Source: Promicromonospora iranensis
Lineage (GTDB): Bacteria; Actinomycetota; Actinomycetes; Actinomycetales; Cellulomonadaceae
Reading direction: 5' to 3'
Length of the DNA stretch: 64,000 bases
Assembly (NCBI RefSeq): GCF_028994805.1
Contig: NZ_JAJQQP010000010.1
Span: 1-64,000, forward strand
A model generated the notes under the pieces. The model worked only from the letters and a program-made list of their open reading frames with translations. It ran no database searches and was not told the DNA's origin. The first letter of the stretch is position 1. Each line of letters opens with the position of its first letter. The translations under genes were made by a program, and so were the position numbers. Positions 1 through 64,000 of this stretch are shown here, one piece after another.

Positions 1-2015
1 GGCGTGCCATTGGCGGTGCCACCACCAGCACGGTCGACGCACTTGCCCGACTTGGTGTTGACCACCTGACCACCCGTCGGCGTCGGCGTCGGCGTGGGGG
101 TGGTGCTGCCGGTGCCCCAGGCGTTCCAGCTGTCCCAGGTGTCGGCGTCGAAACCGATGCGACCGAGCTGGTCGGCGGACCAGTTGGAGCCGGCCTTGTC
201 GATCGTGGTGCCGCCGACGGTGTAGTTCTCGAGCTTGATGCCGCGGGAGTCGCTGGTCTCGTTGCCGATGGTGACCTTCTGCCCGGCGGTGTTGGTGTAC
301 CGCTTGAGGTGGCTGACCTGCGAGGAGGGGTCCAGGCCGTTCCATCCGTCGATCTTGAGGTTCTTGATGTGGATGTTCTCGGTGTTGGACAGTGCGTAGA
401 CGCGCAGGGCGCAGTTGGTGGTGCCCTCGACGGTGATGTTCTCGAACCTCATGTTGCGCACGGTGGTGCCGGGGTTCGCTGTCTTCGTCGAGCCCATGTC
501 CTCCCAGTGGGAGGAGGAGTTGAGGATGCAGGTGTTGTACTTGACGTCCTTCCAGAACATCCGGTTGTGGATCACGTGGGTGTTGGTGACGCTGACACCG
601 TCGATGTTGCGGGGTGTCCAGCCCCACTGGATGACGGGCCCGTTCTCGTTCTTCCAGATGACGGTGTCGTCGATGCTCACGTCGGAGTGGTACATCTTCA
701 GCACGTCGTCGTTGGCGTGGAAGAACGTGTTCTTCATCGTGCTGCCGCGGTACAGCTCGATCCCGTCGGTCTGCCAGTACCAAGACCCGACCTGCTTGTA
801 GTTGTTCACGCGCATCGAGAACCTGCTCTCGTTGCCGTAGACGACGAACGAGTGGTAGGGCGGTTCGTTGATGGTCACGCCCTGCAGGTCGAGGTGCTGC
901 TGCGCGTCGGAGGACTGGAGCTGCAGCATCTTCACGCAGCTGGTGTGGCAGTTGCTGTTGACGTTGTGCTGGTACCCGTTGGAGGTGTCGGCCTCGTAGA
1001 CGTACTGCTCTCCGGACAGGACGCCGTATCCGGTGACCTTGTACAGGCCCTGGTTGTCGTGGAAGAAGCGGAAGGCGCCCTTCACGTACGCGCCGGGTGC
1101 GAGGTAGACCCACTTGACGTTCGCCGGCAGGACGGCGTGGTAGTTCGAGCCCATGGAGTAGGTGCCGGGGCGGAAGTAGATGATCTCCTGGCTGACGTTG
1201 TTGAGGTTGGTGACCTGCCCCGGGTTCGGGTAGTGGATGCTGCCCGAGTCCTCGGTGGGCACGAGGCGCTCCTTCTCGGCGCCGGTGAGCAGGGGTTCGG
1301 CGAAGACGAGCACAGAGTTGCGTGGCTCGGTGTGGATGGCCCGGTTGCCGGAGGCGCTGGTGGTGAGGTTGCCGCTGGCGCCGGCCATGTCGTTGTACGC
1401 GGTGTACAGCTGGGGCTCGAACTCGACCGAGAAGCGGTGGCCGGTGGGGTTGTAGGGCACCTTGATGCGGATGGTCGAGCCGTTGACGAGCTGCTTGTCG
1501 AAGTTCAGGTGCCGTGGGCGGAGCGTGACCTGGTCCGCGGACGTGATGGTCTGCCCGGTGCGCAGGGTGACGTCGACCCACACGTCGGTCGCGTACTGGA
1601 AGCTCGACCAGCTCATGGTCAGGTTGGCGCTGGAGGAGAACTCGGCGCCATCCTCCTCGGTGTACCCGATCTTGCCCTTGCCGCTGCGCGGGATGGACAT
1701 GTACGTGAACGAGTCATACCGGGTGCTGGGTGCGCTGGCCGAGGCGACCTGGACGTCGTACGACGCCGAGCGGCGGACCTTGTCGCTGGCGACAGGGCTG
1801 CTGGTGTTGAACTCGTAGTTGTCGTGCCACCAGGTCTGCAGCTCGGCGTTGTCGGCTGTTGATGCCGCTGCGGTGGCGCCGGCAAGCGGCGCCGCGGCGG
1901 CTGCCGCCTGGGTCGGGTGCGCCGACGCGGGCACGATCAAAGCTGTTGTGGTGATCAGTGCTGCTGCGGCGAGTGCTGCGAGTCGTCGTCGACGTCGCAG
2001 ATGTGGAGCGTGCAT
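1..2015 (-). CDS. Secreted GH49 dextranase-like glycosidase with C-terminal ricin-type lectin domain (3' end outside window)
   Basis: Predicted to hydrolyse alpha-1,6 linkages in dextran outside the cell. The ATG at 2015 follows AAGGAGAGG at a good distance. An Arg-rich n-region and Ala-rich hydrophobic core give a signal peptide (about residues 1-35). The GH49 beta-helix spans roughly residues 55-640 and carries TDGIELY and HANDDVLKMYHS (about residue 432), the latter holding the Asp pair of the GH49 active site. A Pro-Thr linker (about 640-650) leads into a beta-trefoil lectin repeat beginning SGKCVD (CBM13/ricin type), which is cut by the window edge. Closely related to the next gene (2149..5079), but with a different C-terminal attachment. 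Family assignment is firm; activity could be dextranase or isopullulanase-like. Confidence 0.9.
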   Translation of the reverse strand, partial: MHAPHLRRRRRLAALAAAALITTTALIVPASAHPTQAAAAAAPLAGATAAASTADNAELQTWWHDNYEFNTSSPVASDKVRRSASYDVQVASASAPSTRYDSFTYMSIPRSGKGKIGYTEEDGAEFSSSANLTMSWSSFQYATDVWVDVTLRTGQTITSADQVTLRPRHLNFDKQLVNGSTIRIKVPYNPTGHRFSVEFEPQLYTAYNDMAGASGNLTTSASGNRAIHTEPRNSVLVFAEPLLTGAEKERLVPTEDSGSIHYPNPGQVTNLNNVSQEIIYFRPGTYSMGSNYHAVLPANVKWVYLAPGAYVKGAFRFFHDNQGLYKVTGYGVLSGEQYVYEADTSNGYQHNVNSNCHTSCVKMLQLQSSDAQQHLDLQGVTINEPPYHSFVVYGNESRFSMRVNNYKQVGSWYWQTDGIELYRGSTMKNTFFHANDDVLKMYHSDVSIDDTVIWKNENGPVIQWGWTPRNIDGVSVTNTHVIHNRMFWKDVKYNTCILNSSSHWEDMGSTKTANPGTTVRNMRFENITVEGTTNCALRVYALSNTENIHIKNLKIDGWNGLDPSSQVSHLKRYTNTAGQKVTIGNETSDSRGIKLENYTVGGTTIDKAGSNWSADQLGRIGFDADTWDSWNAWGTGSTTPTPTPTPTGGQVVNTKSGKCVDRAGGGTANGT

Positions 2016-2076
2016 GATGGTTCCTCTCCTTGGTGGTCGGGGTGTTGCCTCCGTGCCAGCTCCTGGGGGAGCCGTG

Positions 2077-2131
2077 CGCCCGCTGCTGCGGGCGGCCGGC
2101 GGCACGGGCACGGCAATGCCCGTGCCGCCGG
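2077..2131 (-). terminator. Double hairpin downstream of the second GH49 gene
   Basis: A perfect 15-bp stem (2096-2110 with 2117-2131, loop CGGCAA) is followed one base later by a 7-bp stem with a 4-base loop (2077-2094). They begin 18 bases past the stop of the gene at 2149..5079, as expected for a terminator on the minus strand. No U-tract is visible, as is common in high-GC actinomycetes. The same two-hairpin arrangement recurs at 5140-5195. Confidence 0.75.
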
Positions 2132-2148
2132 TGGTCGGTGCTCGCGGA

Positions 2149-5079
2149 CTACGACGTGGTCGCGCCGAGCCGGACGTAAGGGACGACGACCGGTCCCGTG
2201 GTCCAGTCCATGACGGTGGCCTGGCTGGTCCTGCCGGAGATGATGTCGAAGGCGTTGCTGTCGGAGGTGTCGGTGTCCCGCGCCTGGTTCGCGTCGGTCC
2301 AGTCACCGGCTCCGCCGCCGCCGCGGTAGGGCCCGACGAAGGCGGGGCAGCCGATCCCCTGCCAGCAGTCGATGCCATAGATCGGGCGTACGTTGCCGGT
2401 CCCCTCACCGTCCTCGGCGGCGCTGAACATCGAGACCTGGTAGCCGGCGGTGCGCAGGCCGACTCCGGAGAGGGCGGCGGCGGGAACCGAGGTGACGATC
2501 TTGCCGCTGGGGATGACCGTCAGACGGACGTTCCCGATCCTTGTGAGGTCTGCGCCGTAGACGCCGCCGCCAAGGCGTGACGTGTCGTTGCGGCCGTCGG
2601 CCACGATGGCGTACTTCCATGCGCCGGCAGCTGACGTGTTCGTACCGGGAAGCAGGGGCGTGGTCGTCCTCGAGGCCCGGTTCTTCAGGTAGATGTTGAC
2701 CCGTTGGGTGCTCATGCCGTTTCCGCCCCAGGGGTTGCGGACCTCGCCGGCGGTGGAGACGACGAAATGGACGGTGGGGCCGTCGCGGTACACGTCGAGC
2801 GCGGTCAGGTCGAAGCTGCCGGGGTTGAACGCTCCGGCGGAGGGGTAGCGGTAGCTTCCAGGTCCGTCGTCGTCCCCGCTGGGATCGGCGACCGAGCCGA
2901 CCTTCTTGCCGAACGCGTGCACGGTGAACCGCTGGACGTTCATCACGCCATTGGCTCCGCGCGCGGTGACACGGACACGGTTGGAGATCTCGCTCAGGTT
3001 TGCCCTCGCCGAGAATCGCCCATGAGCGAGCCTCGCGGCCGTGTCTACGCCGTTGACGGTGACGGTGACCGCTGTGGCGTCCGTGGCACCGGTGACGCGC
3101 AGCCTCCGCGACGGTGCGGTGGCTCCGTCCTGCAGCCCTTCGACGGTCAGCGTAGGGGCCGGCCCGGTGGGCTGGTCGTCGCTGGTCGCGTTCCAGCCGT
3201 CCCAGGTGTCCGCGTCGAAGTTGAGCCGGCCGAGCTCGTCAGCAGCCCAGTTGTCACCCGACTTGAGAATCGCAACGCCGCCGACGGTGTAGTTGTGCAG
3301 CAGCAGCCCGTTGCCGTCACTGACCTCGTTGCCGATGGTCACCTTCGTGCCTGCGGTATCGGTGTACCGCTTGAGCAGGCTGGCCTGGGCTGAGCTGTCG
3401 AGCTCGTTCCACCCGTCCAGGTGCAGCCCGTCGATCTCGATGTTCTCCGTGTCCGACAGTGCGAACACCCGAAGTGCGCAGTTCGTCGCTCCCTCGACGC
3501 GAGTGTCGACGAACCGCATGTTCTTCACCGTCGTGGTGGTGTCGGCGCGGTCGGTGGCGCCCATGTCCTGCCAGTGGGAGGAAGAGTTGAAGATGCAGGT
3601 GTTGTACTTGGTGTCCTTCCAGTACATGCGGTTGTGGATGATGTCGGTGTTGGTGACCGTCACGTCGTCGATGGTGCGGGGGGTCCAGCCCCACTGGATC
3701 ACGGGCCCGTTCTCGTTCTTCCAGATGACGGTGTTCTCGATGGCCACGTCGGAGTGGTACATCTTGAGCACGTCGTCGTTGGCGTGGAAGAACGTGTTCT
3801 TCATCCGGCCGCCGTCGTAGAGCTCGATGCCGTCGGTCTGCCAGTACCAGGACCCGACCTGCTTGTAGTTCTCCACGTTCATCTGGAAGTTCTCGACGCC
3901 CACCTCCGAGTCACCCTCGTGGGCGTAGGTGACGAACGAGTGGTACGGGGGCTGGTTGATCGTCACGCCCTGCAGGTCGAGGGTCTGCTGCTCGTTGGAG
4001 GACTCGAACTGCAGCATCTTCACGCAGGTCACGTGGCAGTTGTCGTTGACGTTGTGCTGGTACCCGTTGGAGGTGTCGGCCTCGTAGACGTACTGCTCGC
4101 CGGAGAGGACCCCGAGGCCGGTGACCTTGAACTCGGGTTGTGTCTCGTGCGGGAACTGGAACGCGCCCTTGACGTAAGCGCCGGGTGCCAGGTAGACCCA
4201 CCTGACGTTCTCAGGTAGGACGGCGTGGTGGTCCGAGCCCATGTAGTAGGTGCCGGGGGCGAAGTAGACGATCTCTTCGGTGATCTCATTCAGGTCATCC
4301 ACCAGGCCCGGCTGGGGGCGGTAGATGGACCCGGACTGCTCGGTGGGGATGGTCCGTTCTGCTTCGGCCGGGGTCGGTGCGGGATTGGCGAAGACGAGCA
4401 TGGAGTTCTGCGGCTCGGTGCTGATCGACCGGTTGCCCTCCGAGCTGGTGGTCAATGCTCCGCTGGTGCCGCTCATGTCGTTGTACGCGGTGATCAGCTG
4501 CGGGTCGAACTCGACGGAGAACCGGTATCCGTCGTCGCTGAAGGGCACCTTCACGCGGATCGTGGAGGAGTCGACGAGCCGGGTCTCCAGGTCGAGGTCG
4601 GTGGGGCGGATGGTGACCTGGTCGGCGGAGGTGATCTCCTGCCCGGACTTGAGGGTGATGTCGACCCACACGTCGGTGGAGTACTCGAAGCTCGACCAGC
4701 TCATGGTCAGGTCGGCCGAGGAGGCGAACTCGGCGCCGTCCTCCTCGGTGTAGCCGATCTTGTCGTTGCCGCTGCGCGGGACGTTCATGTACACGAACGA
4801 GTCGTACGGCGTGGCTGGGTCCGACTGCGTGGTGATGGTCGCGTCGTAGAACTTCGACTGGCGAACCTGGTCGTCTCTGATCGGATCGGTGGTGGCTGCG
4901 GCGTTGTCGTGCCACCAGGTGGTCAGCTGGTCGGTATCGGCGGTGCGGCCCTGGGCCGATTCCGCCGGGGCGGGGCCGGTCGTTGCCGCGGACGGCGTGG
5001 CGATCAGAAGCCCGGCGGCGAGAGCGGCGACACCTATCATCGCGGCAGTCGCCGGTCGTGGTGTTGGGGCAGAATGCAT
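2149..5079 (-). CDS. Secreted GH49 dextranase-like enzyme with glucodextranase-type C-terminal domains
   Basis: Extracellular alpha-1,6-glucan hydrolase of 976 residues. The ATG at 5079 is preceded by AGGAG and starts a signal peptide; an upstream in-frame extension to 5175 has no ribosome-binding site. The GH49 domain (about 45-640) shows TDGIELY, HANDDVLKMYHS (about 431-442, Asp pair) and ENGPVIQWGW. Its C-terminus differs from the neighbouring paralogue: an Ig-like domain beginning near PTLTVEGLQDGATAP (about 650-740) resembles glucodextranase domain B, and the last about 230 residues (VRNPWGGNG, QRVNIYLKN, YGIDCWQGIGCP) resemble the glucodextranase C-terminal surface-binding domain. Lies between two similar double hairpins, so it is probably transcribed alone. 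Likely controlled with the sugar importer by the adjacent ROK protein (inference). Confidence 0.9.
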   Translation of the reverse strand: MHSAPTPRPATAAMIGVAALAAGLLIATPSAATTGPAPAESAQGRTADTDQLTTWWHDNAAATTDPIRDDQVRQSKFYDATITTQSDPATPYDSFVYMNVPRSGNDKIGYTEEDGAEFASSADLTMSWSSFEYSTDVWVDITLKSGQEITSADQVTIRPTDLDLETRLVDSSTIRVKVPFSDDGYRFSVEFDPQLITAYNDMSGTSGALTTSSEGNRSISTEPQNSMLVFANPAPTPAEAERTIPTEQSGSIYRPQPGLVDDLNEITEEIVYFAPGTYYMGSDHHAVLPENVRWVYLAPGAYVKGAFQFPHETQPEFKVTGLGVLSGEQYVYEADTSNGYQHNVNDNCHVTCVKMLQFESSNEQQTLDLQGVTINQPPYHSFVTYAHEGDSEVGVENFQMNVENYKQVGSWYWQTDGIELYDGGRMKNTFFHANDDVLKMYHSDVAIENTVIWKNENGPVIQWGWTPRTIDDVTVTNTDIIHNRMYWKDTKYNTCIFNSSSHWQDMGATDRADTTTTVKNMRFVDTRVEGATNCALRVFALSDTENIEIDGLHLDGWNELDSSAQASLLKRYTDTAGTKVTIGNEVSDGNGLLLHNYTVGGVAILKSGDNWAADELGRLNFDADTWDGWNATSDDQPTGPAPTLTVEGLQDGATAPSRRLRVTGATDATAVTVTVNGVDTAARLAHGRFSARANLSEISNRVRVTARGANGVMNVQRFTVHAFGKKVGSVADPSGDDDGPGSYRYPSAGAFNPGSFDLTALDVYRDGPTVHFVVSTAGEVRNPWGGNGMSTQRVNIYLKNRASRTTTPLLPGTNTSAAGAWKYAIVADGRNDTSRLGGGVYGADLTRIGNVRLTVIPSGKIVTSVPAAALSGVGLRTAGYQVSMFSAAEDGEGTGNVRPIYGIDCWQGIGCPAFVGPYRGGGGAGDWTDANQARDTDTSDSNAFDIISGRTSQATVMDWTTGPVVVPYVRLGATTS

Positions 5080-5139
5080 GAGAGTTCTTTCTCCTGGGTA
5101 CGGACGCTGCAGTGGTCGGGCTCGATGAGGGAGCTCGTT

Positions 5140-5195
5140 CGCCCGCTTCTGCGGGCGGGCCGGTGGTGCGGGCATGGCAGTGCCTGCACCACCGG
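5140..5195 (-). terminator. Double hairpin downstream of the ROK regulator
   Basis: A 15-bp stem with one G-T pair (5160-5174 with 5181-5195, loop TGGCAG) is followed by a 7-bp stem with a 4-base loop (5140-5157). It lies about 160 bases beyond the ROK stop at 5353 and before the next minus-strand gene. Sequence and layout match the hairpins at 2077-2131, so the pair was copied together with the GH49 gene. Confidence 0.65.
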
Positions 5196-5352
5196 TGTCA
5201 GTGGGCGCTGTCAGGCGCGGGCGCGGTCAGGCGCTGGAACCGAGGGGTTCGGGCGGCACGGGCTCCTCCTTGAGCAGTCATCGACGGTGATGAGGCTGTG
5301 GTGGATCGCCGCGCGGCTCCCGGGGAGCGCGCGGTTGTGCGGGGTTGTGGGG

Positions 5353-6504
5353 TCAGTGGCGGAGCAGCGAGTCCAGGACGGTGCGCTGGATGGCGACGGC
5401 CGCGGCACCGCGGGCCCACAAGGTGGGATCGTCGTCGAGGATGCGCAGGTCCAGGGGTGAGGCTTCGGGTTGGCGCGCCTGGGCGATGCCTGCGTGCAGG
5501 CGTTCCTGGGCGACGTGAGCGAGGCGGATGCCCTCGCCGGTGAGCAGGATGCGCTCGGGTTGGGCGATGTTCGCCACGGCGGCGATCAGGGTGCCGAAGG
5601 CGTGGGCGGATCGCCCGACGATCTGGTCGGCCAGCGGGTCACCGGCGGCGGCGAGATCGAGGACTTCGTCGTAGGTGACAGCACGTCCCAGGACCATGGC
5701 GGCCTGGGTGTGGATCGCCTTGGAGGACAGCAACGCGTCGGCGCAGCCGCGGTGGCCCTCGGGGCATGACGGCCCGAGAGGGTCGATCGGGAAGTGGCCG
5801 AGCAGGCCGATGCCGGAATCGGGGCCGGTGACCAGACGGTCGTGGATGACGAGCCCTCCGCCGACCCCAGCACCGATGGTCAATGCTGCAAAGCTGTGCA
5901 CGTCTCGCCCGTCACCGAACCAGCGCTCCGCCTCCATAAGGGCGTCCAGGTCGTTGGCGATCGCCACGGGTCGCCCGGTGCGCTCGGTCAGGAGCAGACC
6001 GAGGTCGACGCCGTGCCAGTGCAGGAACGGCGCACGCTGGACGAGTGTGAAGTCGCGGACCGCACCACCGAGCCCTACCCCGACGGCTGCCGGCGTGCGG
6101 CCGACGGACAGCTCGGAAACGAGTCCCGCGAGCGCGTCGACGACCGACTGCGGGTCCCGGGCGGTGATCTCCCGGACGGTGGTGGCCAGGATGTCCGCAC
6201 GGAGGTTCGTCAGCACGCCGTAGGCGCGAGAGCCCGTGAGCTTGATGCCCACGAACTGCTGCAGACCGGGGTCGACGTCCAGCGGCTGCATGGGCCGGCC
6301 CCCGCCGCGCGGCGCCGGGTCGGACACCTCGTGCAGCACGCCGGCATCCAGCAGTGGCTTGGTGATCCGAGTGAGGCTCGCGGTGGACAGGTCGAGCCGC
6401 TGAGCGAGCTCGGTGCGCGCCAGCGGACCGTGCAGCAGCACCTCGAGCGCCACGCGGCGCGACGTGGATGACAGCGGCGTCCAGAGTGATGCGGTGTCCA
6501 GCAT
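5353..6504 (-). CDS. ROK-family transcriptional regulator (NagC/XylR type)
   Basis: Predicted sugar-responsive repressor of 383 residues. An N-terminal winged helix-turn-helix (about 10-65, including LARTELAQRLDLSTASLTRI) is joined to a ROK sugar-binding domain with ANDLDALMEAE and a glycine-rich TIGAGVGGG segment. The zinc-site region (CPEGHRGC) keeps only some of the usual cysteines. The ATG at 6504 follows GAGGAG at six bases; an in-frame start 60 bases upstream lacks a ribosome-binding site. It is divergent from the receptor gene at 6742, and both promoters carry the repeat ACACCAGAT, which suggests that it represses the dextran genes and itself. The inducer, perhaps isomaltose or glucose, is inferred. 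Confidence 0.9.
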   Translation of the reverse strand: MLDTASLWTPLSSTSRRVALEVLLHGPLARTELAQRLDLSTASLTRITKPLLDAGVLHEVSDPAPRGGGRPMQPLDVDPGLQQFVGIKLTGSRAYGVLTNLRADILATTVREITARDPQSVVDALAGLVSELSVGRTPAAVGVGLGGAVRDFTLVQRAPFLHWHGVDLGLLLTERTGRPVAIANDLDALMEAERWFGDGRDVHSFAALTIGAGVGGGLVIHDRLVTGPDSGIGLLGHFPIDPLGPSCPEGHRGCADALLSSKAIHTQAAMVLGRAVTYDEVLDLAAAGDPLADQIVGRSAHAFGTLIAAVANIAQPERILLTGEGIRLAHVAQERLHAGIAQARQPEASPLDLRILDDDPTLWARGAAAVAIQRTVLDSLLRH

Positions 6505-6529
6505 CTGCGGCTCCTCACTGAGTCGGTCA

Positions 6530-6612
6530 ACACCAGATAATACCGACACAAAACTCTCCGTCAACCCTGGACCCGTAGCGGAACCGTGACTTACCGCCGC
6601 TTGACACCAGAT
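6530..6612. promoter_or_regulatory. Candidate ROK operators: two copies of ACACCAGAT
   Basis: The 9-mer ACACCAGAT occurs at 6530-6538 and 6604-6612, 74 bases apart in the same orientation. The first overlaps the -10 of the ROK promoter; the second overlaps the -35 of the ABC promoter. This placement fits one repressor shutting both genes. The operator role is inferred from position. Confidence 0.45.
6537..6564 (-). promoter_or_regulatory. Predicted sigma-70-type promoter of the ROK regulator
   Basis: On the minus strand TTGACG (6564-6559) is separated by 16 bases from TATTAT (6542-6537), about 32 bases before the ROK start codon. Unusually AT-rich for this window and close to consensus. Confidence 0.6.
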
Positions 6613-6630
6613 CGACGACTCGTAGTTAAT
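6601..6630 (+). promoter_or_regulatory. Predicted promoter of the dextran-oligosaccharide ABC operon
   Basis: TTGACA (6601-6606) is followed after 18 bases by GTTAAT (6625-6630), in front of the receptor gene starting at 6742. This leaves a leader of about 105 bases in which no other element was recognised. Confidence 0.5.
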
Positions 6631-6741
6631 GTTGTCACGAAGAAAACCTTCGGCTCGGATCGAAGGGGATCCCGGGCGGCGTCCAGGACGCGGCCCGGCC
6701 CGAGCTCAGGACGACGACGTCGTCGATCAGGAGGAAGTGGA

Positions 6742-8031
6742 ATGCGTAAGCACACGGCGGTGCTGGCTGCCGGTTCGCTCGCTCTCGCGCTGGGCCTGGC
6801 GGCCTGCTCGAGTGGCGGTGACACCGGTGGTGAAGCCGAGGACGGCAGGACCCTGAAGGTCTGGTGGTGGGAGAACGACGACTCCGCACTGTCAGCAGCC
6901 TGGAACACGGCGATCGACATCTTCGAGGAGGAGCACCCGGACGTCGAGGTGCAGTTCGAGCTCAAGACGTACGAGCAGATGCAGCAGTCCGGGCAGCTCA
7001 TCCTGGACTCGAACGACGCTCCGGACGTGCTCGAGTACCTCAAGGGCAACGCGACCGCGGGCGTGGTGTCCAAGGCCGGCCTGCTCACCGACCTGACCGA
7101 CGTCGCGGCGGAGCGCGGGTGGGACCTGGACAACACCGCGCAGGACGTGGGCCTGTACGAGAACGGCCTGATGGGGTCCGGGCAGCGGTACGGGGTGACG
7201 AACTACGGCGAGTACGTCGGCCTGTTCTACAACACCGACATGCTCGCCGAGTACGACCTGGACACGCCCGAGACGCTCGAGGACCTCGAGGCCGTGATGC
7301 AGACGTTCGTCGACAACGACATCACCCCGCTCGCCCTCGGCTCGGCCGACTACCCCGGCACGCACCTGCTGTACGCGCTCGCACTGACGCACATGGACGA
7401 GAACTCCCTCGCCGCATACCAGCAGTTCTCCGGCGAGCCCGACTGGTCCGCCTGGGAGCAGGCTGCGACGACCCTCACGGAGTGGGTGGACAAGGGCTAC
7501 ATCAGCACCGACTCCACCGGCATCCCGGCCCAGGACTCGGGCAACGCGTTCGTCGCGGGCAATTACCCCCTGTTCTACTCCGGCACCTGGTGGGCGGGGA
7601 GCTTCACCTCCGACATCACCGACTTCGAGTGGGACCAGGTCCTCTTCCCGGGCAACGATCTGCACCCCGGCTCCGGGGGCAACCTGTGGGTCGTACCCGA
7701 GAAGGCGAAGAACAAGGAGCTCGCCTACGACTTCATCGAGATCACGCAGCGTCCCGAGGTGCAGAACCAGCTCGGTGACCTGGGCGGCGTCCCGGTGGCT
7801 GCCGAGGACGACGGGGTGACCGAGCCTGTTGGCAAGCTCACCACGGAGCGCTTCAACGAACTGCTGTCCGGGGAGAGCGGCCAGCTCGCGTGGTACCCCG
7901 ACTGGCCTGTCGCAGGTCTCAACGACGTGCTCATCGCCCAGACGTCCGACCTGGTCCAGGGCAACGTCGACCCCGCTCAGGCGGCGTCGAACATCCAAGC
8001 CGCCTACGACGCCGGCAAGCCGCAGGGCTGA
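6742..8031 (+). CDS. ABC sugar-binding lipoprotein (extracellular solute-binding protein family 1)
   Basis: Membrane-anchored receptor that delivers sugars, probably isomalto-oligosaccharides, to the permeases encoded next. It has 429 residues, with a lipoprotein signal ending LGLAAC (Cys22). The mature chain has family-1 features: KVWWWENDD near the start, YGEYVGLFYNTDM in the hinge region and an Ala-rich C-terminal helix. ATG 6742 follows GGAGGAAG; the longer upstream frame has no ribosome-binding site and would bury the signal peptide. First gene of receptor-permease-permease-GH13. No ATPase is encoded nearby, so a shared MsiK-type ATPase is presumably used, as in related systems. Substrate is inferred from the GH49 and GH13 neighbours. 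Confidence 0.93.
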   Translation: MRKHTAVLAAGSLALALGLAACSSGGDTGGEAEDGRTLKVWWWENDDSALSAAWNTAIDIFEEEHPDVEVQFELKTYEQMQQSGQLILDSNDAPDVLEYLKGNATAGVVSKAGLLTDLTDVAAERGWDLDNTAQDVGLYENGLMGSGQRYGVTNYGEYVGLFYNTDMLAEYDLDTPETLEDLEAVMQTFVDNDITPLALGSADYPGTHLLYALALTHMDENSLAAYQQFSGEPDWSAWEQAATTLTEWVDKGYISTDSTGIPAQDSGNAFVAGNYPLFYSGTWWAGSFTSDITDFEWDQVLFPGNDLHPGSGGNLWVVPEKAKNKELAYDFIEITQRPEVQNQLGDLGGVPVAAEDDGVTEPVGKLTTERFNELLSGESGQLAWYPDWPVAGLNDVLIAQTSDLVQGNVDPAQAASNIQAAYDAGKPQG

Positions 8032-8099
8032 ACCGGTCCATATTCGAGTGCGGTGACGCGAGCCCGGCTCGCGTCACCGCACCTACGAAGGACTCGACC

Positions 8100-9071
8100 A
8101 TGACCTCTTTGATCGGCCTGCCCCCGCGTTCGACCGGTGCACCCGTGCGACGAAGCCGCCTCTTGGGCACGGAACGACCCGCAGGGTACTGGCTATACAT
8201 CCTCCCCGGGGCGCTCGGCTTCCTCGCGGTGGTGCTCGTCCCGTTCGCTATGAACGTCTACTACAGCCTCACCACCTGGAGCGGGGTGGGTGAACCGCAG
8301 TTCGTGGGGCTCGACAACTACGCCCAGCTCATCGGAGACGCGACGTTCTGGACCTCGTTCCGCAACAGCGCGCTCTTCATCGTCGCGATGGCAGTGATCC
8401 CGACAGCGATCGGAGTCCTGCTGGCCGCCGTGCTGTTCGACTTCATCGCCCCACGGTTCGGAACCCGGACCTCGAGCCTGCTACGCGCGCTGTTCTACCT
8501 GCCGCAGATCCTGCCGATCGCGGTCGCCGGTGTGCTGTGGAAGTGGATGTACCAGCCCGAGTACGGGATCATCAACACCCTGCTCAGTTCCGTCGACCTG
8601 GACGGGCTGCGCCAGAACTGGCTCGGGGACTCCGACCTGGCCATCTACTCGGTGATGAACGTACTGATCTGGCTCCAGATCGGCTACACGGTCGTGCTGT
8701 TCATGGCCGGGCTCTCCCGCGTGGACCCCGCCCTGCACGAGGCCGCCGAGCTCGACGGCGCCGGATGGTGGCAGCGGTTCCGCATGATCACGCTCGTCCA
8801 GCTGAGGCCCGAGATCGCCGTCGTGCTCATCACGACCTCCGTCGCCGCGCTCAAGGTCTTCGCCCCCATCTTCGTGCTCACCCGGGGCGGACCCGGTACG
8901 AGCACGATCGTGCCCGCCTACTTCTCCTTCTCCAACTTCTTCACCACCACACGCGTCGGGTACGGCGCCGCGGTCGCCACGGTTCTCGCGATCCTCGTGA
9001 CGATCATCGCGGTCGCGCTCCTGCGCTACCAGACCCGAACCACAGAAGGGTTCGACGATGACGGTCGATAA
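8100..9071 (+). CDS. Sugar ABC transporter permease (MalF/UgpA type)
   Basis: Inner-membrane subunit of the dextran-oligosaccharide importer, 323 residues with about six membrane segments. The first follows RPAGYWLYILPGALGFLAVV. The cytoplasmic EAA loop that contacts the ATPase is visible as EAAELDGAGWWQRF near residue 220. ATG 8100 has GAAGGA upstream; the frame extends further back but across the receptor gene. Its last 14 bases overlap the next permease, so the two are translationally coupled. Confidence 0.93.
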   Translation: MTSLIGLPPRSTGAPVRRSRLLGTERPAGYWLYILPGALGFLAVVLVPFAMNVYYSLTTWSGVGEPQFVGLDNYAQLIGDATFWTSFRNSALFIVAMAVIPTAIGVLLAAVLFDFIAPRFGTRTSSLLRALFYLPQILPIAVAGVLWKWMYQPEYGIINTLLSSVDLDGLRQNWLGDSDLAIYSVMNVLIWLQIGYTVVLFMAGLSRVDPALHEAAELDGAGWWQRFRMITLVQLRPEIAVVLITTSVAALKVFAPIFVLTRGGPGTSTIVPAYFSFSNFFTTTRVGYGAAVATVLAILVTIIAVALLRYQTRTTEGFDDDGR

Positions 9072-9981
9072 CCTCTCCCCTGGCACCGCCACGTCCGCCA
9101 CAGATGACATCACTCCAGCACCCGCCAGACAGCTGCGCACCCGAGGCGGCTCCCGCTCCCGGCGCGGGATCAGCGGCTGGATCGTGCTCCTGATCATCGC
9201 CGCCGCGGCACTTCTCATGATCTTTCCGTTCTGGATCGCGATCATCAACGGGTTCAAGCCCGCAGCCGACTACATCCAGGACGGCCCGATCTCGCTGCCG
9301 AGCCAGCTCGACTTCTCCGCACTCGTGGACTTCTGGCGCGGTGTCGACTTCAACCGGAAGCTCCTCAACAGCGTCGCCATCTCCGGCAGCGTGGCGCTCA
9401 TCGCAGCGGTGCTCTCGCTGCTGAGCGCCTTCGCGATCGGAATCGGGCGCATCAAGGGAAGGGTGTGGATCCTGGCGGTCTTCATGGTCGCTTTTACCAT
9501 CCCGCAGGAGGCGCTCGTCTACCCCCTGTTCGTCCTGACCCGCGACCTCGGCCTCTACGACACCCTGGCCGGCGTCATCATCATTCTCGCCGTCCTGCAG
9601 AGCGCGTTCGGGACCTACATGCTCTCGTCCGTCCTGGGAGCGTTCCCCAAGGAGATGCTCGAGGCCGCGCGCCTGGACGGTGCAAACAGGCGCCAGATCC
9701 TCGGGCGGATCGTCCTACCCCTGACCCGGCCCACCTTGTCGGTGCTGGTCACGTTCTTCTTCATCTGGACATGGAACGACTTCTTCCTGCCCCTGATCCT
9801 GCTGCCCTCCGCCGATAACCAGACCGTGTCGGTTGCCCTCGGCGCGCTCTCCGGCCAGTACACCTCGGACCCGACCGCACTGGCGGCGGCCTCCCTCGCC
9901 GGCATCCTGCCCGCCCTGGTCTTCTTCCTCATCTTCCAGCGCACGCTCATGCGTGGCGTCAACCTCGGCGCCGTCAAGTAA
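9058..9981 (+). CDS. Sugar ABC transporter permease (MalG/UgpE type)
   Basis: Second channel subunit of the importer, 307 residues. A hydrophilic N-terminal tail of about 45 residues precedes six predicted membrane segments. The EAA motif reads EMLEAARLDGANRRQILGRIVLPL. Starts inside the end of the preceding gene (14-base overlap) with AGAAGGG as ribosome-binding site. About 115 bases separate it from the GH13 gene; no hairpin is seen there, so the operon probably continues. Confidence 0.93.
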   Translation: MTVDNLSPGTATSATDDITPAPARQLRTRGGSRSRRGISGWIVLLIIAAAALLMIFPFWIAIINGFKPAADYIQDGPISLPSQLDFSALVDFWRGVDFNRKLLNSVAISGSVALIAAVLSLLSAFAIGIGRIKGRVWILAVFMVAFTIPQEALVYPLFVLTRDLGLYDTLAGVIIILAVLQSAFGTYMLSSVLGAFPKEMLEAARLDGANRRQILGRIVLPLTRPTLSVLVTFFFIWTWNDFFLPLILLPSADNQTVSVALGALSGQYTSDPTALAAASLAGILPALVFFLIFQRTLMRGVNLGAVK

Positions 9982-10096
9982 AGCCCCAGCCCTGGCCCAT
10001 GCCCGCAGCCCGGTTGACCGCAGCCCGCTACCAGGCCAGGACCCATCCCGATCCCGGCCGATCCCGGGTCCAGCCGACCACCCACAAGGACAGCAC

Positions 10097-11833
10097 ATGA
10101 CGCTCACGCGGACCGACCATGACACGACCACAACCGATGCCCAGTGGTGGAAGAGCGCCGTCGTCTACCAGATCTACCCCCGATCGTTCGCAGACTCGAA
10201 CGGTGACGGCATCGGCGACCTGCCCGGCATCCGCAGCCGACTGGACCACCTGCAACGACTCGGCATCGACGTCATCTGGCTCTCCCCGATCTACCGCTCG
10301 CCCCACGCCGACAACGGCTACGACATCAGCGACTACCAGGACATCGACCCGGTCTTCGGAACCCTTGCCGACTTCGACGGCCTCCTCGCGGACGTTCACC
10401 AGCGTGGCATGAAGCTCGTCATGGACCTCGTCGTCAATCACACCAGCGACGAACACCCTTGGTTCCGCGAGTCGCGGTCGAGCAGCGACAACCCCAAGCG
10501 CGACTGGTACTGGTGGCGACCCGCGCGCGACGGTTTCGAACCCGGCGACCCAGGGGCCGAACCGACCAACTGGGAGTCTTTCTTCTCGGGCCCCACCTGG
10601 ACGCTCGATCCGATCACCGGCGAGTACTACCTGCACCTGTTCGACCCCAAGCAGCCCGACCTCAACTGGGAGAACCCCGAGGTTCGCCACGCCGTGTACG
10701 CCATGATGCGCTGGTGGCTCGACCGGGGCGTCGACGGCTTCCGCATGGACGTCATCAACCTCATCTCAAAAGACACAACGCTTCCTGATGGCGCACCGGG
10801 AGCCTCTGGGCTGGGCAACGGGTTCCCCCACTATGCGAACGGTCCACGCATTCACGAGTTCATGCAGGAGATGCATCGTGAGGTCTTCGCCGGGCGGGAC
10901 GGGCAATACCTCACGGTCGGGGAGATGCCTGGCGTCACGTGGCAGGACGCGGTCCTGTTCACCGATCCCGCGCGGCACGAGCTCGACATGGTGTTCCAGT
11001 TCGAGCACGTCAACCTCGACCACGGTCCGGGCGGCAAGTTCGACCCCCGCCCGCTGCGGGTGTCCGACCTCAAGGCCTCCCTCGGGCGCTGGCAGCGCGA
11101 GCTGGGCACGGCCGGCTGGAACAGTCTCTACCTCGGAAACCATGACCAGCCGCGCAGCGTCTCCCGGTTCGGCGACGACGGTGCGCACTGGCGCGAGTCC
11201 GCCACGGCTCTGGCCACCGTGCTGCACATGCACCGTGGCACGCCCTACGTCTACCAGGGCGAGGAGATCGGCATGACCAACGTGCCCTTCGCCACCGCCG
11301 AGGACCTGCGCGACATCGAGTCGCTCAACCACTACCGCAAAACTGTCGCGACCGGTCAGGACCCCGAGCGCGCCATGGCGGCCATCCGACACATCGGACG
11401 CGACAACGCACGCACACCGGTGCAGTGGGACGACGGCCCCCAGGCCGGTTTCACGACCGGGACAGCCTGGATCGGCGTCAACCCGAACCACACCTGGCTC
11501 AACGCCGCCGGCCAGTACGACGACCCCGAGTCTGTCTTCTGCCACTACCAGCGCCTCATCGAGCTACGGCGCACACTTCCCGTCGTCGCGCACGGCGACT
11601 TCCAGATGCTCCTGGCCGACCACCCCGCCGTGTACGCCTACCAACGCCAGCGCGAAGGAACGACGCTGCTCGTCGTGGCTAACCTCGCGAGCGAGCAGGC
11701 AGACGTCGCCCTCGACGTCGAGCACTACGACCTGCTGCTGAGCAACATCGAGCCGTACACGCCCTCCACGAACGGGCAGCTCGTGCTTACCCCCTGGGAG
11801 GCCCGGATCTACATCACGACGTCCCCAAGGTGA
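10097..11833 (+). CDS. GH13 alpha-glucosidase (oligo-1,6-glucosidase type)
   Basis: Cytoplasmic enzyme of 578 residues that releases glucose from imported isomalto-oligosaccharides. There is no signal peptide. The GH13 conserved regions are all present: DLVVNHTS, GVDGFRMDVI with the nucleophile Asp218, VGEMPG with the acid Glu276, and GNHDQPR with Asp350. The N-terminal VVYQIYPRSF and the Val after the region II Asp are typical of alpha-1,6-specific members. ATG 10097 lies 7 bases after AAGGACAG. Last gene of the operon, closed by the hairpin at 11864. Substrate preference is inferred from family motifs and the GH49 neighbours. Confidence 0.94.
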   Translation: MTLTRTDHDTTTTDAQWWKSAVVYQIYPRSFADSNGDGIGDLPGIRSRLDHLQRLGIDVIWLSPIYRSPHADNGYDISDYQDIDPVFGTLADFDGLLADVHQRGMKLVMDLVVNHTSDEHPWFRESRSSSDNPKRDWYWWRPARDGFEPGDPGAEPTNWESFFSGPTWTLDPITGEYYLHLFDPKQPDLNWENPEVRHAVYAMMRWWLDRGVDGFRMDVINLISKDTTLPDGAPGASGLGNGFPHYANGPRIHEFMQEMHREVFAGRDGQYLTVGEMPGVTWQDAVLFTDPARHELDMVFQFEHVNLDHGPGGKFDPRPLRVSDLKASLGRWQRELGTAGWNSLYLGNHDQPRSVSRFGDDGAHWRESATALATVLHMHRGTPYVYQGEEIGMTNVPFATAEDLRDIESLNHYRKTVATGQDPERAMAAIRHIGRDNARTPVQWDDGPQAGFTTGTAWIGVNPNHTWLNAAGQYDDPESVFCHYQRLIELRRTLPVVAHGDFQMLLADHPAVYAYQRQREGTTLLVVANLASEQADVALDVEHYDLLLSNIEPYTPSTNGQLVLTPWEARIYITTSPR

Positions 11834-11863
11834 CGCGGGACACGTCAATGCATCGCATCCAGG

Positions 11864-11895
11864 CGGCGTGACGAGCCAAGTAGCTCGTCACGCCG
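11864..11895 (+). terminator. Terminator of the dextran importer operon
   Basis: Perfect 13-bp stem (11864-11876 with 11883-11895) around the loop CAAGTA, 31 bases past the GH13 stop codon. No U-tract follows. Confidence 0.8.
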
Positions 11896-12085
11896 TCGGC
11901 GCCGACCAGGAGACCACACCACTCCGCGAAGGAAGGCCCGTAGTGCCGACTCATGCACGGGCACTTCCGTGGGGCTGGCTACACCGGCGAATACTGGTGT
12001 GAGGTCGTCGGGTTCACCATGGAGCCGTCAAAACAGGTCTGCAGGCGCGTCGCCCGTCCGCGGATGTTTTAGATCACCGCCTCGC
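11896..12085. other. Gene-free stretch between the dextran operon and the reductase relic
   Basis: No convincing gene. The only short frame worth noting is 39 codons at 11953-12072 on the plus strand, with no clear ribosome-binding site and no recognised similarity. Together with the adjoining relic it makes 11834-12455 the longest stretch in the window without an intact gene, which suggests past deletion or insertion here. Confidence 0.5.
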
Positions 12086-12301
12086 CTAGCTGTACTGAAC
12101 CCGGCGGGTTGGGACTTTCGCGTCGTTACGGTAGTAACGCGCGGTGTCGATGTGGCGATAACCCGCCCCCAACGCGGCTCCCACGAGCCTCTCGGTCTCG
12201 GTCGGCGGCACGAGGTAGGCCCCGAAGCAGATCCTCGGGATGTCCCGGCCATCGTTCAGCGTGACGCCGCTCATGCGGGCGGTGGTGATGGTGCTGATCA
12301 T
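12086..12301 (-). pseudogene. Aldo/keto reductase relic (N-terminal 70 residues only)
   Basis: The translation contains LNDGRDIPRICFGAYLVPP followed by GAGYRHIDTARYYRND, the start of an NADPH-dependent aldo/keto reductase of the 2,5-diketo-D-gluconate reductase type, including the Asp of HIDTA and the Tyr region. Family members have about 275 residues, but this frame stops after about 70 at 12086, directly after the first active-site strand. No continuation was recognised in the downstream sequence. Interpreted as a truncated remnant beside the GH92 cluster. Confidence 0.7.
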
Positions 12302-12455
12302 GGCGCGACACAACCTTCGCCCGCAGATGACCGCTTCCTGGCATGGCACGGTCCCGACATCAACCACCGCCGCTACGGACGCGTGAGTAGTACTGGCAGA
12401 CCTAGGGACGGTGAAGGTTCTGGTTGCCGCTCCCAGAGCGGCCAAGACTGGCTCC

Positions 12456-12962
12456 ATGAACACCACGGCCACTCCACTCATCACCCGCTCCGACACGACG
12501 GTTCCGGTGACCGTCTTCGCCCGTACGACGGCCACGCCCCGCAAGGCGTTCGACGTCATCGCCCCCATCGACCTCACCACGGTCTTCCACCCGGTGTTCC
12601 CCTTCCCGGGGGTCACCGAGGTCCGGAACCAGACACAGTCGTGGGACCACGCCGGCCCATCGCGGAACCCCACCTTCGGTGACGGCTCTCAGGCCACCGA
12701 GCGCCTCACCGAGTACGTGGCCGGACATGGCTTCGCCTACGAGCTGACCGAGTTCACCAACGTCCTCGGCAGTCTCGCCGCCGGGGTGCGAGGCGAGTGG
12801 TCCTTCTTCCCCGACGGCGACGGCAGCTCGATCCGCTGGACCTACGAGTTCAAGCCGCTCCGCGGACGCCGGCTCATCCTCGCGGGCCCGTTCCGACCCC
12901 TGTGGCGCCGCTACATGCAACGAGCCCTCGACCGGATGGTCGACGTCGTCGAAGCAGCCTGA
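12456..12962 (+). CDS. SRPBCC-family protein (polyketide cyclase/dehydrase-like)
   Basis: Small cytoplasmic protein of 168 residues with the START/Bet v 1-like helix-grip pattern: an N-terminal strand (PVTVFARTTATPRKAFDVIAP), central strands including GEWSFFPDGDGSSIRW, and a long C-terminal helix ending YMQRALDRMVDVVEAA. Such proteins bind hydrophobic ligands; the ligand is unknown here. The start is uncertain: ATG 12456 fits the family N-terminus, while a GTG at 12411 in the same frame has AGGG close upstream. Convergent with the GH92 gene, 84 bases apart. Confidence 0.75.
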   Translation: MNTTATPLITRSDTTVPVTVFARTTATPRKAFDVIAPIDLTTVFHPVFPFPGVTEVRNQTQSWDHAGPSRNPTFGDGSQATERLTEYVAGHGFAYELTEFTNVLGSLAAGVRGEWSFFPDGDGSSIRWTYEFKPLRGRRLILAGPFRPLWRRYMQRALDRMVDVVEAA

Positions 12963-13046
12963 CCACTGCGGACGCGCTCCGTTGCCCTCCTCGACATCGG
13001 GATCTGCCGACTGCTCAGCGGGCCCGCGTAGCGGAGGGCAAGATGC

Positions 13047-16000
13047 TCAGCCCGCAGCCCCATAAGAAGCCGTCCTGTCGCCCATGACCGTCTCGCCCCC
13101 GACCACCCCGGTGACGGTGACCGTCACCTCGCCGGCCGGGATCGACGCCTGGCGCGAGTTCATCGACACGTTCGCCGACGCTCCCGGCTGCACCGCGGTG
13201 AACGACCTCGAGCCATAGGCTGTCTCGACCTCCAGGTCGAGTGGGATCCCCGCACCGTTCGTCACCGCGACGGAGACGTACTGCTTCCCCGCCAGGGTGC
13301 GCGTCGTGGCGGACACCGACACCTGCCGGATCACCCTCCACTCGAGCTGACCAGCTGCGGCCTGGAGCACGCGCTGGGCCTCGTCGGCCTCGTCCTGCGT
13401 CGTCCGGTCAGCCGCGGCGATCCGCCTCGCCTCGTCGAGCGCGGCACGGAAGACGGCGAAGTCGATGGAGACGTACCGGTCCTCGCCGGCGAGCAGCGGT
13501 GCGGCGTCGTCGACGGCCGCGGTCAGGCCGGTGAGGTCGACCTCGGGGCCCTCCTGCGGTTCCGGGCCGAGCTCGAACCACTGCAGGTTCGCGACGTAGT
13601 TGAACTCCTGACCCGAGACGGCGTCCGCTCGCATGACCACGATCACTGTGTGCGTGCCCGAGACCGCCTCGTCGAGCTCCGCGGTCGTCTCCACGTAGTT
13701 GGCCCACCCGCCCGTCTTCGGCAGGTCGACGGTCCCGACCCTCGTCGCCTCGCTCACCTCGTCGAGGTAGAACTCGAGCCGGCGGTTGTCGCCCACGCGG
13801 TCGTCACGGGTGGATGCGCTCACCGTGACCTGGGTGAGGGGGTCCGGGCCGAGATCCCGACCGTCGTAGGTCAGCCGGCCACCGTCCCAGGTGCCGCCGA
13901 CGTTGCCGGCGGGCGGCTCACCGCCCTCCTTCTTCAGGCCGTTGCCGTTGTCGGCGTCATAGGTCTCGGCCTCGATCCGCACCGGTGCGGCCGTCTCGGG
14001 GCCGTCCTCGGCCGTCTTCATGAACTGCGCCCAGTCGAGATTCGCGACCCACGAGTTCGGTTGGGACGGGTCGGGCGTACCGCCGAAGACGAGGTAGATC
14101 CGGTTCGACCCGTCGAGCGCCTCGCGGTCGTCGACCGTCGCCTCGGCGGTGACGTAGTCGTTCCACCCGTCGGTGGTCTCCAGATCGACACGGGCGGCGA
14201 CCGGACCGTCCACGGCACCGACACGCACCTCGACAAACTCGTCCGTGGCGCTGTCTCCGGGATGGTTGGCGTGGCGCAGCGTGACCCGCTGAGGGAGCTT
14301 CCCTCCGAAGTCGATGCCGTCGTACGCGATCCAGGAACCCACCTGGACGCCGCCGATGTTGCCGTTCTCGGGGCTCAGCCTTCCGCCGGACGAGGCGTCG
14401 AACTCCTCCGCCTCGAGCACCCGGTAGGGCGTCCCCGCGATCTGCAGGGCGTCCGCCGTCCTCGTGAGCCGGTCGAGCGCCGCCCGCAGGTCGTCGTCCG
14501 AGGCCGACTCGTTCGCGAGAGTCTCCGTCGCGCCGTCACGGGCCTTCTCGAAGGCGGAGAAGGATGCCGCGGAGTACGCCCCACGGACGACGAGCTCGGC
14601 CTCGGCCAGCAGCTCGCCCAGCTTCTCGCGCCACCGCTGGTCCCGCTCGATCGTGACGGTCGCCAGGCCCGAGATCCCGTCGCCGCGGACGCCCGCCGCC
14701 GCCGTCCCGTCGAAGGCCGCGTCCGCGAAGTCCAGGCCGAAGGTCGCGCGCTGCGCGTCCCCGAGCGAACCGGTCAGCCGGAGCGTCGCGCTGTCCGCGT
14801 CGTCCAGGACCGCGGTCGCCGTCACGCTCTCGGGGAGGCCGGGAAGCGCCAGGGCGCCGTCTGCGACGAGATCCCGCCCCTTCGCCCCCGCGAAGCGTGC
14901 CCCACTCAGCGTGAGCGTCGCGGAGACGTCGACCGCACCGTCCGCTGCCGCCTTGAGCCGCGTCGGGTCCATGCTCAGCGTCGCGCCCTCGAAGTTCACC
15001 CGGAACGCGAGCTCGCGGGTGCCGGTCGAGGGTGCGCGCGAGAAGGCCTTGTCGGAGATCGTCACCGTGAGGTCGTCGATGCCGTCCAGCGCCCCGGACC
15101 GCTCCGCGGAACCCTCGAGCGACAGCCGCACGCGGCGGTCTGCCGTGCGCTCCGCCACGAAGGTCAGGCCCGCGGGCACGTTCTCGGCGGTGATGGCATC
15201 CGCGAGACTGTCACCGTCCGCTCCTGCGAACGTGCCGTTCGCGAGTCGCAGGTCGATGCTGTTGCCGATCGTTCCGTCACCGGCCCGCGCCTCGGTGAAC
15301 GTCCGCGAGGACACCGAGACGGCGCTGATCGGGTCGTAGACCGAGCTCGGCAGCTCGTCGCTCAGCGACGGCGCCGCGACCGAGTCGGCTGCCCAGCCCG
15401 AGGGCTCCTCCCCCATCCGGAAGTCCAGCTCGCCACCGGCGGTGAGCTGGTCGTACGTCAGCCAGGTGCGGTCGAACGCCTCGCCGTTCAGGCTCGCCGA
15501 CTGGATGTAGTAGGCGTCGGGCGACACCCCGTCCGCGGAGATGTCGAAGGTGCGGCCGGAGGGATAGCTGATCCGCACGTTCTCGAAGAACGGCGTGCCG
15601 ATCTGGTACTCGTCGGATCCGGCGGCCACGGGGAACAGCCCCAGGGCGGCCGCGACGAAGGTGGACGACATCGTCCCGGTGTCGTTGTCCATCGTGGGCA
15701 GGAAGCCCTGCGGGTCGTTCTTGAACACCTTCGTCTTCACGGGCGGCGTGAACTCGCCGCCGCCCGACGGCACCTCGTGGGTACCGCCGGTCGCGATGTA
15801 CCGGTTCCACGTCTCCTTCGTGTAGATGTTCCGCACCCAGTGCTGGGTCCGCGCAGGGGCTCCGACGTAGTTGAACAGGTACGGCGCCTGCAGGTCGATC
15901 TCGTTCGTGTTGGCGTGCAGCATGCGCTTGCCGTCCTCGGGCGCCTGCTCGCCGAACATGAAGCTGAGCGCCTCCCGCGTGGTCTCCTCGCCGCCCATCT

Positions 16001-17744
16001 TGTCGATGAGCCCGCCCATGTCGGCCGCGGCGTACCAGTGGTACTGCCACAGCGTGCCCTGGTAGAGGTTCGCAGCTTCGAACCGCTCGGGATCCGCGTC
16101 GACCCAGGCGCCGTTCGCGTCCTTGGGGAAGATCAGCCCGGTCCTGGTGCCGTCGGCCAGGGTGACGGCGTTCGGCTTGAACAGGTTCGTCCAGTTGGCG
16201 GCGCGCAGGCGGTAGTGCTGCGCCTCGTCCGTCTTCCCGAGCGCGTCGGCGATCGTCGCCATGGCCCAGTCGTCGTAGGAGGTGCCGAGCGTGTCGTCGA
16301 CCTCGTTCGCGATGTAGCCGCGGCGTGCGTTCCCCTCGTCGGCGTAGCCGCCCTGCGACTGCGAGACGAGGGCGGGCCAGGCCTGGCCGAGACCGCGCAG
16401 CTGCGCGCCCTTGGCGACCGCGTCGGCGACGACGATCGCGGCGCGCTCGAAGCGCACGGTGGGCACGGAGTGGGTGACGTTCGACAGGGACCCCTTGCCG
16501 GTGCTCGCGAACGATCCGTAGAGGTCGACGACCGACTGGGCCATGTCGCGGAACACCTCCGGGTAGCCGATCGCGAGGATCTCGTACTTGCGGAAGTCGT
16601 CCCAGAATCCCCAGCCGTCATAGTGCGTGTAGCCGTCGGCCTGGTGCACCTCGCCGTCGAGGCCGCGGTACGTGCCGCTCGTGCTCGTCGCGTTCACCGG
16701 CGTCCCGAACATGCGGTACAGGTGCGTGTAGAACAGCGTCTGCAGCTCGCCGTCCGGGTCGCTCGTCCCGGATGCCGTCACGGCGAGCCGGCCGAGGATC
16801 TCGTTCCATGCGGCCCTCGTCTCCTGGCGCACCTGCTCGAAGGAGCGGTCCCCCATCTCGGCGGCCAGGTCGATCTTCGCCTGCTCGACGCTGATGGGCG
16901 AGATGGCCACCGTGAGCCCGACCTGCTGCCCCGCGTCCACCTCGAAGTCGAGGATCGCACCGATGTCGGTGCCGTCGCGCTGCGGTTGCCCGGAGAGGTC
17001 ACCGGAGCCGCCCCAGGTGCGCACACCCGCCGCCGGTGCCGTCGTCTCCACGTAGTAGTGCATCCGGTAGTCGTAGCCGTTGAAGTGGCCGGTGAAGTCA
17101 CCCGAGAGCGCGACGCGTCCGTCGTCCAGCGTCTCGTAGCCGAGCGTGGCGCCCCTGCGGCTCGTGAAGTTGTTGCGCAGGTCGACGACGAGGGAGGCGG
17201 TTCCCGCCTCCGGGAAGGTGAAGCGGTCCTGTCCCGTGCGCACGTCGGTGGTCGCCTCGGCGCGGATCGCGCCGGCGTCGGTCGCGAGGTCGACGGCGTA
17301 GTACCCCGGCTCGGCCTTTTCGTCCGCGTGGCTGTAGTCCTTCGCGTAGGTGCCGGTTCCCGGACGACTCGTGTACTTCTGGTACGTCGGCACGACGAGG
17401 AGGTCGCCGCCGGCACCCGAGCCGCCGACGCCGTTGAGGTTGGTGTGCGTGAAGCCCGAGATCTGGTCCTCGGCGTAGTCGTAGCCCGAGTGCGAGCGGC
17501 CCGGAGCCGTCATCGGGTTGATCTTGACGATCGAGGTCGGTGCCTCCGCGCCGACGAGGTCCTGGCCGAAGTCGTCCTCGGTCGAGACGAAGGGGTTGAC
17601 GAGACCGGCGTAGTCGGTCGCGTCCGCCACCGCAGCGGCGGCGGACGGTGCGGTGCCCGCGGAGACGCTGGACAGGCCGGCTCCGATCAGCGCGACGGCC
17701 GCGACCGCGGCGGTCAGACGAAGAGAACGAGATGCGAGGGACAT
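13047..17744 (-). CDS. Giant secreted GH92 alpha-mannosidase with two CBM6 domains and FIVAR helices
   Basis: Exported 1565-residue enzyme expected to remove alpha-1,2/1,3-mannose from mannan or N-glycans in a calcium-dependent reaction. Signal peptide about 1-38. The GH92 N-terminal beta domain begins at LVNPFVSTEDDFGQD; the catalytic (alpha/alpha) barrel ends with the hallmark MDNDTGTMSS (Asp686 and Asp688) and ALGLFPVAAGSDEYQIG. Then follow Ig-like repeats (about 800-1030), a FIVAR-type helical segment (about 1035-1098), two CBM6 modules (about 1105-1245 and 1254-1395, the second starting VRIEAETY), a second helical segment, and a C-terminal beta module (about 1470-1565) shared with the phosphoesterase encoded upstream. 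ATG 17744 follows GGAGAAAG. Lies 28 bases after the DUF916-like gene, so co-transcribed with it. Confidence 0.93.
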   Translation of the reverse strand: MSLASRSLRLTAAVAAVALIGAGLSSVSAGTAPSAAAAVADATDYAGLVNPFVSTEDDFGQDLVGAEAPTSIVKINPMTAPGRSHSGYDYAEDQISGFTHTNLNGVGGSGAGGDLLVVPTYQKYTSRPGTGTYAKDYSHADEKAEPGYYAVDLATDAGAIRAEATTDVRTGQDRFTFPEAGTASLVVDLRNNFTSRRGATLGYETLDDGRVALSGDFTGHFNGYDYRMHYYVETTAPAAGVRTWGGSGDLSGQPQRDGTDIGAILDFEVDAGQQVGLTVAISPISVEQAKIDLAAEMGDRSFEQVRQETRAAWNEILGRLAVTASGTSDPDGELQTLFYTHLYRMFGTPVNATSTSGTYRGLDGEVHQADGYTHYDGWGFWDDFRKYEILAIGYPEVFRDMAQSVVDLYGSFASTGKGSLSNVTHSVPTVRFERAAIVVADAVAKGAQLRGLGQAWPALVSQSQGGYADEGNARRGYIANEVDDTLGTSYDDWAMATIADALGKTDEAQHYRLRAANWTNLFKPNAVTLADGTRTGLIFPKDANGAWVDADPERFEAANLYQGTLWQYHWYAAADMGGLIDKMGGEETTREALSFMFGEQAPEDGKRMLHANTNEIDLQAPYLFNYVGAPARTQHWVRNIYTKETWNRYIATGGTHEVPSGGGEFTPPVKTKVFKNDPQGFLPTMDNDTGTMSSTFVAAALGLFPVAAGSDEYQIGTPFFENVRISYPSGRTFDISADGVSPDAYYIQSASLNGEAFDRTWLTYDQLTAGGELDFRMGEEPSGWAADSVAAPSLSDELPSSVYDPISAVSVSSRTFTEARAGDGTIGNSIDLRLANGTFAGADGDSLADAITAENVPAGLTFVAERTADRRVRLSLEGSAERSGALDGIDDLTVTISDKAFSRAPSTGTRELAFRVNFEGATLSMDPTRLKAAADGAVDVSATLTLSGARFAGAKGRDLVADGALALPGLPESVTATAVLDDADSATLRLTGSLGDAQRATFGLDFADAAFDGTAAAGVRGDGISGLATVTIERDQRWREKLGELLAEAELVVRGAYSAASFSAFEKARDGATETLANESASDDDLRAALDRLTRTADALQIAGTPYRVLEAEEFDASSGGRLSPENGNIGGVQVGSWIAYDGIDFGGKLPQRVTLRHANHPGDSATDEFVEVRVGAVDGPVAARVDLETTDGWNDYVTAEATVDDREALDGSNRIYLVFGGTPDPSQPNSWVANLDWAQFMKTAEDGPETAAPVRIEAETYDADNGNGLKKEGGEPPAGNVGGTWDGGRLTYDGRDLGPDPLTQVTVSASTRDDRVGDNRRLEFYLDEVSEATRVGTVDLPKTGGWANYVETTAELDEAVSGTHTVIVVMRADAVSGQEFNYVANLQWFELGPEPQEGPEVDLTGLTAAVDDAAPLLAGEDRYVSIDFAVFRAALDEARRIAAADRTTQDEADEAQRVLQAAAGQLEWRVIRQVSVSATTRTLAGKQYVSVAVTNGAGIPLDLEVETAYGSRSFTAVQPGASANVSMNSRQASIPAGEVTVTVTGVVGGETVMGDRTASYGAAG

Positions 17745-17772
17745 GACCAGTCTTTCTCCGGATCGGGTGGTG

Positions 17773-18843
17773 TCAGCTGTGGTGGGAGGGCGTGCGGGCG
17801 AGATCTGCCGCCGCGACCGAGGCACCGGCCTCGGCGAGCGCCTCCTCGCGTGCTCGCGCGACCAGCTCCGCGGTCCGTCGCTTCTCGCGACGACGGCGCC
17901 AGACGCTCCAGGTCGTCAGCAGCGCCGCCAGGACCAGGACGAGGAGCTGCGGCCAGGGCATGGCGAGAACTGTCGTCCGCGCGCTCGCGCGCTCGACGCC
18001 GGCGAACGAGAGCTCGTCGGAGATGGGCAGGGGCTGTGCCACCACGCTCACGTCGTAGGCGAGCAGTGGCCAGGCGTCCCGGAAGCGGACGGTCCCGTGC
18101 CGCGTCTCCCCCGGCGCGATCTCGACGATCTCGTCGCCGCGCAGGGTGCGGTCCCCGAGACCGAACGGGCCGGACAGGGAGATCTCAGGCCGCGCGTTCA
18201 AGCGGGTGTTTCCCGTGTTCTCGAGCTCGTACACGACGTCGACCGTGCCCGCCTCGAAGGGGTTCGGGTCGCCCGTGTAGGACGCCGATGCCGTGAGGCC
18301 GAGCGCTGGGGCGAGCTCGCCCAGCACGCGCGTCATCACGCGGAATCCCACCCGCGACTCGACCGCGACCTCGCCTCCGCCCGTCGAGTGCACGCTCGCG
18401 GCGACGCCGGCGGCGTGGTCGCCCGGTTCGGCGTCGTCAGGAACGGTCACCGTGAACGGCACGACCTCGGCCGCGCCGGCGGCGACGGTCACGCTCTCCG
18501 GCAGCTCGATCCACGTGCCTGCCGCGACCGACTCCTGGTCGGAGGGAAGCATGTTGAAGCGGCCCGTGTCGGTGAAGTATCCGTCGGCGGAGGTCAGCAG
18601 GAACTCCACCGCGTCGTCGCTGTGGTTGACGACGACCATGTGCTCGGTGCGCGACTGGCCCGGGTCCGCCGCCCACTCGACCCAGGCCCGGCCGTCCTCA
18701 CCCTTCTCGTCGCCCGGGCGCACCGACCACGTCACGACGTCGTCCTGTGCGGCGCGGGCGGGCGCGGCGGCGGCGGGCGCGGCCGCCAGCGACGAGGCGG
18801 CGACGAGCGTCAGGACAGCGAGCGGGACGAGCGGGTTCTTCAC
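17773..18843 (-). CDS. Membrane-anchored DUF916-like (WxL-interacting protein type) surface protein
   Basis: Predicted cell-surface anchor or assembly partner, 356 residues. A signal peptide (1-32) precedes two Ig-like domains: the first about 38-170 (WVEWAADPGQSRTEHMVVVN, a typical DUF916 pattern), the second about 180-285. One membrane helix (about 290-312, PWPQLLVLVLAALLTTW) and a strongly basic tail (WRRRREKRR) follow, so both domains face outward. In Firmicutes such proteins hold WxL-domain proteins on peptidoglycan in Csc clusters; the role here is inferred by analogy. GTG 18843 has AGGAG 8 bases upstream. Sits between a small exported protein and GH92. Confidence 0.7.
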   Translation of the reverse strand: MKNPLVPLAVLTLVAASSLAAAPAAAAPARAAQDDVVTWSVRPGDEKGEDGRAWVEWAADPGQSRTEHMVVVNHSDDAVEFLLTSADGYFTDTGRFNMLPSDQESVAAGTWIELPESVTVAAGAAEVVPFTVTVPDDAEPGDHAAGVAASVHSTGGGEVAVESRVGFRVMTRVLGELAPALGLTASASYTGDPNPFEAGTVDVVYELENTGNTRLNARPEISLSGPFGLGDRTLRGDEIVEIAPGETRHGTVRFRDAWPLLAYDVSVVAQPLPISDELSFAGVERASARTTVLAMPWPQLLVLVLAALLTTWSVWRRRREKRRTAELVARAREEALAEAGASVAAADLARTPSHHS

Positions 18844-18931
18844 GGGACGGGCTCCTGGGATCGGGGCAGGGCGACGAGAGCCGGGCGGGGAGCCGGAAGC
18901 GTGTCCGGCCTCCCCGCCCGACGCGAGGACG

Positions 18932-19543
18932 TCACTCGAAGAGCGACAGGGTGATCGTCGAGGAGTAGCTTCCGGCCGCCACGTCCGCGGGGACCGCGAG
19001 CTTCAGGTCAGCGACCGCGCTGAACCTGCCGCCTCCGGCGTTGGCCTCGGCCGACTCCGCGAGGTACAGCAGCTCCTGGTCGGCCAGACCCGGCGCCGAC
19101 GGAGCCACGTCGCCGCCGACCTCGACGAAGGGCTCGCCCTCCCCCTCGCCCTCGACGAGCTGCGGCGACCAGCCGAGGTGGCTCGCCTCGATCGAGTTCT
19201 CGCCCTGCGCGTCGTGGAAGTCGCTCGCGGTGCCCATCACGTACCAGAAGGCGCCGGCCGGGATGTCTTCCGGCGCACGGGTGTCGGTCACCGTGACCTT
19301 CGGCAGCGTGCCCGTGAAGACGCGCTCCAGATCGGTCGACTCGCCCTCCGTGAGGGCGGTCGAGTCGCTCTCGACCGTCATCGCGAGGGATCCCGGGCCG
19401 GTGAGCGGCTCGATCTCGACGCCGACGTCGACGCTCTGGGTGTCCTTCTCGTCGTCGGCCATGGCCGCCGAGCCTGCCGACGCCAGCAGGGCGGCGCCGA
19501 AGGCGATCATGCTGCCGCGCAGCATGAGGGAGTTCTTGTTCAC
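18932..19543 (-). CDS. Small exported surface protein, possibly WxL-like
   Basis: A 203-residue secreted protein with a signal peptide (about 1-30, FGAALLASAGSAAMA) and an all-beta, acidic mature region without cysteines. It has the composition and gene position of WxL-domain proteins, which are encoded next to DUF916 proteins, and contains one GWSPQL segment. The diagnostic WxL motifs are not clear, so the family call is weak. GTG 19543 follows GAGGAGAG. Spacing of 71 bases to the phosphoesterase gene upstream and 88 bases to the DUF916-like gene downstream indicates one operon. Function unknown; probably a structural or adaptor component. Confidence 0.6.
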   Translation of the reverse strand: MNKNSLMLRGSMIAFGAALLASAGSAAMADDEKDTQSVDVGVEIEPLTGPGSLAMTVESDSTALTEGESTDLERVFTGTLPKVTVTDTRAPEDIPAGAFWYVMGTASDFHDAQGENSIEASHLGWSPQLVEGEGEGEPFVEVGGDVAPSAPGLADQELLYLAESAEANAGGGRFSAVADLKLAVPADVAAGSYSSTITLSLFE

Positions 19544-19614
19544 GTCGTTCTCTCCTCGTTCCAGGTTCTCTCGTGAGGCCGTACGGCGTCACGCAGTGAT
19601 TCAGGCGTGCTGCC

Positions 19615-22344
19615 TCAGCCGGCGGCCGGGTAGGAAGCGGTCGTCGAGGTCGTCACCGTCTCGCCGCCGATCCGCCCCGTGGCGGTGACCGTCACGTCGC
19701 CGCCCGGGATCGCGGCCGCACGCGAGCTCATCGCCACGCTCGCCGACTTCCCGGGCTGCACCGCGGCGAACGACTTGGCTCCGTAGGCCGTCTCCACCAC
19801 GACATCCACCGGGGCGTCCTCGTTGTTCGTCACGACCGTCGACACGTACTGCGTGCCCCCGAGCGTGCGCGTCGACACGTCCACCGACACGTCCAGCTCC
19901 GTCGTCGCGTCCGCCTTGGCGAGCACGACCTCGTCCACGACGCTGTTCACCGGGGCGGCGACGCCGTTGGCCTGGCTACGCAGGGTGCGCACCGTGAGCG
20001 TCTCGTCGGTGACCTCGATCGCCGAGTAGTTGCGCACCTTCTCCTGGTTGATCACCGAGGCGAACCACGCTTCGGGTGCGCGGGTGTCGTAGTACTTCGA
20101 GCCGCTGGACGAGTTCGCCGTGACGTACAGCGCCTCGCCGTCCTCGGCCTCGACGCGTTCCTGGCCGGCGACCTCGGTCGGGTCGGCGAGCTCGCCGTCC
20201 TTGATCAGGTAGCTGCGCGTGTAGTTGTGGTCGTGCCCCATCAGCACCATGTCGAAGCCCAGCTCCGAGATCTTCGCCGGCATGTTGGTGCGCCGGTCGA
20301 TGATGTCGCCGTCGCTCGTGTGCGCCGCCACCGAGTAGATCGAGTGGTGGAAGGCGAGCACCTTCCACCTCGCCTTGTCGCCCTGCTCCGCGATGACCTT
20401 CTCCAGGAACGCGTTGTGGGAGTCGAAGTCGCGGCTGTTGGAGTTGATGTTGAGGAACAGCACGTCCTTGTAGAGGAACCAGTAGTCGCCGCCCGACGAC
20501 GTGCCGTTGGACGCCCCGCCAGACTCCAGGTCCTCGTTCGGCACGTTGAAGTGCTGCTCGTACGCCTTCGACCCGACGTCGTGGTTGCCGTTGGTCACGA
20601 CGAGCGGGACGCTGCGGACCTGCTCCGGCTTCAGGAAGGAGTCGTACTGGGCTTCGCTCGAGGCGGTGTCGACCTGGTCACCCGCCGAGAACAGCAGCTC
20701 GGCGTCCGGATAGGTCTGCGTCGCGACGTTCACCGTGTCGATCCAGCCGGCTTCGTCGCGCGCGAGGTTCCCGGAGGCGCCCACCTGGGGGTCACCGAAG
20801 AACAGGAAGGAGAAGTCGCCCGAGAAGTCCTGCGTGCGGAAGGTGTGGACGGCGGACCAGCCGGTCTCCTCGCTGCCGACGCGGTAGGCGTACTCGGTGT
20901 TCTCCTCGAGGCGGTCGAAGGTGGCGTCGCGGAAGAACTCGCCGCTCGTGGTGCCACCGCTCCTCGTCGCCTCGACCGTGCGGGCCGACGCGGGGAAGAC
21001 GCCGTCGACGACGTCCGCGGCCTCCGCGAGCTGCGCGCCCTGCGGCACGTCGACGTTCGAGTACCAGGTGAGGTTGCGCTCGGCCTGGGTGGAGCCGACG
21101 TGGAGGGCGATGTCAGCGATCTCCGGTGCGGGGGCCGGGCCCGTCGGGGCCAGCGACGTCAGGTCGAGGTAGATGTCGCTGCTGGTCTCGCGGTCCTGGT
21201 AGAGCGCGACGGCGATGGTGTTGCCGCCAGACTTGAGCGCGTCCGCCGGGATCGTGAACGTGCTGGTCAGGGGGTTGCCGTTGCTCGCGCCTGCGTAGGT
21301 CAGGTTCTGGTTCGCGGCGTCGTCCACGCGGTCGTCCACGAACCCGGCGACCTTCTCACCGTTGACGTAGACGCGTGCGGCGTCGTCGTAGGTGATCTTC
21401 CCCTGGAGCGACTCGAGCTGCGCGAGCTGCCCGTCCGAGATCTCGAACTCGTTGCGGAGGTGGTAGGTCGGCACGGTGTTCGGCGAGCCGTCCAGCGTGT
21501 ACTGCAGCAGCGTGTTCGCGACGAAGCCACCGCCGAGGTCTGCGGCGCCGCGCTTCGACCCGAAGGGCCCGACGGCCTCCTTCCACGCGGAGTCGTCGAA
21601 GTCGGCCGTCGTCCAGGACAGCGAGCCGTCACCGGACGGGTCCGTGCCGTCGTCGGAGTACTTCCAGGCGTCGGCAGTCGTGAGGAACGTCTCGGGCAGC
21701 GACTCGGGGCCGAACTCGAGGTAGTCGATGTTGCCGACGTAGTTCGGGTAGCTTCCGCTCTCGCCCGGCTTCGGGTCGACATGCATGACCACAATCACCG
21801 TGTGCTCGCCGGAGACCTCCGTCAGCAGGTCCGACGTCGTCTGGCCGTACGAGGCCCAGTCGCTGCCCGTCGGCTCCAGCGCGATGGTCGCGGCCTTGTT
21901 CTCGGCGCTCTTCTCGTCGAGGTAGACGTCGATCGACGGGTTCACGCCGCTGCGGCTCTCGTTGACGACGTAGCGCGCCGTGAGCGTGGACAGCGGAGTG
22001 CTGCCGAGGTCGACGTCGTCGAACCAGATCTCGGCGCCGTTGTAGGTGTTCTTCACGCGGGATCCGCCCGAGGCACCGGCATCCGGTTCGACGCCGGTGT
22101 TCATCACCCGGCCGTCGATCACGTCGCCGTTGTTGTTCCCCGTGTACGTCTCGGCCTCGATGCGGACCGGCGTCACGCCGACCTCCGCGGACGGCGCAGC
22201 GGAGGTCTCGTCGGCCGCCGTGGCGGGGAGGGAGGCGGCGAGTGCTCCCGCCACCAGCGAGGCGAGGACGAGGCCCGCGAGCCCACGCCGCCCGCTCCGG
22301 TGCTTGCGCGAGTCGCCGACCGGAGTCGGCGACGCTGTGGTCAT
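19615..22344 (-). CDS. Secreted purple-acid-phosphatase-like metallophosphoesterase with CBM6
   Basis: Exported phosphohydrolase of 909 residues that binds carbohydrate. Signal peptide about 1-45. CBM6 module (about 55-205, starting VRIEAETY), then a beta domain (about 210-390), a fibronectin-like PAP N-terminal domain (about 400-500) and the calcineurin-like core: FGDPQVG (Gln where His is usual), FSAGDQVD, NGNHD, AFHHSIY and GHDHNYTRS, i.e. the two-metal site. The last about 90 residues repeat the C-terminal module of the GH92 protein (TRTLGGTQYVSTVVTN, VETAYGAKSF, VQPGKSASVAM). ATG 22344 has no strong ribosome-binding site; a TTG at 22365 is an alternative. The substrate may be a phosphorylated glycan, inferred from CBM6 and GH92. 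Confidence 0.88.
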   Translation of the reverse strand: MTTASPTPVGDSRKHRSGRRGLAGLVLASLVAGALAASLPATAADETSAAPSAEVGVTPVRIEAETYTGNNNGDVIDGRVMNTGVEPDAGASGGSRVKNTYNGAEIWFDDVDLGSTPLSTLTARYVVNESRSGVNPSIDVYLDEKSAENKAATIALEPTGSDWASYGQTTSDLLTEVSGEHTVIVVMHVDPKPGESGSYPNYVGNIDYLEFGPESLPETFLTTADAWKYSDDGTDPSGDGSLSWTTADFDDSAWKEAVGPFGSKRGAADLGGGFVANTLLQYTLDGSPNTVPTYHLRNEFEISDGQLAQLESLQGKITYDDAARVYVNGEKVAGFVDDRVDDAANQNLTYAGASNGNPLTSTFTIPADALKSGGNTIAVALYQDRETSSDIYLDLTSLAPTGPAPAPEIADIALHVGSTQAERNLTWYSNVDVPQGAQLAEAADVVDGVFPASARTVEATRSGGTTSGEFFRDATFDRLEENTEYAYRVGSEETGWSAVHTFRTQDFSGDFSFLFFGDPQVGASGNLARDEAGWIDTVNVATQTYPDAELLFSAGDQVDTASSEAQYDSFLKPEQVRSVPLVVTNGNHDVGSKAYEQHFNVPNEDLESGGASNGTSSGGDYWFLYKDVLFLNINSNSRDFDSHNAFLEKVIAEQGDKARWKVLAFHHSIYSVAAHTSDGDIIDRRTNMPAKISELGFDMVLMGHDHNYTRSYLIKDGELADPTEVAGQERVEAEDGEALYVTANSSSGSKYYDTRAPEAWFASVINQEKVRNYSAIEVTDETLTVRTLRSQANGVAAPVNSVVDEVVLAKADATTELDVSVDVSTRTLGGTQYVSTVVTNNEDAPVDVVVETAYGAKSFAAVQPGKSASVAMSSRAAAIPGGDVTVTATGRIGGETVTTSTTASYPAAG

Positions 22345-22528
22345 CAGCAAGGGGTCACACGCCAATCTTGAGTTCCGTGCAGGGGTGAGAGCGCATCCAT
22401 AGCGCCCGACCCGTCACCTTCCTCGCCCTGTATGACCCGATCGGGGCGATTCGATGAACAACAGGTGCCACACGGGGGAAGGATGACCGACGCGAGCGGG
22501 CGCGACGTCGGCGCACCCGGTTCGACAC

Positions 22529-23167
22529 TCAGCCGAGGCGCAGGACGACGCCGGTGGTGCCGTCCTGGATGCTCGCCAACCCCGCTGCGAACGCATCCAC
22601 GCCACGGGCCTCGGTGATGCTCGACTCGGCGAGCTCTCCGTCAGAGCCGGCTGCGGATCCGCGAGAGGTCGCACCGTCCCAGACCACGGCGGTGACGTTG
22701 CCGGTCGGCTCGGCCAGCTGCGCGCCGACGACGAGGAACTGCTGGTCGAGATACTGCGCGCTCTCGAACCCGAACACATCCACGACGCCGTCCCCCAGAC
22801 CGACGATCAGGTCTGGCCGTGCGTCGAGAGCTCGACCAAGGGCCGCACCGACCGGATCCTCGTCCTTCTCGTCGACGGGAAGCTCCCGCAGGTCCGCGCC
22901 GTTCGCGGAGGCCACTTCCCTGGCGGCCGACAGCAAGACCGTGGTGGGCGCCGAGGTGTCGGGAACGATCGCAGCGATCCGGTACCCGTCCAGACCGGAG
23001 AGGGATGCGGGCGGCGTCGCCTCGATCGTGCGCCCCGGCTCAGGCGCGATCTCATAGGCGGCATCCGTCGGGGCAGGCACCGCGTCTTCCTCGCTCGCCG
23101 AACAGCCCGACAACAGCGCGCCCCAGCCCACGAGCATCGCAACGGCACCTCTGGTTCGCCCACGCAT
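22529..23167 (-). CDS. BMP-family-like substrate-binding lipoprotein
   Basis: Membrane-anchored binding protein of 212 residues, with a lipoprotein signal ending GALLSGC (Cys22). The mature part resembles the periplasmic-binding fold of the basic membrane protein family: YRIAAIVPDTSAP, an alternating beta-alpha pattern, ARPDLIVGLGDGVVDVFGF and DQQFLVVGAQ. It is shorter than full BMP proteins (about 300 residues), ends abruptly after GVVLRLG, and may represent one lobe only. No permease or ATPase is adjacent, so a sensory rather than transport role is possible. Ribosome-binding site weak. Divergent from the GH81 gene. Confidence 0.65.
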   Translation of the reverse strand: MRGRTRGAVAMLVGWGALLSGCSASEEDAVPAPTDAAYEIAPEPGRTIEATPPASLSGLDGYRIAAIVPDTSAPTTVLLSAAREVASANGADLRELPVDEKDEDPVGAALGRALDARPDLIVGLGDGVVDVFGFESAQYLDQQFLVVGAQLAEPTGNVTAVVWDGATSRGSAAGSDGELAESSITEARGVDAFAAGLASIQDGTTGVVLRLG

Positions 23168-23285
23168 CACCGCGGCAGTGAACCCCAGCGCGATGATGCG
23201 CCGGTAGCCACCAGGTGTCCGCCCGGCGAATGCGCATGCTTCCAGGTGCGGCAACCCCACAAAAACGATGTCTCACCACAATTGG

Positions 23286-23314
23286 TTGACGACCGTGCTC
23301 TGATCCTGCAACAT
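23286..23314 (+). promoter_or_regulatory. Predicted promoter of the GH81 gene
   Basis: TTGACG (23286-23291) lies 17 bases before CAACAT (23309-23314). The weak -10 is embedded in the palindrome at 23308-23341, so a protein bound there would block initiation. Confidence 0.4.
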
Positions 23315-23341
23315 CTGTGAGAGCGCTCTCACAGATGTTGC
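23308..23341. promoter_or_regulatory. 34-bp perfect palindrome, LacI-type operator core TGTGAGAGCGCTCTCACA
   Basis: Positions 23308-23341 form an uninterrupted perfect palindrome centred at 23324/23325. The central GAGCGCTC resembles LacI-family operators of actinomycete glycoside hydrolase genes (CelR-type, centred on GAGCGCTC). It overlaps the predicted -10 and start of transcription, 110 bases before the GH81 start codon. It has no loop, so it is unlikely to be a terminator. Confidence 0.75.
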
Positions 23342-23450
23342 TTGTCAGGAGCGGCGCGATGTGAAGTTTCGCAAGTCCTTCATCACCCTCGACGACGCGG
23401 GAACGAGATGAGCCAAGCACCCCATGGTGGGCGGCTCCGAGAGGACAACG

Positions 23451-26400
23451 ATGTTCCATCCTTCTTCCAGCCCAGATTCGACGGCCAATCCCCAACCAGC
23501 GGTGCGACCGCACGGCGATCACCGGCTCGGGTCCCGACGCCGACGCCGGGAATGGCGTTCACACATGGCTGTTCTCACGGCAGTCGTGGTCGCACTCTCC
23601 ACGGCCAGTGCCGCCCCGGCCGTGGCGGCCGAACCGACGCCCGTTGGTGCCGGGAGCTACACGACCGATCAGGTCGGCCCCGCACCCGAGGGGTGCGCCC
23701 CGCTCGCCACCGACGCTCGCGCGTTCATCACCGACTCGGCGCCGGAAGGGGCTGTGCCGACGAACGACTGGTGGTCCTCGTTGAGCTTCAAGAAGTTCGA
23801 CTGCTCGATGAGCGAGCCCTTGCACGCGCACCCCGTGTCGTACAAGCCGTCGCCCGAGGGCCTCGGGCTCTCGTACACCCAGCAGCCCACCCTCTACGGA
23901 ACGCCCGGTGGGATCGGGGAGTTTCACTACCCGTACAGCGAGGACCTCGTCGTCGGGGTAGCGGGTCTGAACGCATCCGTCGCCGAGGTCGCCGACTGGA
24001 GCGACTGGACGGTCACCCCCTCCTGGAGCGACGGAGCACGCTCCATGACGGCGACGATCGGGCACGGGCTTCCCGTCACGTGGTTCGAGATGACCGGCGG
24101 CGATGCGCGCCTCACCGGTGCGTCGGACCTTCGTGTGTGGCTCCGCGACGGCGCCCGGATCGGATTCAGCACCGGCGGCGCCGACTACGTCGCGTTCGCG
24201 CCGACCGGATCGTCCTGGTCAACCTCTGGCAGCGTGCTGAGCAGCAACCTCTCCGGCAAGGGCTACCTCTCTGTCGCCGTACTTCCGACAACACCGGACG
24301 ACGACGACGCGGCGCGGACCGCCCAGGCGGACTCGTACACCCCGTACGCCTATGTCGAGGTGACCGGAACCCGCGCCGACTACGAATACGACGAGGCGAC
24401 GAGCATCGTGCGTACGACCTACTCCTTCGAGACCGAGGCGCACGAGGGCACCAACGCGGGCACGATCGCGGCGCTCTACCCGCATCAGGACGTGTACCTC
24501 GAGGGATCTGCCGGCGACGGGCCGGGCGGCGGCGCGGCCTCCGATCGCGACTACGAGTCCGCACGCGGCACGATGAACACGCTCATCGGAGCGACGTCGT
24601 TCACGACAGAGACTCCGTTCACCGGTGTCCTGCCGGAGGTCCCCGCGGTCGCGACCGCAGAGGGCGAGGCGAACGCGCGGCTCGACGCCCTGCTCGACGC
24701 CGAGGCGGACGACCCGATGAGCATCGACGCCACCGACACCTACTGGACCGGAAAGGCGCTCGGCCGCGCGGTGCGGATCGCGGAGATCGCCGATCAGCTC
24801 GACCGCACGAGCGTGCGCGATACGGCGCTCGAACAGATCGAGGCCACGCTCACGGACTGGTTCACCGCGAGCCCCGGCGAGACGGAGCAGCTGTTCGCGT
24901 ACAACGAGAACTGGGGCACCCTGGTGGGCTTCCCCGCCGGATACGGCTCGGACAAAGAGCTGAACGACCACCACTTCCACTACGGCTACTTCATCGTGGC
25001 AGCCGCCACGCTGGCGCGGTTCGATCCGGAATGGGCCACCGACCAGGAGTTCGGCGGCATGGTCGACGAGCTGATCGCGGATGCCAACAACTTCGATCGC
25101 ACCGACCTGCGCTACCCGTATCTCCGTGACTTCGACATCTACGCAGGCCACGACTGGGCGGCAGGCCACGGCGCGTTCGTCAACGGCAACAACCAGGAGT
25201 CGAGCTCGGAGGGCCAGAACTTCGCGAACGGCCTCATCCAGTGGGGTGTCGCCACCGGCGACGACGCCACGCGCGATGCCGGGATCTACCTCTACGCCAC
25301 GCAGACGGCGGCGATCCAGCAGTACTGGTTCGACGGGTCCGGCGCGATGCCCGATGCTTTCGGCCATTCCACCGTGGGCATGATCTGGGGCAGCGGCGGG
25401 GCGTACGCGACCTGGTTCAGCGGTGAGGCCGAGATGATCCAGGGCATCAACACGCTCCCGATCACCGGTGGTCACCTCTACCTGGGCCTCAGACCCGATG
25501 ACGTCGTCGCCAACTACGACGAGATGGTCGCGGCGAACAACGGCGGTCCGACGGTCTGGCAGGACATCCTGTGGTCGTATCTCGCGCTCGGGAACGGTCA
25601 GCGAGCGCTCGCCGCACTCGATGCCGACCGCGAGTACCCGGTGGAGGAGGGAGAGAGCCGCGCGCACACGTATCACTGGATCGCCAACCTTGCCGGGCTG
25701 GGCACGGTCGACCCGGCGGTGACGGCCGACTCCCCGGTGGCAGCCGTCTTCACCAAGAACGGGGCGCGCACCTACGTGGCCTCGAACATCACGCAGTCGC
25801 CCCTCACGGTCGGGTTCTCGGACGGGACCTCGCTCACGGTGCCGGTGGGGAAGACCGTCACCTCGGGTGCTCACACGTGGAGCGGGGGCGGCGCCGCGAG
25901 CGGCACCGACCCGACGGACCCGACCGACCCGACGGACCCGACGGACCCGACGGATCCGACAGATCCGCCTGTCCGTGCCGCGACGACGTTCTACCTGACC
26001 GCAGACGGCGCCCTGGCCACCGAGCCCGGCTCTGCTACCACGGCCGTGCTGGGCGCGCGTTCAGGACCGGATGCGGTCGGTGATCCGAGCACCGGGCTCA
26101 CCGCCACGCTGGAGCACGTCACGGGCGAGTTCGGCGGTCTGCGCACCGCGTTCGATCTCGGCGTGGACGCAGAAGCGAATGTCGGCAACGGCACGCGACT
26201 GCGCGTCTCCTACGATCTCAGCGGCGACGGCTCCTTCGACCGGGTGGAGTCGTACAGATACTTCGCCACGGACCCGGTCCCGGGCTTCGAGCGCTACACC
26301 TCTGTGAACCAGGCGCTGGAAAGCTCCGAAGGCACCCTCGGCGACCTCAGGGACGGCACGATCCAGGTCGAGATCTGGAACGTGGTCGGCAACGCGCCCT

Positions 26401-26462
26401 CGCTCGTGAACCTCGAGGACTCCGTGCTGGAGGTGCCGTTCGGGCCGTTGACGGTGAGCTGA
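23451..26462 (+). CDS. Secreted GH81 endo-beta-1,3-glucanase
   Basis: Extracellular enzyme of 1003 residues that cleaves beta-1,3-glucan such as yeast wall glucan or laminarin. It has a long basic n-region (38 residues including SRRRRR) before the hydrophobic signal core (MAVLTAVVVALSTASAA); a later start at 23565 is possible, but GAGAGG before ATG 23451 supports the longer form. The GH81 domain (about 90-810) carries NDHHFHYGYF (about 505) and HDWAAGHGAF then NGNNQESSSEGQN (about 578-590), the segments holding the catalytic Asp and Glu residues. A (TDP)7 linker at about 819-839 joins an unassigned beta-rich domain of 160 residues. Probably regulated by a LacI-type repressor at the upstream palindrome and closed by the hairpin at 26480. 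Confidence 0.93.
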   Translation: MFHPSSSPDSTANPQPAVRPHGDHRLGSRRRRREWRSHMAVLTAVVVALSTASAAPAVAAEPTPVGAGSYTTDQVGPAPEGCAPLATDARAFITDSAPEGAVPTNDWWSSLSFKKFDCSMSEPLHAHPVSYKPSPEGLGLSYTQQPTLYGTPGGIGEFHYPYSEDLVVGVAGLNASVAEVADWSDWTVTPSWSDGARSMTATIGHGLPVTWFEMTGGDARLTGASDLRVWLRDGARIGFSTGGADYVAFAPTGSSWSTSGSVLSSNLSGKGYLSVAVLPTTPDDDDAARTAQADSYTPYAYVEVTGTRADYEYDEATSIVRTTYSFETEAHEGTNAGTIAALYPHQDVYLEGSAGDGPGGGAASDRDYESARGTMNTLIGATSFTTETPFTGVLPEVPAVATAEGEANARLDALLDAEADDPMSIDATDTYWTGKALGRAVRIAEIADQLDRTSVRDTALEQIEATLTDWFTASPGETEQLFAYNENWGTLVGFPAGYGSDKELNDHHFHYGYFIVAAATLARFDPEWATDQEFGGMVDELIADANNFDRTDLRYPYLRDFDIYAGHDWAAGHGAFVNGNNQESSSEGQNFANGLIQWGVATGDDATRDAGIYLYATQTAAIQQYWFDGSGAMPDAFGHSTVGMIWGSGGAYATWFSGEAEMIQGINTLPITGGHLYLGLRPDDVVANYDEMVAANNGGPTVWQDILWSYLALGNGQRALAALDADREYPVEEGESRAHTYHWIANLAGLGTVDPAVTADSPVAAVFTKNGARTYVASNITQSPLTVGFSDGTSLTVPVGKTVTSGAHTWSGGGAASGTDPTDPTDPTDPTDPTDPTDPPVRAATTFYLTADGALATEPGSATTAVLGARSGPDAVGDPSTGLTATLEHVTGEFGGLRTAFDLGVDAEANVGNGTRLRVSYDLSGDGSFDRVESYRYFATDPVPGFERYTSVNQALESSEGTLGDLRDGTIQVEIWNVVGNAPSLVNLEDSVLEVPFGPLTVS
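25905..25967 (+). repeat. Seven 9-bp tandem repeats encoding a (Thr-Asp-Pro)7 linker
   Basis: Seven in-frame copies of ACN-GAY-CCG in the GH81 gene, between the catalytic and the C-terminal domain. It is a flexible interdomain linker; copy number may vary between strains. Confidence 0.9.
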
Positions 26463-26479
26463 CGAGCACCAAGGAACAC

Positions 26480-26511
26480 GATGGCCCCGGTCGGTAGCGA
26501 CCGGGGCCATC
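26480..26511 (+). terminator. Terminator of the GH81 gene
   Basis: Perfect 14-bp stem (26480-26493 with 26498-26511) with the tetraloop GTAG, 17 bases after the stop codon. The following 178 bases up to the next start contain nothing else recognised. Confidence 0.85.
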
Positions 26512-26689
26512 GGATGCGACCGAGTCGGGCCCCAGCGCCCTGACACCGTCCGGCCCCGTGCCCTCGCCGTCGAGCTCAGCCCGGGCGTGGCCGGGGAGTT
26601 CTCCCCATCCTCCGCGGACACCACCTGTGTGACACTCCTGAGAGCCAGGCCGCGGTCAGCGTCCGGGCCCGGACCGTCGGAGGCAGACG

Positions 26690-27661
26690 ATGAAGAAGTT
26701 GCTCAGCAGGCTCGCAGCCGTCGCAGGTGTGGTCGCGCTGGCGACCACCGCGACCGTCGTCGCGCCGCAGGAGAAGGTGCCGACCCTCGCGACGGCGTCC
26801 GCCATCACGTGCCAGAGCGGCGGCGACGAGTGGGCATCGCCGACCTACACGAACAACTTCACGGGGCGGATCGACGGCGACCACTACCTGGCGAGCTACG
26901 TGCCGCAGTCGGTGACGACGTGGCACGACTGGAACGGCGGCACGGCGGACGTGTTCCTCGTCGCGATGTACCACAAGGACGGCGGGAACAGCCTCGTCTA
27001 CGCGATGACGCCAGGTGGGAACGTGGTCGGCGGGTTCAAGATCAAGGAGACCCACGCCGGCGGCATCACGATCCGCGGCAAGTACATCTACGTCACGGAC
27101 GAGGACAACACGAAGGTCCGCCGCTACGCGAAGTCGTCCGTCCGGAGCGCGGTGGCGCAGCGCAGGACCAGCGCCGGTCGCATGCCGTACGTGTCCTACT
27201 ACGGCACGCTCCAGAATCTGGGCTACGCCGCGAGCTTCATGTACGCGTACGACGGCAAGCTGTACGCCGGGAAGTTCAGCTCGTCCTCCCGCGACTGGAT
27301 GTACCGGTACGACTTCGGCACGGACGGCCGCCTCTCGCGGGACACCGGCTGGGCGCGGCGTCAGGTGCCGCTCAAGACACAGGGCCTCGTGGTGCTGAAC
27401 AACCGCTACCTCTTCTCGACGTCGTGGGGCCGGGGCAACCGCTCGAACGTCTACGTGACCGGCCGGGACTACACGACGAACTTCGAGACGCAGGCACGGT
27501 CCCGGTGCTTCCAGGCGCCGCCGATGTCCGAGGGCATGGCGGTCTACCAGGGGAAGGTCTACCTGCTGTTCGAGAGCGGAGCCTCGAAGTACGACGGCAG
27601 CACGTGGCGCACGAAGAAGGTGCACGTCGCATCCGTCTCGAGGCTGGCCGCGCTGGTGTGA
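26690..27661 (+). CDS. Secreted protein of unknown function, possible beta-propeller
   Basis: Exported protein of 323 residues: Lys-start signal peptide (1-37, cut near TASA), then a repeating pattern of hydrophobic strands and aromatic-glycine turns (GGNVVGGFKI, GKYIYVTDEDN, DGKLYAGKFSSSS, YQGKVYLLFESG) that suggests a beta-propeller. Two cysteines, one near the mature N-terminus and one in SRCFQAPPMSEG, could form a disulfide closing the propeller. Similar secreted proteins of unknown role occur in Streptomyces (recollection). GGAGG seven bases before ATG 26690 fixes the start. No operon partner; no enzyme motif recognised. Confidence 0.7.
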   Translation: MKKLLSRLAAVAGVVALATTATVVAPQEKVPTLATASAITCQSGGDEWASPTYTNNFTGRIDGDHYLASYVPQSVTTWHDWNGGTADVFLVAMYHKDGGNSLVYAMTPGGNVVGGFKIKETHAGGITIRGKYIYVTDEDNTKVRRYAKSSVRSAVAQRRTSAGRMPYVSYYGTLQNLGYAASFMYAYDGKLYAGKFSSSSRDWMYRYDFGTDGRLSRDTGWARRQVPLKTQGLVVLNNRYLFSTSWGRGNRSNVYVTGRDYTTNFETQARSRCFQAPPMSEGMAVYQGKVYLLFESGASKYDGSTWRTKKVHVASVSRLAALV

Positions 27662-27737
27662 GAGAGCGCACTGCGGTCAGGCCGCGCGGGATACCGGCGT
27701 ACAGTCGAGGGAGGAACTGACCTCGGTTCCCCAACGG

Positions 27738-28976
27738 ATGGGAATCCAGATCTCCGACGCCAAGCAACCTCCCGCTGCTCTCCCGACCGCTTCCTCCAGC
27801 ACCTCCTCGTCGAGCGGCGAGCTGCTCACGCTCGGCCTGCTGGCAGGCTCCTCGATGGAGAACGAGCGGCGACTGGCGATACATCCCCATCACCTGGACC
27901 GGATCGACCCGGACATGCGTGCGCGGATGATCGTCGAGCGTGGCTACGGCGCTGACTTCCAGCTGGAACCCGGTTATCTCGAGGCGCGCGTGGGCAGGGT
28001 CGCGGAACGCGCCGAGGTGCTCGAGTCCGCCGACGTGCTGCTCCTGCCCAAGCCGCAGGCGGCGGACGTCGCATCGATCCCGCCGGGCCGCGTGCTGTGG
28101 GGATGGCCGCACTGCGTGCAGGACGCCGAGATGACGCAGACCGCGATCGACAGCCGGCTCACGCTGATCGCCTTCGAGGCGATGAACCACTGGACGCCTC
28201 GCGGTGACTTCAGCCTGCACGTGTTCCACAAGAACAACGAGCTGGCCGGCTACTGCTCCGTGCTGCACGCACTGAGCCTGGTCGGTTCGACCGGCGACTA
28301 CGGGCCACGGCTCAGCGCGGTCGTCATCGGGTTCGGGGCCACGGCACGAGGGGCCGTCACCGCGCTCAAGGCGCACGGGATCCACGACATCCAGGTCCTC
28401 ACGCAGCGTGGCGTCGCGGCGGTCGGCTCTCCGATCCACACCGCACACATCACCCAGCTCAACACCGGTGACGGCCCGGCCCACCTCAGCGAGGTCCACA
28501 CCCAGGCCGGTGACGTGCTGCTCCCCGAGTTCCTCGCCTCGCACGACATCGTCGTCAACTGCACGCTCCAGGACGTCGCCGCGCCGCTCACCTACCTGCG
28601 GACCGAGGACCTGGAGCAGTTCACCTCGGGCGGGCTGATCGTCGACGTCTCGTGCGACGAAGGCATGGGTTTCGAGTGGGCGAGGCCCACCACGTTCGAC
28701 GAGCCGATGTTCAAGGTCGGCCGGGGCGTGGACTACTACGCCGTCGACCACACCCCGTCGTACCTGTGGAACTCGGCGACATGGGAGATCAGCGAAGCGC
28801 TCCTGCCGTTCCTGCGCACCGTCATGGAAGGCCCGACCGCGTGGGCGGACGACTTCACCGTCTCCCGCGCGATCGAGATCCACGACGGCGTGATCCAGAA
28901 CCCCAGCATCCTGAGCTTCCAGGGCCGCGAACCGGCCTATCCGCACCCTCAGGGACTGACCGGCGTCGTCGCGTAG
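27738..28976 (+). CDS. N5-(carboxyethyl)ornithine synthase-like dehydrogenase (alanine dehydrogenase fold)
   Basis: Cytoplasmic NAD(P)H-dependent enzyme of 412 residues related to alanine dehydrogenase, transhydrogenase and N5-(carboxyethyl)ornithine synthase, which reductively condenses pyruvate with the side-chain amine of ornithine or lysine. Visible: SMENERRLAIHP near the start (substrate-binding Arg/Lys region), PKPQAADVASIPPGRVLWGW, and the nucleotide-binding turn VVIGFGATARGAV. A low-complexity Ser-rich extension of about 27 residues precedes the conserved part, and GGAGG lies unusually far (about 23 bases) from ATG 27738, within a small possible hairpin; no better in-frame start exists. 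Its 3' end overlaps the convergent monooxygenase gene by 28 bases. Substrate not proven. Confidence 0.75.
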   Translation: MGIQISDAKQPPAALPTASSSTSSSSGELLTLGLLAGSSMENERRLAIHPHHLDRIDPDMRARMIVERGYGADFQLEPGYLEARVGRVAERAEVLESADVLLLPKPQAADVASIPPGRVLWGWPHCVQDAEMTQTAIDSRLTLIAFEAMNHWTPRGDFSLHVFHKNNELAGYCSVLHALSLVGSTGDYGPRLSAVVIGFGATARGAVTALKAHGIHDIQVLTQRGVAAVGSPIHTAHITQLNTGDGPAHLSEVHTQAGDVLLPEFLASHDIVVNCTLQDVAAPLTYLRTEDLEQFTSGGLIVDVSCDEGMGFEWARPTTFDEPMFKVGRGVDYYAVDHTPSYLWNSATWEISEALLPFLRTVMEGPTAWADDFTVSRAIEIHDGVIQNPSILSFQGREPAYPHPQGLTGVVA

Positions 28977-30073
28977 GCGTTGAGCTGCCGGTTCCGTTCC
29001 TCGATCGCCTCGGTCGTCGGCGGCACCAGCAGCTCCCCGCCCGGTGCGGCGGTCGCCTGGGCGTGCGTGACGTACGGGCGCTGCCGCTCCTCGTACTCGG
29101 CGAGGGCGGCGTCAAGGTCGGCGGGGCGGGCGTCGAGGGTCTCCGCGAGGATCGACGCCCCCGTCAGGGCGAGCGACGTGCCACGCCCGGACAGACCGGA
29201 GGGCCCCGAGGCGGCGTCACCGAGCAGGACCACCCGGCCCCTGTGCCAGGCATCCATGTGGATCTGCGCCACGGTGTCGAAGTACAGGTCCGGGTCCCGG
29301 ACCAGAGCGTCGACGAGCTCGGGCACGCGCCACTCGTCGTGGCCGGCGAACGCGTCGGCGAGGATGCGTCGGGCGGAGTCGGGGTCACGGTAGTCATGGT
29401 CGAGCGGCTCGGAGCGGAAGGTGGCCACGGCGATCACCTTGTCGTGATACCGAGCCAGCCCGATCAGGTGGCCGGGGTAGTTGTAGAACGAGTTCTCCCG
29501 GCTCGTGGACTCCTCCCGACCGGGCATCCGCCCGAACGCCACGTAGTATCCCAGCGGACGCAGGTACTCGCTCTCCGGGCCGAAGATCAGGCGCCGGGTC
29601 CCGGAGTGGATGCCGTCCGCTCCCACGACAAGGTCGAACCGGCCCGTGGCCCCGGACGCGAAGGTGGCGTCCACGCCCGTGCCGTCGTCGGCCAGGGCGG
29701 TGACGTGCTCGTCGAAGACCAGGCGCACGCCGTCCGGCAGCGCGTCCTGGAGGATGCGGGTCAGGTCCTCGCGGGCGATCTCGATGTCGTCGGCCGAGTC
29801 GCCGACCATCTCCTGCGGCACCGTGGCGAGCACGGCTCCGTCGGGCCCGACGAAGTGGACGGTCTCGGTCATCGTGAGGCGGGCGTCCCGCACCGCGTCC
29901 AGGATGCCCATCCGGCCCGCGGCGCCGACGGCGTCGCCGCGCAGGTCGATCGGCGCTCCCCCGGTCCGCAGCCGGGCGGCACGCTCCACGATCGTGACGT
30001 CGTGGCCCGAGCCCCCGAGGGTGATGCCCGCGGACAGGCCCGCGAGCCCGGCACCGGTGATGAGGATCCGCAT
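28949..30073 (-). CDS. FAD-dependent monooxygenase (PHBH/TetX class)
   Basis: Single-component aromatic or antibiotic hydroxylase-type flavoprotein, 374 residues. Signature elements in order: Rossmann ITGAGLAGLSAG (residues 4-15), an Arg-containing GG-APIDLRG segment, the DG motif GADGIHSGTR (about 155) and the GD motif RVVLLGDAASGPS (about 285). ATG 30073 follows AAGGAGAT. Divergent from the TetR gene across 68 bases, the usual arrangement for a TetR-controlled detoxification gene. The substrate is unknown. Confidence 0.9.
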   Translation of the reverse strand: MRILITGAGLAGLSAGITLGGSGHDVTIVERAARLRTGGAPIDLRGDAVGAAGRMGILDAVRDARLTMTETVHFVGPDGAVLATVPQEMVGDSADDIEIAREDLTRILQDALPDGVRLVFDEHVTALADDGTGVDATFASGATGRFDLVVGADGIHSGTRRLIFGPESEYLRPLGYYVAFGRMPGREESTSRENSFYNYPGHLIGLARYHDKVIAVATFRSEPLDHDYRDPDSARRILADAFAGHDEWRVPELVDALVRDPDLYFDTVAQIHMDAWHRGRVVLLGDAASGPSGLSGRGTSLALTGASILAETLDARPADLDAALAEYEERQRPYVTHAQATAAPGGELLVPPTTEAIEERNRQLNAYATTPVSP

Positions 30074-30107
30074 GTTGATCTCCTTCAAGATACACGTTGT
30101 CTCTTAA

Positions 30108-30127
30108 GTGCTCTGGTACCGTAGCAC
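30108..30127. promoter_or_regulatory. Candidate TetR operator (GTGCTNNGGTACCNNAGCAC)
   Basis: A 20-bp inverted repeat with 16 of 20 positions symmetric lies in the centre of the 68-bp gap between the divergent monooxygenase and TetR genes, where a TetR dimer normally binds. Confidence 0.5.
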
Positions 30128-30141
30128 GCAGAGGAGACACC

Positions 30142-30759
30142 TTGACTCTTAATGTGGAACGACGGCGCCGCGGCGCCGAGCTGGAGACCGCGCTGCTCGA
30201 CGCGGCGTGGGCCGAGCTGGCCGAGCGCGGGTACGACGACCTGACCTACGACGGCGTCGCCCAGCGCGCCCGGACGGGCCGCGCCGTGCTCTACCGCCGC
30301 TGGCCCGCCAAGGCGGAGCTCGTGCATGCCGCGGTGCTGCACGTGATGGGTGGCGAGCCGGCCGACCCTCCGGACACCGGCAGCCTCCGCGGCGACGTGA
30401 TCGCCGCCCTCCAGCAGACCAACAGCACCAGGATCGTCATGGCCGTGCAGCTGCTGACCCGACTGGGCGACTACTACCGCGCGACCGGCGTCTCGCTGGG
30501 CGACCTCATCGAGGCGGCCACCGGCGGGAAGAACCCGATCATGCAGGTCATTGCCGAACGAGCCGCCGCACGGGGCGAGCTCGACCCCGAGACGATCACC
30601 GAACGGGTACTGCGCGTCCCGGTGGACCTGTTCCGGATGGAGTTCCTCCTCACCTACGCACCGGTACCCGACTCCGTCATCCTGGAAATCGTCGACGACG
30701 TCTTTCTGCCCCTGGTCAACGCAGGGCGTGCTCCGACTGGATCACACGGCTCGTCCTGA
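30142..30759 (+). CDS. TetR/AcrR-family transcriptional regulator
   Basis: Predicted repressor of 205 residues. N-terminal helix-turn-helix (about 12-58): ALLDAAWAELAERGYDDLTYDGVAQRARTGRAVLYRRWPAK, with the conserved YRRWPAK end. The C-terminal helical domain (about 65-200) would bind the inducer. The start is a TTG at 30142, six bases after AGGAG; the frame upstream has no ribosome-binding site, and a GTG at 30154 is the alternative. Likely controls itself and the divergent FAD monooxygenase through the inverted repeat at 30108. Confidence 0.88.
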   Translation: MTLNVERRRRGAELETALLDAAWAELAERGYDDLTYDGVAQRARTGRAVLYRRWPAKAELVHAAVLHVMGGEPADPPDTGSLRGDVIAALQQTNSTRIVMAVQLLTRLGDYYRATGVSLGDLIEAATGGKNPIMQVIAERAAARGELDPETITERVLRVPVDLFRMEFLLTYAPVPDSVILEIVDDVFLPLVNAGRAPTGSHGSS

Positions 30760-30997
30760 CCCGCCATCGCCTCTCGGTCTCAGCGCAAGTCCTGACGCCC
30801 CCGAAAGGCGTGCATCGAACGACGGCTCGGCCCTTCCGGCCGAGTGGGCGGCACCGGCCTTCACCCTGTGATCGTTTCTGTTCTTTTAAGGCCGACTCTT
30901 GACCACATGGTGTTCGAATGGAACCCTTACGGCGACGCTGACCTGTGCAAACGATCAGCATCGAAGCCCTCCGTGAGTTCAGAGACGAACACGCGCA

Positions 30998-32524
30998 ATG
31001 ATGCGCGAGATGGGTTGCACCGTGACGACACTCCGTCCAACCTCCCCACACACCCGACGGCCCTGGGCGCGCCTGACCGCCCTGCTGGCCGTCCTGACCC
31101 TCCTGCCGTTCACCGCCGTCGCGGGCAGCGCCCCCGCCGCTGCGGCCACCGACCAGTTCCGCGGCATGAACTGGGCAGTCCCCGGCGACAACTTCTCGAC
31201 GAGCCCGCTGGTGCTCGACGGGCTCTCGTCGTCGGACAGCTACGACACCGTGCGGGCCAAGGCCAACGCACTGTACGGCGACATGGAGTCGACGCTCGGC
31301 GTCAACACCGTCCGCCTGCCCGTCAACACCCACACGGTCGGCACGGCCTGGTGGGGCGCCTACCGCGGCACGATCGACGCAGCCACGGCCCGCGGGTGGA
31401 AGGTCATCCTCGCGTACTGGGAGGACGGCGCCGCCTCCGGCGGCAGGATCACGAACACCTCCGCCTGGAACTCCATGTGGAACACGGTCCTGTCCCAGTA
31501 CGCCTCGAACAGCCTCGTCTACTTCGAGCCGATGAACGAGCCGCACGGCTACTCCTCGACCGCATGGCGGGACACGGCCGCCGCCTGGCTCAGCACGCAC
31601 AGCAACGCTCCCGACGGTCGGGTCCTGATCGGCGGCACCGGCTACAGCCAGGACCTGCGCGATGTCTGCAACGACTCACGCTTCAACAGCACCCTGCTCT
31701 CGTTCCACACGTACACCTTCATGTACAGCGCGATGACCTACGACGCCTGGAGGTCGCACATCACGACCCGCCTGGGCAACTGCGCGTCGCGCGCCGTCGT
31801 GACCGAGTTCGGCTCCGCGATGAACAACGGCCTGAACTACAACGACAGCGGCAGTGCCGACAACATGGTCCGGTACCTGCGGGCCGTCGCCCAGGTCATG
31901 CGCGACAACTCCATGGGTGGCGTGTACTGGCCGGCCGCCGGCGGCAAGCAGGGCAACATCGGCTACGACTGGTACTCCATCTACGTCAAGAGCGGCAGCG
32001 GAACAGCGCTCGACCTGACGATCCGCAACTACTCGGGCGCCAACCAGTACCGGTATGCCATGGGGGACAACGTGAACCCCAGCGGCGGCACCGGCTCCGG
32101 GTCCCGTGCGGGCACGATCGCCGCCAAGCACTCCGGCAAGTGCATGGACGTCGTCTCCGCATCGATGTCGAACGCGGCCGAGGTGACCCAGTACACCTGC
32201 GGCACCGGGACGAACCAGCGCATCGCGCTGAACGACCTCGGCAACGGCTACTACCACCTCGTCGCGCAGCACTCCGGCAAGTGCATCGAGGTCAACGGCG
32301 GGTCCACGGCCGACGGCGCGAACATCACGCAGTACACCTGCAACGCGGGCAGCAACCAGCAGTGGCAGCGCGTCAGCGTGGGCAGCGACCATCAGTTCAA
32401 GAACAGGAACTCGGGCAAGTGCATCGACGTCCCGAGCGCATCCACTGCCAACAGCGCCCGCCTGAAGCAGGACACCTGCAACACCAGCAGCACCAACCAG
32501 GTCTGGACGATCAGAAGCTCGTGA
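30998..32524 (+). CDS. Secreted GH5-type endo-glycanase with ricin-type CBM13
   Basis: Extracellular clan A glycosidase of 508 residues. Signal peptide about 20-50 (LTALLAVLTLLPFTAVAGSAPAAAA), GH5-like barrel about 55-350 with acid/base Glu181 in MNEPHG and nucleophile Glu270 in VTEFGS, then a beta-trefoil lectin of three repeats (SGKCMDV, SGKCIEV, SGKCIDV with NQQW and NQVW) filling 370-508. The substrate may be beta-mannan, beta-glucan or a galactan; the barrel motifs do not decide. The start is uncertain: Met codons at 30998, 31001 and 31010 and a GTG at 31019 are all possible. The 238 bases upstream hold no other gene. Confidence 0.85.
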   Translation: MMREMGCTVTTLRPTSPHTRRPWARLTALLAVLTLLPFTAVAGSAPAAAATDQFRGMNWAVPGDNFSTSPLVLDGLSSSDSYDTVRAKANALYGDMESTLGVNTVRLPVNTHTVGTAWWGAYRGTIDAATARGWKVILAYWEDGAASGGRITNTSAWNSMWNTVLSQYASNSLVYFEPMNEPHGYSSTAWRDTAAAWLSTHSNAPDGRVLIGGTGYSQDLRDVCNDSRFNSTLLSFHTYTFMYSAMTYDAWRSHITTRLGNCASRAVVTEFGSAMNNGLNYNDSGSADNMVRYLRAVAQVMRDNSMGGVYWPAAGGKQGNIGYDWYSIYVKSGSGTALDLTIRNYSGANQYRYAMGDNVNPSGGTGSGSRAGTIAAKHSGKCMDVVSASMSNAAEVTQYTCGTGTNQRIALNDLGNGYYHLVAQHSGKCIEVNGGSTADGANITQYTCNAGSNQQWQRVSVGSDHQFKNRNSGKCIDVPSASTANSARLKQDTCNTSSTNQVWTIRSS

Positions 32525-32542
32525 TCGCGGCCTGACACCTAC

Positions 32543-32574
32543 GCGGCGGGCGAGGTCTTAGCCTCGCCCGCCGC
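32543..32574 (+). terminator. Terminator of the GH5-CBM13 gene
   Basis: Perfect 13-bp GC stem (32543-32555 with 32562-32574) with the loop TCTTAG, 18 bases after the stop codon. Confidence 0.8.
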
Positions 32575-32656
32575 CGCCGCCGCCGAGCACCTGGGCATCG
32601 CGACCGGATCGCGCCGTTGACAGCCACCCGGCGCTGCCTCCCGCTCCACCCGGCAG

Positions 32657-32692
32657 TTCGCCCGAACCGGGCATGTGCCATAGGTTCTGACT
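32657..32692 (+). promoter_or_regulatory. Possible leaderless promoter of the mannan-locus LacI gene
   Basis: A -10-like TAGGTT (32681-32686) ends six bases before ATG 32693, which places transcription start on the start codon. A weak TTCGCC lies 18 bases upstream, and there is no clear ribosome-binding site. Consistent with a leaderless mRNA, common in actinomycetes. Confidence 0.35.
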
Positions 32693-33805
32693 ATGGCTGA
32701 GCCGGGCAACGAGGAACGGGCGAAGGAGCCGCGCACCGTCCCCACCATCAGCGACGTCGCGCGGCACGCCGGCGTCAGCCCGATGACCGTCTCGCGCGTG
32801 CTCTCGGGCGGCCAGCACGTCAGCGCCACGATGCGCCGCAAGGTGGAGACCTCCGTGCGCGCCCTGGGCTACCGCCGCAACGAGAACGCCCGGAGCCTGC
32901 GGCCCGGCCACCGCAGCGGGCTGGTCGGCGTGGTCGTGACCAACCTCGCGAACCCGTACTACGCCGAGGTGCTCGAGGGGATCGGCGAGATCCTGAGCGA
33001 GGCGAACCGGCGCGTCGTCTTCGGCACCTCGCACGAGGACCCCGAGGAGGAGGCGCGGCTCATCGCGGACTTCGTCGGCCGGCAGACGGAAGGGCTCATC
33101 GTGGTGCCCGCCGGCGGCCCGTCCGAACACCTGCGGCCCGAGCAGCGGCACGGTGTGCCCCTGGTCTTCGCCTCACGCCGGCAGGACGGCGTGGACGTCG
33201 ACGCCGTCATCGTGGACGACGTGCGCGGCGCGGAGCGGGTCACCGCCCTGCTGCTGGAGGAAGGACACCGGCGCATCGCGTTCGTCGGCAACGCGGTCTC
33301 CGTCTTCACCGGGCAGCGACGGTACGAGGGGTTCGAGCGGGCGCACGCCGCGGCGGGTGTCCCTGTGCTGCCCGAGCTGGTCCGGCGCGGCCAGCAGGAC
33401 ATCCACTCCGCCGAGACCGCCGCCCGCGAGCTGCTCGCCCTCGACGAGCCGCCCACGGCGATCTTCGGCGCCAACAACCGGAACATGGTCGGTGCCATCA
33501 AGGCTCTGCACGCCGCCTCCGCCGCGCGCGGGACCGACCTGTTCGCCCGGGTGCGGCTCGCGAGCTTCGACACCTTCGACCTGGAGGAGCTCGTGCCGGG
33601 CGACCTCTCCGTGGTCACGCACGACGCGCGCGAGCTGGGCCGCACGGCAGCGGAGCTGCTGCTCGTGCGGCTGCAGGGCAAGCGCCCCGACCGGCCGACC
33701 CGGACGATCGAGCTGCCGACGTCGATCCGTACCCGCCGTCGGTCGGAGGAGCGCCTGCCCGGCACCGAGCCCGCTCAGGAACCGGCTCAGGCGGCGTCGC
33801 CGTAG
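32693..33805 (+). CDS. LacI-family transcriptional regulator of the mannan locus
   Basis: Predicted repressor of 370 residues. DNA-binding headpiece TISDVARHAGVSPMTVSRVLSG (about 18-39) with the hinge helix near NENARSLRPG, then a periplasmic-binding-type sensor domain starting LVGVVVTNLANPYYAEVLEG. The Pro/Gln-rich tail is unremarkable. Its 3' end overlaps the convergent GH76 gene by 19 bases. It is the only LacI gene in the mannan module, so it is the likely reader of the three TGGTATCGNTACCA sites at 41332, 41453 and 42531; this pairing is inference. Confidence 0.9.
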   Translation: MAEPGNEERAKEPRTVPTISDVARHAGVSPMTVSRVLSGGQHVSATMRRKVETSVRALGYRRNENARSLRPGHRSGLVGVVVTNLANPYYAEVLEGIGEILSEANRRVVFGTSHEDPEEEARLIADFVGRQTEGLIVVPAGGPSEHLRPEQRHGVPLVFASRRQDGVDVDAVIVDDVRGAERVTALLLEEGHRRIAFVGNAVSVFTGQRRYEGFERAHAAAGVPVLPELVRRGQQDIHSAETAARELLALDEPPTAIFGANNRNMVGAIKALHAASAARGTDLFARVRLASFDTFDLEELVPGDLSVVTHDARELGRTAAELLLVRLQGKRPDRPTRTIELPTSIRTRRRSEERLPGTEPAQEPAQAASP

Positions 33806-35027
33806 TCCTGCTTGCGCCAGGCGAGCAGCGCGAACACCTGGATCGCGCCGGACTGGTGCAGGGTCTGGGGCTGTGCGTCCGGGTCGGGCGCTCCCCCGCC
33901 GCCGGACTGGAACCGGAACAGGCCCGAGGCCTCGTCCCGGTTCTGCGCCCAGATGCGTTCGGCGTACCGGCTCATGCCGTCGACGACGCCGGAACCGCGA
34001 GCGCCGGCGATCGACTCGAACAGCAGCAGGTTCGCGAAGAGGATGGCGTTGAACACCACGGGCTGGTCGTAGAGCCGGTCGCCGTGCAGCCAGTGGTCGA
34101 CGGCGCCGGCCGCGTCCGTCGTCGCCTGGTCGAGGTAGTGCTGCTCGCCCGTGGCGCGGTGGAGCAGGGCTGCCGCGCCGACCATCGATCCGGAGTTGTA
34201 GGTCCAGAGCGTCTCCTCGACGGTGCCGTCCAGCAGGATGCCGTTGGCGTAGAGGCCGTCCGCGCGGCTGAGGGCGACGCGGACCCACTCGTAGGTGCGC
34301 CGGGCCCAGTCGAGGTACTGGGTCTCGCCGGTCTCCTCGTAGAGGTGGACGGCCAGCTCGGAGGCGAGGCTGGTCACGTTGGCCGCGCCCCGGTAGGGGT
34401 TCCAGTCGGCCTCGACCCAGTGCATGCCGCCCGGGTGCTCGACGTCGGGGTCGGTGTCCCAGGCGCGGGGCAGGAAGTCGAAGACCCGTCGGGCCCGGCG
34501 CAGCAGCTCGGGTTCGCCGGTCATGCGGTAGCGGCGCACGAGCTCGAGGCCGATCACGGCGTTGTCGTCGAAGAACGGGTCCCCACCGCCGCCGAGCGGG
34601 GCGGGCGGGTAGGACGCGTACGCGCCCCGGTCCGCTTCCCAGTACCGCTCGAGGCCGGCGAAACGGTCGGCGACGTCGGCGGCGAAGCGGCGCCCGGACC
34701 CGGGGAGCCGGTCGACGTTCACGGTGGCCGCCGTGGCCTCGCGCAGCGGCCAGACGAAGCAGTACTGGTTCTCCCCCGGCTCGGGGTCCAGGCCTTCGTT
34801 GTACAGGCCGGTGTCCGGGGGTACAGGTGCCGCTGGAGGGCCGCGTAGCCGTCGAGCGCACGACGGCGCCAGTGGTCGGCGGCCGGGTTCGCCGTCGCCG
34901 GCGTGGCCAGCAGCGGGGCTGCGAGCACGGCCAGCCCGGCACCGCCGAGCCCGGCGGTGAACGCGCGGCGGGACAGGGGCAGGGTCGCGGGTACGGGCAG
35001 GGGGAAGGGCAGTCGGGGTTCAGGCAC
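33787..35027 (-). pseudogene. GH76 alpha-1,6-mannanase, Tat-exported, interrupted by a one-base frameshift
   Basis: Endo-alpha-1,6-mannanase that would cut the mannan backbone outside the cell. The N-terminal part (GTG 35027, AAGGAG upstream) encodes a twin-arginine signal (LSRRAFTAGLGGAGLAVLAAP) and continues to HLYPR. The remaining 300-odd residues are in another frame: DTGLYNEGLDPEPGEN just after the break, FFDDNAVIG (the GH76 Asp pair), NVTSLASELAVHL and TLWTYNSGSM. Restoring one G in the run G5 at 34817-34821 (plus strand) would join them perfectly. The rest is undamaged, so this is a recent mutation, a phase-variable tract or a sequencing error. Last gene of the ABC-GH38 operon. Confidence 0.85.
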
Positions 35028-35078
35028 AGCGCACTCCTTCGTGGGTTGTGGACCGGTGGTCGCGGGCTCGTAGCCCGG

Positions 35079-38000
35079 TCAGCGGGTGGTCAGGAGCACG
35101 GCCGTCGTGCCCTGCGGTGCGATCGGTACGGCGATGCCGTCGGCGGTCACCGCGAGCGGGTCGACCGGGTCGCCCAGGTAGGTGGCCGTCGCGGCCCGGG
35201 TGACGTCGAAGCCGGGGCGCAGCCGGACCACCACGGACTCCTCGGCGTAGGACTGGAGCCGGACGAGGTTCTCGCCGTCGGTGCCGGTGGCGGTCACGGC
35301 GACGAGCCGCACCCGGTCGTCGTCGAGCTGCAGCAGGGACCGGTCGGCGTGCTCGACCGCGGTCGCCGCGGCGGGCGTGCCTGCTCGTGCTGTGGCGAGC
35401 ACGCCGAGCACGGGGCGGGTCAGCTCGGCGGCGGTCCGTGTCGCCAGGGCGGCGGGGCTGATGTTCTCCCCCGCGCGGCGCAGCCCGACGGCGTAGCGGA
35501 ACGAGGTCTCGAAGCCCTGCTCGGCCGGGAAGTTGGTGTCCCAGACGTTGTTGTGCACCCAGGAGTAGACGGTGGCGGGCTGGCGCGGCGTCATGCTCTC
35601 GGGGAACGGGGCGTAGGGCAGGGAGATGACCTCCGGGTGCACGAGCGGGGCGTCGGCGGTCACCCAGGCGATCGCGAGCTCGTCGTCGTCGAACGACACC
35701 CAGTCGCGCACGGCGCGCATGTGCTGGGGCGCGCCCGGTACCTGCGGCAGGCCGGGGCCGGTGAGGCCGCCGGTGATCTCGTAGCGCACGCGTGGCTCGG
35801 GGACGGCGAAGGGGAAGGCCAGGAAGGCGCTCTCCTTGGTCATGGTGGCGGGCTTGGCCAGCCGGTTCTCCACCTCCAGGCGCGCGGCGTCGCGGGGCAG
35901 CACGAGCGTGACCAGCACGTGGTGCACGCCGTCGGCCGCGAACCGGTAGGTCAGGCGTTCCTCGACCGGGGTGCTGACGCGCTCGACGAGGTGGCTCGGC
36001 CCGGCCGTGGTGCGGGAGCCGAGCAGCTCGAGCTCGGCGGAGACGGAGGTCTTGTTGGACTGGTGGTTGTACCCGCCCGCCGTGGTGTACGTGTCGTAGA
36101 CGTAGCCGTTCATGCCGACGACGGCGTCCTGGTCGACGATCTCCCGGCCCGTGGCCTTGTCGAGGATCGACGCCACGCAGCTGCGCTCCAGGTCGACCCG
36201 GACGCGCAGGTGCTCGTTCTCGAGGACCAGCGGGTCCGCCGCGGCGGGTGCGGACGGCGCGGGTGACTCGGTCTGCCCCGTCCGGTGGACGGTCAGCCGC
36301 ACCGAGCCGAGCGCCGGCACGTCGGGCACGTGCACGCGCACGAAGCGGCCCGCGGCACGGTTCTCGGGGTTGGTCTGCGGCACGGTCTCGCTCGGCAGGG
36401 TCGCGCCCGTGCGGCTGTCGCGGACCAGCACGGGTTCGTCGAGCGGTACCCGGCTCTCCCGCACGAAGAGGGAGACGGTGGTGGTGCGGGCGAAGCCGGC
36501 GGTGTTGACGGCGTGGTACGTGCTGTCGGCGTCGGGCTCCTCCCGCAGCAGCGCGCCGAGGCGGGCGGAGGCGTGGTCGAGGAACAGGTCGGCGTCGTCG
36601 CGGGCCGCGAGCGCCCGGCCGTACTTCCAGTGCCACTGCTCGCTGCCGGACAGCCGCCCGGAGTCGGCGTGCGTCCACGGGTCCGAGGCGCCCCAGGTGT
36701 GCTCGTTGAACAGGGAGATCGAGGAGTAGACGGCGGCGGAGCGCTCGGTCTCCGCGGGCACGCCCTCGCCGCCGAGCAGCCGCTCGATGCCGCTGACCGT
36801 CTGGGCGTCGGCGAGCGTGGCCTGCGCCTGCCGCGTCATGGCCTGCGGGCGGGCGGCGCTGCCCACGCCCTCGACCCACCAGTCGCCCCAGTCGCCGGTC
36901 AGCGTGGGCACGTCGTCGCCGACCCGCTCCTCGACGGCGCGGAAGAAGTCGGCGTTGGTCGACGTGCGCAGCTGCGGGTAGGCCCACGTCTCGTTCCACC
37001 GCTGGACGATGTCGGCATGGATGATGCTGGCGGGCGCGTTGTCGCTGTGCCGCCCGAGCACCCGCAGGTGCAGCACGTCCCAGGGGTACGGCTCGCGGTC
37101 GGTCACGGCGGGACCGTGCCAGCCGAAGGCGCCGGGCGCGTACGGGTACGGGTTGGTGGCGAGCGCGGTCAGGTAGGCCGGCAGCAGCTCGTCCACCAGG
37201 TCGTACGACGTCGTGAACCCGAGGTTGGCGCCCTCCATGTACGCGAGCCCGTGCGGGCTGTCGGTCATCCACACCAGCACGCTGCGCCCGGACGGCGCGC
37301 TCCACCGGAACAGCCGCGGCAGGTGCTGGCCGCCGTTGAGGTGCGGCACGGAGCGGCCCGCCCAGTTGTGCGCCACGGACAGGTACCGCACGCCCTGCTG
37401 CGCGAGCGCGTCGGGCAGGCCGACGGGCTGGCCGGGCACGTCGGTCTGCATGGCCACCGGCATGTCGATGCCGTAGCGCTCGCGCACGTCGCGCGACAGG
37501 CGCAGCAGCTCGTGCAGCTCGTCGGTGGAGCACGTGTCCAGGTGCAGGTTGTACGGCAGCGCGGTGAGCTCGAGCTGCCCGTCGCGCACCCGGTCCAGGA
37601 ACTCCTCCACGTGCGCCGCCGGGCGCGACCTGACCCACTGCTCGAACGGCCACAGCGCCTCGAGCGACCAGCGGAACCGGCCCTCCTCGGGCCGGTCCTG
37701 CGTGGCGCGGGCCAGGTCCAGGCAGGAGTCGAGGAACGCGAGCTGGTTGCGCAGCACCGTGCCCTGCGGGTCGGTGTACCCGATGTCGAAGTGGGAGTGC
37801 TGCACCAGGTGGATCGACCACTCCCGCACCGGCTCCTGCTCGAACGTGACCGCGTCCGGACCCAGGTCGGGCAGCTCCAGGGTCACGTCGGTCGCCTCGC
37901 TCACCGCGGGCAGCAGCACGCGCACCGAGCCCGCCGGCCCGGGCAGCGTCCCGGGCTCCACGGCCGTGCCCGACGGCGTCCGCAGCACCACCCGGCCGGG

Positions 38001-38192
38001 GCTCGCGCCGTCGGCCTCGAGGCGGACGCTCTGCAGCATGCCGGACCCGGTGTCCCGGCGCAGCAGCGGCTCCGGGATCACCCGGACCCGCCGTCCGCCG
38101 ATCACGGCCTGGGCCGCGACCGCGCGGCCGACCATCTCGGAACGGGCTCTGTCGAGCGACCAGGGGTGGTCCTTGACCAGTGCACGGCTCAT
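35079..38192 (-). CDS. GH38 alpha-mannosidase
   Basis: Probably cytoplasmic exo-alpha-mannosidase of 1037 residues acting on imported manno-oligosaccharides; no signal peptide. The catalytic N-terminal domain starts near residue 125 with the zinc motif QHSHFDIGYTD (His132, His134, Asp136); Asp251 in MQTDVPGQ is the likely nucleophile. Middle helical and large C-terminal beta domains (about 640-1037) follow the family pattern. The ATG at 38192 has only a weak ribosome-binding site but matches the expected N-terminus; the frame stays open further upstream through the permease, without meaning. Follows the permease by 71 bases and precedes GH76 by 51. Confidence 0.93.
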   Translation of the reverse strand: MSRALVKDHPWSLDRARSEMVGRAVAAQAVIGGRRVRVIPEPLLRRDTGSGMLQSVRLEADGASPGRVVLRTPSGTAVEPGTLPGPAGSVRVLLPAVSEATDVTLELPDLGPDAVTFEQEPVREWSIHLVQHSHFDIGYTDPQGTVLRNQLAFLDSCLDLARATQDRPEEGRFRWSLEALWPFEQWVRSRPAAHVEEFLDRVRDGQLELTALPYNLHLDTCSTDELHELLRLSRDVRERYGIDMPVAMQTDVPGQPVGLPDALAQQGVRYLSVAHNWAGRSVPHLNGGQHLPRLFRWSAPSGRSVLVWMTDSPHGLAYMEGANLGFTTSYDLVDELLPAYLTALATNPYPYAPGAFGWHGPAVTDREPYPWDVLHLRVLGRHSDNAPASIIHADIVQRWNETWAYPQLRTSTNADFFRAVEERVGDDVPTLTGDWGDWWVEGVGSAARPQAMTRQAQATLADAQTVSGIERLLGGEGVPAETERSAAVYSSISLFNEHTWGASDPWTHADSGRLSGSEQWHWKYGRALAARDDADLFLDHASARLGALLREEPDADSTYHAVNTAGFARTTTVSLFVRESRVPLDEPVLVRDSRTGATLPSETVPQTNPENRAAGRFVRVHVPDVPALGSVRLTVHRTGQTESPAPSAPAAADPLVLENEHLRVRVDLERSCVASILDKATGREIVDQDAVVGMNGYVYDTYTTAGGYNHQSNKTSVSAELELLGSRTTAGPSHLVERVSTPVEERLTYRFAADGVHHVLVTLVLPRDAARLEVENRLAKPATMTKESAFLAFPFAVPEPRVRYEITGGLTGPGLPQVPGAPQHMRAVRDWVSFDDDELAIAWVTADAPLVHPEVISLPYAPFPESMTPRQPATVYSWVHNNVWDTNFPAEQGFETSFRYAVGLRRAGENISPAALATRTAAELTRPVLGVLATARAGTPAAATAVEHADRSLLQLDDDRVRLVAVTATGTDGENLVRLQSYAEESVVVRLRPGFDVTRAATATYLGDPVDPLAVTADGIAVPIAPQGTTAVLLTTR

Positions 38193-38263
38193 CGGGAAGA
38201 CACCAATCTCACGTCGGGTGATCACATCGGGTAGGGCAGGTGGGAACGGCCGGGTTCGGAGGG

Positions 38264-39070
38264 CTACGGCGTGAGCCGCAGCGCGTTGACGAAGAACCGC
38301 TGGAACGAGAGGAACAGCACCACCGTGGGGATCGAGGCCACCAGCCCCGCCGCGAGGATGACCGGCGGGCCCAGACCGGAGTACTGGCCGTTGAGCTCCG
38401 CGAGCGCCGCCATGAGCGGGCGCACGTTGGGGCTGGTGGACAGGGTGATGCCGAACAGCAGGTCGTTCCACGTGGCGAGGAACTGGAAGAGGAACGCCGC
38501 GACCATCGCGCCGCGCGCCAGCGGCAGGTGGATGCGCAGGAACATCGTGAACCAGCCGGCGCCATCGAGCTGCGCGGCCTCGCGCATCTCCTTCGGCGCC
38601 GTGGTCAGGTAGTTGCGCACCACGAAGAACGCGAACGGCACCGCGAGGGCCGAGTAGATCAGGACCATGCCGTACTGCGTGTCGTACAGGGAGGTGGCGG
38701 CGTAGGCGTTGAACAGCGGCGACAGGAAGACCTGCAGCGGCAGGAGGGTGCCGGCGTAGATCAGCCAGAACCAGAGCACCGGGCGGCGCACGGGCATGAT
38801 CACCACCGCGAAGGAGGCCAGGGCGGCCACCACCACCGCGATGAGCGCGGAGCCGGCGGAGTACAGGAAGGTGTTCCACATCGCCTGGCCGATGTCGGCG
38901 GTGGCGAAGGCCGTGGAGATGTTCTCCGCCAGGGCGAACGAGGTGAACCACCAGCGGGGTCCCACGTACTCGTCGGCCGCCGTGAAGGCGTTCACCACCA
39001 CGAGGTAGGTGGGCAGCAGCCACAGCAGCGCCACGGCCACCAGGAGCGCGTTGCGCAGTCGTCGTGCCAT
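38264..39070 (-). CDS. Sugar ABC transporter permease (MalG type), mannan locus
   Basis: Channel subunit of 268 residues with six predicted membrane segments and the EAA loop EMREAAQLDGAGWFTMFLRIHLPL. ATG 39070 follows AGAAGG. Second permease of the manno-oligosaccharide importer, 32 bases after the first. As in the dextran operon no ATPase gene is linked. Confidence 0.93.
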   Translation of the reverse strand: MARRLRNALLVAVALLWLLPTYLVVVNAFTAADEYVGPRWWFTSFALAENISTAFATADIGQAMWNTFLYSAGSALIAVVVAALASFAVVIMPVRRPVLWFWLIYAGTLLPLQVFLSPLFNAYAATSLYDTQYGMVLIYSALAVPFAFFVVRNYLTTAPKEMREAAQLDGAGWFTMFLRIHLPLARGAMVAAFLFQFLATWNDLLFGITLSTSPNVRPLMAALAELNGQYSGLGPPVILAAGLVASIPTVVLFLSFQRFFVNALRLTP

Positions 39071-39102
39071 CGCTAGGCCTTCTCTCAGTCGTCGGGGCGC
39101 GG

Positions 39103-39978
39103 TCAGTCGTCGGATCGCAGCTGGCGCCGCAGGTAGATCCAGGAGGCGGCGAGCACGATCACGGTGAGCACGACGGCGACGGCGGCGCCGTACCCGTAGC
39201 GGCTCAGGGTGAAGGTCTGCCGGTACATCGTCAGGGCGAGCGTCTCGGAGGCCGTGCCCGGTCCGCCGCGGGTGAGCAGCCAGACGATGTCGAACGTCTT
39301 GAGGCTGCCGACCAGCGAGATGCCGATCACGACGATGCTGATGGGCTTCAGCTGGGGCAGGATCACCTCGCGCAGCAGCCGGAACCCGCCGGCGCCGTCG
39401 AGCCGCCCCGCCTCGATGGTCTCGGTGGGGATGGCCTGCAGGCCGACCAGGAACAGGATCATGTTCGCGCCGGTGGCCTGCCACGTCGTGGCCAGGATCA
39501 TCGCGAAGGTGTTGGTCGGCCACTCGAGCAGCCACGGCTGCTCCAGCGCCGACAGCCCCAGCAGCCCGAGGATCGCGTTGACCCCGCCGTCGGTCTGGAG
39601 CATGAAGTTCCACAGGATCGCGGTGACCGACCCGGACAGCGCGTACGGCAGCACGACGGCGAACCGGGTGAACCTGCCCCAGCCGGAGCTGTTGGTGGCG
39701 ACCGCGATGAGCAGCCCGAGCAGCACCGGCAGCAGCAGCGTGCCCACCGTCCAGATGCCGGTGTTCAGCAGGGACCGCAGGAACGACTCGTCGGTGACCA
39801 GCGTCGCGTAGTTGTCGAGGCCGACCCAGCTGCGTGACAGGCCGTCGTCGCTGAAGAAGCTGCGGTAGACGGTGAAGAGGAACGGCAGCACGAGCAGGGC
39901 GCCGACCAGCGCCACGGCAGGTGCGATGAAGACGGCGGCCCAGCTGCGGGCGGCCCACGGGGTGGCACGGTTGTTCAC
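39103..39978 (-). CDS. Sugar ABC transporter permease (MalF type), mannan locus
   Basis: Channel subunit of 291 residues, six predicted membrane segments, EAA loop ETIEAGRLDGAGGFRLLREVILPQL (Gly in place of the second Ala). The GTG start at 39978 overlaps the receptor stop codon in GTGA, with GGGAG a few bases earlier, so translation is coupled to the receptor. Confidence 0.92.
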   Translation of the reverse strand: MNNRATPWAARSWAAVFIAPAVALVGALLVLPFLFTVYRSFFSDDGLSRSWVGLDNYATLVTDESFLRSLLNTGIWTVGTLLLPVLLGLLIAVATNSSGWGRFTRFAVVLPYALSGSVTAILWNFMLQTDGGVNAILGLLGLSALEQPWLLEWPTNTFAMILATTWQATGANMILFLVGLQAIPTETIEAGRLDGAGGFRLLREVILPQLKPISIVVIGISLVGSLKTFDIVWLLTRGGPGTASETLALTMYRQTFTLSRYGYGAAVAVVLTVIVLAASWIYLRRQLRSDD

Positions 39979-41276
39979 AGCGACCACATCTCCCACTCGA
40001 TGTCGGCCCGTTCCTGCATGCGCTGCAGCGTGCTGCGGGCGCTCGCCGCGGTGGGGTTCGCCATGAACGCGCTGAGCTCCTGGACGTTGCCCTCGATGAG
40101 GGCGGGCGGGGAGGCCTCCCAGTAGCGGGTGGCCAGGACGGGACGGGCCTGCTCCACCTGGCGGGCCAGGTCGCGCACCGGCTGGACGGGCGGCAGCGCG
40201 GCGGTGTTGGCCGAGAGGTCGTTCAGGAAGTCGACCCAGACCTGCTGGGCGTCCGTGCTGAGCCAGTCGGCGGCCACGGTCAGCGCCGCGGAGCGCTTGT
40301 GCCCGTTCTCGGACACGGCGAGGGCCCCGCTCTCGGTGACGACGGCCGCCGGCGCGTCCGGGTTCACCGAGGGCAGCAGGAACAGCCCGAACGTCTCCTC
40401 GTCGAGCCCGGCCTGCACGTAGCTGGCGGCCTGCCAGGTGCCGTAGAGGTTCATGCCGACGGTGCCCTCCGTGAACCGGCCCGGTGCCTCCTGGACCGCG
40501 AAGTCCGGCGGGGAGAACAGGCCGCGGTCGTACATGTCGACCCAGAGCGCCATGGCCTCCTGGGCGGTGTCGTCGGTGTAAGAGGCCTCGCCCTCGGTCA
40601 GCGCCCGGTAGAAGTCGGGGTCCAGGCCGTTGACGAGCTGCTGGAACCAGATGAGCGACTCCCACGTGGTGGCGCCACCGCTCCCGATGGGCACCACGCC
40701 GCCGTCGCGCAGGGCCTCCGCCGTGGTGATGAACTCGTCCCAGGTGCTGGGCACCGACAGGCCGAGACGCTCGAAGGCCGGCTTGCTGTAGAAGATCGCG
40801 TAGTAGGACTGGTACAGCGGGATGGCGTACGGACGGCCGTCGTGGCTGAAGCTCTCGCGCGCCGCCGGGGAGACCCAGCCACGACGCTCGGCGTCGTCCC
40901 AGACCGTCGACAGGTCGGCGAAGATGCCGGACCGGGCGATGTCGCGCAGGCGGTAGCCGTTCCACCACTTCACCAGGTCCGTGGTCGAGTCGGTACGGGC
41001 GGACATGCGCACAAGCTGTTGGTACCCGCTCACGTCGGGCACCGCCCGCACGGAGACGCCGTGGCCCGTGCGCTCGCGGAGCACCTTGCCGATGCTCTCG
41101 AACCCGGACGCCCAGGTGGGGTTGTCGTTGGTGAGCGTCACGTCCGCCCCGGACGCCGCCCGGGTCAGGGTGCCGCGCGCACACGACGACAGCACGGCGG
41201 CGGCTCCGAGACCCGCGCCGAGGCGCAGGACGGTCCGCCTGTCGACCATCGCTCGGGGCAGCGTCTTCGCTGACAT
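39975..41276 (-). CDS. ABC sugar-binding lipoprotein, Tat-type signal, mannan locus
   Basis: Receptor of 433 residues for the importer, substrate inferred as manno-oligosaccharides. The signal carries twin arginines (DRRTVLRLGAGLGAAAVLSSC, lipidated Cys32), suggesting Tat-dependent export of a folded lipoprotein. The mature chain shows family-1 features, for example TTDLVKWWNGYRL and RPYAIPLYQSYYAIFYSKPAF. ATG 41276 follows a near-perfect AGGAGGT. First gene of receptor-permease-permease-GH38-GH76, preceded by two operator-like palindromes. Confidence 0.93.
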   Translation of the reverse strand: MSAKTLPRAMVDRRTVLRLGAGLGAAAVLSSCARGTLTRAASGADVTLTNDNPTWASGFESIGKVLRERTGHGVSVRAVPDVSGYQQLVRMSARTDSTTDLVKWWNGYRLRDIARSGIFADLSTVWDDAERRGWVSPAARESFSHDGRPYAIPLYQSYYAIFYSKPAFERLGLSVPSTWDEFITTAEALRDGGVVPIGSGGATTWESLIWFQQLVNGLDPDFYRALTEGEASYTDDTAQEAMALWVDMYDRGLFSPPDFAVQEAPGRFTEGTVGMNLYGTWQAASYVQAGLDEETFGLFLLPSVNPDAPAAVVTESGALAVSENGHKRSAALTVAADWLSTDAQQVWVDFLNDLSANTAALPPVQPVRDLARQVEQARPVLATRYWEASPPALIEGNVQELSAFMANPTAASARSTLQRMQERADIEWEMWSL

Positions 41277-41331
41277 TCGGACCTCCTGGTCTCGTCGCTG
41301 GCTCCGGCGCCAGCGAGCATGATGGTGGAGA

Positions 41332-41345
41332 TGGTATCGATACCA
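41332..41345. promoter_or_regulatory. LacI-type operator 1, TGGTATCGATACCA
   Basis: Perfect 14-bp palindrome 56 bases upstream of the receptor gene start. It shares the pattern TGGTATCGNTACC with the sites at 41453 and 42531. Confidence 0.75.
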
Positions 41346-41452
41346 AGACGTGTGAGGCAAGGCCGGTGGTCGGATTCCCTGCTCATCGGCGGACGATTCC
41401 GGCGTCTTCGCAGGCCAGCGCCGTCTGCTAGGCGCGATTCGACGCCCTGACG

Positions 41453-41466
41453 TGGTATCGCTACCG
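41453..41466. promoter_or_regulatory. LacI-type operator 2, TGGTATCGCTACCG
   Basis: Near-palindrome overlapping the stop codon of the ROK kinase gene, centred 121 bases from operator 1. Two sites flanking the receptor promoter suggest repression by looping or cooperative binding. Confidence 0.6.
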
Positions 41467-42456
41467 CATCGAGCGGCTCGAAGAGCCCTTCTGAGCGGCC
41501 TGCGATGCGACCACGGCACCCAGCAGGCTCGCTCGTTCCCGGGGCAGCGCGCCCGCGCGCACCACGGGCGGGCGGGCCATCGCCGTCGCGAGCCCCGCGA
41601 CCAGCGGCGGGAAGAGCAGGTCCGACGACGCCGCCATCGAACCGCCCACGACCAGCCGCTCCGGCGCGAAGACCTCCAGCCACGGGGCCAGCGCACCCGC
41701 CAGGGAGCTCATGGCGCTCTCGAGCGTCCGGACGGCCACGCCGTCCCCGCCCCGCGCGCGGTGGGCGATGTCGACCACGTCGACGTCCCGGCCCGTTAGG
41801 GCCCGGTAGCCGAGCCGCAGGGCGCGCCGCGAGACGACGTCCTCGAGCGGCCGCCCGCCCACCCGCACCACATGGATGTTGCCGTCCGCCGGGACCAGCG
41901 GCCCGGTCGTGACGCAGCGGCCCTGGTCCACGAACGCCGACCCCACCCCGGTCCCGAGCGTGACGGCCACGACCCGGGCGACGCCCGCCCCTGCCCCGGC
42001 TGCCCATTCGCCCAGGCCGAAGGCCTCCGCGTCGTTGACGAAGCGCACCGCGGCGGGCTCCAGCCCCAGGCGCGCGGCAAGCTCGCCCCGCAGGTCGACG
42101 CCCCGCAGCGCGGCGAACTTGTCGACGCCGCGGAAGTCGCCGATGCCCCGCCCGTAGTCGAACGGCCCCGGGATCGCGACCGCGACCGGCCCGCCGGCGA
42201 CCGCCCCTGCTGCGCGAGACCGGCGCACGCAGTCCGCCACGGCGTCGAGCACCTGGTCCGCAGGCGCGGCCGAGTCGAGCGGGAGGCGGACCTCGTCCCG
42301 CACCGCCCAGCCGCGCTCCACGGTGGCGGCCGTGACGTGGGTGCCGCCCACGTCCACGGCCGTGGCGATCGGGCCCCCGCCGTCTCCTTGCCGGTCGTGG
42401 GACCGGGTGGCCACCGGCCGGTTCGGCGCCGGCGGCGCGGGCTCACGAGACGTCAT
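41461..42456 (-). CDS. ROK-family sugar kinase (possible mannokinase/glucokinase)
   Basis: Predicted ATP-dependent hexose kinase of 331 residues, cytoplasmic. No helix-turn-helix; the N-terminus runs into the phosphate-binding AVDVGGTHVTAATV (about 33-46), followed by FVNDAEAFGLGEW (catalytic Asp) and LGTGVGSAFVD. The region that usually carries the zinc cysteines reads GNIHVVRVGGRPLEDVVS, so the zinc site is missing, as in some ROK branches. ATG 42456 follows AAGGGAG. Lies between the importer and the phosphomannose isomerases, so mannose phosphorylation is the best guess; specificity cannot be read from sequence. Confidence 0.82.
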   Translation of the reverse strand: MTSREPAPPAPNRPVATRSHDRQGDGGGPIATAVDVGGTHVTAATVERGWAVRDEVRLPLDSAAPADQVLDAVADCVRRSRAAGAVAGGPVAVAIPGPFDYGRGIGDFRGVDKFAALRGVDLRGELAARLGLEPAAVRFVNDAEAFGLGEWAAGAGAGVARVVAVTLGTGVGSAFVDQGRCVTTGPLVPADGNIHVVRVGGRPLEDVVSRRALRLGYRALTGRDVDVVDIAHRARGGDGVAVRTLESAMSSLAGALAPWLEVFAPERLVVGGSMAASSDLLFPPLVAGLATAMARPPVVRAGALPRERASLLGAVVASQAAQKGSSSRSMR

Positions 42457-42530
42457 CAGCTCCCTTCCCGGGCGGCCGCCTCCGTGCGTCCGCCCCGTGC
42501 CTGGACGGCACGAACCGATGATGACATAGT

Positions 42531-42548
42531 CTTGGTATCGTTACCAAG
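42531..42548. promoter_or_regulatory. LacI-type operator 3, CTTGGTATCGTTACCAAG
   Basis: 18-bp site with 7-bp arms and a TCGT centre, in the 151-base gap between the divergent ROK kinase and mannose-6-phosphate isomerase genes. Placed to control both. Confidence 0.7.
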
Positions 42549-42607
42549 GCGTGCCGCCGACGTCGGTCCGCACCGCCCTGGCTCGTCCGACCCGTAGAGA
42601 GGGCCAC

Positions 42608-44368
42608 ATGCGCATTCCCCCATCGGCCGCACCGCACCGCTACGACAAGGCGCCCGTGGTCCGGGTGCCCGGAACGCACCCGGCCTGGCGCGGCGACGGG
42701 GTCTGGGCCGCGCTCGCCGAGCACGCGGACGGCGGGACGATCGTCATCGACACCTACCCCGCGAGCGACGTCGACGCGTACGTCAAGGAGATCGAGCGGG
42801 CCCTGCCCGCCGCGACGGTGATCGACGTCGAACGTGCCGCCGCGCACAGCCCCGAGCGGATCGAGGCGTTGATCGGCGACAACCTGACCGACGACCGCGT
42901 GTTCGGCATCATGTCGCACCGCACCCTCGACGAGCTCTACGACCCGGAGCGGCTGGCCGACGTCGCCCGCCAGGTCGCCGGGGCCGACGGGCAGGTGGTC
43001 CTCGTCGGCTGGGGCGCCACGCTCGTGCCCGTGCCGGCGGCCACGCTCGTGCTCGCCGACCTCGCCCGCTGGGAGATCCAGCAGCGGTACCGGGCCGGCC
43101 TGGCGAACTGGCGCGCCTCGAACGGGTCGGACGACCCGCTGCGCAAGTTCAAGCGCGGCTACTTCGTCGAGTGGCGGATCGCCGACCAGCACAAACGAGA
43201 GCTCTTCGACCGCATCGACTTCCTGCTGGACGCCAACGGCTCCGTCGCCGACGCCAAGCTCGTCCCCGGTGACGCCTTCCGCGCAGGGCTGGCCACCGCG
43301 ACCAAGGGCCCGTTCCGGGTGGTGCCGTTCTTCGACCCCGGCGTCTGGGGAGGCCAGTGGATGAAGGAGGTCTGCGGTCTGGACCACGCTAAGGAGAACT
43401 ACGCCTGGTGCTTCGACTGCGTGCCGGAGGAGAACAGCCTGCTGCTGGCGGTGGGCGACGAGGTGGTCGAGATCCCCGCCATGGACGCCGTGCTGGCCCG
43501 GCCCGTCGAGCTGCTGGGCGAGCGGACCTTCGCGCGGTTCGGCGCGGAGTTCCCGATCCGGTTCGACTTCCTGGACACCATGGAGGGCGGCAACCTCTCC
43601 CTGCAGGTGCACCCCCTGACCGACTACATCCAGCGCACCTTCGGCATGCACTACACGCAGGACGAGAGCTATTACCTGCTCGACGCCACGGACGACGCCG
43701 TCGTCTACCTGGGGACGAAGACGGGGGCCGACCGCGAGGAGATGGCCGCCGACCTGCGGCGCGCGGAGCGGGGCGAGGCGCCCTTCCCGGTCGAGCAGTA
43801 CATCAACGCGTTCCCCGCCAAGAAGCACGACCACTTCCTGATCCCCGCCGGGACCGTCCACTGCTCGGGCGCCGACTCGATGGTGCTGGAGATCTCCGCC
43901 ACCCCGTACATCTTCACGTTCAAGATGTGGGACTGGGGCCGCGTCGGACTCGACGGGGTGCCCCGGCCCATCCACCTGGACCACGCCCTGGCCAACGTCC
44001 AGTGGGACCGGGACACCGAGTGGACCACCGAGCACCTCGTGGACCGCGTGGAGACGGTCGCGGAGGGTGACGGGTGGCGCGAGGAGCGCACCGGCCTGCA
44101 CGAGCTCGAGTTCATCGAGGTACGCCGGCACTGGTTCACCGGCCCGGTGGACCACGACACCGGCGGCACGGTCAACGTGCTCAACCTGGTCGAGGGGTCC
44201 GAGGCCGTCGTCGAGAGCCCGGACGACGCATTCGAGCCGTTCGTGGTGCACTATGCCGAGACCTTCATCGTGCCCGCGGCCGCGGGCCGGTACCGCGTGC
44301 GGCCCCTCGGCGACGAGCCCCGCCACGCCACGGTCAAGGCCTCCGTCCGCGGCACGGAGACGAGGTAG
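42608..44368 (+). CDS. Class I mannose-6-phosphate isomerase, long form
   Basis: Interconverts mannose-6-phosphate and fructose-6-phosphate. It has 586 residues, far longer than the usual about 400: an N-terminal domain (about 1-230) resembling a nucleoside-kinase fold without a P-loop precedes the cupin isomerase part, which has the metal-binding QVHP (about 333) and AGTVHCSG (about 416). ATG 42608 follows GAGAGGG; upstream in-frame codons lack a ribosome-binding site and overlap the operator. First gene of a tight three-gene operon. The N-terminal domain may be regulatory; this is inference. Confidence 0.88.
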   Translation: MRIPPSAAPHRYDKAPVVRVPGTHPAWRGDGVWAALAEHADGGTIVIDTYPASDVDAYVKEIERALPAATVIDVERAAAHSPERIEALIGDNLTDDRVFGIMSHRTLDELYDPERLADVARQVAGADGQVVLVGWGATLVPVPAATLVLADLARWEIQQRYRAGLANWRASNGSDDPLRKFKRGYFVEWRIADQHKRELFDRIDFLLDANGSVADAKLVPGDAFRAGLATATKGPFRVVPFFDPGVWGGQWMKEVCGLDHAKENYAWCFDCVPEENSLLLAVGDEVVEIPAMDAVLARPVELLGERTFARFGAEFPIRFDFLDTMEGGNLSLQVHPLTDYIQRTFGMHYTQDESYYLLDATDDAVVYLGTKTGADREEMAADLRRAERGEAPFPVEQYINAFPAKKHDHFLIPAGTVHCSGADSMVLEISATPYIFTFKMWDWGRVGLDGVPRPIHLDHALANVQWDRDTEWTTEHLVDRVETVAEGDGWREERTGLHELEFIEVRRHWFTGPVDHDTGGTVNVLNLVEGSEAVVESPDDAFEPFVVHYAETFIVPAAAGRYRVRPLGDEPRHATVKASVRGTETR

Positions 44369-44370
44369 AG

Positions 44371-45681
44371 GTGCTGCTGCGCGTCACGAACACACCGCGC
44401 GACTACCCGTGGGGCTCGCGGACGGCGATCGCGCGCCTCACGAGGCGTCCGCCCAGCGGGCGGCCCGAGGCTGAGCTCTGGCTCGGGGCGCACCCGCTGT
44501 GCCCGAGCCGGATCGTCGACCCGGCGCAGGTCGACCCGGTGCAGGCCGACCCGGTGCAGGCCGACCCGGTGCAGGCGGGCGGCCACGCGACCCTCGACGC
44601 GTGGATCGCCGCCGATCCGGACCGCGCGCTGGGCCCGGGACGCACCTCGGACGAGCTGCCGTTCCTCCTGAAGGTCGTGGCCGCCGAGGCGCCGCTGTCG
44701 ATCCAGGTGCATCCGGACGCCACCCGGGCACGCCAGGGGTACGACGACGAGAACCGCCGCGGGGTGCCGCTGACGGGCCCGGACCGCGTGTACCGGGACC
44801 CGCGACACAAGCCCGAGCTGGCCCTGGCGTTCGACGGGCCGTTCGAGGCGCTCGTCGGGTTCCGGCCGCTCGGGGCCACCCGGCGGCTCGTGGCGGAGCT
44901 GGCCGAGACGGCGCACGACGGGCGGCTGGCGGGCGAGGACCGGCTCGCCGACCTCGGGCGCACGCTGGACCGGTCCGCAGGCCCCGACGTCGACCCGGAG
45001 CCGGTGCTGCGGCGCCTGGTCGGTGCGTTCCTCGCGGGCGACGAGGCCGCGCGCACCCTGGTGCCGGTCGTGGCGGAATCCGCCCGCAAGGCGCCTCGCG
45101 GGCACGGCCTCGACCGCGAGCTCGACACCCTCGCGGACCTCGCGGCCGGGCGGCCGGACGACGCCGGGGTCCTCGTGGCGCTGCTCCTGAACCACGTGAC
45201 GCTCCGGCCCGGCGAGGCCGTCTACCTGCCGCCGGGCACCGTGCACGCCTACCTGCGCGGTGTCGCGATCGAGGTCATGGCGGCGTCGGACAACGTGGTG
45301 CGCGCCGGGCTCACCGACAAGCACGTCGACGTGCACGAGCTGCAACGCCTGGCGACCTTCCGGGTCACCGACGACCCGCGCCTCGCCCCGGCGCGCGTCG
45401 CCTCCGGGACGGAGCTCTTCGATGCGGGGCTGCCGGACTTCGCGCTGGCCGTCGTGACGGCGTCCGACACCGGGGCCCGCGTCGACCTGTCCGGGCCAGC
45501 GATCGCGCTGGCGCTGGACGGTGAGGTCCACGTGACCGGGCAGGACGGCGACGCGGTGCTGCGTGCGGGCGAGTCGGTGTTCGTCACGCCCGACGAGCGG
45601 ACCCTCGCGGTCGCGGGCCGGGGGCGGCTGGCCGTGGCCGGCGCCGGCCTGCGGGTGGGTGCGGAGCGAGGCCCTGCATGA
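44371..45681 (+). CDS. manA: Class I mannose-6-phosphate isomerase (ManA type)
   Basis: Second isomerase of the operon, 436 residues, the standard form: PRDYPWGSRTAI near the start, GAHPLCPS, zinc motifs IQVHPD (about 113) and PPGTVHAYLRG (about 288), then the C-terminal cupin half. The GTG at 44371 lies two bases after the preceding stop with GAGG upstream. An unusual insertion of four DPxQx pentapeptides (residues about 50-69) lies between the first strands. Overlaps the PHP gene by four bases (ATGA). Confidence 0.9.
   Translation: MLLRVTNTPRDYPWGSRTAIARLTRRPPSGRPEAELWLGAHPLCPSRIVDPAQVDPVQADPVQADPVQAGGHATLDAWIAADPDRALGPGRTSDELPFLLKVVAAEAPLSIQVHPDATRARQGYDDENRRGVPLTGPDRVYRDPRHKPELALAFDGPFEALVGFRPLGATRRLVAELAETAHDGRLAGEDRLADLGRTLDRSAGPDVDPEPVLRRLVGAFLAGDEAARTLVPVVAESARKAPRGHGLDRELDTLADLAAGRPDDAGVLVALLLNHVTLRPGEAVYLPPGTVHAYLRGVAIEVMAASDNVVRAGLTDKHVDVHELQRLATFRVTDDPRLAPARVASGTELFDAGLPDFALAVVTASDTGARVDLSGPAIALALDGEVHVTGQDGDAVLRAGESVFVTPDERTLAVAGRGRLAVAGAGLRVGAERGPA
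44518..44577 (+). repeat. Four 15-bp tandem repeats inside the isomerase gene
   Basis: Four in-frame units of GACCCGGTGCAGGCC (the first slightly diverged) encode DPAQV then three DPVQA. They insert a flexible loop near the N-terminus; the last three copies are almost identical, which points to recent slippage. Confidence 0.9.
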
Positions 45682-46541
45682 CGTTGCCGGCTGACAGCCA
45701 CGTGCACAGCGAGTGGTCGTGGGACACCGGCGGCCCGCGGTCGCACGCCGTCGGACGCATGCAGGCGACCTGCGCCCACGCCGTCAAGATCGGGCTGCCG
45801 GCGATCTACTTCACCGAACACCTTGATATCCCCGACACGTGGCGCGCCGAGCCCGAGGACCTGATGCCGCACCAGCAGGACTTCATCAACAGCTCCGGCC
45901 GCGTCGACTTCGCCCCGTTCGACGCGGAAGGCTATCTCGAAGCCGTCGATCGCATGCGTCATGCCTTCCCCGGTCTCCGGATCCACACCGGTGTGGAGTT
46001 CGGGCAACCGCACCTGTTCGGCGCTCAGGCAGAGCAGATCGTCGATCTAGGCCTGATCGACAGGGTGCTCGGCTCGCTGCACACCATCGACCTCGGTGAG
46101 GGCGCCGCAGAACCGAACATGCTCTTCCGTGAGCACGATCCGGCGGTCGTGATGCATGGCTATCTCGACGAGGTTCCCGTCATGGTGCGGGGATCGGACG
46201 TGTTCGAGGTCTTCACGCACATCGACTACGCGGTACGCCAATGGCCCACGGCGACTGTCGGGCCGTTCGACCCGCGCCCGTTCGAGGAAGCATTCAGGGC
46301 AGCGATGCGGTCGATCGCCGAGGGCGGACGAGCCCTCGAGATGAACACGCGCCGCCTCTGGCCGTGGATCCCGCAGTGGTGGGCCGAAGAAGGCGGCAAG
46401 GCAGTCAGCATCGGCAGCGACGCCCACACGCCCGACGCGATCGCGGCGAACTTCCCCGAAGCCACCGCCATGCTCGAGCACTTCGGGTTCAGGCCGGGAC
46501 GTGCGGCGGAAGATCTGTGGACCAGGTCGCGCGCACTCTGA
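45678..46541 (+). CDS. PHP-domain phosphoesterase (histidinol-phosphatase-like)
   Basis: Metal-dependent phosphohydrolase of the PHP family, 287 residues. Metal-site motifs in order: DSHVHSEWS, FTEHLD, GVEFG, GSLHTID, FTHIDY and GSDAHTPD. Start ATG 45678 overlaps the isomerase stop (ATGA), so translation is coupled. Sequence alone cannot distinguish histidinol phosphatase from a sugar-phosphate phosphatase; coupling to two mannose-6-phosphate isomerases favours a sugar phosphate or a housekeeping role in relieving sugar-phosphate stress (inference). Confidence 0.85.
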   Translation: MTLPADSHVHSEWSWDTGGPRSHAVGRMQATCAHAVKIGLPAIYFTEHLDIPDTWRAEPEDLMPHQQDFINSSGRVDFAPFDAEGYLEAVDRMRHAFPGLRIHTGVEFGQPHLFGAQAEQIVDLGLIDRVLGSLHTIDLGEGAAEPNMLFREHDPAVVMHGYLDEVPVMVRGSDVFEVFTHIDYAVRQWPTATVGPFDPRPFEEAFRAAMRSIAEGGRALEMNTRRLWPWIPQWWAEEGGKAVSIGSDAHTPDAIAANFPEATAMLEHFGFRPGRAAEDLWTRSRAL

Positions 46542-46561
46542 GGGCCTGGCTTGGGCCCCTC
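46540..46561. terminator. Weak hairpin between convergent PHP and AAA+ genes
   Basis: GAGGGCC pairs with GGCCCCTC allowing one bulge around a 7-base loop. It overlaps the stop region in the 22-base gap between the converging genes, so it could serve both. Confidence 0.4.
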
Positions 46562-46563
46562 CC

Positions 46564-47856
46564 TCATGAGCGACGGCGCCTCTTCAGGTACGCCGCGAGC
46601 TCGTCGTACGCACCGGTCTCGTTGCCGTACTGCGCGTAGTTCTTGGCGGTCTCCATCCACTCTCCGATGCTCGGCCGCACGGACTTCGCCGACTCCAGGA
46701 GCTGCCGCTGCGTGATCGGCACCACCCGGCCGGACGCCATCGACTCCTCCATCGCCGTCTCCGTCGCCTGCTCGCACACCAGCGCGAGGTCGGCACCCGA
46801 CATGCCGTCCGTCGCCCGCGCGATCTTCGCGAGATCGAGCCGCTCGGCAGGACGGCCGCGCAGGTGCAGTCGCAGGATCGCCTCGCGGCCCTCGACGTCC
46901 GGCGGGAGCACCAGCACGGTCCGGTCGAACCGCCCCGGCCGGAGCAGCGCCGAGTCGATGTCCCACGGGTGGTTGCTCGCACCGAGCACGAAGAGCCCGT
47001 CGTTCTCCGTGCTCGCGCCATCCAGCTCGGAGAGCATCTGGTTCACGACCCCGCGCATGGCCGAGCCGCCGCCGCGGAGGTTCGACCGCTTCTGGCCGAG
47101 GGCGTCCATCTCGTCGAAGAACAGGACGCACGGCCGGTTCTGACGGGCCGTGTCGAAGATGTCGCGCAGGTTGCGTTCGCTGCTGCCGATCCACATGTCG
47201 AGGACGTCGCTCAGGCCGATCTCGTAGAAGCTCGCACCGAGCTCCCCCGCGAGCGCCCGGGCGATGAACGTCTTGCCGCAGCCGGGCGGTCCCCACAGCA
47301 GGAGCCCGCCGCGCAGCGACTTGCCGAACTCCTTGCTCAGCTCCGGGTTGCGCAGCGGCGTGAGGAACGACTGGTCGAGGCGCTTCTTCACGCTGGCGAG
47401 GCCACCGACGTCCGCCAGCGTGACGCCGGCCTGTCCGAGCCTGCCGAGGGCGGGCTCGGCGACGGGCTCGCTGCCTGACCACTGTTCGAGGATCTCGTCA
47501 GCGGTGTCCGGGATGGCAGCCGCAGCCGCGTGCGGTGCGTCCGCGAGCGCGGCCGGGGATGACGCTGCCTCGGCGTCGGCCGGGGTGGCCGGCGGGTCCA
47601 CCGGAGCGAGCGCGTCGGCGAGGCGGCCGTAGGACGCCGCCTTCGTCTCGTCGCCGAGCGCCCGTGCGGCGTCGGCCGCGGTGCGGAGCGCCTCGACATG
47701 GTCTGGCACAGCCGCGAGCACCGTGGTGGCGTGCGTGAGTGCCTCGTCCGGCCGGCCGGCCTCCGCGAACAGTCTCGCGACGTGTGCCCGCACCGCGTGA
47801 TTGGCGGGATCAGCGGTCAGCGCGACGAGCAGTGCGTCGATCACCGGATGCGTCAT
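46564..47856 (-). CDS. AAA+ ATPase with N-terminal TPR-like helices
   Basis: Cytoplasmic ATPase of 430 residues, probably a protein-remodelling machine. N-terminal helices (about 1-85) look like TPR units (AVRAHVARLFAEAGRPDEALTHA). An Ala/Pro linker leads to one AAA module: Walker A GPPGCGKT (189-196), Walker B VLFFDEMDAL (244-253), sensor LGASN, arginine finger region RPGRFDR, and the sensor-2 helix SGADLALVCEQA. It is closest in style to the Cdc48/FtsH-type classic AAA group but lacks a protease domain. Divergent from a TPR membrane protein, 113 bases apart, which is a plausible partner. Substrate unknown. Confidence 0.85.
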   Translation of the reverse strand: MTHPVIDALLVALTADPANHAVRAHVARLFAEAGRPDEALTHATTVLAAVPDHVEALRTAADAARALGDETKAASYGRLADALAPVDPPATPADAEAASSPAALADAPHAAAAAIPDTADEILEQWSGSEPVAEPALGRLGQAGVTLADVGGLASVKKRLDQSFLTPLRNPELSKEFGKSLRGGLLLWGPPGCGKTFIARALAGELGASFYEIGLSDVLDMWIGSSERNLRDIFDTARQNRPCVLFFDEMDALGQKRSNLRGGGSAMRGVVNQMLSELDGASTENDGLFVLGASNHPWDIDSALLRPGRFDRTVLVLPPDVEGREAILRLHLRGRPAERLDLAKIARATDGMSGADLALVCEQATETAMEESMASGRVVPITQRQLLESAKSVRPSIGEWMETAKNYAQYGNETGAYDELAAYLKRRRRS

Positions 47857-47889
47857 TCGCCGAACGGTACCGGATCAGTTTCGACCACT

Positions 47890-47918
47890 TTGACCGGTCT
47901 AGCCGCGACCTCTACGGT
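47890..47918 (+). promoter_or_regulatory. Predicted promoter of the TPR membrane protein gene
   Basis: TTGACC (47890-47895), 17-base spacer, TACGGT (47913-47918), 52 bases before ATG 47970, in the gap to the divergent AAA+ gene. Confidence 0.5.
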
Positions 47919-47969
47919 GTGCGTGATTCGTGCTCGAACCCGAGCCACGACCGGGGTTCTGGGGTGGGA

Positions 47970-49196
47970 ATGAACGAGACTGCAGTTGCCGCAGAGCGAC
48001 GGGGCCTGGCACTGCTCGAGCTTGGCCGTGGCCGGGAGGCGGAACAGCAGTTCCGCGCCGCGCTGGCCGCGACCCCGGACGACCCCGACCTCCTGGCCCA
48101 CCTGGCACACGCGCTCCTCCAGCAGGACCGGCACCAGGAGGCGCACGACGTCAGTCGCGCGGCCGTGGGCGCGGCACCTGAGCACGTGATGGCCTACTCG
48201 ATCCTCTCGGCGTCCCTCGCTGGGCTGGATCGCCTGGCCGAGGCACGCGACGCCATCCGGCGGGCCCTCGCGCTGGCCCCGCACTTCGCCGGGCTGCACG
48301 TCCAGGAGGCCCGCGTGCTGCTGGCCCAGGAGCTGCCCGCCGAGGCACTGGTGAGCATCGCACGGGCACGCTCGCTCCACCCCGAGGACTCCGACGCGGC
48401 GGCGGTACAGGCCGCCGCGCTGTACGACACGAAGCGGTTCGGGGAGGCGGACGCCGCAGTGTGCGAGGCCCTGCGCCTGGACCCGGAGAACGTCGTCGCG
48501 CACCGCGTCCAGGGCCTGCTGGCGCTGCGCCGTGGCGGCGGTTCTCCCGCCGTCCAGGCGCACCGGACCGCGTTGCGCCTCTCGCCCACGGACTCCGGTG
48601 CCCGCGAGGGTCTGGCTTTCTCCCTCAAGTCACGCAACCCGCTCTATGGCCTCCTGCTGCGCTACAGCATGTGGTTGCAGGCGCAGCCCAGGGCGCTGCG
48701 GGTGGGGATGGTCTTCCTGCCGCTGATCCTGATCCGGCTGCTGCGACCGTTCGACGACGAGCTGTGGGCCACCGCGCTCATCACACTCGTGCTCGCGTAC
48801 GTCGTGCTGAGCTGGAGCCTCGAGCCGCTGATGAACACCGTGCTGCTGCTCAGCCGCGACCGGCACGTGCTGGGCCGTCCGGAGCGGTTGGCGACCTACG
48901 CCTTCCTCGGCTTCGCGGGGGCGGCCGTCGTCGTGCTCACCGTGGGCCTCACAGGGAGCTTCCCCTTCTTCCCGACCCTTGCTCCTGCTCTGGGCCTGTG
49001 GGCGATGGCCCTCGGCTCCGCCCACACAGTCAAGGCGGGACGAGTCAAGGTGCTGACCATCGGGGGCGGGTTGGCCGCGGCTCTCTCCTCCGTGGCGTTC
49101 GTCGGCACCGTGGCCGGCGTCGGCGGACTGGGCATCGCGGTGATGGCGGTGCTGCTGGGCGGCGTCGCGGCACTCTGGTTCACGGCGTTCGCCTGA
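47970..49196 (+). CDS. TPR-repeat protein with C-terminal membrane domain
   Basis: Integral membrane protein of 408 residues. Residues 1-215 form about six tetratricopeptide repeats (for example ALLELGRGREAEQQFRAAL), facing the cytoplasm; residues 225-408 contain about six hydrophobic segments (LITLVLAYVVLSW, AFLGFAGAAVVVLTVGL, GGGLAAALSSVAFVG, VMAVLLGGVAALWF). ATG 47970 follows GGGGTGGGA. TPR domains bind peptides, so it may recruit the divergently encoded AAA+ ATPase, which also has TPR-like helices. No enzymatic motif seen; function unknown. Confidence 0.8.
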   Translation: MNETAVAAERRGLALLELGRGREAEQQFRAALAATPDDPDLLAHLAHALLQQDRHQEAHDVSRAAVGAAPEHVMAYSILSASLAGLDRLAEARDAIRRALALAPHFAGLHVQEARVLLAQELPAEALVSIARARSLHPEDSDAAAVQAAALYDTKRFGEADAAVCEALRLDPENVVAHRVQGLLALRRGGGSPAVQAHRTALRLSPTDSGAREGLAFSLKSRNPLYGLLLRYSMWLQAQPRALRVGMVFLPLILIRLLRPFDDELWATALITLVLAYVVLSWSLEPLMNTVLLLSRDRHVLGRPERLATYAFLGFAGAAVVVLTVGLTGSFPFFPTLAPALGLWAMALGSAHTVKAGRVKVLTIGGGLAAALSSVAFVGTVAGVGGLGIAVMAVLLGGVAALWFTAFA

Positions 49197-49385
49197 GGAG
49201 AGCGCCCCGCGGCCGCATGATCGCCGTAGCCAGTCTCCTGGCACTTGGCTTCACGACCGGAGCCGCCTTCGCCGTCCGTCACATCGTCGGGCCGGCAGCA
49301 CCACAGCGGCGACGTCCTCATCCTGGTCTCAGGTTGATCGGGGACAATCGGCGGCAAAAGCATCGACTGGAGAGGGTGGGCCGGC

Positions 49386-50069
49386 GTGCGGATCATGATC
49401 GCGGATGACGAGGCGGCTATCCGTGAGTCGCTGGAACGGGTGCTCCAGGTCGAGGGTTACGACACCAGCACCGTCGCCAACGGTCTCGCCGTGCTCGACG
49501 AGGTCGGTGGCGACGCGCCGGATCTGCTGATCCTCGACGTGATGATGCCCCGCCTCGGCGGGTTGGAGACGTGCCGGCGGTTGCGGGCGGCGGGTCAGGA
49601 TCTGCCGGTGCTGATGCTCACCGCCCGGGATCAGGTCTTCGACCGGGTCGCGGGGCTGGACGCGGGCGCCGACGACTATCTGCCCAAGCCGTTCGCCACC
49701 GAGGAGCTGCTGGCGCGGGTGCGGGCCCTGCTGCGCCGCCGCGCGCCGGGCGACGACGAGTCGCAGATCCTCATCTTCGCCGACGTCCGGGTCGATCCCG
49801 ACAGGTTCGAGGCCTGGCGAGGCGAGCGGCCGCTCCGCCTGACCCGGACCGAGTTCTCCCTGCTGCAGGTGCTCGTGCGCAACGCGACCAGGGTGTTGAC
49901 CCGCGACGCGCTGTTCGAGGCGATCTGGGGCTTCGACATGAGCGTCACCGCCAACAACCTCCAGGTGTACGTGAGCTACCTGCGCCGCAAGATGGAGGCC
50001 GAGGGTGAACCGCGGTTGATCTACACGCTGCGCGGCCTGGGGTACACGATGCGGGAGACTCCTCCGTGA
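49386..50069 (+). CDS. OmpR-family response regulator
   Basis: Two-component transcription factor of 227 residues. Receiver domain intact: acidic pair in IADDE, phosphoacceptor Asp51 in LILDVMMP, Thr in LTARD and Lys in YLPKPF. The C-terminal winged helix (about 130-225) ends [12 protein letters not shown]. Start GTG 49386, with GGAGAGGGTGG upstream. The stop codon overlaps the kinase start (GTGA). The 189 bases before it contain no other gene. Confidence 0.93.
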
Positions 50070-51517
50070 GCAGGCCCGCCGGCCGAGGCTCGCGCCGGCT
50101 GACCCGTTGGTGGCGGCGCCGGTCGCTGCGGACCAGGCTGACGGTGATCGCGGCGACGGCCATCGCGGTCTGCGTCTTCCTGGCCTTCCAAGTAGCCAGC
50201 GAGCTACTGGAATCGGAGCTGCAGGACGCCGCGGAGGATCAGCTGCGCGCCGACTCCCGCGTCCTGGCGACGGACGCGGAACGCGCCGGTCTGGCGCAGG
50301 TCCAGCTACCGCCGTATCCCGGATCCGGTCGACTGGTGCGGGTCATCCTGCCCGACGGCTCGACCCGGACGCCTGCCGGACAACCCGCGCTGCCCCCGGT
50401 CAGCGAGCGCGCCGGGCGCGTGGCGCAGGGCGCGTCGGCCGACCTGATGGAGTCGGGCGACAGCGACGACGACGGTTACCTCGTCTACACGCTGCGGGCG
50501 GACGGCGGCGCGGTCCAGGTGGCCCGCGCCGCCGACGACAGGCCGGTCAACCAGTTCGGGTGGGGCATGCTGCTGATCGGGCTGCTCTGCGTGGTCGGCG
50601 GCGCCCTTGTCGGGCGGGCCGTGGCGCGGACCGGGCTGGCACCGATCGACCGGCTGACCGCCGCCGCGGTCCGTGTCGCGCACACCCGGGATCTCGACGC
50701 CGACATCCCGGACGAGGGCGGTGGGGAGATCCGGCGGCTGATCCAGGCGATCAACGACATGCTCGCCGCGCTCCGGGACTCCCGTCGGGCCCAGCGGCTG
50801 CTCGTCGAGGACGCCGACCACGAGCTCAAGACCCCGCTCACCAGCCTGCGCCTCAACGTCGAGCTGCTGATCCGGCTCGATCGGCGCGGCACCCTCGACA
50901 GCGCACTGCCGGCGGAGAGCCGGACCCGGCTGCTCAACGATCTCGGCGCCCAGGTGGCCGAGCTGAGCACCCTTGCCGCCGAGCTGACCGACCTGGCGCG
51001 CGGCGACGTCAGCGACGAGAGCACCGAGGTGCTCGACCTCGCCGACGTGGTGGTGGCCGCCGCGGCCCGGGCGCGTTCCCGTGTGCCCGACATCGAGGTC
51101 ACGCTCGACGTGACCTCCGTGTGGGTGAGCGGACGTCCCGCCGGCCTCCGACGGGCCGTGCTCAACCTCATCGACAATGCCGGCAAGTGGTCTCCCGCGG
51201 ACCAGCCGGTCCAGGTCCGGCTCCGTGCCGAGGGCGCGTCGGCCGTGCTCGAGGTCGACGACGCAGGGCCGGGCATCGACGCTGTCGACGTGCCGCGGGT
51301 GTTCGACCGGTTCTACCGTGCCGACAGCGCCCGGGCGTTGCCAGGATCCGGTCTGGGGCTGTCGATCGTGCAGCGGGTCGTCGACGCCCACGACGGCCGG
51401 GTCACCGTCGCCCGGTCCGCACGCGGTGGCGCGCTGCTTCGGGTCGACCTCCCTGCTGCGGCGCGGGACAGCTCCGGAGAGACGTACCGTGGTACCACTT
51501 CTCTCCCCCGATTGTGA
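50066..51517 (+). CDS. Membrane sensor histidine kinase
   Basis: Partner kinase of the preceding regulator, 483 residues. Two membrane segments (about 24-46 and 166-190) enclose an extracytoplasmic sensor of 120 residues with no recognised fold. HAMP linker, then the dimerisation helix with His252 in [17 protein letters not shown] box [11 protein letters not shown]1 DDAGPGI, F box FDRFYRAD and G2 [12 protein letters not shown] start coupled to the regulator. Resembles MprB/CseC-type envelope-stress kinases of actinomycetes. The copper-enzyme gene that follows may be a target (inference). Confidence 0.93.
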
Positions 51518-51566
51518 CGACCGTAGTACGACGAAACGGGACGGGATCGAGCCTAGCGTTCAGGCC

Positions 51567-52793
51567 ATGACACAACCTGAGAGTCCACTGCGGAAGTTCG
51601 GGGCGGCCGCCATGGCGCTGGCGGCGGTGCTCGCTGTCGCCGCCTGCGGGTCGGCCGCCGACAACGGTGCGGCGCCCACCGCGGCCGGCCCGCACAGCGC
51701 GCACGCGGGCGCGTCCTCGGCTCCACCGCAGCCGCTGCGCGACGGCGAGCGGTTCCTCGAGCTGAAGATACCCGAGGGCTACACGCCCGAGCCTCCGGAG
51801 GGCGCCGTGGACGAGTACCGGTGCCAGGTGCTCGATCCGGGCCTGACCGAGGAGGCGTTCCTGACCGGGACCCAGGTCATGCCGGACAACGTCGCCATCG
51901 CGCACCACGGCATCGTGTACGCGGTGCCACCGGGCGCCGCCGCCGCGGTGCGCGAGCAGGACGCGAAGACTCCCGGCCCCGGCTGGCAGTGTTTCGGCGG
52001 GACCGGCGTGGAGGGTGCCGACTTCGTGGACGACGATGACGAGGGCGGCGGCCCGGGCGCGGTGTGGGCGGCCACCTGGGCGCCGGGCGCCACGGAGACT
52101 CTGCTCGACCAGGACGTCGGCTTCAAGCTGGAGCCGGGCAGCCTGATCATCTTCCAGATGCACTACAACCTGCTCGCGACCGACGGCGAGCCGGCCGGGT
52201 CGGACCGCTCGGCGGTGCGGCTGCGGCTGACGGACGGCACGCCGCAGACCCGGACGCTCGAGACGTGGACGGTCAACGCGCCGACCGACCTGCCCTGCGC
52301 CGCCGACGAGTCGGGTCCGCTCTGTGACCGGGCGGCCTCGATCGCGGATGTGAAGAAGCGGTTCGGGTCGGAGGCCGGCGGATTCGCGGACGAGCTGGTG
52401 GAGGAGTGCAACGAGGGCGGCGTGCCGACGCCCGGTGACACCCAGTCCTGCGACCACGAGGTCGAGGAGCCGGTGACGGTGTTCGCCAATTTCGGTCACA
52501 TGCACATGCTCGGGAAGTCCATGAAGGTCGAGCTCAACCCGGGCACCCCGAAGGCCAAGGTCCTGCTGGACGTGCCGCAGTTCGACTTCGACAACCAGCG
52601 GATGGTGAAGCTGCCGTCGCCGATGGAGATCGGTCCGGGGGACACGCTGCGGGTGACGTGTACGCACGACGCGGGGCTGCGCAAACAGTTGCCGCAGCTG
52701 AGCAGTCTGCCGCCGCGCTACGTGGTGTGGGGCGACGGCACCGGCGACGAGATGTGCGTTGACTTCATGACGATCTCCCCCCGCAAGTCCTGA
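51567..52793 (+). CDS. Copper type II, ascorbate-dependent monooxygenase-like lipoprotein
   Basis: Exported lipoprotein of 408 residues (signal ends AVAAC, Cys27) with the two-domain fold of peptidylglycine alpha-hydroxylating and dopamine beta-monooxygenases. All copper ligands of that family can be matched: His113-His114 (AHHGIVY) and His199 (QMHYN) for CuH; His311 and His313 (GHMHMLG) and Met396 (GDEMC) for CuM. Such enzymes hydroxylate C-H bonds with O2 at the cell surface; the bacterial substrates are unknown. Lies 49 bases after the histidine kinase. ATG 51567 has no ribosome-binding site, and a TAGCGT -10-like element ends seven bases upstream, so it may also be transcribed leaderless. 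A long imperfectly characterised region rich in Ala/Pro follows the lipid anchor. Confidence 0.85.
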   Translation: MTQPESPLRKFGAAAMALAAVLAVAACGSAADNGAAPTAAGPHSAHAGASSAPPQPLRDGERFLELKIPEGYTPEPPEGAVDEYRCQVLDPGLTEEAFLTGTQVMPDNVAIAHHGIVYAVPPGAAAAVREQDAKTPGPGWQCFGGTGVEGADFVDDDDEGGGPGAVWAATWAPGATETLLDQDVGFKLEPGSLIIFQMHYNLLATDGEPAGSDRSAVRLRLTDGTPQTRTLETWTVNAPTDLPCAADESGPLCDRAASIADVKKRFGSEAGGFADELVEECNEGGVPTPGDTQSCDHEVEEPVTVFANFGHMHMLGKSMKVELNPGTPKAKVLLDVPQFDFDNQRMVKLPSPMEIGPGDTLRVTCTHDAGLRKQLPQLSSLPPRYVVWGDGTGDEMCVDFMTISPRKS

Positions 52794-52800
52794 CGAAGCA

Positions 52801-52866
52801 GCGGACGTGTGTGAGCTCACTGAGGTCAACAAGCCGAAAGACAGCTCTGAGCTCACACACGTCCGC
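52801..52866. repeat. 19-bp perfect inverted repeat with TGAGCTCA cores
   Basis: Arms 52801-52819 and 52848-52866 are perfectly complementary across a 28-base spacer. Each arm itself contains the palindrome TGAGCTCA (centres 36 bases apart). It starts eight bases after the monooxygenase stop and ends 31 bases before the DoxX-Rieske start. It could be a terminator, a pair of operators, or both. Confidence 0.8.
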
Positions 52867-52897
52867 ACTGAACCTGCGACATGAAAGGCGACCTCTC

Positions 52898-53887
52898 GTG
52901 TCCCCCACACCTTCCCCAGGCGAGACGACGCCACCGGTCGATGCGCCACAACGGACACCGATCTGGGCGCTCCTCCCGCTGCGCGTCTTCCTCGGCGGCA
53001 CCTTCATCTACGCAGGCCTCTCCAAGATCCTCGACCCCCACTACCTGGACCACACCTCACCCCTCGGCATCCACGCTCAGATGCTGCACGCCGCGACAAC
53101 CTCGCCGATCGGTCCGCTGGTGTCCTTCACGGCCGAGCACCCGGCCGTCACCGGCCTCGTCATCGCCTTCGGCGAGATCGCTGTCGGGCTGGGCACCCTG
53201 CTCGGGCTGTTCACCCGTATCGCCGCACTCGGCGGGCTTCTCCTCGCGCTGAGCTTCTTCCTCACCGTCAGCTGGACGACCCGCCCCTACTACTTCGGCG
53301 CCGACATCGTCTTCGCGGCCGCCTGGACCCCGCTGCTGATCGCCGGCGACGCAGGCCCGTTCTCCATGTCAGCCCTCCTGCGCGACGCGATACGTCGTCG
53401 TCGCCGGCCGAACCCCACCCCGGAGCAAGGAAGCGTTGCCGAACGACGCACCTTGCTCCGGGGCGGTCTGATCGCCGCGACGGCCGCTGCCCTCGGCGGC
53501 ACTGTCTTCGCCCTGACCCGGCGCACCACCACCCCGGAACCGAGCCAGCAAGACGACCAGCAAGAAGGCCAGCCAGAAGACCCAGGAACGAGCTCCCCGA
53601 CAGTGATCGCTGCGGTCGCCGACGTCGCCGTCGGTTCGTCGACACGCTTCACCACGCCGAACGGTTCCGCCGCATACCTGTTGCGCCCTTCGACCGACAC
53701 CTTCCTGGCGTTCCTCGCCGCCTGCACACACCAGGGCTGCCCCATCAAGCCCGCGGACCCCGGCTTCCGCTGCCCGTGCCACGGATCCACGTTCGACGAC
53801 AACGGCCAGGTCACCGGCGGACCAGCGACGACCCCCCTGGCCACCGTGCCGGTGCACGTCGTCGACGGGCAGGTCACCACTGAATAG
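52898..53887 (+). CDS. DoxX-family membrane protein fused to a Rieske [2Fe-2S] domain
   Basis: Membrane redox protein of 329 residues. DoxX/TQO-type domain with four helices (about 22-155), a basic loop, then an internal twin-arginine segment AERRTLLRGGLIAATAAALGG (Arg183-Arg184) acting as a further membrane anchor, a Gln/Pro-rich spacer and a C-terminal Rieske domain (about 235-329). Cluster ligands are Cys276 and His278 (CTHQGC) and Cys292 and His295 (CPCHGS); Cys281 and Cys294 would form the disulfide of high-potential Rieske proteins. The domain should sit outside after Tat export. GTG 52898 follows AAAGG. May pass electrons from quinol, perhaps to the copper enzyme upstream (inference). 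Confidence 0.88.
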   Translation: MSPTPSPGETTPPVDAPQRTPIWALLPLRVFLGGTFIYAGLSKILDPHYLDHTSPLGIHAQMLHAATTSPIGPLVSFTAEHPAVTGLVIAFGEIAVGLGTLLGLFTRIAALGGLLLALSFFLTVSWTTRPYYFGADIVFAAAWTPLLIAGDAGPFSMSALLRDAIRRRRRPNPTPEQGSVAERRTLLRGGLIAATAAALGGTVFALTRRTTTPEPSQQDDQQEGQPEDPGTSSPTVIAAVADVAVGSSTRFTTPNGSAAYLLRPSTDTFLAFLAACTHQGCPIKPADPGFRCPCHGSTFDDNGQVTGGPATTPLATVPVHVVDGQVTTE

Positions 53888-53892
53888 CTGCA

Positions 53893-53931
53893 CACCGCCC
53901 GTGCGACCCCGTGGCGGTCGGACGGGCGGTG
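53893..53931. terminator. Bidirectional terminator between DoxX-Rieske and NarL-type genes
   Basis: 16-bp stem with one mismatch (53893-53908 with 53916-53931) and a 7-base loop, in the 61-base gap between convergent genes. Confidence 0.75.
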
Positions 53932-53948
53932 ACGTGGGCGGCCGGGAG

Positions 53949-54656
53949 CTACCGTCGCGCCCCCGACAGATGCGCGGGACGAGGCGCCGGATCGGCCGGC
54001 CGGGTGAGTCTCAGGTCGTAGGCAAGGATGACGGCCTGGACCCGGTCGCGTGCGCCGATCTTGGCGAGGACCCGCCCGACGTGGGTCTTCACCGTCGATT
54101 CCGACAGCGTGAACCGTTGCGCGATCTCGCCGTTGGTGAGGCCGTGGCCGATGGCGACGAGGATCTCGCGCTCGCGGCGGGTCAGGAAGCCCAGCCGGGG
54201 ATCTTCCCGCACGGGCCCGCAGAGGTCGTCACCGAGCCGGTCGGCGAACTCGTCGAGCAGCCGCCGGGTCAGCGCCGGCGCGATCACCGCGTCCCCGGCA
54301 GCGACGGCCCGGATGCCGGCGAGCAGCTCCTCCGGGCGGGTGTTCGTCAGCAGGAAACCACTCGCCCCGGCCCGCAGCGCGGCGAGCGCGTACCGGTCCA
54401 CGTCGAACGTCGTCAGCACCAGGATCCGCGAACGCCCACCGGCGGCGACGATGCGCCGGGTGGCCTCGATCCCGTCGTCGCCCGCCATACGGACGTCCAT
54501 CAGCACCACGTCGGGATACAGCTCGGTGGTCCACCGAACGGCCTCGGCGCCGTTCTCGGCCTCACCGACGATCTCGGTGTCGGGGGTGCTCTCCAGCAAC
54601 ATGCGAAACCCGAAGCGCTGCAGCGGCTGCGCGGCCACCACGAGCACAGAGATCAT
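53949..54656 (-). CDS. NarL-type response regulator with degenerate receiver domain
   Basis: Transcription factor of 235 residues: receiver (about 1-120) plus LuxR-type helix-turn-helix (about 160-225, LTRREREILVAIGHGLTNGEIAQRF and STVKTHVGRVLAKIGARDRVQ). The phosphoacceptor Asp in VVLMDVRM remains, but the Mg-binding acidic pair is replaced by Ala-Ala (VLVVAAQPLQ) and the conserved Lys by Thr (FLLTNTRPEEL). Normal phosphorylation is therefore unlikely. The kinase gene directly upstream is reduced to its 3' end, and its stop overlaps this start (TCATGA). Either phosphorylation-independent or decaying. Confidence 0.88.
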   Translation of the reverse strand: MISVLVVAAQPLQRFGFRMLLESTPDTEIVGEAENGAEAVRWTTELYPDVVLMDVRMAGDDGIEATRRIVAAGGRSRILVLTTFDVDRYALAALRAGASGFLLTNTRPEELLAGIRAVAAGDAVIAPALTRRLLDEFADRLGDDLCGPVREDPRLGFLTRREREILVAIGHGLTNGEIAQRFTLSESTVKTHVGRVLAKIGARDRVQAVILAYDLRLTRPADPAPRPAHLSGARR

Positions 54657-54815
54657 GAACGGCTACCTTTCCGGGTCGCGTAGACGGTCCAGCCGCCGTA
54701 GGGCGTGGCGCGCTCGGCCATGTCGGCGAGGCCGAGACCCGCGTCGCCGGGCGATGCCTCCTTCCTACCGAGCGAACCTGAGACGACTGTTAGAACGGCG
54801 CGACACGGCAGGGGC
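54653..54815 (-). pseudogene. 3' remnant of a NarL-type sensor histidine kinase
   Basis: The last about 50 codons before the response regulator read like the end of a histidine kinase ATPase domain: PGDAGLGLADMAERATPYGG matches the G2 box and the following GM-ER-A helix of NarX/DesK-type kinases. Upstream of about 54815 the similarity is lost, and only 70 bases further the MazG-like gene begins on the other strand. Dimerisation helix, N box and membrane part are absent, so the kinase was lost by deletion. Confidence 0.7.
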
Positions 54816-54883
54816 CCGGCTGAGTCCAGCCCCGGTCCCCTGTCCAGGGGCGCCCACCATCCGTCCGCACTTAGGGTCGGGGC

Positions 54884-55306
54884 ATGGATCATGAGCCCAT
54901 GCGACGGGTCGCCGAGTTCCGCGAGCTGTTCGACGGTGAGGTCAGGACCGGACGTCCCGAGCTCCCGGAGCACCGGCGGACGCTGTTGGCCGAAGAAGCC
55001 GGCGAGGCCGCCGAGGCGCTCACCGACCTCGCCACGGCGCTGCGGGACGGCGACGACCCGGTCGCCGCCTACCGCGCGGTCGCCAAGGAGCTGGCCGACG
55101 TTCTCTACGTGACCTACGGCGCCGCTGACGCGCTCGGGATCGACCTTCCCGCCGTGTTCGTCGAGGTCCACCGGTCCAACCTGAGCAAGGTCGACGACGA
55201 CGGCCAGGTCGTGCGCCGAGCCGACGGCAAGGTGCTCAAGGGGCCCAGCTACCAGCCGCCGGTGCTCGACGGCCTCGTCGAACGGCCGTCGACCATCGGA
55301 TCGTAG
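54884..55306 (+). CDS. MazG-like nucleotide pyrophosphohydrolase family protein
   Basis: Small cytoplasmic protein of 140 residues with the all-alpha NTP-PPase fold: metal-binding EEAGEAAEAL (Glu37, Glu38, Glu41) and KELADVLYVTYGAADALGID (Glu69, Asp72). The C-terminal NLSKVDDDGQVVRRADGKVLKGPSY is a common tail of this family, which hydrolyses (d)NTPs or related nucleotides to monophosphate. Start ATG 54884 with AGGGTCGGGG upstream. Convergent with the exonuclease gene, 18 bases apart. Confidence 0.85.
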   Translation: MDHEPMRRVAEFRELFDGEVRTGRPELPEHRRTLLAEEAGEAAEALTDLATALRDGDDPVAAYRAVAKELADVLYVTYGAADALGIDLPAVFVEVHRSNLSKVDDDGQVVRRADGKVLKGPSYQPPVLDGLVERPSTIGS

Positions 55307-55324
55307 GAGCGGTGCGCCGCGGGC

Positions 55325-55903
55325 TCACCACGTCCTGACGTGCTGCCCCAGCAGACCCACCCCGTTCGGGCCCAGCCGTCGGCAGAGCTCCACGAGCACG
55401 AGCGCGCACTGCCGCGCGTCCGCCCCGGCGTCGTGGTGGTCGTGCGCGGCGATGTCCAGCGCCCGGGAGACGTCGGGCAGCTTGTACGACGTGAGGTCCA
55501 GCACCGACCGCGCCGTGTCCCGGGTGCAGAGCCACGACGACCGCGGCACGGCGAGCCCGTACACCTCGCTCGCCTGCGTCAGCACCGAGCGGTCGAAGGA
55601 GGCGTTGTGCGCCACGAGCGTGTCCCCGCCCACGAGCTCGGCGAGCTTCGGGTAGACGACGTCCCAGGTCGGCGCACCGACCACGTCCCACTCGGTGATC
55701 CCGTGGACCCGCACGTTGAAGCTGCCGAACGACTGGTGCCCCGGCGGCGGCTGGACCAGCGTCTCGAGCGAGTCGACGACGACGCCGTCCCGGACCTTGA
55801 CGACCCCGACGGCGCACACCGAGGCCCGCTTCGGGTTGGCTGTCTCGAAGTCGATGGCGGTGAACGACAGGCCGGGCAGAGCGGCGGAGGGCATGCCGGG
55901 CAT
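55325..55903 (-). CDS. DEDD-type 3'-5' exonuclease (DnaQ-like)
   Basis: Stand-alone exonuclease of 192 residues. Exo motifs: Exo I FTAIDFETAN (Asp18, Glu20), Exo II AHNASFDRSVL and Exo III HHDAGADARQ, giving the four metal-binding acids; the His five residues before the last Asp marks the DEDDh branch. No polymerase domain. Start choice is open between ATG 55903 and ATG 55894, neither with a good ribosome-binding site. Probably DNA or RNA end processing. Confidence 0.88.
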   Translation of the reverse strand: MPGMPSAALPGLSFTAIDFETANPKRASVCAVGVVKVRDGVVVDSLETLVQPPPGHQSFGSFNVRVHGITEWDVVGAPTWDVVYPKLAELVGGDTLVAHNASFDRSVLTQASEVYGLAVPRSSWLCTRDTARSVLDLTSYKLPDVSRALDIAAHDHHDAGADARQCALVLVELCRRLGPNGVGLLGQHVRTW

Positions 55904-55992
55904 CGTAGGACGGCGAGCGCCCGGTCCGGCGACCAAAACGCCGGGCGCGCCGCAGCCCACGGCCTGCCGCGGCAGGGCACCGCTCCTGAGGA

Positions 55993-56057
55993 CCGTTCAG
56001 CAGGCTCCAGCGTGCCGGAACCACCCCTTCGGTGGTCGCCTGGAGCCTGCTGAACGG
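55993..56057 (-). terminator. Long nested hairpin downstream of the secreted GH5 gene
   Basis: Perfect 18-bp arms (55993-56010 with 56040-56057) enclose a 29-base spacer that itself folds into ACCACC-CCTTC-GGTGGT. It begins 44 bases after the stop of the minus-strand GH5 gene at 56101, so it can end that operon. Confidence 0.7.
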
Positions 56058-56100
56058 GAGTCAGCTCTGGCTGCCCGCCCGTGGCGTGGCCTACGGCGGA

Positions 56101-57663
56101 TCAGCCCTCCCGGACGGCCACCTCGAAGACCCGGGCGACGTCCGGGTCGTAGTCCGACGGGTCCGTGATGACCAGGCGCACCTGGTCGACGGCTGCCGCC
56201 GACCCCGGCGCGCTCACCAGGCCGAGCACGTTGTCCTGGTAGTCCGCGACCTGCTGCCACCCCGCGGACGTGTGCACCTCGACCGCGAAGTCGCGCAGCA
56301 CGTTGACCGATCCCCCGCCCACGAACCCGCTGTACACGTCGATCTGCTCGACCACCGTGGGCGCGTCGAGCGTGATCGTCAGGGTCGGCGTGGCGTCACC
56401 GACCGCGGACAGCCAGCGCCCCGCGTTCGTGCAGTCGCCGTCCACGGCCTTGGCCGCACCGCTCGTCGCGCTGTTGGCCGACGACGCGACCGCCGTCGCG
56501 CCGACCGCCGCGTGGGAGGCGCAGGGCGACGCGTACGGCTGCTCGGCCAGCCACGCCTTGATCATCTCGCCCTGGTACTCCCCGCCGAGCAGGTTCCAGT
56601 CGTGGTCGAACATCTGCGGCTTCCAGTAGTTGTCGAAGATCCACGCCGTCCAGCTGATGTGCGGGCGGGCGTCGAGGTACTCGCGCAGCGGGATGCCCCA
56701 GCCGGACGTGGTGCCCTGCGTGACCACCGGGTCGGAGAACTCGCCGGGCGGGTTCCACCCGAACTCGGTGAGGATCACCGGGATCTGCCGGGCGGCGTTG
56801 CCGAACTTCGCGTCCAGGTTCGCCGCGGTCGCCTCCCCCTGGTTGGGATACAGGTGGTAGACGTACGCGATGTCGTTCCCGGCGATCGGGTCGGCCGCGG
56901 CCTGGTTGACGTAGGTGCTCCACTGCGGGCCGCCCATCAGCAGCAGCGTCTCGGGCGCCACGGCCCGGATGTCGTCGACCACCGGCTGGATGTACGACTT
57001 CCAGGTGGCCCAGCTCGCGGGCGCGACGGGCTCGTTGAACACCTCGTAGATGACGTTCGGCACGTCCGCGTACAGGGGCGCGACGTAGTCCCAGAACTCC
57101 GACACCGCCGACTGCGGCACCCCGCCGGTGCCGTAGTCGGACACGTGGTGCAGGTCCACGATGATGTAGATGCCGAGGTCCACGGCCTGCTGCACGTAGG
57201 GGTCCACGTACCGGGCCACGTTGTCCTCGACGCTGAGCGAGCCCCAGATCGTGACGGGCAGGCGTACGACGTCGGACTCCCAGCCGTCGGAGACCGTCAT
57301 GTCGATCACGTCGGAGATCGGCCTGGGGTGACACTCGGGGCACTCGGCGTTGTGCCGGGGCGCGAGCACGGACACGCCGCGGAGCTGGACAGGGCTGCCC
57401 GCGGCGTTCACGATCGTGTTGCCGGAGGTGCCGAGCCGGGACACGGCGGCCGGCGCGGCTTCCGCCGCTTCGGCCGGACCCGCGGCGCCCGGACCCGCGG
57501 CGGCACCCGACGCCGCGGCCGGGACGACGAGGCCGGTGCCTGCGACGACGAGCGCGAGCGCCGAGGCGGCGATGGCGTGGCGCCAGGGCCGGCGCGGGGC
57601 GGGCCGGGAGCCGGCGGTGACGGACAGGGGCGCACGGCCCCTCAGGAGGATGTTGCGCAGCAC
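56101..57663 (-). CDS. Secreted GH5 endo-glycanase with C-terminal discoidin-type domain
   Basis: Extracellular clan A glycosidase of 520 residues. Long signal region (about 1-50, ending VPAAASGAAAG), Ala/Pro-rich spacer, GH5 barrel about 75-385 with acid/base Glu211 (FNEPV) and nucleophile Glu300 (LTEFGW), and a C-terminal F5/8 type C-like module (about 395-520: GATAVASSANSATSGAAKAVDG, RVFEVAV). Start GTG 57663 with GGAG eight bases upstream. Probably cuts beta-mannan or beta-glucan; the downstream GH3 product would finish the oligosaccharides. Last gene of the minus-strand operon. Confidence 0.88.
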   Translation of the reverse strand: MLRNILLRGRAPLSVTAGSRPAPRRPWRHAIAASALALVVAGTGLVVPAAASGAAAGPGAAGPAEAAEAAPAAVSRLGTSGNTIVNAAGSPVQLRGVSVLAPRHNAECPECHPRPISDVIDMTVSDGWESDVVRLPVTIWGSLSVEDNVARYVDPYVQQAVDLGIYIIVDLHHVSDYGTGGVPQSAVSEFWDYVAPLYADVPNVIYEVFNEPVAPASWATWKSYIQPVVDDIRAVAPETLLLMGGPQWSTYVNQAAADPIAGNDIAYVYHLYPNQGEATAANLDAKFGNAARQIPVILTEFGWNPPGEFSDPVVTQGTTSGWGIPLREYLDARPHISWTAWIFDNYWKPQMFDHDWNLLGGEYQGEMIKAWLAEQPYASPCASHAAVGATAVASSANSATSGAAKAVDGDCTNAGRWLSAVGDATPTLTITLDAPTVVEQIDVYSGFVGGGSVNVLRDFAVEVHTSAGWQQVADYQDNVLGLVSAPGSAAAVDQVRLVITDPSDYDPDVARVFEVAVREG

Positions 57664-57724
57664 GATGGTTCTCCGTTCTTCGTTGAACGAGTGGTCGAGC
57701 TCCGTGGTGGCAGCGGTCCAGCGG

Positions 57725-60280
57725 TCAGCGGGGTGCGACCACCCCCTCCGGTTCGCCGATGACGACGTCGGCGCTGAGCGGCAGGTCGGCGACGTGCGGG
57801 CCCGCATGGACGGTGAGCACGCCCGGGTCGGTCCGCCACCCGCCGTCCCAGCGGGCGAGCGACCGCGCGGGGACGTGCACGACCGCGGTCACGGTCGCGC
57901 CCGGCTCCGCGTGGACGACGGCGAACCCGGCGAGCCGGCGCACGGGTCGCTCCGCCACGTCCCGGCCGAGGCCCGGAGGCGTGTCGCCGCCGTCGGGTCC
58001 CGAGAGGTAGACCTGGACCACGTGCTTGCCCGCCCGGGTGCCGGTGTTGGTGGCCTCGACGCGCACCTCGAACCCGGCCCCGGGCTCCACGTCGGCCGGC
58101 GCCCGCAGACCGTCGAGCCGCCAGGTGGTGTACCCGAGCCCGTGCCCGAACGGGTAGGCGGGCACGCGGCCGGCCCGCAGCCAGGCGCGGTACCCGACGT
58201 GGATGCCCTCGTCGTAGCGCACCGCACCGTCGACGGGGGTGGTGTCGAGCACGGGCACGTCCGCCTCGGCGACGGGCCACGTGGTGGGCAGGCGTCCGCC
58301 GGGCTCGACGACGCCGAGCAGCACGTCGGCGAGCGCGTGCCCGTACTCCTGCCCGCCGAACCAGGTGAGCAGCACGGCGGCGACGTCGTCCCGCCAGGGC
58401 AGCAGCACGGGCGCCCCCGCGTTGACGACCACCACCGTGCGCGGGTTGGCGGCCGCGACGGCGCGCACCAGGTCGTCCTGGCGGCCGGGCAGCGCGAGCG
58501 TGGTGCGGTCGAAGCCCTCGCTCTCGACCTCGGCGCTCGTGCCCACGACCACCACGGCGACGTCCGCGGCGCGGGCGGCACCGGCCGCCGCGGCGATCTC
58601 CGCGTCCGCGTCGCCCTGGCCCAGGTCGAGACCGAGCGTCAGGGTCACGGCGCTGTCCGGGCGCTCACGCTCGGGCAGCGCCAGCCGCACCACGACGTCC
58701 ACCGGCACCCCGGCGGTCAGGGTCATGGGCGCGCTCGCCGACGGCGGGGCCACGAGACCGCCGCCGAACTCCTGCCCGGTGTGCACGAGCGTGGTCTCGA
58801 CCAGGGTCCGGCCGTCGACCGTGAGCACGGCGTGCCCGGCACCCGCGACCCCGAGGCGCACCTCGCCGGGCTCGCGGGGCACGTACCGGGTGCTGACCTC
58901 GATGGTCGTGGTGGCACCGAGGCGGTCCGAACCGAGACGGGCGAGGTCGGCCGTGCGGCGGTTCTCGTCGTGCACCACCCCGCCGTCGGCGTCCCGGAAC
59001 ACCGCCCGGATGCCGGGCTCCCCGGAGACCGGGTCGGTGAGGTCCGCCAGCGGGAGGGGTGCCAGGCCGGGCTGTGCCACGGCGCCGAGGGACCAGGTGA
59101 CCTCCGCGTGGGGCAGGGCGGCACGCAGCCCGTCCAGTGGGGACACGGTGCGTTCGGGCTCGACCAGCGCGCTGCCGCCGCCCTGTGTGCGGGCCAGGAA
59201 CGCGTTGTGCCCGATCACTGCGACCGACCGCAGCGCGTCGGCCGCCCAGGGCAGCTCGTCCGCGTTGCGGACCAGCACGGTTCCAGCGGCCGCCACCTCC
59301 CGCGCCAGGGCACGCCCGGCCTCGAGGGCGGCCTCGGGGTCGGCCGCCAGGCCGGACGGTGCGGCCACCGCGGGCGCGAACCCGTCGAGCGCACCCACCC
59401 GGGCAGCCAGCCGCAGGATCCGCAGCACCTTCTGGTCGACCGCGTCCTCGGGCACCCGGCCGGCGCGCACCGCCTCGACGAGCTGCTCGCCCCACGGCCC
59501 GCCCGGGCCCGGCATGACCAGGTCGAGCCGCGTGAGCGCCGCCGGCTCGGTGGTGCACGCGGCCCACCAGTCGGAGACGACGACGCCGTCGAACCCCCAC
59601 TCGCCCGCCAGCGGCTCGGCGAGCAGCGGGTTCTCGGTCATGGTGGCGCCGTTCACCGAGTTGTACGCGGCCATCACGAGCCACGGACGCTCCTGCACCA
59701 CCGTCTCCTCGAACGCCGCGAGGTACAGCTCGCGCAGCGCCCTGTCGCTCACCACGACGTCGGCCGTGAACCGTTCGGTCTCGAAGTCGTTGGCGACGTA
59801 GTGCTTGGGTGTGGCGCCCACGCCTCCGTCCTGCACGCCGCGCACGGTGGCGGCGGCGAGCCGGGAGGTGAGCAGCGGGTCCTCCGAGTACGCCTCGAAG
59901 TGGCGGCCGCCGAGCGGGCTGCGGTGCAGGTTGATCGTGGGGCCGAGCACGACGTCCGCCCCGGCCCGCCGCGCCTCGGCGGCGAGCACACCGCCGTACC
60001 GGCGAGCCAGCTCCGGGTCCCAGGTGGCGCCGAGCGCGGTGGCCGACGGCAGGTTGAGCGCCGTGCGCCGGTCGTCCCAGCTCTCGCCGCGGATACCGGA
60101 CGGGCCGTCCGACAGCACGATCCGGCGCAGGCCGATCGCCGGCTCGGCGTGCAGGGCCCAGAAGTCGGCACCGGTCAGCAGGCGCACCTTCTGCTCCAGC
60201 GTGAGGCGTCGAAGCAGGGGCCGTAGGTCGTCGTCGGACGGCGTGGCGGCGGGCGCGCTCGCGTCGCTGGTCATCGTCAT
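57725..60280 (-). CDS. GH3 beta-glucosidase-type exo-glycosidase with PA14-like insert
   Basis: Probably cytoplasmic exo-beta-glycosidase of 851 residues; no signal peptide. GH3 N-terminal barrel with DGPSGIRG, the KHYVANDFETER substrate-binding segment and nucleophile Asp237 in VVVSDWWA; the C-terminal sandwich is interrupted by a PA14-like insert (about 410-560), and a fibronectin-like domain ends the protein (GHGLGYTTW, then RAGKHVVQVYLSGP). ATG 60280 follows GAGGA. Sits 44 bases after the FAD enzyme and 61 before GH5. Beta-glucosidase, xylosidase and mannosidase activities are all possible in this clade. Confidence 0.92.
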   Translation of the reverse strand: MTMTSDASAPAATPSDDDLRPLLRRLTLEQKVRLLTGADFWALHAEPAIGLRRIVLSDGPSGIRGESWDDRRTALNLPSATALGATWDPELARRYGGVLAAEARRAGADVVLGPTINLHRSPLGGRHFEAYSEDPLLTSRLAAATVRGVQDGGVGATPKHYVANDFETERFTADVVVSDRALRELYLAAFEETVVQERPWLVMAAYNSVNGATMTENPLLAEPLAGEWGFDGVVVSDWWAACTTEPAALTRLDLVMPGPGGPWGEQLVEAVRAGRVPEDAVDQKVLRILRLAARVGALDGFAPAVAAPSGLAADPEAALEAGRALAREVAAAGTVLVRNADELPWAADALRSVAVIGHNAFLARTQGGGSALVEPERTVSPLDGLRAALPHAEVTWSLGAVAQPGLAPLPLADLTDPVSGEPGIRAVFRDADGGVVHDENRRTADLARLGSDRLGATTTIEVSTRYVPREPGEVRLGVAGAGHAVLTVDGRTLVETTLVHTGQEFGGGLVAPPSASAPMTLTAGVPVDVVVRLALPERERPDSAVTLTLGLDLGQGDADAEIAAAAGAARAADVAVVVVGTSAEVESEGFDRTTLALPGRQDDLVRAVAAANPRTVVVVNAGAPVLLPWRDDVAAVLLTWFGGQEYGHALADVLLGVVEPGGRLPTTWPVAEADVPVLDTTPVDGAVRYDEGIHVGYRAWLRAGRVPAYPFGHGLGYTTWRLDGLRAPADVEPGAGFEVRVEATNTGTRAGKHVVQVYLSGPDGGDTPPGLGRDVAERPVRRLAGFAVVHAEPGATVTAVVHVPARSLARWDGGWRTDPGVLTVHAGPHVADLPLSADVVIGEPEGVVAPR

Positions 60281-60324
60281 GTCGTCAGTCCTCAGCTAGG
60301 TCCAGGGCTCGGGCAGGGCAGGGC

Positions 60325-61923
60325 TCAGTCGCGGTGGGTGCGGATCTCGTCGGGCCACGCGAGCGTGACGCCGAGCGTGTCGCTCAGCAGCCGCTGGTAG
60401 TCGGCCAGCCGCTCGGGGTCGCTGCGCACCTTGCGCGGTGGCAGACCCCGGTCGAGGCAGAACGCGACGAGCGCACCGACCGCCTCGCCGATGCCCCACT
60501 CCACGGGGTGCAGCCGGTAGCAGCCGTTGGTGATGTGCGTGGTCCCGATGTTCTTGCCCGCCGGCAGCAGGTTCTCCACCCGCACCGGGACGAGGGCACC
60601 GAGCGGCACCTGGAACGGGTACGCCTCGATGTCCACGTAGCTGCGGCCGGCCGTGCTGGGGTGCAGGTCGATCCGGTACCGGCCCAGGCCCACGGTGTCC
60701 TCGAAGATCTCGCTCCCGGCGCCGTCCGGCCGGGCCAGCACGCCCACGTGCTGCTCGGTGACGGTCAGCTCCGCCCGGATGCGGCGGGCCTCGCGGATGT
60801 ACGGGGTCTTGGCGAGACCGTCCGGCGTCCCGGTGACATCGGGCCGCAGCCTCAGGCCGGGGTAGCCCGTGCCGCCGTCGGGCCGCGGCGCCTCGGTCTG
60901 CAGCCAGTGCAGGAACGAGAAGGAGAGGTCGCGGGCGCCCGCGTGCGCGGCCGCGCGGGCCGTGTCGTCGACCCCGGGGCCCAGCAGGGGCGCCTCCCAG
61001 TAGTCGATCTGTGGCCAGTTGACGACGGTGACGTCGGTCATGGCGCCGTCGACGAAGTTGTCGCGGGCCAGGACGCGGCGGAACGTCCACAGGGGGAACG
61101 GTGCGCGGTGGGCGTGGTCCGGCTCGAACAGGCGCCAGGTGCGGGGTTCCAGCGTGATGGGCACGACGTCGTCGAGCGAGAGCTGTGGGCCGGGCCAGAA
61201 CGGGGCGACGGCGGTGCGCCAGTGCGTGTACCCGGCCGGGCGGTCGACGGTGTGGTCCTCGCCGGGCCGGTGCTCCAGGGCGAAGCACCAGGAGATGGCC
61301 TGCTGGTCCAGGGGGTCGGCGACGGCGGGCGCGTGCGGCTCGCCCGTCTCGTCGTGCCCCTCGGCGCCGACGACGTGCTCCACGTCGGCGAGCTCCAGCA
61401 GGTCACCGAGCTCGGTGGCGTCGACGACGTAGTCGGCGTGGACCGTGGTCTCGGCGCCGTCGCGCAGGTCGCGGAGGGTGACGGCGTCCACCTCGTCACC
61501 GGACGTGTGGGCGGCGACGGCGTCGTGGCACAGGAGCAGCTCGATCTGCCCGCCGGCACGCCACGGGGCGATCATCTCCTCCAGGACGGCGGCGGCGACG
61601 CGGGGTTCGTGACACATGCGGCTGACGATGCCCAGGCCGGGGTCGAGGAGCGGGTCGGCGCCGGCTCGCGGTGTCAGCGGGTAGTTGCGGCGGTAGTAGT
61701 CGCGCACGCGCCGGCGCAGCTCGGCGTACCCGGGCGGGGCGTAGCCGTCCTCGATCCAGGTGTGCTCGTCGGGCGGCACCGCCTGGGCGGTGAGCTGGCC
61801 GCCCAGCCAGTCGGTGGGCTCGGTCAGGACGACGCGGCGGCCCAGCCGGGCCGCGGTCAGTGCGGCGGCCACGCCGCCCAGCCCGCCGCCTACGACCAGC
61901 ACGTCCGTCTTGCGCTCGTTCAT
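60325..61923 (-). CDS. FAD-dependent oxidoreductase (FAD_oxidored family)
   Basis: Flavoprotein of 532 residues with an N-terminal dinucleotide-binding VLVVGGGLGGVAAAL (8-22), TEPTDWLGGQLTAQAVPPDEH, VDATELGDLLELADV and a C-terminal GKNIGTTHITNGCYRLHPVEWGIGEAVG, the pattern of the family that contains enzymes tied to sugar operons. The ATG at 61923 overlaps the LacI stop (ATGA). Substrate unknown; operon membership with GH3 and GH5 suggests oxidation of a sugar or a plant-derived ring compound (inference). Confidence 0.85.
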   Translation of the reverse strand: MNERKTDVLVVGGGLGGVAAALTAARLGRRVVLTEPTDWLGGQLTAQAVPPDEHTWIEDGYAPPGYAELRRRVRDYYRRNYPLTPRAGADPLLDPGLGIVSRMCHEPRVAAAVLEEMIAPWRAGGQIELLLCHDAVAAHTSGDEVDAVTLRDLRDGAETTVHADYVVDATELGDLLELADVEHVVGAEGHDETGEPHAPAVADPLDQQAISWCFALEHRPGEDHTVDRPAGYTHWRTAVAPFWPGPQLSLDDVVPITLEPRTWRLFEPDHAHRAPFPLWTFRRVLARDNFVDGAMTDVTVVNWPQIDYWEAPLLGPGVDDTARAAAHAGARDLSFSFLHWLQTEAPRPDGGTGYPGLRLRPDVTGTPDGLAKTPYIREARRIRAELTVTEQHVGVLARPDGAGSEIFEDTVGLGRYRIDLHPSTAGRSYVDIEAYPFQVPLGALVPVRVENLLPAGKNIGTTHITNGCYRLHPVEWGIGEAVGALVAFCLDRGLPPRKVRSDPERLADYQRLLSDTLGVTLAWPDEIRTHRD

Positions 61924-63002
61924 GCGGTGCTCCCCCTCGGTGGTGTGGTGGTACGCGCGGCGACGGTCTCGCCCGGGACGACGACGCACGGCACGAGCAC
62001 GTCCGCCACGGGTTCTCCGGACCCGTCGAGCATGCCGACGAGCGTGTCGATGGCGAGGCGGCCCACCTCGCGGCGGGGGATCTGCAGGCAGTCCCAGCGC
62101 ACCGGCGCATCGGGGGCCACGCCCTCCAGGACGGCGACGGACACGTCCCGCGGCACCTCGAGCCCGCGGGCGCGGAGCTGCTCGGCGAGCGGGTGCGCCA
62201 GCCACTCGGCGTCGGCGACCACCGCGGTGACCGCACCGTCCGCCACGGCGTCCAGCCAGACAGGGTCCAGCCCACCGCCGTCGGCCGCGGCGGAGCCCGG
62301 GCCGCTCGGTGACATGTCGCGCAGCCCGCGCCGGGCGACGGCGGACTCGTAGCCGCGCTGCCGGTCGGCGTAGGACTCCTCGTCGATGCCCGTGCGCAGG
62401 TAGCCGATCCCCCGGTGCCCGAGGTCGGCCAGGTGGTCGACGATCGCGGCGGCGGCCGACTCGTAGTCCGGTACGACGCACGTGATGCGGGTTCCCGGCA
62501 CCTCGCGCCGTCCGATGTGGACGAACGGGTACCCGTCCGCCTCCAGCCGGGCCAGCTCCGCCTTGTCGGCCGCGACGCCGAGCAGCACCGCGCCGTCGGC
62601 CAGGTTGAGCCGGTTCACGCCGTCGCGGTAGACACGACGGCGCCCGTCGCTCCCTCCGGTGGAGGTGAACAGCACCAGGTCGTGGTCGATCTCCTCGGCC
62701 CGCTCCTCGATGCCGAGCAGGAACTCGAAGTAGAAGTCCTCGCGGGCCCGCGGGAACACGGCCTCGAAGGTGTGCACGCCCAGCAGCCGGTTGCGGCCGG
62801 TGCGGAGCTTGCGTGCCGCCGGGTTGGGCACGTAGCCCAGCTCCTTGATCGCCTCCTGGATGCGACGGCGGGTGCTCTCGGGGATCCGGGCCGTGTCCGT
62901 GTCGCCGCCGATCACGCGGGACACGGCGGACTGCGAGACGCCGGCCAGCCGGGCGACGTCGGACTGCCGCGGCGGCCTGGCGCGGCGTGGGGTCGTGGTC
63001 AC
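61920..63002 (-). CDS. LacI-family transcriptional regulator of the beta-glycan operon
   Basis: Predicted repressor of 360 residues: headpiece QSDVARLAGVSQSAVSRVIGG (about 13-33), hinge near NPAARKLRTGRNRLLGVHTF, and a ligand-binding domain ending in CLQIPRREVGRLAIDTL. GTG 63002 follows AGGAG and overlaps the ATPase stop in GTGA; its own stop overlaps the FAD gene start. A regulator nested in the middle of its presumed operon would be autoregulated. No operator was recognised within the window, as the operon promoter lies outside it. Confidence 0.92.
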   Translation of the reverse strand: MTTTPRRARPPRQSDVARLAGVSQSAVSRVIGGDTDTARIPESTRRRIQEAIKELGYVPNPAARKLRTGRNRLLGVHTFEAVFPRAREDFYFEFLLGIEERAEEIDHDLVLFTSTGGSDGRRRVYRDGVNRLNLADGAVLLGVAADKAELARLEADGYPFVHIGRREVPGTRITCVVPDYESAAAAIVDHLADLGHRGIGYLRTGIDEESYADRQRGYESAVARRGLRDMSPSGPGSAAADGGGLDPVWLDAVADGAVTAVVADAEWLAHPLAEQLRARGLEVPRDVSVAVLEGVAPDAPVRWDCLQIPRREVGRLAIDTLVGMLDGSGEPVADVLVPCVVVPGETVAARTTTPPRGSTA

Positions 63003-64000
63003 TGGTTCTCCTGGGTGGTGCGGTCGGTGGCGTGCTCGGCCACGGGTCCGGCGTCGGTCCCGGCGTCGGTCCCGGGGCGGTCGAGCTCGCCCGCACGCCC
63101 TTCCGGGTGGAGCCAGCAGCGCGCCCAGCGGCCACCGCCGAGGTCGGTGCGCGGCGGCGCCTGCGTGCGGCACACGTCCATGGCGAACGGGCAGCGCGGG
63201 TGGAACCGGCACCCGGCGGGCGGGTCGATCAGGCTGGGGGGCTCACCGAGGCTGTCGGCATCGGCGTCGAACAGCGCCTCGCGGTCGCGAGCGCCCCGGC
63301 CGGGGTCGGGCGACGACTCGACGAGCAGGCGGGTGTACGGGTGCTGGGGTGCGGCGATGACCTGCTCCTTGGGCCCGCCCTCGACCATCTCGCCCGCGTA
63401 CATCACCACGATGTCGTCGCACAGGTAGCGGGCGCTGGCGATGTCGTGCGTGATGTAGAGCAGGGCCAGGCCGTCCTCGCTGCGCAGCCGGTCGAGCAGG
63501 TTGAGCATCTCCAGCCGGATCGACACGTCGAGCATCGAGATGGGTTCGTCGCCCAGCAGCACCTTGGGTTCCACGGCCAGGGCGCGGGCGATGACGACAC
63601 GCTGCCGCTGCCCGCCGGACAGCTCGTGCGGGAACTTGTCGACATACTGCTCCACGGGCGTCAGCGCCACACGCTCCAGCAGCTCCCGGACCCGGCGGTC
63701 CAGCTCGGCCCGGCCGCGCACCGCGTGGTGCAGCCGGAGGGGCCGCTCGAGGTTGTGCCGCACCCGGTGCAGCGGGTTCAGGGAGCCGAACGGGTCCTGG
63801 AAGATGAGCTGGACGTCCCGGTGGTAACCGCGCTCCACCCGGCCGCGACGCCGGCGGACGGGCGTGCCCTCCAGCCGGATCTCGCCGCTGGTCGGGGCGT
63901 AGAAGCCGGCCAGCAGGCGGGCGAGCGTCGTCTTGCCGCTGCCCGACTCCCCGACCAGCGCCACCACGCGGCCGCGGTGCAGGGCCAGCGTGCCGCCCTC
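62999..64000 (-). CDS. Oligopeptide/dipeptide-type ABC transporter ATP-binding protein (5' end outside window)
   Basis: ATPase subunit of a DppF/OppF-type importer; 333 codons are visible and the frame is open to the window edge. Walker A GESGSGKTT, Q-loop in LIFQDPFGSL, signature LSGGQRQRV, Walker B VLLGDEPISMLD, and the family-specific C-terminal extension with PAGCRFHPRCPFAMDVC. The unusual tail (AELDRPGTDAGTDAGPVAEHATD) is low complexity. Peptide-type transporters often import oligosaccharides in actinomycetes; with GH3 and GH5 downstream the substrate is probably a beta-linked oligosaccharide (inference). Confidence 0.92.
   Translation of the reverse strand, partial: EGGTLALHRGRVVALVGESGSGKTTLARLLAGFYAPTSGEIRLEGTPVRRRRGRVERGYHRDVQLIFQDPFGSLNPLHRVRHNLERPLRLHHAVRGRAELDRRVRELLERVALTPVEQYVDKFPHELSGGQRQRVVIARALAVEPKVLLGDEPISMLDVSIRLEMLNLLDRLRSEDGLALLYITHDIASARYLCDDIVVMYAGEMVEGGPKEQVIAAPQHPYTRLLVESSPDPGRGARDREALFDADADSLGEPPSLIDPPAGCRFHPRCPFAMDVCRTQAPPRTDLGGGRWARCWLHPEGRAGELDRPGTDAGTDAGPVAEHATDRTTQENQ

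Follow-up and report, generated by a model that had tools for sequence, protein, structure and literature searches.

The closest described systems are the Csc or WxL clusters of Lactobacillales and Bacillales, in which tandem genes of one strand encode secreted proteins, named CscA to CscD, together with ConA-like and glycan-related partners (PMC1534035, in excerpt). In that excerpt, CscA is a DUF916 membrane protein whose pI exceeds 9 in the majority of cases, CscB is a small acidic protein, and CscD, in Lactobacillus plantarum, is the product of a small LPxTG gene. The remaining component, CscC, is the large WxL protein. An Asp-x-Arg element is described as preceding the first WxL motif (same excerpt of PMC1534035). 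According to the excerpted text of PMC10599100, WxLIP proteins, which combine PF06030 with PF11797 and end in a membrane segment, are proposed to act as the anchor that holds the WxL protein. WxL domains have been proposed to attach to peptidoglycan, and the system has been reported as over 91% Firmicute (both in the excerpt of PMC9772566). DUF916 and WxL genes have also been recorded in honeybee-gut lactobacilli (PMC4449606, excerpt), and another protein family has been reported to have DUF916 and metallophosphatases among its commonest gene neighbours (PMC12537917, excerpt).

The present analysis concerns an actinobacterial locus that resembles these clusters, with secreted enzymes that carry a common C-terminal module. 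Titles and abstract beginnings on DUF916, on WxL and WxLIP and on the anchoring of actinobacterial enzymes, few of them from subscription journals, yielded no description of this arrangement, nor of the module.

The four-gene cluster and its Firmicute relatives

In the window, that is the whole stretch of 64,000 nucleotides that was analysed, four minus-strand genes follow each other in the order metallophosphoesterase, 203-residue protein, 356-residue protein and GH92 enzyme. The close spacing on one strand announced in the original prediction is borne out by the open reading frames: the intergenic gaps are of 71 and 88 bases, and the genes of the 356-residue protein and of the GH92 enzyme abut or overlap. 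The metallophosphoesterase frame (19615-22365, minus strand, 916 residues), the first of the cluster, has an in-frame ATG at 22344 as its likely start and encodes a secreted protein with the Pfam domains CBM_6, Pur_ac_phosph_N and Metallophos. The GH92 frame (13047-17825, minus strand) encodes 1592 residues, or 1565 from the ATG at 17744, the likely start. This enzyme, secreted as well, has GH92N and GH92 catalytic matches (PF17678 and PF07971) at 15816-17603, as well as CBM_6 and CBM_35_2 domains. Between the two enzymes lie the frames of the 203-residue protein (18932-19543, minus strand) and of the 356-residue protein (17773-18843, minus strand). A signal-peptide-like N-terminal stretch can be read in all four proteins. 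The G+C content of the window is 66-75% in 4-kb steps; a promoter and terminator scan found no promoter-like site, and terminator-like sites were confined to the opposite strand.

The same four-gene layout occurs in Promicromonospora iranensis (L068) and in Microbacterium sorbitolivorans (L069), a member of another family. The phosphoesterase of M. sorbitolivorans is 68% identical to its window orthologue over 917 columns and the GH92 protein in the equivalent position is 70% identical over 1250 columns, while the 356-residue protein is 85-89% identical to its P. iranensis relative. Further loci were found around relatives of the small protein and of the anchor, and all their open frames were scanned with small-protein, anchor and module profiles. 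Loci are called type A when the small WxL-like protein stands alone, as in the window, and type B when a WxL-like domain forms the C-terminus of a larger protein.

The 356-residue protein is, by sequence comparison, homologous to the WxLIP/CscA (DUF916) proteins, in agreement with the DUF916 type originally assigned to it. PF06030 (DUF916/WxLIP_PGBD) matches at 18400-18669 on the minus strand with 29.1 bits in the genome search and 26.5 bits with hmmscan, the cut-off being 27.3, and it matches the 18 members of the anchor family alignment (18/18) at E 0.01 or better. When a profile of 18 actinobacterial anchors was compared by hhalign with nine Firmicute DUF916-DUF3324 proteins, a probability of 98.7 and an E-value of 4e-16 were obtained, over 231 columns spanning both Ig-like domains. 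PF11797 (DUF3324) does not match the 356-residue protein, a possible difference from the described WxLIP proteins, yet hhalign aligns its second Ig domain with the Firmicute sequences; across all 198 genomes of the order, PF11797 stayed below its cut-off, and the 356-residue protein is not among the weak hits that it gave. As in WxLIP proteins, a C-terminal hydrophobic segment, predicted to be transmembrane, is found (17917-17973, minus strand; hydropathy peak of 2.01 at residue 291), followed by a basic stretch, and the gene lies beside that of a small WxL-like protein. With the same hydropathy test, the segment was seen in 33 of 41 type A anchor frames, some of which are cut short. Unlike the majority of CscA proteins, the anchor is not basic: its pI is 4.65, within a range of 4.15-6.21 across 40 anchors. 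In public plasmid annotation, two close relatives already bear the name 'DUF916 domain-containing protein', and the small proteins encoded next to them are entered as 'hypothetical protein'.

Judging from profile alignments, the 203-residue protein is a diverged, CscB-like homologue of the WxL domain. The comparison of its family profile with nine Firmicute WxL proteins gave an hhalign probability of 93.5 (E 2.4e-7, 57 columns), which became 95.1 (E 3.4e-8, 113 columns) with more sequences in the profile; in this enlarged alignment both motif regions are in register. The conserved Asp-x-Arg that precedes the first WxL motif is matched by D-T-R at 19277-19285 (minus strand), the D and the R being kept in 41/41 type A and 15/15 type B rows of the alignment. 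The first motif itself reads W-x-V instead of W-x-L in 41/41 type A rows (W-Y-V at 19238-19246, minus strand, in the window, as placed by the alignment) and the second reads L-x-L. The first-motif tryptophan and an end strand G-x-Y..T-L-T are aligned with those of the WxL domain. Like the Firmicute CscB proteins, which the excerpt of PMC1534035 describes as acidic, the mature protein of about 170 residues is strongly acidic (pI 4.05, which is probably the lowest value that the program gives). Neither Pfam nor NCBIfam gave a match to the protein itself, and scanning with PF13731 (WxL) matched none of 18 family members (0/18). PF13731 is above its cut-off at related type B domains in the order, G182:C278 and G177:C22, and a search with the 203-residue protein matches these two as well.

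The AlphaFold2 model of the 203-residue protein (pLDDT 83.7, mostly >90 in the core) shows, after the signal peptide, one confident beta domain covering residues 53-203. Attempts to assign it a known fold gave matches too weak to use: VIA ranked a CfaE pilin-type domain first (Z 8.5), followed by further donor-strand folds, and gave a cohesin a Z-score of 6.1; the best Foldseek matches were GH123 N-terminal domains (E 1.3e-3). A search of PDB sequences with one Firmicute WxL protein found no relative.

Taken at the level of the cluster, the analogy to Csc/WxL clusters drawn in the original prediction was tested and held. Of the families suggested there for the two non-enzymatic proteins, PF06030 was recovered and WxL homology was recovered through hhalign; hits to PF11797 and PF13731 were not. 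The likeness covers the CscA-like DUF916 membrane protein, the CscB-like small acidic protein, the tandem genes for secreted proteins on one strand and the ConA-like and glycan-related partners. The differences are the actinobacterial host, the degenerate WxL motifs and the lack of a CscC, the large secreted proteins ending instead in an unrelated module; moreover, catalytic domains (GH92, GH43, phosphoesterase) are clearly present among the actinobacterial proteins that carry this module.

The shared C-terminal module

The CBM6 metallophosphoesterase and the GH92 enzyme, unrelated as catalysts, do end in one module, as had been noticed at the outset. Copy 1 (19618-19893, minus strand; residues 825-916 of the phosphoesterase frame) and copy 2 (13050-13325, minus strand; residues 1501-1592 of the GH92 frame) are 63% identical over 92 residues (E 8.6e-29; 62% in the comparison of the tails), and both extend to the final residue of their enzymes. 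Among the 71 copies found beside the pair formed by the small protein and the anchor, 69 lie within 3 residues of the protein C-terminus. No LPxTG motif was found in the last 60 residues of the 71 module-bearing frames (0/71), and no hydrophobic segment in their last 400 residues (0/71), both window enzymes being included in each count. The statement that neither enzyme has a membrane helix or a sortase signal agrees with these checks, and the tagged proteins differ in this respect from sortase-anchored enzymes.

Two cysteines, one near the start of the module and one at its end, are both present in 62 of the 71 pair-linked copies, and one of them in 2. The 7 copies without either form one clade, which comprises those of the window, of P. 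iranensis and of M. sorbitolivorans, and one copy of genome G126. This pattern fits a disulfide. The AlphaFold2 model of copy 1 (pLDDT 97.4) has seven strands and no helix.

The identification of the module with a known domain was tried and not retained: Pfam and NCBIfam scans of 63 copies gave scattered hits, the best at E ~0.001 among the 25 families listed, and among PDB sequences the module profile found one hit at E 2.1 besides two designed proteins. In the structural comparison with VIA, the 50 matches listed had Z-scores of 8.7-10.5 and correspond to GH2, transglutaminase and other generic Ig-like domains. The second of them is a domain of a Trueperella lacto-N-biosidase (9fyn; Z 10.0, rmsd 2.2, 84 aligned residues, 26% identity), which remains a lead because the sequence profile does not list it and a literature search gave nothing. 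In short, the module has neither a Pfam nor an NCBIfam model and is possibly a new docking module.

In the operons of the window and of M. sorbitolivorans, the tails of the two enzymes have remained similar to each other. The tail of the window phosphoesterase is 53% identical to that of its M. sorbitolivorans orthologue, though the whole proteins are 68% identical, versus 62% to that of the GH92 enzyme of the same cluster; in the module tree, the M. sorbitolivorans pair of tails groups as sisters. Such a likeness of the tails within an operon would result from a shared partner or from gene conversion.

The proteins that carry the module are diverse. In the 67 of the 71 that were scanned, GH43 was found in 25, and the 25 families listed further include GH92, GH127, GH20, GH53, GH59, GH3, GH31, GH32 and ThuA/GSDH, with many LamG and CBM domains. 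For the window itself, yeast phosphomannan was weighed as a possible substrate of the GH92 enzyme and the phosphoesterase; a literature search gave nothing on this, and it is not claimed.

Distribution of the module

The first set of loci comprised 45 type A loci from 26 genomes or records, an anchor being included in 40 of these loci, and 26 type B loci, 23 with an anchor, in which the fused proteins have 367-1197 residues. A type A call required a small-protein score >120, with L154 added by hand. The module was present in 44 of the 45 type A loci, or 42/43 if L150 and L154 are set aside, two weaker small-protein hits chosen after a neighbouring module had been seen; it was found in 0/26 type B loci. 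All other loci entered the set through their small protein or anchor. Among the loci added later, two type B loci from Embleya have no module, and 40 further places gave 38 type B loci, none with the module (0/38), plus L197 and L198. In total, the module occurs in 44/46 type A and 0/66 type B loci, several loci from one genome being non-independent and several type B stretches being short contigs. The type A loci lacking it are L095, in a genome (G077) where no module was found, and L197 (G126), where the small gene stands alone and the anchor gene is broken across two frames.

As to the limits of these classes, L099 and L197 contain both types and were counted as type A. Outside both counts are L073 and L076, which have an anchor match and no small-protein match, and L198, where a small gene, probably the one of L143, is represented by its cut end alone. 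The small gene of L154 is cut by the end of its contig, and this locus was left out of the co-variation set described below. At least one small-protein match, G140:C85, lies outside the locus set.

In the 38 order-sample type A loci of the first set, 58 module copies were observed (in 37/38 loci), versus 1.41 expected under uniform placement of the modules of each genome. Upstream of the small gene, the closest gene on the same strand encodes a module-bearing protein in 34/43 loci where it could be named. Of the 40 type A loci with an anchor, 11 have a small LPxTG gene after it, versus 1/23 type B loci; this gene would be the counterpart of the CscD gene of L. plantarum described in the excerpt of PMC1534035; none was found 60-1200 bases downstream of the window anchor. 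The Firmicute order of small WxL, WxLIP and large WxL genes is seen in L131 and L133.

At the level of genomes, relatives of the small protein were found in 47, and relatives of the anchor in 51, of the 198 genomes of the order. A full-length small protein (E <1e-30) occurs in 19/198, and the module is present in 18 of these 19 versus 13 of the 179 others (Fisher 2.4e-16). The module is therefore not equally common in genomes without the pair, and the link between module and pair put forward in the original prediction stands. In a phylum-wide sample of 396 genomes, 6 have the module and 4 the full-length small protein, and each of these 4 has the module as well (4/4); this sample adds breadth, not independence, because its module-bearing genomes recur in the order sample. 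Up to 27 candidates per genome were scored in the module search of the order sample, and up to 13 and 7 in the phylum-wide searches. Absences are softer than presences, because just part of the first-look candidates of each genome was scored.

The association has its limits. With an improved module profile and nearly all candidates scored in 18 chosen genomes, the module was found in 12 genomes without a standalone small protein, some with no small-protein relative found (G074, G186, G026, G083), others with type B domains only (G013, G063, G189, G022, G038, G091, G121, G027); G045 was no longer module-positive. These orphan copies mostly score lower against the profile, whose training set was made up of pair-linked copies. 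When 98 modules were placed in a tree, the pair-linked and orphan labels came out clustered yet intermixed, with 15 label changes versus 23.8 in shuffles. In the genome of the window, two further, distant module copies (32% and 35% identity) are carried by a ThuA-type and a LamG-type protein encoded away from the pair. The module family thus extends beyond the pair, and what is claimed here is an association, not a dependence. The distances of the small protein and of the module co-vary modestly (rho 0.376), a value reached by within-genome shuffles in 4/1000 cases for all locus pairs and in 79/1000 for the 36 within-genome pairs; this co-variation may be explicable by linkage alone.

Proposed attachment of the enzymes at the cell surface

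The type B proteins offer a point of comparison for the role of the module. Ten of them comprise an alkaline phosphatase, three esterases, a ThuA protein, an HtaA protein, a GDPD protein, one with an Ig domain only and two with no known domain. In L157 the ThuA domain has a WxL-like tail, in L088 it has the module, and the two proteins are 39% identical over 311 residues. It is mainly because of this tail swap and of the alternation of the two layouts that the module is read as a substitute for the fused WxL domain. The simplest reading would be that the module replaces this domain as the attachment tail of secreted glycan enzymes.

A sequence of events may then be envisaged. The 356-residue protein would sit in the membrane, as its homology and its hydrophobic segment suggest. 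By analogy with the Firmicute homologues, the WxL-like protein would bind this anchor and probably peptidoglycan too. The phosphoesterase and the GH92 enzyme, once secreted, would be held at this platform, and hence at the cell surface, by their shared module, which would dock on one of two partners, the small WxL-like protein or the anchor. The module would thus do the job of the C-terminal WxL domain that is fused to the large WxL proteins of Firmicutes and to the type B proteins; in other words, the tail probably fastens the enzymes to a wall-and-membrane anchor. On the whole, we lean towards the view that the cluster encodes a surface glycan-degrading complex, in which a platform of the WxL/WxLIP type holds secreted enzymes via the module. 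For the more precise proposal of an exchangeable tag-and-receptor display in Actinobacteria, where an Ig-like module, usually bearing a disulfide, would dock without a covalent bond on a WxL-like receptor, itself held by a membrane protein of the WxLIP type, and would replace the fused domain of the large WxL proteins, the balance appears to us to be even.

In its working, such a display would recall the cohesin-dockerin pairs of cellulosomes, since a short C-terminal tag would be borne by many glycan enzymes and recognized by a separate receptor on the cell. The dockerin fold is helical, of the EF-hand type, whereas the module is predicted to be an all-beta sandwich, and no scaffoldin was seen.

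Other explanations have to be weighed. The module might serve secreted actinobacterial enzymes in general as an Ig-like accessory domain, for glycan binding, stability or spacing, and would then adjoin the pair through joint transfer or regulation, not through binding. Its relatives in the 12 order-sample genomes without a type A small protein are in line with this idea, as are its seven-strand beta sandwich, a common fold with Z-scores of 8.7-10.5 to Ig-like domains among the 50 matches listed, and the catalytic domains listed for tagged proteins, mostly glycan hydrolases and chiefly GH43. However, an accessory domain would leave unexplained why the module is absent from the 66 type B loci, where several of the WxL-tailed proteins are enzymes, why it keeps to the extreme C-terminus in 69/71 copies, and why it exchanges with a WxL-like tail on a ThuA protein. 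We therefore regard this explanation as rather unlikely, although it is the one that most deserves attention among the alternatives. Recent duplication between neighbouring genes, with no common function of the tails, would account for modules being more alike within a locus (44% mean identity) than between loci of one genome (39%) or between genomes (36%). This is very improbable, since 25 of the 26 type A genomes or records share the arrangement, which recurs in 44 loci and with many different enzymes.

The module may also be imagined to act as a signal for sorting or folding, the small protein and the anchor being an export chaperone or maturation station from which the enzymes are then released. 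Known C-terminal sorting domains sit at the extreme C-terminus, as the module does, and the pilin-type domain of CfaE was the best VIA match of the small protein, at a middling Z-score of 8.5 and with a different best match, GH123, in Foldseek. On the other hand, the WxL and WxLIP relatives are described as kept at the cell surface in the excerpted sources, and the LPxTG gene of 11/40 type A loci with an anchor suggests wall attachment, so that release of the enzymes in this way seems improbable to us.

If the module is indeed an attachment tail, the WxL system would have been carried into Actinomycetota with a different mode of cargo attachment. Large secreted enzymes without a sortase signal or a helix would now have a named receptor candidate and a named tag, with the type B loci as a natural control, and a small docking pair would be useful for the non-covalent display of enzymes. 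Several enzymes could then share one platform, even some whose genes lie elsewhere in the genome.

Small LPxTG proteins and paralogous clusters

Directly after the gene of the DUF916 anchor, the WxLIP/CscA-like member of the cluster, a small LPxTG-like ORF is found in L089, L095, L097, L136, L138-L140, L145, L147, L149, and L151. This ORF is likely the actinobacterial counterpart of CscD, the small LPxTG protein of Firmicute Csc/WxL clusters. In some cases, many paralogous small-protein clusters occur in a single genome, as observed in G167 (L087-L089, L135) and G126 (L146-L150, L102, L154), where small-protein matches, standalone (type A) and fused (type B) together, number 11 and 12, respectively. 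Similarly, L. plantarum has nine csc (cell-surface complex) clusters.

WxL-like fusions and separated components

Type B proteins carry the WxL-like domain together with a domain of the alkaline phosphatase, esterase, ThuA, HtaA or GDPD kind (L104, L155, L157, L158, L160, L163, L106). These proteins form an actinobacterial large-WxL family, and their WxL-like domains are mostly missed by the Pfam WxL model. In three genomes of one genus (G013, G063, G189), the only relatives of the small protein are of type B. There, a diverged orphan copy of the module, the C-terminal tail common to the metallophosphoesterase and the GH92 protein of the cluster, ends similar large proteins (L182, L183, L185). 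The three copies are near-identical to one another, and the L182 protein, the only one scanned against Pfam, has a GH39 match.

In G126, a standalone small gene adjoins an anchor broken across two frames (L197, 10522-11700, plus strand), and the 18 kb scanned contain no module. L197 is possibly a decaying cluster.

Surroundings of the cluster in the window

Further glycan enzymes lie on both sides of the cluster: a GH49 dextranase-type protein (2149-5175, minus strand) and, on the plus strand, GH13 (9833-11833), GH81 (23424-26462) and GH5 with a ricin-type lectin (30998-32524). None of these four genes is among the module-profile matches, found at four places in this genome. Adjoining the GH81 gene, an exported-looking 323-residue protein (26690-27661, plus strand) has no match in Pfam (1e-5) or NCBIfam (0.01). 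Finally, the undetermined tRNA with a two-base anticodon called by ARAGORN (35939-36031, plus strand) overlaps long ORFs and is probably a false call.
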